The notes under the pieces were generated by a model that was given only the letters and a program-made list of their open reading frames with translations, was not told where the DNA came from and made no database searches. DNA of 23,747 nucleotides, taken from a virus. Positions 1 through 23,747 of the stretch are shown piece after piece (positions within the stretch are counted from its first letter, which is position 1; each line of letters opens with the position of its first letter). The DNA lies in IMG/VR virus record IMGVR_UViG_3300025674_000398, positions 1 to 23,747 of that record. One strand, given 5' to 3'. The position numbers were made by a program, and so were the translations under genes.

Positions 1-54
1 CCTGCTGATCCAGCACTGCCTGCACTACCTGCTGATCCAGCACTGCCTGCACTA
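1..54. repeat. 27-bp perfect tandem repeat, two copies, running off the edge
   Basis: Bases 1-27 and 28-54 are identical. Each unit encodes nine residues of the GSA triplet tract of the partial minus-strand gene. The array may continue outside the window. Confidence 0.9.
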
Positions 55-683
55 CCAGAACTACCAGAACTTGCATATGTTAATCCGGAAGATCCTGAAG
101 TACCTGCAGAACCAGAAGTACCCGCACTACCTGATGATCCAGAAGATCCTTGTGGTCCGGCAAAACTAAAACTAATGTAGATCTCATCACCATCGGAAAA
201 ATTATCAGTCGTAACTATAGATGATAAATTTAAAGTAAACCATCCTGTAGATCCAGGTGATTCTTCTGTGATATCTGTAATTTCAAATACATTATAATTA
301 GAAATATTTTGAATATTGTTTAATTTAACAAAACCTTTTAAGTCAGAAGAACCGTGTCTGTAAAAAACGGCAAATAAACCTGAAAGATCAATTGATTCAG
401 CATCCGATGAAGAGATATATAATTCGGAAATGTTATTTAATGAAGTATTATCAAATGAAAAATTACCTGAACCAGGATTAGTGTATGATGTACTACTGCT
501 AAAAATAAATTTATATATATTTGCCGCATTTACACCTGAAGAACCTGAGGTACCAACACTACCTGATGATCCAGATGATCCAGATGATCCAGAAGTACCA
601 GATGATCCAGAAGTACCAGATGATCCAGAGGTACCGTCATTTCCTTCATTAAAAACATCATTAAATTTAATATAACTAGGCAT
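1..683 (-). CDS. Ser-Gly repeat virion (fibre-like) protein, C-terminus beyond the window
   Basis: The frame starts at ATG 683-681 and is still open at base 1, so only the first 227 codons are seen. The N-terminus MPSYIKFNDVFNEGNDG leads into a short Gly-Ser/Thr tract (GTSGSSG-type triplets), then a folded domain of about 130 residues. That domain begins NIYKFIFSSST and ends YISFSFAGPQG, and it is the same type as the three 'type A' domains of the 4717-residue protein and the one in the 850-residue protein. After GPQG the Gly-X-Y register resumes, a GLTYASSG cassette follows, and then a GSAGSA tract leaves the window. AAGG lies 12 bases before the ATG, a distant and weak ribosome site. The gene is probably the next member of the same late fibre cluster, separated from the 121-residue gene by a 160-base gap that could carry its own promoter. 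An extended virion appendage role is inferred from domain type and context; the receptor or partner is unknown. Confidence 0.85.
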   Translation of the reverse strand, partial: MPSYIKFNDVFNEGNDGTSGSSGTSGSSGTSGSSGSSGSSGSVGTSGSSGVNAANIYKFIFSSSTSYTNPGSGNFSFDNTSLNNISELYISSSDAESIDLSGLFAVFYRHGSSDLKGFVKLNNIQNISNYNVFEITDITEESPGSTGWFTLNLSSIVTTDNFSDGDEIYISFSFAGPQGSSGSSGSAGTSGSAGTSGSSGLTYASSGSSGSAGSAGSAGSAGSAGSA

Positions 684-711
684 TAAATATTCTAACCTTA
701 ATAATAAGTAT

Positions 712-725
712 CACCAGTTCTGGTG
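712..725 (-). promoter_or_regulatory. Small hairpin in the leader of the leftmost gene
   Basis: CACCAG at 712-717 is followed by TT and then CTGGTG at 720-725. On the minus-strand RNA this gives a stem of five or six pairs with a GAAC loop, about 28 bases before the ATG of the leftmost gene. It has no following T run, so it is more likely an RNA leader element than a terminator. Function is unknown. Confidence 0.4.
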
Positions 726-795
726 TAAATGTAAAATTTATTTTGAATTTTTAAAAAACATTTCTTTACAATAAAATGACAAAAATATATAAGAT

Positions 796-802
796 TATTT
801 AG
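796..802 (-). promoter_or_regulatory. Possible late promoter (CTAAATA)
   Basis: The minus strand reads CTAAATA from 802 to 796. Late promoters of T4-like phages have a TATAAATA-type -10 element, and degenerate forms occur in marine relatives. It lies about 113 bases before the ATG at 683. In such AT-rich sequence a seven-base match can occur by chance, so this is only a candidate. Confidence 0.25.
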
Positions 803-843
803 ATTAAATACAGTTGCAAAAAAAATACAAATTTTAATTCTCA

Positions 844-1209
844 TCAATAAGACCTAATTTGTATAATAGAATCATTTGATGCAATAGATTGTATTTCTAT
901 ATGTGTACAACCTCTTTGTGCAAGCGTTTGTGCAGTAAAAATTCCCGTTGAACTATCATAAATTCCTGATCTATATTCATATAAACTACTAGATAAATTG
1001 TTTGTTCCTGAAACATCTCTTGTAGAAGTTATTTCGGGAGTTAACAATAATCCATTTAAATATACATCTACATTTCCTGATATATGAGGTTCAAAAAAAA
1101 TCATCGTATCAAGAGAAGGATAAGATAAAATAACAGTATTTGAATTCTTAACATATAATTTGAATTGAGATTTAGACAAACCTCGGTTAAATTTTACATA
1201 ATTGGACAT
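844..1209 (-). CDS. Small virion-type protein of 121 residues, function unknown
   Basis: The frame starts at ATG 1209-1207, two bases after the TAA of the upstream 104-residue gene, and ends with tandem TGA TGA stops (846-841). The spacing implies translational coupling; no clear Shine-Dalgarno sequence is seen before the ATG. The product has no signal peptide or membrane segment and looks like a compact beta-rich protein (for example VDVYLNGLLLTPEI and a C-terminal HIEIQSIASNDSIIQIRSY). The phrase 'YLNGLLL' is typical of small beta domains in phage tail and fibre proteins that describe a loop after a strand, but I cannot name the family. Its first residues, MSNYVKFNRG, resemble the start of the leftmost gene (MPSYIKFNDV), which hints at a shared N-terminal segment. 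A structural role is inferred from its place in the cluster. Confidence 0.8.
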   Translation of the reverse strand: MSNYVKFNRGLSKSQFKLYVKNSNTVILSYPSLDTMIFFEPHISGNVDVYLNGLLLTPEITSTRDVSGTNNLSSSLYEYRSGIYDSSTGIFTAQTLAQRGCTHIEIQSIASNDSIIQIRSY

Positions 1210-1211
1210 TT

Positions 1212-1526
1212 TTAAATACCAGTATAACTAATTGTAGCACTTGCTAATGATGCTGTATTGGCAGACATAAAAATTTTATCACCATTAGACAAAATCAATC
1301 TTTCTGTACCAAAAACAAAAGTATCTGTGCTAAAAACTATTAAATTTTTAATGATTGCATTTTGATCAGAAACTGAAGATCCACTTGGTACAACATGTAT
1401 GTTTATTTGAACATCATCAGTTTCACTATAATTACATACAAATATTGTTGTAACAGCACTGTCACCTCCTGCTGATTCGAATATTTCAGTATCTGTTGTT
1501 CCTATTAAATTATTTTGTATTGCCAT
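1212..1526 (-). CDS. Small conserved virion-type protein of 104 residues
   Basis: ATG 1526-1524 overlaps the TAA of the 850-residue gene by one base (TAATG), a classic coupling arrangement; the stop is TAA at 1214-1212. The sequence opens MAIQNNLIGTTDTEIFESAG and has a predicted all-beta pattern: alternating hydrophobics in VTTIFVCNYSE and VQINIHVVPSG, then ERLILSNGDKIFMSAN. I recognise this pattern as a small protein often seen beside tail or fibre genes in marine T4-like phages, where it is annotated as a virion structural protein; that is from memory, not a search. No catalytic motif, signal peptide or membrane segment is visible. A likely role is a small structural or decoration subunit made together with the flanking fibre proteins. 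Confidence 0.85.
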   Translation of the reverse strand: MAIQNNLIGTTDTEIFESAGGDSAVTTIFVCNYSETDDVQINIHVVPSGSSVSDQNAIIKNLIVFSTDTFVFGTERLILSNGDKIFMSANTASLASATISYTGI

Positions 1527-4078
1527 TAAAATATCAATCCATATGTAATTGCTTTTTTACGTGAAACTAATTCATCTGAATTAGAATCATTTTTAAAATA
1601 TAAACCAGTTCCGCCTGATGCAACCGATTTAGAGTATAAAGATGAAACGCCACCTGGAGTAAAAGGATCGTTATCTAATATCTCAAAATAAGCGTAACCT
1701 GATGATCCTGAGCTACCACTTAAAACACTTACTTTTCCTGTAATATTAAGTGTACTGCCATCAAAAGTTAAATTTGCTTCTCCAGTTCCTGATCCGTCAG
1801 CATTTAAACTAATTAAATAATTTTCCCCTACATTATTTAGACTAATTACCCCGTTAGTTCCTGAAGAGCCACTCGTACCTGGATTACCTATCAACACAAA
1901 AGAAATAATGCAACTATCGCCATTAGAAAAAATTGTTGTCGAACCTGCAACATAATTGACTGTAAATTCATGATAAGTGTGTAATTGTGAATCATAATAT
2001 AGATCGGTAATGTTAAAAATTAAAAATTTTGATGCGTCATCTTTTTGTGTGATCTTTACTTGAGCATAAGTTGGATTTTCAGTTATTGAATTAATCGAGC
2101 TGTAATAATCATGAACATCTACATTATCAACAGTTAAATCACTAATATAAATTTTTGTAATAGATGATGGTGTTGACGAATCAAAAGAAAAATCATTAAA
2201 ACCAGGAGATTGAGTATTAGAATCATCATAATTATATTCAAATGAAACTCCTCCATATATTCCTGAAGTTCCTGATGATCCAGCACTACCTGAAGTCCCT
2301 ACTGAACCTGAAGATCCAGAAGTTCCTGAACTACCAGCACTACCTGCTGATCCGGCACTGCCAGCACTGCCAGCACTACCTGATGAACCTGAAGATCCAG
2401 AAGTTCCTACTGATCCTGAAGATCCAGAAGTTCCCGAACTACCTGCTGAACCGGCACTTCCAGCACTGCCTGCTGAACCGGCACTACCAGCAGAACCTGA
2501 AGATCCAGAAGTTCCTACTGATCCTGAAGATCCAGAAGTTCCTGAACTACCAGCACTACCTGCTGAACCGGCACTCCCTGCACTACCTGCTGAACCGGCA
2601 CTCCCTGCACTACCTGCTGAACCGGCACTCCCTGCCGAACCTGCACTACCAGCACTCCCTGCCGAACCTGCACTACCAGCACTACCGGCACTACCTGCTG
2701 AACCTGCACTACCAGCACTACCAGCACTACCTGCTGAACCTGCACTACCAGCACTACCAGCACTACCTGCTGAACCTGCACTACCAGCACTACCTGCTGA
2801 ACCTGCACTGCCAGCACTACCCGCACTACCTGCGGAACCTGCACTACCTGCTGATCCGGCACTACCAGCACTACCAGCACTACCTGCTGAACCAGCACTA
2901 CCAGCACTACCAGCACTACCTGCAGAACCAGCACTTCCTGCACTACCTGCGGAACCTGCACTACCTGCTGATCCTGCACTACCAGCACTACCAGCACTAC
3001 CTGCTGAACCAGCACTACCAGCACTTCCTGCACTACCTGCTGATCCAGCACTTCCTGCACTACCTGCTGATCCGGCACTACCAGCACTACCTGCTGATCC
3101 AGCACTTCCTGCACTTCCTGCAGAACCTGCACTACCTGCACTTCCTGCACTACCTGATGACCCAGATGTACCAGATGAACCTGCACTTGCATCTCTACCA
3201 GATGTACCAGAAGAACCAGATGAACCTGCAGAACCGGATGAACCTGCAGAACCGGATTCTCCAGATGATGAACTTAAGCCTGAACTACCTGAACTACCTG
3301 AAATATTTCCAACAGGTGTAGGATACCAATCTTCACCATTATACATCAAAATATCACTTACACCAGCACTTCCAGCAGAACCAAAATTTAAATCTCTTAA
3401 TTTTAAATTTTTAATCCCTTTTCTACCTACATACCTTGCCCCTTTAATTAAATAAATAGATCTTGAAGTTTTATTATTTTCGTATGCAGAAGGAACACCA
3501 TTAGTGAAAGTTAAAAGACCAGCATCTAAATCAAAATACCATTCAATTCCAGAAGTTCCTGGAAAAATTTCCTGATAACCAGGTAAAGTTGTAGGATCTA
3601 CATTTTCGCCATGATGACCACTTTCCGCTATTGCTATTTTTACTAGATAAGTCGGACCAAAATATCCAAAGATGATCCACTCTTTTAGTCTAGTCGTTAT
3701 TGCTTGACTTATTGAAGATCTATCCGAACAAGCAATGAAAGTTTTTATAACACCATCTTCAGCAGAAGCAGGCATTGGATATAATTCTAATATTCCTGCT
3801 ACATCTCCAACTTGATCAGAGCCTTGACTACCATCAGAAGATAGTGTATTATTATTTGTATAAACTAAACGTATCTGATCATTGACAGAGTAATCTGGTA
3901 ATAAAACTGTATTGTAAAGTAGATCGCTGTCTAACCATAGATTATCGCCAGGATTATAAATCGGACTATCTAAAACCTCAGCGGTTGGAGAAATAACCGA
4001 ATCTCTTGCAGTTCTAGCAACTCCATAATTTATTTTTTTATCTAATCTATTTGTTACTTTACTATTTTCAATTGCCAT
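1526..4078 (-). CDS. Modular fibre-like virion protein with a GSA repeat shaft (850 residues)
   Basis: I choose ATG 4078 (MAIENSKVTNRLDKK) rather than the TTG two codons upstream: the sequence GAAGGG lies about 8 bases before this ATG, within the last codons of the giant upstream gene, whose TGA (4083-4081) is 2 bases before the ATG. Order of parts: residues 1 to about 255 form a unique N-terminal globular region, with KEWIIFGYFGPTYLVKI and later IEWYFDLDAGLLTFTNG, a style of domain seen in marine phage structural proteins. Residues about 257-606 are almost pure Gly-Ser-Ala/Ser/Thr triplets, with one GRDASAG cassette. Residues about 607-735 are a 'type A' beta domain (VSFEYNYDD to SFVLIGNPG). 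The C-terminus has a short beta stretch (NLTFDGSTLNITG), another GSSGSSG linker, and an ending with ELVSRKKAITYGLIF. The plan fits a trimeric or extended appendage with head and tip domains separated by a flexible shaft. Partner and receptor are unknown. Confidence 0.88.
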   Translation of the reverse strand: MAIENSKVTNRLDKKINYGVARTARDSVISPTAEVLDSPIYNPGDNLWLDSDLLYNTVLLPDYSVNDQIRLVYTNNNTLSSDGSQGSDQVGDVAGILELYPMPASAEDGVIKTFIACSDRSSISQAITTRLKEWIIFGYFGPTYLVKIAIAESGHHGENVDPTTLPGYQEIFPGTSGIEWYFDLDAGLLTFTNGVPSAYENNKTSRSIYLIKGARYVGRKGIKNLKLRDLNFGSAGSAGVSDILMYNGEDWYPTPVGNISGSSGSSGLSSSSGESGSAGSSGSAGSSGSSGTSGRDASAGSSGTSGSSGSAGSAGSAGSAGSAGSAGSAGSAGSAGSAGSAGSAGSAGSAGSAGSAGSAGSAGSAGSAGSAGSAGSAGSAGSAGSAGSAGSAGSAGSAGSAGSAGSAGSAGSAGSAGSAGSAGSAGSAGSAGSAGSAGSAGSAGSAGSAGSAGSAGSAGSAGSAGSAGSAGSAGSAGSAGSAGSAGSAGSAGSAGSAGSAGSAGSAGSAGSSGTSGSSGSVGTSGSSGSAGSAGSAGSAGSAGSAGSSGTSGSSGSVGTSGSSGSSGSAGSAGSAGSAGSAGSSGTSGSSGSVGTSGSAGSSGTSGIYGGVSFEYNYDDSNTQSPGFNDFSFDSSTPSSITKIYISDLTVDNVDVHDYYSSINSITENPTYAQVKITQKDDASKFLIFNITDLYYDSQLHTYHEFTVNYVAGSTTIFSNGDSCIISFVLIGNPGTSGSSGTNGVISLNNVGENYLISLNADGSGTGEANLTFDGSTLNITGKVSVLSGSSGSSGYAYFEILDNDPFTPGGVSSLYSKSVASGGTGLYFKNDSNSDELVSRKKAITYGLIF
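2263..3310 (-). repeat. GSA-triplet coding tract of the 850-residue protein
   Basis: About 350 residues of the minus-strand protein are Gly-Ser-X triplets, mainly GSA in the centre and GSS, GTS and GSV at the left end. At DNA level there are exact short arrays, such as a 27-bp unit repeated with period 27 from about 2564 (starts at 2564, 2591 and 2618). GC content is visibly higher than in flanking genes. Boundaries are approximate. Confidence 0.9.
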
Positions 4079-4080
4079 AA

Positions 4081-7000
4081 TCAATACCCTTCAATCGTAA
4101 TAGAAGAAATATATTGACCTTGAGATAATTTAAATCTCAATAGAACTAGATATGGCGAATTTGCATTTGCGGTTGTTGCAGAACCAAGAGTTATGTAATA
4201 TGTGCCACCATTCGTACCAACAGTTTCACCAGGTTCATTTGAATCTCTAACACCCAAACTATTATTTGTAAATATTTGATCTCCGGGAAGTCCTGCCGCC
4301 CCATAATTTGTTAAACCTTCTAACCATCCGTTAGTTGAAATTGCAGATTGTTCTAAGGTATGCAATCCATCACCAGCGGTAGGAGCAGCAACAAAAAAGT
4401 CATCAAAAGATCCTGAAATAGTCATTTTAAATTTATTAATATTTTGTCTACAGAAACCAACAGTTAAATATTGTATTCCTGTAGTGGGTATGGTTGTTCT
4501 ATTTAAATTATTTGATAAACCTGGTAAATAACTTGTATAATCATTATTATCCCACTGGAATCTATCATCACCTGAATATGGAATTAAAACAACATCATAA
4601 TCATTTAACACAGTATTTTGAGAGTCCCATACATTATTATCATAAAAATTAGTTGAAGAATTATATGATGGAGTATCTGCGTTTGATGAAAATCCTGTCA
4701 TTCTTTTCAAGACCGTTCTTCCTGTTACTATAGTACCCCATCCGTTAGTATTCACAATTGCACCTAAATCATCTTCTTGTTGTGTAGGCGTAGACGCCCA
4801 ATACATAATATTTTTCAAAGAATTAGAATCCACAAAACTTCCTTGACCAATATGATTTTGTGAACTTATTTTTAATCCTCCATCAAAACCTTTACCGGTT
4901 GTTGATAGTGATACAACTGTAGGATTTATGTTAAAATCAGATTCTAATTGCAAAGGAGGTGTTAATCCTAAATCACTTAAAGATTTTGTCACCTGATCAC
5001 CTAGTATAGTAGATGTTCCTCTATTATCGATAATCAATGGATCCAATTCAGTATAAACTTTTGTTGTTAAATTATTTATTTTTATTCCACTTATAGTTAT
5101 TTCTGCACCTGTATTAATATAAGGCATTGATGAAGCATATCTCAGTGTTCCATTATTAGTTATCGATAAACTAAACAAATCCACACCAGAACCAATGGAA
5201 GGCAACGTTGTAGTTGGATCAACAACTAATTCTAAAATATCAGAATATGTTGTTACATCATTAGGAGAAGTTCCCGAAATGTGTTTTATTTTGTAAGTAT
5301 GATAACCCTCAGATGCTGACGTAACATATATTTTACATTTTATATATCGGTAAAACTTTTCAGGTATTATATTATTATCTGGAGAAGTAGAATCTGATGC
5401 ATCAATATCTTCATCCAACATTAAATCACCATAAGTTCCTACTTGTGATGTTATGTCTAAACTTGAAATTTGTCCATCAACAGTTGTATCTTGATGTATT
5501 AATTCAAGTGTACCTCCATTATTACCATCACCTAAAAACTTTCTAACATAATCAGATTGTAAAGATGTTTCAATTATACTACCAGTGACAACTTTTACTG
5601 TATCTCCTGGACTGAGAGATGAATCAGATGGTAAAATTGCAGAATTACATACCAACGCATTTCCACTATTCAATAATTCAAATGTAATTCCAGTATAATT
5701 ATCTGGAACGGAACTAACAGGTACAGTAGAAATTTCTATATAATCGGTTTTTATTTCTGTATCCGAATCTGTTCCTCCAGGATTTTGTGTATTTTCTGCA
5801 AATAATGTGATTTCATACGTGCCTACAGCATTAAATGTATGATTAGGATTTTGACTTGTATCAGTTTGAGTGTCGCCAAAATCCCATGACCATGTATCAA
5901 CGTTTTCTGATGTATCTAAAAATGATACCTGATTTCTATCATTACCTTCATAATCTGTAAAGATAAATCCTTTTCTAGAACTCTCTCCAGTATATGAAGT
6001 TGATAGAGTTGTAAATTGTCCTACAAAATTTGCTCTAGTATCTTTATAAATTGATATATCTTGATCAGTTGTAGAGAATGGCGCATTAGTATGATTTGAG
6101 CCATTGATTTCTAATGAAATTGTTTTTATTTCTGGATCAGAACCAGTTGTGTTTGACTGACGTTTAAAATGAATTTCCTGACTACTAAACGGATTGACAT
6201 TATAAATCTGTGTCGATAAATCATTGAATGAATCATATAAATCCCATTCAAATCTTGTGCCTAAATCTCCGTTAATTGAACCAGAACTTATCGTTACGCT
6301 TAAAGTTACTGGTAAACCCTCTAGACCTGATACATTGTTTACCGAATCTTCATTATCTCCCGCATTGGGTGTTGCGGTCCAGGTTACTAATCCAGTATAA
6401 TCACGATAAATATTCAAAATCAATGGAACTGATTCCGTATCTTTGACTGAATCTAATGGGCTAGTTTGATCATTATACAAATATAGATTTATTGTTTTCT
6501 GTATGTCTTCAGTAATACCTGTGAATGTATGATTGAAAGTTGTTGTTGCATTTGATTCCCAGGTAGATTCAATATCTGTTATGTCACTAGTACTCAAAAC
6601 GTCATTATCATTGAAAATACTTACATTTGAAGGATATGTTTCTCCGTCTCCTAAATCCATCGCCCAATGAGAATAATTTTGAGAATTGCTGATATCAAAT
6701 GAAATTTGTACACTATCCCCTAAATTACTCGAATCTTCATCCATATTTTCAGTGTTACCATTAGTGCCTGTTACGATGGTATTGTCTGATTGAATGTAAA
6801 AATAATCAAATGTAGGTATAGGTTTATCATTGAAAACTTCAATATAATCTGTTCTTTTAAATATTGAAAAACTTCCATGAGAATTTGTGTACTGTGCATC
6901 TGTTCTATATGCTTTCAGTGTGACGGAAAGTTTTACAACTGATAATTGGGATAATGCAGATGCAGTATAAGTATGTGTTATTGATGTTGATGTACTATTT

Positions 7001-10000
7001 ACTAATCCTGAACCATCTCCAAAATCCCATTGATATTCCATGTTCTCTTGATTTTGATATACCTCAGAATCTATTGTAAACTCGACCGTATCACCTGCAA
7101 CAATTTCCAATAAATCAGCTGAAAACTTTGCTGTTCTCACAAAAGTATTGTTATGAATGTTTAATAATGTTTCGTTTAATTTATCAAGTCCATCACTGAG
7201 AGTATCCTGTAAGTCTATACCTGCCAACACATCAAAACTTGTTTCAAATGTAGTGTTGCTTGTCAATAATGCACCATCACTGAAAGTTCCATCAGTAACA
7301 TTACCTATGATTAAACCACTACCAGAAGATTGTCCTAAACTTGCCGAAGAAACAGGTTCCCATGTACTTCCTGTCCAAACTAATGCGGAATCTTGTGGAA
7401 TATTTTGAGGTATTGTTGTGTCATTAAGTTCATATAAATTACTTACTCCATCAGTTCCTGAACTACCTGATGATCCTGCAGGACCAGTAGCACCATTTAA
7501 ATTTATAGACCAACTAGTGTATGTGCCTGAACCATCTACTAATATAGGATTTATAGTTAAAGAACCGCTATTTTTATTATAATTTGTAACTAATCCTATA
7601 ATTCTATTATCAGCATCATGTGCTATTATAACTTCTTGACCAATTGAATATGATAATCCAGTTCCTATTAAGAATGTTAAATTACTACCGGTACCAATTG
7701 TATTAGAAGTTGAAGATGTCGAAGCATATATGTCACCAGTATATCCTGAACTTCCTGAAGTGCCCGTACTTCCTGAGGTACCTGAACTACCTGAAGAACC
7801 TGAAGTTCCTGAAGTTCCTGAAGTTCCTGTTTGTCCAGATGTTCCAGATGTACCTGAACTACCTGAAGAGCCTGAAGTTCCTGAAGTTCCTGAAGTTCCT
7901 GATGTACCTGAACTTCCTGAAGAACCTGAAGTTCCTGAAGTTCCTGTTTGTCCAGAAGTTCCGGAAGATCCAGAAGTTCCAGAAGATCCAGATGTGCCCG
8001 AAGAACCTGATGATCCTGATGATCCTGATGTACCATCTGACCCCGATGTGCCTGATGACCCCGCAGATCCAGATGTACCTGCAGAACCTGCACTAGCATC
8101 TCGACCAGATGTACCAGACGATCCAGCGCTTCCTGAAGTTCCTGAAGATCCAGCACTACCTGCAGAACCTGCACTACCAGAACTTCCAGATGATCCTGCA
8201 CTACCAGAACTTCCAGCAGATCCTGCACTACCAGAACTACCAGCACTACCAGCAGATCCTGCACTACCAGAACTACCAGCACTACCAGCAGATCCTGCAC
8301 TACCAGCAGATCCTGCACTACCAGAACTACCAGAAGATCCAGAACTAGCATATGTTAGACCAGAAGATCCAGACGTTCCTGATGAACCTGCTGATCCTGA
8401 ACTACCTGATGATCCAGATGTGCCTGTTGAACCTGATGTGCCTGAAGATCCTGAACTTCCAGAACTTCCTGCTGATCCTGAACTTCCAGAACTTCCTGCT
8501 GATCCTGAACTTCCAGAACTTCCTGCAGAACCTGCACTACCTGATGATCCTGCAGAACCTGCACTACCTGATGATCCTGCAGAACCTGCACTACCTGATG
8601 ATCCTGCAGAACCTGCACTACCTGCGGTACCAGATGAACCAGATGTTCCAGCATCAGGTATTATAGAAATTGATATGAAAACATCAGTACCATCAATCTG
8701 ATTTGACCAGTTTATGTCAGAAATATAATTAACATCTAATGTTCTATAATTTCCATTGTCTGTTTGAGAAGTGACAAAATAATTTGCGACCCAAGAAGCG
8801 TCATATGTTGATCTTATAGCGATTATCGATTTACTTGCTGATGAAGAATCTGTTAGTGCATCAAAAGTAACAGAATTATTTCCTCCATCTTTACTAATTT
8901 CATGAATGTAAATTTCATCTACTAATGAAGGATCAGAATTATTTAATCTAAAAGTTCCTGATGGTATCGATATGTCAGTTGTTGTAGTTGAATATTGATA
9001 GAAAACACCAAATGAAGGAAATCCAGATGTACCTGATGATCCAGAACTACCGGTTGTGCCAGATGATCCAGATGATCCAGATGTACCTGTTGATCCTGAA
9101 GTTCCAGAACTACCAGCACTACCTGAAGATCCAGCACTACCAGCACTACCAGCACTACCTGCTGAACCTGCTGATCCGGCACTACCAGAACTACCAGCAC
9201 TGCCTGAAGATCCAGCACTACCAGAACTACCAGCACTACCAGCACTACCAGCACTACCAGCACTACCAGCACTACCTGCGGAACCTGCTGATCCGGCACT
9301 ACCTGCACTACCTGCAGATCCAGCACTACCTGCACTACCAGCACTACCTGCGGAACCTGCAGATCCAGCGCTACCTGCACTACCTGCGGAACCTGCAGAT
9401 CCAGCGCTACCTGCTGATCCGGCACTACCTGCACTACCTGCAGATCCAGCACTACCAGCACTACCAGCACTACCTGCTGAACCTGCTGATCCGGCACTAC
9501 CTGCTGATCCTGCTGAACCTGAAGAACCTGACGTGCCAGATGATGCATCGCCAAATGTTACAGTTGCATAACCTGCTTGACTATTTCCAAAACCCCAATC
9601 TACTTCGATTCTATTTTGATTTGTAAATTTAACTACATTTGGAAATATTTGGAAAAAATTCAAATCAGAAAATACAACATTAACTGGTCTTCCAATATTC
9701 AAATTATGATTGATCTGCCAATATCTACTTGATAAACTTTGAAAATGTATGTAAGTTCCACCATCTCTACCAGAAGTACCTGAACTACCTGCTGATCCGG
9801 CACTACCTGCACTACCTGCAGATCCAGCACTACCTGCACTACCAGCACTACCTGCTGAACCTGCTGATCCAGCACTACCTGCACTACCAGCACTACCTGC
9901 TGATCCAGCACTACCTGCTGAACCTGCTGATCCGGCACTACCTGCACTACCAGCACTACCTGCTGATCCAGCACTACCTGCAGATCCTGCACTACCTGCA

Positions 10001-13000
10001 CTACCAGCACTACCTGCACTACCAGCACTACCTGCTGAACCTGAACTTCCTGCTGATCCGGCACTACCTGCACTACCAGCACTACCTGCTGAACCAGATG
10101 TACCTGAGGAAATTTGTTGAATTGTTATTGCTTTTGAACTACCGGGACTATTTTCATTATAATAATATAAAAAATCAGGAGATTCGAAAGGAACATCATA
10201 TGCAATATACGCCCCAGGTGTTCCATGTACGCCTATTCTTTCTATGCCAAATTCTACTTCACTGTCCCCTTCAGCGGTCCATTCAGGATTGTGAATACCT
10301 TCATAAAATGTCGATATATTAAATTCTGTACCTAAATTTGATGGATCACTAACATCAAATTTGTATTTAAATCCTCTATAGAGAATAAATTCTCTTAATG
10401 GAATATCATTAAAAGTAAAAACACCTTCACCACCAGCATCATAGTTAACAGTAACATAGTGTATGTAAGCATAAGGCGATTGACCTGAAGTACCTGCAGA
10501 GCCTGAAGATCCTGCACTAGCATCTCTACCTGAAGAACCAGAAGATCCTGTTAATCCTGAAGTACCGTCTAAACCGGATGAACCAGATGTTCCCGTTGAA
10601 CCTGAAGTGCCAGAAGTTCCTGAAGATCCGGATGTTCCCGATGATCCAGATGATCCAGAACTACCTGAACTACCTGATGATCCGGCACTACCTGATGATC
10701 CGGCACTACCTGATGATCCGGCACTGCCAGAACTACCTGAACTACCGGCACTACCTGCACTACCTGCTGATCCAGAACTTCCGGCACTACCCGCACTACC
10801 TGCGGAACCCGCACTACCAGCACTGCCTGATGATCCAGATGAACCTTGAGAACCTGGAAGTCCTTGTGCGCCTGCTAAATTTACTGTCCAATACGAAAAT
10901 GTATTTTCTAATTCTAAATTATTTCCATCTTCCAATAAAACATCATAAATACCTACCGAATCTTCTAAAATTAAATCATTTTGATTTTCTAAAATCAGTT
11001 TTTCATCAAAATCTCCAATTATTAAATTGAAAACTTCATCATCATAAACAAAATCATTTTCATCTCTTCTATCATTTAATTGTAAATTAAAATTATCAGT
11101 TTTACTAAAAAGTGGATCTACAACTAAAACACCAGTATTTTGATCATATGAAACAACAGATCCTTCAATATAAACGTCATTCGAATGTGAAACTATAATT
11201 TTGTGTCTAGGAACATATTTTACTTCTTTTTCTTCTAGAACAAAAGTTTTAAAATTCAAATCATTTAATGATACTGTTGAATAAGATTCACTAAAGAATA
11301 TATCACCACTTTTTCCTGCACTACCTGAAGAACCTGTAGTACCATCTCTACCTGAAGATCCGGATGTTCCTGTTGAACCTGAGGTACCAGATGAACCAGT
11401 TGATCCAGAAGTACCAGAAGAACCTGCACTAGCATCTCTACCTGAAGAACCTGATGATCCAGATGTTCCTGTTGAACCAGACGTTCCTGTTGAACCTGAT
11501 GTTCCAGAACTACCTGATGATCCAGAACTACCTGCACTACCTGAACTTCCAGATGATCCTGAACTACCTGAACTACCTGCACTACCTGAACTTCCAGATG
11601 ATCCTGAACTACCTGAACTACCTGCACTACCTGAACTTCCAGATGATCCTGAACTGCCCGCACTACCTGCAGAACCAGATGACCCAGATGTTCCTGTTGA
11701 ACCTGAAGTTCCTGAACTTCCTGAAGATCCATCATCACCTTTTTCACCTTTATCACCAGTTCTAGCAAATGTTAAAACACACGCTTCACCATTTACAAAA
11801 GGACTTACTTGAGAATATTCTACTAATGATATACCTAATTCAGCATATTGTAAATTTGTGTAATTAGTTAAACTACCAGTTATGGCAAAAAGAATGAAAT
11901 CGGATTCTTTATTTCTTTTTGTTATTTTTAAATGACCTTTGATAGTGCTTGTAGAATCATCTATAGTTTTTAAGAAACTTTCTAAATTTATATAACTGCT
12001 ATCAAAATGTCTTATATAAATTCTTTGAGATCCACTTTGAACAAAGTTATTTAATCTAAACAAACCATAAGATAATGAATTTGTAAATGGCGTTAATGTA
12101 CTGTCAAAATCAAATTCAAAACCAGCACCACCAAAATTACCATCAACTCCCGATGAACCTGAACTTGCATAAGTTAATCCAGATGAACCAGATGTTCCAG
12201 AAGACCCAGCACTACCTGCACTACCTGCTGATCCAGCACTACCTGCACTACCTGAACTACCTGATGATCCGGCACTACCTGATGATCCGGCACTACCTGA
12301 TGATCCGGCACTACCTGCTGATCCGGCACTGCCAGAACTACCTGATGATCCGGCACTACCTGATGATCCGGCACTACCTGCACTACCTGAACTACCTGCT
12401 GATCCGGCACTACCTGATGATCCAGCACTACCTGCTGATCCAGCACTACCTGCTGATCCAGCACTACCTGAACTACCTGATGATCCGGCACTACCTGCAG
12501 ATCCTGACGAACCGGCACTACCTGCTGATCCAGAACTTGCATATGTCAGACCAGAAGAACCTGAAGTACCAGAACTTCCTGAAGATCCACTTTCATTACT
12601 ACCACCATAAGTTAAATGTGCATATCCTGTTTGTACAGATGAGAAATAAACCTTTACAATATTATCTGATACAAATTGTATTGCTTCAGTTTCGATCTTA
12701 TTATAATTTAAGTCGGTAATTAAAACTTGTAATGGACGTGTATTAAAACCATGAATCAGAGTCCAAACATTGGATGGAGTAGTAATTGTTTTTACAGTTG
12801 TACTGCCATCTCTACCAGAAGTTCCAGATGATCCTACTGATCCAGAAGATCCGGAACTAGCATAAGTTAGACCAGAAGAACCAGAAGTTCCTGTTGAACC
12901 TGAAGTACCAGAACTTCCTGATGATCCAGATGTGCCTGTTGATCCTGAAGTTCCGGATGATGCTTCTCCAAATGTCAATACTGCATATCCATCTTGTGCA

Positions 13001-16000
13001 TCAGGGAATGTTATAACTGCAGTATCGACTGTTGTAAATGTGATGTCTTCTACTAATATTAGATTATAATTTCTATCAGTGATTACAATATTTACAGGTC
13101 TAGTATTTAAATTATGATTTATTGTCCATGTTGTTGATGCTACTGCTTGATCATGAATATAAGAGCCACCATCTCTACCAGAAGTTCCAGATGAACCAGA
13201 TGTTCCAGATGTACCAGAAGAACCTGCACTACCGGCCGATCCAGCACTGCCTGCTGATCCAGATGATCCAGCACTACCTGCTGATCCAGATGATCCAGCA
13301 CTACCTGCTGATCCAGAACTACCAGATGATCCTGAACTTGCATAAGTGAGTCCAGAAGAGCCTGAAGTACCTGCTGATCCAGAACTAGCATAAGTTAAAC
13401 CTGAAGATCCTGAAGTACCAGATGATCCTGAACTTCCTGCACTACCTGCACTACCTGCAGAACCAGATGATCCTGAACTTCCTGCAGAACCAGAACTACC
13501 TGCACTACCTGCACTACCTGCACTACCTGCAGAACCAGATGATCCGGATGTTCCTGTTGAACCTGAAGTTCCAGAAGAACCTACAGAACCAGATGATCCA
13601 GATGTTCCAGCAGAACCTCCAGAGCCAGAAGTACCAGAACTTCCTGCTGATCCTGAACTACCAACACTTCCTGATGATCCAGAAGTTCCAGAAGAACCTG
13701 CACTAGCATCTCTACCTGAAGATCCTGAAGTTCCGGAAGTACCAGATGATCCTGAACTTCCTGCAGAACCAGAACTACCTGCAGAACCAGAAGTTCCAGA
13801 AGATCCAGCACTAGCATCTCTACCTGAAGATCCAGATGATCCAGATGTTCCTGTTGAACCTGATGTGCCTGAAGAACCTGATGTTCCAGAACTACCTGCA
13901 GAACCAGAAGTTCCAGAAGATCCAGCACTAGCATCTCTACCTGAAGATCCAGATGATCCAGATGTTCCTGTTGAACCTGATGTTCCTGTTGAACCTGATG
14001 TTCCAGAACTACCTGCAGAACCAGAAGTTCCAGAAGATCCAGCACTAGCATCTCTACCTGAAGATCCAGATGATCCAGATGTTCCTGTTGAACCAGACGT
14101 TCCTGTTGAACCTGATGTGCCTGAAGATCCTGCACTACCTGATGATCCAGAAGATCCAGCACTTCCTGCACTTCCTGCACTACCTGCACTTCCCGCTGAA
14201 CCACTTTTACCAGTGGATCCAGAAATACCTGATGACCCAGATGTACCGGAAGAACCTGAACTACCTGCCGATCCAGCGGATCCGGCACTACCAGCACTAC
14301 CTGCTGATCCTGCACTACCTGCTGAACCTGCACTACCTGCCGATCCAGCGGATCCGGCACTACCAGCACTACCTGCTGATCCTGCACTACCTGCTGAACC
14401 TGCACTACCTGCTGAACCTGCACTACCTGCTGAACCTGCACTACCTGCCGATCCAGCGGATCCGGCACTACCAGCACTACCTGCTGAACCTGAACTTCCT
14501 GCTGATCCGGCACTACCTGCTGAACCTGAACTTCCTGCTGATCCTGAACTTGCATAAGTGAGTCCAGAAGAACCCGATGTACCAGTAGAACCAGATGTTC
14601 CTGACGAACCTGCACTACCTGCACTTCCTGAACTGCCAGCAGAACCTGCTGATCCAGAACTACCTGCACTACCTGCACTTCCTGAACTACCAGCACTACC
14701 TGATGACCCTGCTGATCCAGAACTACCAGCACTTCCTGATGATCCTGCTGATCCAGAACTACCAGCACTTCCTGCTGACCCTGCTGATCCAGAACTACCG
14801 GAAGAACCTGCTGACCCTGCTGATCCAGAACTACCAGCACTTCCTGCTGACCCTGCTGATCCAGAACTACCAGCACTTCCTGCTGACCCTGCTGATCCAG
14901 CACTACCGGAAGAACCTGCTGACCCTGCTGATCCAGAACTACCGGAAGAACCTGCTGACCCTGCTGATCCAGAACTACCTGCACTTCCAGATGATCCAGA
15001 ACTACCTGCACTTCCAGATGATCCAGAACTACCTGAACTACCTGCACTACCTGAACTACCTGCACTTCCAGATGATCCAGAACTACCTGCACTTCCAGAT
15101 GATCCAGAACTACCTGAACTACCTGAACTACCTGCACTACCTGCACTTCCAGATGATCCAGAACTACCTGCACTACCTGCGGAACCCGCACTACCAGAAC
15201 TTCCAGATGATCCAGCACTACCTGCACTTCCAGATGATCCGGCACTTCCAGATGATCCAGAACTACCTGCACTACCTGCGGAACCCGCACTACCAGAACT
15301 TCCAGATGATCCAGCACTACCTGCACTTCCAGATGATCCGGCACTTCCAGATGATCCAGCACTACCTGCACTTCCTGAAGATCCAGATGATCCTGAAGAA
15401 CCAGATGATCCAGCACTACCTGCACTTCCTGAAGAACCAGATGATCCAGCACTACCTGCACTTCCTGAAGAACCAGATGATCCAGCACTACCTGCACTTC
15501 CTGAAGAACCAGATGATCCAGAGGATCCTGCACTAGCATCTCTACCTGATGATCCAGAAGAACCGGATGTTCCAGAAGAACCTACACTTCCCGAAGAACC
15601 AGAAGGTCCTTGATTTCCATTTAAATTTATCGACCAATCCGAATATGTTCCAGAGCCTTTATAATTTAAAACTTTATAATTTAGAACACCGAATGAACCA
15701 ACATATGATACAACTTCACCTATAATTTTATTCGAATTATCATGGACTATTAATAATTCTTGTCCTTGAGTATAAGCTAAACCTGTACCAATGGTAATTG
15801 TCTTATAACCGCCCAATGATGATGGAATGGTAATACTAGTAGAAGATGAACTAGAATAACGATCACCATCTACTCCAGATGTTCCTGCAGATCCAGAAGT
15901 TCCCGTTGAACCAGAAGTACCAGATGACCCAGAACTTCCTGTACTACCAGATGATCCCGCAGAACCTGCACTACCAGCACTACCAGAGGAACCAGCACTA

Positions 16001-18234
16001 CCAGAGGAACCAGCACTACCTGCTGATCCGGCACTACCTGAAGAACCTGAAGAACCTGAAGAACCAGAAGTTCCATAACTTCCTGAGCTTCCAGATGTTC
16101 CGGAAGAACCCGAACTTCCTGAACTTCCTGAAGAACCTGAAGTTCCGGAAGTTCCAGAAGAACCATCATCACCCTTATCACCTGTTCTTGCAAAAGTTAA
16201 TACTAAATCATCACCTGAATTAAAAGGTAAATTTCCATTAGTTGATGAAGATTCAACTACTGTTACATCGATGTCATGAGTTGTATGTGTAGGTAAGTAA
16301 TCTGCGCCATTAATAACAAATAATACAAAAATCTCATTTTGAAATTTTTTGCTAATTTTTACATGACCTTTTATTATGCTAGAAGAATTCGCTATTACAT
16401 TTAAGAATGCATGTAAATCGGTATTATTTGCATCACTATCGCTAATTGTTATATTTGTTAAAGAAGAAAGTGCGGTATCATCAACTGTAAATTCTCCTGT
16501 GCTTGGAGAACTATTTGTCGAATATGAGTATTCGAAAGATGCCCCACCAAAATTTCCATCTCTACCTGATGTTCCAGATGTACCAGAACTACCTGATGTT
16601 CCAGATGTACCAGAAGAACCTGCACTGGCATCTCTACCAGACGATCCTGATGACCCAGATGTTCCTGTTGATCCGGATGTACCAGAAGATCCTGCACTGC
16701 CTGATGATCCAGAAGTACCTGCACTACCTGTTGATCCTGATGTTCCTGAAGATCCTGCACTGCCTGATGTTCCTGAAGATCCTGCACTGCCCGATGATCC
16801 TGATGTTCCTGAAGATCCTGCACTGCCCGATGATCCTGATGTTCCTGAAGATCCTGAACTACCTGCTAAACCGGATGTTCCTGATGATCCTGAACTACCT
16901 GTTAAACCAGATGTTCCTGATGATCCTGATGTTCCTGATGATCCTGATGTTCCTGATGATCCGACACTGCCTGACGTTCCTGACGATCCTGATAAACCAT
17001 CAATGCCTGACGTTCCTGACGATCCTGATAAACCATCAATGCCTGACGTTCCTGACGATCCTGATGAACCGGAAGTTCCTGCACTAGCATCTCTACCTGA
17101 AGTTCCCGAAGTGCCTGCGGATCCAGAGGATCCTGATGTTAAAGGACTAATTTGATCAAGAATGTTTGATCTTAAAATCACTGAACCACTAGATTGACCT
17201 TCTTCTAAGTAAAATCCATCATCTGTGTTAATGGTTATATGATCAACTTTAGAAACTGTATTACCGGATATTTGCGATTCGGTAATTTCTAGAGGAGGAG
17301 ATGCTTCTCCAAATTCCAATGTTCCATTTGCGGTTACTCTAAGAACATCGCCTTCTATACCTAATCCAGTCTCATTAACCTCTTTAATTTCAGTAACAGA
17401 AAATATTTTATCACCATTAGTATCTCGTATTGTAAAATCATTTCCAGAAGAACTATGAAATCCTAAAACAGCATTTTGAGTACCTACACCAATCTTTAAC
17501 GATTGAGTATCTCCAATTGTTATGGATCTATTTACAATAAGATTTTTATCATCACTAATTGATAATATTTCAGGATCAAAAGATATTATAATTGAAGTTG
17601 TATTTTGTGCGGCAAGTAGTCCATTACCAGTTTTTATTGATTTAAATTGTAAAATACTTTCACTGGTATTGTACTCTGTATTAGAGTACAATTGAACTGT
17701 ATTAGAAGTGACATTTAAATTATTACCGAATACTCTTTTTTCAGGATCACTACCTCCACCTCCATAATATTCGCCCCAACCAGTTATAACTTTCTGCGCA
17801 GTTGATGCTGCTTGAGAACCAATATCTTTAACAACTTTTTTAAGGGTTTCAATCTCATCTCTTAAAGGTTGAATTTGTGCGTCTTCACCTTTAGGTCCTT
17901 GTGGTCCTTGCGGCCCCAAAAGTCCTCTAGGACCCATCGGACCTTCAGGACCTTGTAATCCTTGAGGTCCCATTTTACCAGGATCACCTTTTTCTCCTTT
18001 ATCTCCTTTAGGTCCCGGTAAACCTTCTAAACCCTGCTCCCCTCTCTCGCCTCTAGGTCCTTGTTCACCTTTTATTTCTAGGACCTTAATCTTTTCACCA
18101 GTTACTGGATCTAAGATTTCTCTAATTTCTTTTATTAACTCTTGCTTTGCTCTTTTTAATTCTTTTTGAGTATAGGCTAGAGAGGCAGCTAAAACTTCAT
18201 TTAGTTTTACCTGTTTATTGTTTTCATTTGACAT
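4081..18234 (-). CDS. Giant modular collagen-like/Gly-Ser repeat virion protein with PKD domains (4717 residues)
   Basis: ATG 18234 lies four bases after the portal stop; no Shine-Dalgarno is seen (GATTAATTAA precedes it), so coupling to the portal gene is likely. Approximate residues: 1-55 alpha-helical, coiled-coil-like; 56-118 collagen Gly-X-Y, 21 unbroken triplets; 168-365 beta-rich unique region; then Gly-Ser tracts separated by folded domains. These are type A at 560-689, 2029-2169 and 3070-3195; type B (ends WSINLNG or WTVNLAG) at 787-877, 2307-2464 and 3500-3589; type C ([18 protein letters not shown]) at 1688-1760, 1809-1882 and 2822-2897; and a cupredoxin-like domain at 2584-2712. 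A linker domain (about 3596-3709, [13 protein letters not shown]) precedes PKD-like domains (3709-4182, [19 protein letters not shown]) and a unique C-terminus. Roughly 45% of residues are Gly-Ser tracts. No protease or enzymatic motif is seen. A very long fibre, adhesin or whisker is the best guess. The unbroken 14 kb frame argues that it is real, but tract lengths may carry assembly error. Confidence 0.9.
5690..7110 (-). other. PKD-like domain block of the giant protein
   Basis: Residues about 3709-4182. Two copies carry clear PKD signatures: [10 protein letters not shown] followed by THTYTASA, and [11 protein letters not shown] followed by [15 protein letters not shown] third is recognisable ([11 protein letters not shown] followed by FNHTFTGI), and a fourth is degenerate ([11 protein letters not shown]). 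PKD domains are extended beta sandwiches used in surface and phage structural proteins for spacing or carbohydrate contact. Confidence 0.8.
7738..8649 (-). repeat. Gly-Ser/Thr tract 10 of the giant protein
   Basis: About 304 residues. Its N-terminal part is GSA/GSS-rich and its C-terminal part GTS/GSS/GQT-rich, with one GLTYASSG and one GRDASAG cassette. Confidence 0.88.
9026..9544 (-). repeat. Gly-Ser-Ala tract 9 of the giant protein
   Basis: About 172 residues, mainly GSA triplets, turning to GST and GTS near the third type A domain. Confidence 0.85.
9771..10099 (-). repeat. Gly-Ser-Ala tract 8 of the giant protein
   Basis: About 109 residues, almost only GSA triplets, placed between the cupredoxin-like domain and the third type C domain. 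Confidence 0.85.
10100..10485 (-). other. Cupredoxin-like domain of the giant protein, copper ligands absent
   Basis: Residues about 2584-2712 include [17 protein letters not shown], then [15 protein letters not shown] and [11 protein letters not shown]. The order resembles the plastocyanin-type beta sandwich seen in some marine phage virion proteins. The usual Cys/His/Met copper loop is replaced by [12 protein letters not shown], so a structural role is more likely than electron transfer. The assignment is by pattern only. Confidence 0.5.
10486..10844 (-). repeat. Gly-Ser tract 7 of the giant protein
   Basis: About 119 residues between a type B domain and the cupredoxin-like domain, entered through [10 protein letters not shown], with one GRDASAG near the end. 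Confidence 0.85.
11317..11728 (-). repeat. Gly-Ser tract 6 of the giant protein
   Basis: About 137 residues. It contains a 45-bp exact array (starts at 11543, 11588 and 11633) and one GRDASAG cassette. It begins with the charged exit [10 protein letters not shown] of the type A domain. Confidence 0.85.
12150..12590 (-). repeat. Gly-Ser tract 5 of the giant protein
   Basis: About 146 residues of GSA and GSS triplets bounded at both ends by GLTYASSG cassettes, lying between a type C and a type A domain. Confidence 0.85.
12813..12954 (-). repeat. Gly-Ser tract 4 of the giant protein
   Basis: A short tract of about 48 residues between the first two type C domains, with one GLTYASSG cassette. 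Confidence 0.8.
13769..14119. repeat. 117-bp higher-order repeat, three copies
   Basis: The block starting CCAGAACTACCTGCAGAACC occurs at 13769, 13886 and 14003, a constant 117-base step (39 residues). Each copy encodes a GRDASAG cassette with flanking GTS and GST triplets. The copies are nearly identical, differing at a few bases (for example in the last 20 bases of each unit). Confidence 0.85.
14267..14410. repeat. 72-bp exact tandem repeat, two copies plus a displaced start
   Basis: Bases 14267-14338 are identical to 14339-14410. The start of the unit recurs at 14447, offset by 108 (72 plus 36), which suggests expansion by unequal exchange in steps of 36 bases. Confidence 0.88.
15410..15517. 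repeat. 36-bp exact tandem repeat, three copies
   Basis: The unit beginning CCAGCACTACCTGCACTTCC starts at 15410, 15446 and 15482 with a period of 36 bases, and encodes 12 residues of the GSSGSAG type on the minus strand. Confidence 0.88.
15876..16166 (-). repeat. Gly-Ser tract 2 of the giant protein
   Basis: About 97 residues of Gly-X-Y-spaced GSS, GTS and GSA triplets. It starts after the type A domain's exit sequence GDKGDDG and ends at the first type B domain. Confidence 0.85.
16566..17140 (-). repeat. Gly-Ser/Thr tract 1 of the giant protein
   Basis: About 190 residues of GSS, GTS, GSA and GST triplets with two GRDASAG cassettes and IDGLSG units. An exact 36-bp tandem repeat lies at 16969-17004 and 17005-17040. 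Confidence 0.9.
16969..17040. repeat. 36-bp exact tandem repeat, two copies plus a partial third
   Basis: Bases 16969-17004 are repeated at 17005-17040, and the first half of the unit recurs from 17041. It encodes a 12-residue [12 protein letters not shown] unit on the minus strand. Confidence 0.9.
17881..18069 (-). other. Canonical collagen-like segment of the giant protein
   Basis: Residues 56-118 are 21 consecutive Gly-X-Y triplets rich in Pro, Lys, Glu and Arg, from [12 protein letters not shown] to GPQGPKGED. Several KGD, KGE and RGE charged pairs that stabilise bacterial and phage collagen-like trimers are present. The segment follows a helical stretch ([18 protein letters not shown]) that could act as a coiled-coil trimerisation element. 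Confidence 0.9.
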
Positions 18235-18238
18235 TTAA

Positions 18239-19915
18239 TTAATCGTCTAAATTTATAGTAGAGAGAATATCATTAATTGTGTTTTTCAATTTTTCATCAT
18301 TTTTTGTCGAATCAAATTTATCTTGAATTAATTTTTCAATTTTTTCTTCATTTAAAAAATCTGTTTTTTCATGACTTACAGAGTTTGTTTCCATTCCCAT
18401 TTTCATATCATCTTCACCAGAAAATCTAGGATCATCTAATTCTTTTGCTATTTGCTCATCATTTGTTCTAATATCATCATCACTCATCAATAAAATATTT
18501 CTTCTGATAAATTCATTTGAATAGTATTTTCCAGCATACTCAGATAAATCTCGTAAAAGATTTAAACGATCTTGTAATAATTCATTTCTTTTCATTTCTG
18601 TGAAATGACTATCGCTTTCAAAATGATAATAAATTTGATTTTTTATTTTTTTCCAGTCATCTCTGTTCATTACACCTTTTAAACTCAATTGTCTTTCCAA
18701 CAAATCATCAAAAAGTAATGTAAATCTATTCTGTAATCTATTAATAAACCTAGTAAATTTTACTTCATCTCTAGAAATTTCTGTCGCTCTACCTATAGTA
18801 TAAGAAGCTTCAGATTCCAGTCTAGATAGTGGTACACCTAATGCTTTATATAATTTTTTCTGAAAATAAATCACATCTTCAATATCACCTAAATTTTGTC
18901 CTCCTGGTAATGTTGTAACTTCAGTTCCCCTACCTCCTTCCATTCTAGGCATCCAATAATCCTCAAGCATGGACATATGTTTTCTATCATCACGAATTTC
19001 ACCTGTATTTGCATCATATACTAATTTATTCTTATATCTTGCCATTAGATCACGCATATACTGTTCTGCTCTAACTTTGGGAAGATTCCCGACATCAACA
19101 TAAAAAATTCTTCTTTCGGGAGCTCTAGATATACGATAAATGACCAATGAATCTTCAATCATTCTTAACATATTTAAAGGTTTGATAGCTTTATGTAAAA
19201 ATGATAAAACTAATGATTTTGTGGAGTTTAATAACCCGGAATGACAATATACTATTGAATCAATAGAAATTTTTAAACCTGAAGCCGCATTTGTGAATGC
19301 TGTACCTATGGTTTGACCTTGTGCCTGATAAATTCCTTTTTCATTATAAACATAGTATTCTTGTATTTGTTTTTGAGAAGAACCGTTTGGAAGTTTTATG
19401 GTTTGATTTTCTCTAATTTTTTTAATTTTGCGAGGATCTAATAATCTTAATTCAAAAATACCTTTTTTAGGATTTTTATCATCTATAATAACATGATAAT
19501 AAATTCTCCCATCAATATACCATCTTCTAAAAAGATCATATCCTAAATTTTGAAAATCAAGAAGTTTTGTCAACTCTTTGAATTCAATTTTTATTTTTTC
19601 TTTAATATTATCAGATAAATTTAAATTATCTAATTTTATATCAACTATTGGTTTATCTTTTACTGAAATAATTGCTTCATTAATGATATCATCTATAGCA
19701 TTTTCAACTTCTGCCTGTAATGACATATCTCTATAACGATTGATTAATTCCGTTTCACTTTTTATAGCGCCTTCGGTATCAATGTATGTACCATAGACAC
19801 CACCAGATGCAACCGTCACGGAACCATCATCATTTTCAACTTCAGCAAATGATTTAACTTTTACTTCATCTTTTTGTTTTTTTCCAATAGTAAAACCAAA
19901 TATATCAATAGCCAT
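18239..19915 (-). CDS. 20: Portal vertex protein (gp20-like), 558 residues
   Basis: I choose ATG 19915 (MAIDIFGFTIGKKQKD) over the TTG six codons upstream because AGGAA (19925-19921) sits five bases before it. The stop is TAA at 18241-18239. The portal forms the dodecameric ring at the unique head vertex through which DNA is packaged and to which the neck and tail attach. Signature stretches of T4-type gp20 are visible: YRDMSLQAEVENAIDDIINE near residue 60-80, RRWYIDGRIYYHVIIDD, ELRLLDPRKIKKIRE, then ISRAPERRIFYVDVGNLP, VYDANTGEIRDDRKHMSMLE, YWMPRMEGGRGTEVTTLPGG and LGVPLSRLE. The length is close to T4 gp20 (524 residues). The C-terminal tail is charged and helical (SHEKTDFLNEEKIEKLIQDK). It lies after the tube gene as in T4, but is followed by the giant fibre-like gene instead of head assembly genes. 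Confidence 0.97.
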   Translation of the reverse strand: MAIDIFGFTIGKKQKDEVKVKSFAEVENDDGSVTVASGGVYGTYIDTEGAIKSETELINRYRDMSLQAEVENAIDDIINEAIISVKDKPIVDIKLDNLNLSDNIKEKIKIEFKELTKLLDFQNLGYDLFRRWYIDGRIYYHVIIDDKNPKKGIFELRLLDPRKIKKIRENQTIKLPNGSSQKQIQEYYVYNEKGIYQAQGQTIGTAFTNAASGLKISIDSIVYCHSGLLNSTKSLVLSFLHKAIKPLNMLRMIEDSLVIYRISRAPERRIFYVDVGNLPKVRAEQYMRDLMARYKNKLVYDANTGEIRDDRKHMSMLEDYWMPRMEGGRGTEVTTLPGGQNLGDIEDVIYFQKKLYKALGVPLSRLESEASYTIGRATEISRDEVKFTRFINRLQNRFTLLFDDLLERQLSLKGVMNRDDWKKIKNQIYYHFESDSHFTEMKRNELLQDRLNLLRDLSEYAGKYYSNEFIRRNILLMSDDDIRTNDEQIAKELDDPRFSGEDDMKMGMETNSVSHEKTDFLNEEKIEKLIQDKFDSTKNDEKLKNTINDILSTINLDD

Positions 19916-19928
19916 GTTTATTCCTGAA

Positions 19929-19970
19929 TGCAAGTGAATAAAATATTACTGTTTTATTTATTCACTTGCA
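19929..19970 (-). promoter_or_regulatory. Long inverted repeat just upstream of the portal ribosome site
   Basis: Left arm 19929-19942 and right arm 19957-19970 are perfectly complementary over 14 bases, with a 14-base loop. On the minus-strand transcript the stem ends three bases before the AGGAA of the portal gene. It is not followed by a T run, so it does not look like an intrinsic terminator. It could limit read-through or position ribosomes, or mark an RNA processing site between tube and portal messages. Confidence 0.65.
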
Positions 19971-19998
19971 AAATCAGAAAAAAATAATATTAATATTA

Positions 19999-20604
19999 TT
20001 AAAGACCACCTACATCTTGTTGCGCAGGACCGGTTTTAGTTGTTGCTGTAGGACCATTGCCTCCTTCAGCGGTCCAATAATCGTATGCGAAAGTAACTGT
20101 AAATTCCTCAATCGAATCATTATCTCCCCAATCAAGAGTTATTTCGCTTATATCAATAGGAAACATTCCATGAAATAGATAAGATCTCAATATATTAGCA
20201 TCATCACCATCAGCAGCCTTTGATATTTGATTAACAGTTACACTATCAATCACATAATCATTAACCCCACCATTTCCAGTTCTATAATTTCCTGTATGTG
20301 TATTTATACCCTCCATCCAAAACTCAAATTCCGATCTGTAAGAAAAATTCTCATCATTTATCACAGTAATAGTCCAATCAGCAAAAGTTCTATTTCCTGC
20401 TAATTTTATTTCTCTACCCATGTATGGAACTACAACAGTTCCTATGGTAGAACCAGGAATAGATGCAGCTTTGCATAAAAATTTAAGATCACCGTCGGAT
20501 TCATTGAACCATTGATTTTTTTTAGGAATTATAACTTCAAATAAATTAGGTCTCGCTCCATCCCATGCCAATTTTTCTCTAAAAGTAGAAACATTGAAAG
20601 CCAT
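19999..20604 (-). CDS. 19: Tail tube protein (gp19-like), 201 residues
   Basis: ATG 20604 is preceded by AGGAGA at 20618-20613, eight bases away. The product starts MAFNVSTFREKLAWDGARPN and is followed by LFEVIIPKKNQWF, CKAASIPGSTIGTVVVPYMG and REIKLAGNRTFADWTITVIN, a pattern shared by T4-type tail tube subunits (tube ring beta-barrel with the conserved 'SIPGST' and 'ADWTITVIND' strands). The C-terminal part has ITLDWGDNDSIEEFTVTFAY, the usual last strands, then a Pro/Thr/Gly-rich tail. It is a little longer than T4 gp19 (163 residues). Hexamers stack to form the rigid inner tube of the contractile tail. It lies 15 bases after the sheath gene in the same operon; the tube and sheath start sites have similar strong AGGAGA sequences, which fits the need for many copies of both. 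Confidence 0.96.
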   Translation of the reverse strand: MAFNVSTFREKLAWDGARPNLFEVIIPKKNQWFNESDGDLKFLCKAASIPGSTIGTVVVPYMGREIKLAGNRTFADWTITVINDENFSYRSEFEFWMEGINTHTGNYRTGNGGVNDYVIDSVTVNQISKAADGDDANILRSYLFHGMFPIDISEITLDWGDNDSIEEFTVTFAYDYWTAEGGNGPTATTKTGPAQQDVGGL

Positions 20605-20619
20605 TTTTTAATTCTCCTA

Positions 20620-22956
20620 TTAAATTGCGTTTATTACTTCGTTAAATTCTACTCCTGTTGCAACAGCAACAAAATTCAAATTAATAAAGTTAATTGATCT
20701 ACTGGGTTTTATAAAAATATCTCCCCTAAATTCATTTCTGTCTACAACATTAGGAGGATTATTTGTTGCATCACAAACAACTTTATAATCTGTAATACCC
20801 CTTCTAGATTTTACTTCACGTAGAAACGGCTCAACTAAACTAACAAAACTTGCTCTTGTAAAAGCATCATTAAATTCAAATAATGAAAATTGTGCAGCAT
20901 TAGCGATTGCTTTTTCTAAAATGATGAATAATCTTCTCACATTAATCCTATCAAATGCGGAAGGCCTTGCCAACAATGTTTTATCGCCAAATAGTATAGT
21001 ACCGCCTCCTGGCAATGAAATAACAGGATTTATTCCATTAGCATACAACAAATCTCTATCAGCATTGTTGGGATTAAATGCCAATTTTGTCACATTTTTT
21101 ACATTACCTCTATTAAAACCTGCAGGAGATACATATGGATTAATTGTATCAGCCTGGGCACATATTCCAGCAATATCACCATTTAAAGGTACATATCTGA
21201 AAACTCCAGAAAATCTATCGAACATATATTTGTAGTTGCCGTCCATGACCGCATAACTAGAACTTGGTAAATTTTTTCTTCTTGCTACAATATTAGCTGT
21301 TTCCTGACCAGTGGTAGCAAAATCTTCATATCTTGGCGAAACAAAAGCCACACAATCTTTTCTAAACTCACAAATTTCGTTAATTATATACACTGATATC
21401 TCGTCCTGAATTTGACCTGTTACAATTAATGATATATCAACATCTTCTGGATTTCTAAACATATTGTAAGCATTCATGATTTCTCCAGATCCAATTACAT
21501 CATTGCCGTCTACTCCTCCACCTAAACTTTCTGAGACGGTTCCTTGTGCAAAATTTGTAACTGAAGAATTATGAAAACCATTAAACGGTAGAGTTGTAGA
21601 GTTTTGTAAAGTCGTGCCCCAATCCAAAGATAATGTAACACCATCAATGGATCTTTCATCTCCGATATTATCGTGACCTCCAAACCATACCCAAGCAGAT
21701 TTATTACTTATCACATCAGGATAATAAATTGAAGTTCCATCTGTTGTAGATAGTGCATTTTTCGCTACTGATAAATTAGGGTATCTTTCTAAAACCGACA
21801 CACTGGTTTTTGTTGTCCCTCTACCTCTTCTATCTGGAATTCCTGTTATATCTCCATCTTCGTCAACAACAATTACATGTATTTCATCTAATGTATCTTT
21901 ATTACCAGTTGTCTTTAAAGCAAAGGCAGAAGTTAAAGGTGGATTGTCAAAATTTGATCTATATTCCCACTCTCTAGAATATGTTGAAGAACTAACTAGA
22001 CGATCAACAGGTTCTGATAATGTTAGTGCCAAATCGCTTTCAATAGAATCTACTCTTCTTCTAACACTTTGATTTGTACTATCAGTAAATGTCAAAATAT
22101 CTCCGACATTTAATTGATATCTGAAAAATGTATATGATCCGGTAACAACTTTAGATCCTGCCGGAATATCCAGTGTTCCAAACATGTTATCAGAACTTTC
22201 CTCAAAAGCAGATCTAGAGTGTCTTATAACTGTATTTCCTGCATCGACAGAAGATGCTCCAAATAAATTTATTGTTTGATTACCAGAAACAGTAGTATCA
22301 TATCTTACAGCATCAAAAGATGTTGTATTTGCTACAGATGTAACAATACCTTTTGTACCGTTAAAAATTTCTACAACATCACCTACACAAAGTTGTGAAC
22401 TAACACTAGATTGTGAACCGGTAAAAGTGTTTGAATTTTGTTGTGCCGAAAAGGTTCCTGTCAATTCAATTTGTACATTTGCAGAAAGAGTCACAGTACC
22501 TTCAGCAGTCGCTGTGGTATTTGCTCTATCAGGCAAACACATACTTGTTCTTAAAGAATCTCCCAATTGTCCTGGATATTTCGCAATAAAATTTCTATTA
22601 CTACCGACTAAACCATTCGGATAATTTAATTCATAATCTTTAACATTTTTGATTAAAAATCCATTACCATTTGTTGATGAATTTAATGATACTGTTGTGT
22701 TACTTGCTCTGACAACTTTTAAATTATTTGAATAAGATAAAAAAGAACTACATGTTAAAAAAGAATCATAGGTATTCAAATCGGATTTACCGAATTTCAT
22801 TTTCAAATCATCGGAATCGACAACGGAAACAATTTCTTCTACTGGACCCCATTTAAAAAGACCAGCATGTGCTCCTACTGACGTAGAAGGAATTGGAACT
22901 CTGGTAGTCAAATCTATTTCTGCAACTGACACACCTGGACTAACCATAAAAGCCAT
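20620..22956 (-). CDS. 18: Tail sheath protein (gp18-like), 778 residues
   Basis: ATG 22956 has AGGAGA (22966-22961) four bases upstream. The product starts MAFMVSPGVSVAEIDLTTRV and has the conserved GAHAGLFKWGPVEEIV. The C-terminal part carries the usual contractile sheath core: NVRRLFIILEKAIANAAQFS, LFEFNDAFTRASFVSLVEPF, LREVKSRRGITDYKVVCD, then a strand INFINLNFVAVATGVEF. Other blocks such as CVAFVSPRYEDF and AVMDGNYKYMFDRFSGVFRY are typical of marine T4-like sheath proteins. It is longer than T4 gp18 (659 residues). The extra length probably lies in the central surface domains (about residues 130-340), which vary between phages. Sheath subunits contract to drive the tube through the host envelope. 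Two promoter-like elements lie in the 100 bases upstream. Confidence 0.97.
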   Translation of the reverse strand: MAFMVSPGVSVAEIDLTTRVPIPSTSVGAHAGLFKWGPVEEIVSVVDSDDLKMKFGKSDLNTYDSFLTCSSFLSYSNNLKVVRASNTTVSLNSSTNGNGFLIKNVKDYELNYPNGLVGSNRNFIAKYPGQLGDSLRTSMCLPDRANTTATAEGTVTLSANVQIELTGTFSAQQNSNTFTGSQSSVSSQLCVGDVVEIFNGTKGIVTSVANTTSFDAVRYDTTVSGNQTINLFGASSVDAGNTVIRHSRSAFEESSDNMFGTLDIPAGSKVVTGSYTFFRYQLNVGDILTFTDSTNQSVRRRVDSIESDLALTLSEPVDRLVSSSTYSREWEYRSNFDNPPLTSAFALKTTGNKDTLDEIHVIVVDEDGDITGIPDRRGRGTTKTSVSVLERYPNLSVAKNALSTTDGTSIYYPDVISNKSAWVWFGGHDNIGDERSIDGVTLSLDWGTTLQNSTTLPFNGFHNSSVTNFAQGTVSESLGGGVDGNDVIGSGEIMNAYNMFRNPEDVDISLIVTGQIQDEISVYIINEICEFRKDCVAFVSPRYEDFATTGQETANIVARRKNLPSSSYAVMDGNYKYMFDRFSGVFRYVPLNGDIAGICAQADTINPYVSPAGFNRGNVKNVTKLAFNPNNADRDLLYANGINPVISLPGGGTILFGDKTLLARPSAFDRINVRRLFIILEKAIANAAQFSLFEFNDAFTRASFVSLVEPFLREVKSRRGITDYKVVCDATNNPPNVVDRNEFRGDIFIKPSRSINFINLNFVAVATGVEFNEVINAI

Positions 22957-22995
22957 ACTTTCTCCTAGTATATATTGTTAAATGCTAACTGAATA

Positions 22996-23003
22996 TATTT
23001 ATG
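22996..23003 (-). promoter_or_regulatory. 18: Candidate late promoter for the sheath gene (CATAAATA)
   Basis: The minus strand reads CATAAATA from 23003 to 22996, matching the NATAAATA form of the T4-type late -10 element. It would start transcription near 22990 and leave a leader of about 35 bases before the sheath ATG, with AGGAGA inside it. Confidence 0.55.
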
Positions 23004-23029
23004 AAAATATCATTTTTAAAATGGTCATT

Positions 23030-23037
23030 TATTTATC
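23030..23037 (-). promoter_or_regulatory. Second candidate late promoter upstream of the sheath gene (GATAAATA)
   Basis: The minus strand reads GATAAATA from 23037 to 23030. It is a weaker candidate than the nearer CATAAATA because it differs from TATAAATA at the first base and lies further away, but it could act as a second start. Confidence 0.35.
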
Positions 23038-23041
23038 TTAA

Positions 23042-23049
23042 TATAAATA
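23042..23049 (+). promoter_or_regulatory. Exact T4 late promoter element (TATAAATA) before the HNH gene
   Basis: TATAAATA is exact at 23042-23049, seven bases before the HNH ATG at 23057. If used as a -10 element the message would start at or within a base or two of the start codon, so the gene would be nearly leaderless. No Shine-Dalgarno sequence precedes the ATG. Confidence 0.45.
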
Positions 23050-23056
23050 TTTTATT

Positions 23057-23479
23057 ATGAAAAATAACGTTAAAAAAAGGTTTGAAAAAAAAGTCATTAA
23101 AACCGATGATTGTCACTTTTGGGTTGCGAGTAAAACTAAACAAGGTTATGGAATGTTTTCATATAACGGTAAATCAATTCCAGCACACAGAGTTTCTTAT
23201 ATGTTATATGTAGGAGATATTTCTTCAAATTTAATTGTTCACCAAACATGTAATAATACATACTGCGTGAATCCAAAACATTTAGTATTAAAAATGAAAA
23301 GTGATGTTAGAAAAGATTTTTACAACATTAGAATAAACAATGAAATGATATTTAAAGAATCAATTAAATATTTGGAGAAAATAAAAAAAATTAGACCTGA
23401 TATTAAAAAAGATGTAGAGGAAATTATAGAAAAAATAAAAAAATCCGATAACGTTTTACATATTACATTAGATGATTAA
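23057..23479 (+). CDS. Free-standing HNH endonuclease (HNH_3 type), 140 residues
   Basis: This is the only gene on the plus strand with good coding support. Residues 1-80 carry the HNH_3-type core: residues 19-22 CHFW, then GYGMFSYNGKSIPAHRVSY, then VHQTCNNTYCVNPKHL at 61-76, containing the His62, Cys65/Cys70 and His75 metal and catalytic positions. The remaining 60 residues are Lys/Ile/Glu-rich, predicted helical, and could be a DNA-binding or accessory segment (EKIKKIRPDIKKDVEEIIEK). Such genes are typically homing endonucleases that cut a phage lacking the gene and so spread their locus. It sits between the terminase and sheath genes, in the opposite direction, its last four bases (23476-23479) overlapping the terminase stop. 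Expression could come from the TATAAATA at 23042-23049; no ribosome site is visible. Confidence 0.9.
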   Translation: MKNNVKKRFEKKVIKTDDCHFWVASKTKQGYGMFSYNGKSIPAHRVSYMLYVGDISSNLIVHQTCNNTYCVNPKHLVLKMKSDVRKDFYNIRINNEMIFKESIKYLEKIKKIRPDIKKDVEEIIEKIKKSDNVLHITLDD

Positions 23480-23747
23480 AAATTATCCCCATATGAAAAT
23501 TCTTTTTCAATCACCCAATCCTGTCCACCCATTCTGACTGTTTTTTGTTCATATGAACCTAAACCATCTTCTATGAATCCAAAAGGCATTAAATTTGCTT
23601 CTGCCTCTAATAACTGTTCTTCAAATAATTTTTCACGTAAATCTAAATCTGTTATTTCAGTAAAATATTTTTGATTTACTAACCAACCAAATAAAAACAA
23701 CGTTGTGACTAAATCATCATGATAACCCTCATCTGCTTCATAACTTT
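23476..23747 (-). CDS. 17: Large terminase subunit (gp17-like), C-terminal fragment
   Basis: The frame is open to the right edge, so the 5' part is outside the window. The visible 89 codons read SYEADEGYHDDLVTTLFLFG, then WLVNQKYFTEITDLDLREKL, then a charged tail including MPFGFIEDGLGSYEQKTVRM. The HDDLV stretch followed by LFLFGWL fits the end of the RNase H-like nuclease domain of T4-type gp17, where one of the catalytic acidic residues (Asp542 in T4) lies in a similar D-rich motif; that match is from memory. The internal TTG that could be read as a start at 23700 is not a real start because the upstream codons continue the gp17 homology. Terminase pumps DNA into the prohead through the portal and cuts it at the end of packaging. 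It lies upstream of the sheath gene as in T4, with the HNH gene between. Confidence 0.92.
   Translation of the reverse strand, partial: SYEADEGYHDDLVTTLFLFGWLVNQKYFTEITDLDLREKLFEEQLLEAEANLMPFGFIEDGLGSYEQKTVRMGGQDWVIEKEFSYGDNF

Follow-up and report, generated by a model that had tools for sequence, protein, structure and literature searches.

The closest described counterparts of the fibre reported here are the collagen-like tail fibres EPclA and EPclB of E. coli O157:H7, modular phage proteins in which a trimeric coiled coil lies beside one short collagen (Col) domain and for which a trimeric state has been proven (PMC3368898). Long Gly-X-Y sequences without hydroxyproline are also found in the streptococcal and bacillar proteins Scl1, Scl2 and BclA, and these carry Pro at the X position (about 31% in Gram-positives), Thr at the Y position (48%) and charged residues (PMC8968730). 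The known triple helices that lack hydroxyproline depend on proline and charge (PMC7824840, PMC8968730), and in human collagens regions of at least three triplets without proline are scarce (PMC13138384). A further group of Gly-rich proteins, represented by the snow flea antifreeze protein and the adhesin gp38 of Salmonella phage S16, consists of GGX-rich bundles of short helices (PMC11869133, PMC13243192). Sequences with one Gly in three (GXX) belong to the three-chain class and GGX sequences to the bundle class (PMC13243192), and in the C1q stem polyproline-II (PPII) chains with a reduced twist are present (PMC11869133). Our search of the literature, which took in only a minority of subscription papers, retrieved nothing relevant on phage collagen tracts devoid of proline or on the repeat strings described below.

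The window, i.e. the whole stretch of 23,747 bases that was analysed, belongs to an uncultured bacterial T4-like phage. Its genes for the tail sheath (20620-22956), the tail tube (19999-20604) and a T4-like portal (18239-19933) lie on the minus strand, directly ahead of a giant fibre gene on the same strand (4081-18234) that specifies 4,717 residues. The closest annotated portals are those of cyanophages, with about 51-54% identity. The tail sheath is enlarged (778 aa), and an internal stretch of it, around residues 256-329, matches a tail-fibre PHROG. The giant fibre matches Pfam Collagen (PF01391) with 865.8 bits and has PHROG tail-fibre matches, the best profiles being phrog_5073, phrog_6320 and phrog_8745; these matches follow the Gly spacing and therefore show the kind of protein rather than orthology. 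Like EPclA and EPclB, it combines PF01391-type Gly-X-Y repeats with an adjoining coiled coil and modular domains in a phage context. However, whereas the EPcl proteins have one short Col domain, the giant fibre has a long proline-free candidate shaft divided into many segments. The PfN (PF08400) and PfC (PF06820) domains of EPcl-type prophage fibres were not detected in the giant fibre, for which Pfam gave only Collagen and PKD_4.

Two further fibre genes follow on the minus strand. The second fibre (1526-4084, 852 aa) has a 104-triplet proline-free tract (2246-3181) and an A domain (1889-2245). It is separated by two small genes from the third fibre (3-683), which is truncated at the window end and contains tracts, an A domain (159-527) and one GLTYASSG motif (63-86). 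The C-terminal end of the second fibre is ..DELVSRKKAITYGLIF (1526-1600). Similar ends are present in the fibres of eight related loci (L019, L020, L021, L022, L028, L030, L032 and L064), and in at least one of these (L028) the end closes the portal-adjacent fibre. This shared end suggests that fibre ends may have been swapped. Open reading frames on the opposite strand (e.g. 7730-8701 and 14558-15613) were rejected as genes, being Pro-rich shadows of the GGN repeats. The region 14813-23747 is independently confirmed by near-identical contigs (98-99.9%), while 4081-14813 rests on a single assembly, and the exact tract lengths in that region are thus less sure.

The giant fibre, all parts of which are given here in minus-strand order, starts with an N-terminal segment that is conserved in the family (aa 1-55, 18070-18234). 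This is followed by a collagen stub (aa 56-118, 17881-18069) and, directly after it, by a heptad coiled coil (aa 119-149, 17788-17880). Ten Ser/Gly/Ala/Thr tracts, with 2,220 residues in total (7735-17133), then alternate with beta-type domains. Tract 1 (aa 368-564, 16543-17133), with two GRDASAG motifs, precedes A domain 1 (aa 566-684, 16183-16539), and tract 2 (aa 685-790, 15865-16182), which opens with GDKGDD, precedes B domain 1 (aa 793-872, 15619-15858). Within tract 3 (aa 873-1690, 13165-15618) lies the longest stretch without proline, 108 triplets (14557-15528); this tract is followed by C domain 1 (aa 1692-1760, 12955-13161), tract 4 (aa 1756-1810, 12805-12969), C domain 2 (aa 1813-1882, 12589-12798), tract 5 (aa 1877-2032, 12139-12606) and A domain 2 (aa 2041-2159, 11758-12114). 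Next are tract 6 (aa 2163-2310, 11305-11748), B domain 2 with an insertion (aa 2313-2454, 10873-11298), tract 7 (aa 2455-2584, 10483-10872) and the D domain (aa 2587-2710, 10105-10476). Tract 8 (aa 2711-2826, 9757-10104) and tract 9 (aa 2888-3076, 9007-9573), both consisting mostly of GSA, flank C domain 3 (aa 2828-2899, 9538-9753), and tract 10 (aa 3196-3500, 7735-8649) lies between the A-like domain E (aa 3074-3195, 8650-9015) and B domain 3 (aa 3503-3580, 7495-7728). The C-terminal region (aa 3592-4717, 4084-7461) contains PKD-type repeats, the best of which is located at about 5773-5928; the PKD_4 (PF18911) match scores 62.4 bits against a cut-off of 27, with its best part at aa 4103-4154. 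No relative of the last 468 residues was found in a search of viral contigs.

Successive Gly residues in the ten tracts are spaced by exactly 3 in 94.9% of cases, as compared to a mean of 14.8% and a maximum of 18.5% in 200 shuffled versions. The commonest triplets are GSA (269), GSS (248), GTS (108) and GST (24). Ser (551) and Thr (112) occupy most X positions, and Ser (364), Ala (271) and Thr (31) most Y positions; Ala is found only twice at X. Charge is low, and only two Pro residues are present, one of them at X and the other at Y. The view in the preliminary description that Gly falls at every third residue with hardly any proline is therefore borne out. Nearly all breaks of the register are due to two fixed motifs. 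GRDASAG, in which an Ala replaces Gly and the register is kept, is present in ten copies, the first at 17077-17097 and the others starting at 16618, 15526, 14038, 13921, 13804, 13696, 11422, 10510 and 8086. GLTYASSG, which shifts the register by one residue, is present in seven copies (14542-14565, 13378-13401, 13330-13353, 12850-12873, 12529-12552, 12157-12180 and 8338-8361). Both motifs are read from the minus strand. When isolated, four tracts were matched by Pfam Collagen with 67.5-168.3 bits, above the cut-off of 27.2 (e.g. 101.9 bits for tract 1 and 67.5 bits for tract 8), whereas shuffled versions of tracts 1 and 8 gave no match. Sequence matches of a tract to collagens in the PDB were set aside because they arise only through the Gly spacing. 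The Gly register is also kept in the 104 triplets of the second fibre and in the third fibre, outside the coordinates that had been covered by the preliminary description.

A portal-based scan yielded 80 loci, in most of which the portal is immediately followed by a Gly-X-Y fibre. In one relative (L245, L246 (G001:C1:20300-56200), L247) about 34 kb separates the portal from gp23; this interval contains fibres, several tandem fatty-acid desaturase-like genes, an acyl carrier protein, a type III PKS/KAS-like protein, TauD, 2OG-Fe(II) oxygenases and a radical SAM protein. The interval is only about 3 kb in a relative with 54% portal identity.

The Gly spacing is kept in about 69 related ORFs on about 60 T4-like contigs, and it equals 3 in 96.7% of cases across 211 unique tracts of the relatives (25,767 residues). 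The commonest exception in these unique tracts is again GLTYASSG, with 116 copies in 31 loci. This motif is nearly invariant in about 50 related loci, its first variable residue being L, W, I, M, H, K, F or Y, and a pattern scan for it in tracts matched mostly contigs of this phage family. In ungapped pairs of relatives, 99 silent changes and no replacements were counted at register Gly codons, as compared to 96 silent changes and 156 replacements (Ser/Thr/Ala swaps) at X and Y, where the pooled counts include pairs that are not mutually independent. In the independent, divergent pair L064/L028, the Gly codons show 50 silent changes and no replacement, and the X and Y codons 66 and 77, respectively (P = 4e-14). 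The lone apparent Gly replacement, in the pair L027/L030, sits out of register. Once the GLTYASSG copies are subtracted, the length differences between alleles of a tract are whole numbers of triplets (3n residues) in every group. In the register analysis across related phages that the preliminary description had proposed, loss of the register without selection did not occur.

These observations bear on the possibility that the tracts are disordered spacers of a flexible, Gly-Ser-rich bristle, which would have inherited their register only through 9-base DNA expansion units. The composition does resemble that of engineered GS linkers, tract lengths differ among close relatives, and tandem repeats of 9n bases are found throughout. 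Moreover, full extension of the 2,220 tract residues would give about 635 nm, far beyond the length of a T4 virion and improbably long for a rod; some compaction or bending is therefore likely, and extension may be limited to some of the tracts. However, the codon usage of the tracts does not differ from that elsewhere in the gene (Gly GGT/GGA, Ser TCA/TCT/AGT), and 101 distinct 9-mers are present among the 666 tract triplets. The tracts are thus not fresh slippage expansions, and slippage alone was rejected as the cause of the register in view of the mixed codons and the absence of Gly replacements. Further evidence against a bristle is the exclusion of Ala from X and the finding that an unrelated megaphage keeps the spacing almost without exception. 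Taken together, the absence of Gly replacements, the insertion and deletion of whole triplets and the non-slippage codons indicate that the register is held by selection at the protein level, which disfavours a plain flexible linker. We consider the bristle unlikely, and the purifying selection on Gly supports the initial view that the tracts are not simple flexible linkers.

The distribution of residues over X and Y is informative with respect to the type of order that may be involved. Among the relatives, Ala occurs 3,147 times at Y and 44 times at X, and Thr 1,141 times at X and 224 times at Y. This unequal placement implies that X and Y face different environments. The simplest arrangement that would require Gly at every third place and give unequal X and Y positions is one of three parallel PPII chains. 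The preliminary description had raised a polyglycine II-type bundle. In such a structure PPII helices would pack together, either inside a single chain or among several trimers. Gly at every third residue with small Ser, Ala and Thr neighbours would permit such packing, and bundles of this type exist in phage adhesins (PMC11869133, PMC13243192). As in the snow flea protein and S16 gp38, the latter also a phage adhesin, the sequence is Gly-rich and PPII-prone with small side chains. Yet the known bundles are Gly-Gly-X rich and consist of short helices and turns (PMC13243192, PMC11869133), whereas Gly makes up about 33% of the tract residues rather than two in three, GXX runs extend to 108 triplets without turns, and X is almost always Ser or Thr, which leaves a single Gly face. 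For these reasons a bundle seems improbable, and less likely than a three-chain helix.

It is also conceivable that the tracts form an O-glycosylated, mucin-like shaft, in which Ser or Thr at X would be a regular sugar site that stiffens the chain or stabilises a proline-free triple helix. This would fit with Ser or Thr at X in about 95% of the window triplets and with the exclusion of Ala from X, and collagen-like proteins are known to be glycosylated (PMC8968730). However, no PF00535 glycosyltransferase was found in 9 of the 10 related contigs searched, which are fragments, and the one match was in a distant relative. Furthermore, sugars alone leave the absolute conservation of Gly unexplained, and we regard this explanation as quite improbable. 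No prolyl-hydroxylase-like PF13640 was found in the related contigs.

Our preferred reading of a three-chain assembly draws on the start of the protein, which, as first described, is a canonical Gly-X-Y stub: it has 21 triplets with 11 Pro and many charged residues, and it is matched by Pfam Collagen on its own (45.4 bits). The 23 distinct stubs of the family each have 20 or 21 triplets, and Pro makes up 11% and charged residues about a third of their sequence. Over 21 distinct sequences of the family, large hydrophobic residues occupy 78% of the a and d positions of the coiled coil, as compared to 6% elsewhere. The order of stub and coiled coil resembles the layout of the proven trimeric phage collagen (PMC3368898), a likeness that is consistent with a trimer. 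The tracts themselves are classed as a variant rather than ordinary collagen because they lack the Pro-rich X and the Thr, Pro or charged Y positions that the stub has. Unlike Scl1, Scl2 and BclA, they have almost no Pro and little charge, and they carry Thr mainly at X and Ala at Y. Since Gram-positive collagens have their Thr at Y and their Pro at X (PMC8968730), the X/Y polarity is reversed here. The idea that the tracts are proline-free descendants of a collagen shaft is not substantiated: the stub with 11% Pro and the tracts with about 0% are sharply separated, and a comparison of the stubs and tracts of the family revealed no intermediates.

It had further been proposed that the chain re-enters the register through collagen-type triplets after A and B domains. 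This is the case after every A domain (aa 685, and GDK at aa 2160 just before tract 6) and every B domain in the window (GNQGPSG at aa 873, aa 2455 and GATGPAG at aa 3581). In the relatives, however, re-entry after an A domain is mostly a single capping triplet, with Asp or another polar or charged residue in 94% of first triplets and 19% of second triplets. The corresponding background in the tract interior is 1.1%, and no canonical triplets follow the C domains (2%). One charged or polar triplet is present near the tract end before A (88%) and C (97%) domains.

AlphaFold2 confidently predicted small beta folds for the A domain (beta-rich; pLDDT 95.2) and the C domain (pLDDT 94.2). Sequence searches for solved relatives of both domains gave nothing credible, and Foldseek gave no match at E <= 0.001. 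The best structure match of the A domain (Z 5.6) was rejected as no convincing relative, and that of the C domain, to P. aeruginosa 2w38/3h6j (Z 6.8), as too weak to claim homology; the next matches of the C domain were several phage fibre and tailspike chains near Z 4-5. The A domain was not found in annotated phages. C domains, which match phrog_21918 (C domain 1), are widespread in phages, including the gene adjoining the portal of Flavobacterium phage FL-1. Some of the PHROGs matching the C domain are head decoration or virion structural proteins, so the site of the fibre could be the tail or the head/neck.

On balance, we favour the view that the gene product is a probably homotrimeric virion fibre of very great length, in which the tracts form an extended three-chain, collagen-type PPII shaft with beta-domain beads. 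We infer that the fibre would be rod-like and have a role in host contact. In such a fibre, the N-terminal segment would serve as the anchor, and the 21-triplet stub and the coiled coil would gather three chains in register. The tracts would continue as an extended PPII assembly, either a triple helix of the collagen type or a variant with less twist, with Gly facing the shared axis at every third residue. The A, B and C domains, some of whose junctions have charged Gly-X-Y triplets, may be beads at which the chains are re-set and locked, GLTYASSG and GRDASAG may be register pins or hinges, and the C-terminal PKD-type region would carry the outer end. The one-residue shift at GLTYASSG breaks the continuity of a helix and counts against a continuous rod. 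Stability also counts against a triple helix because the tracts have almost no proline or charge and, in contrast to human collagens, reach 108 successive proline-free triplets. Additive host-guest rules would predict a very low stability for such tracts. Beads, interruptions and possible sugars may offset this low stability.

This type of tract is not confined to the family. The 735-kb uncultured megaphage LR756501 encodes a 2,816-residue fibre with 777 of 780 spacings equal to 3, GTS and GSS triplets, Thr at X and Y in a ratio of 568:65 and an embedded B-type domain related to B domain 3. The megaphage fibre differs from the giant fibre in that GTS dominates over GSA and GSS, GLTYASSG is absent and the phage is a very different one. 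In this megaphage (L120:2611-11061), fibres that lie next to each other contain hundreds of GTS/GSS triplets, together with the embedded B domain. This arrangement suggests that fibre modules may be exchanged between very different phages. A pattern scan of viral ORFs revealed at least 108 other ORFs of this tract type, and Thr occurs 8,340 times at X and 1,014 times at Y in 108 ORFs among the matches listed; the pattern was neutral between X and Y for Thr but barred Ala at X, so that the Thr figure alone is unbiased. Units such as GTSATSG, in which Ala replaces Gly with the register kept, recur in tracts of unrelated phages (loci L121-L240) and parallel GRDASAG. The tract type is a widespread variant of the already known phage collagen-like fibres. 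We tentatively raise the possibility that a three-chain PPII rod of Gly-[Ser/Thr]-[Ser/Ala] triplets, free of proline and low in charge, is in wide use among environmental phages; its X/Y polarity would be opposite to that of bacterial collagens, beads and perhaps sugars would stabilise it, and current stability rules would not allow it to fold.

Should the tracts not be ordered, the absolute conservation of Gly would call for another explanation. If they are ordered, they would show that large-scale triple helices, or structures closely akin to them, can do without proline, hydroxyproline or charge, contrary to the stability rules. Such tracts would then provide a simple repetitive sequence for materials work, and they would represent a common route to extremely long fibres in environmental phages.
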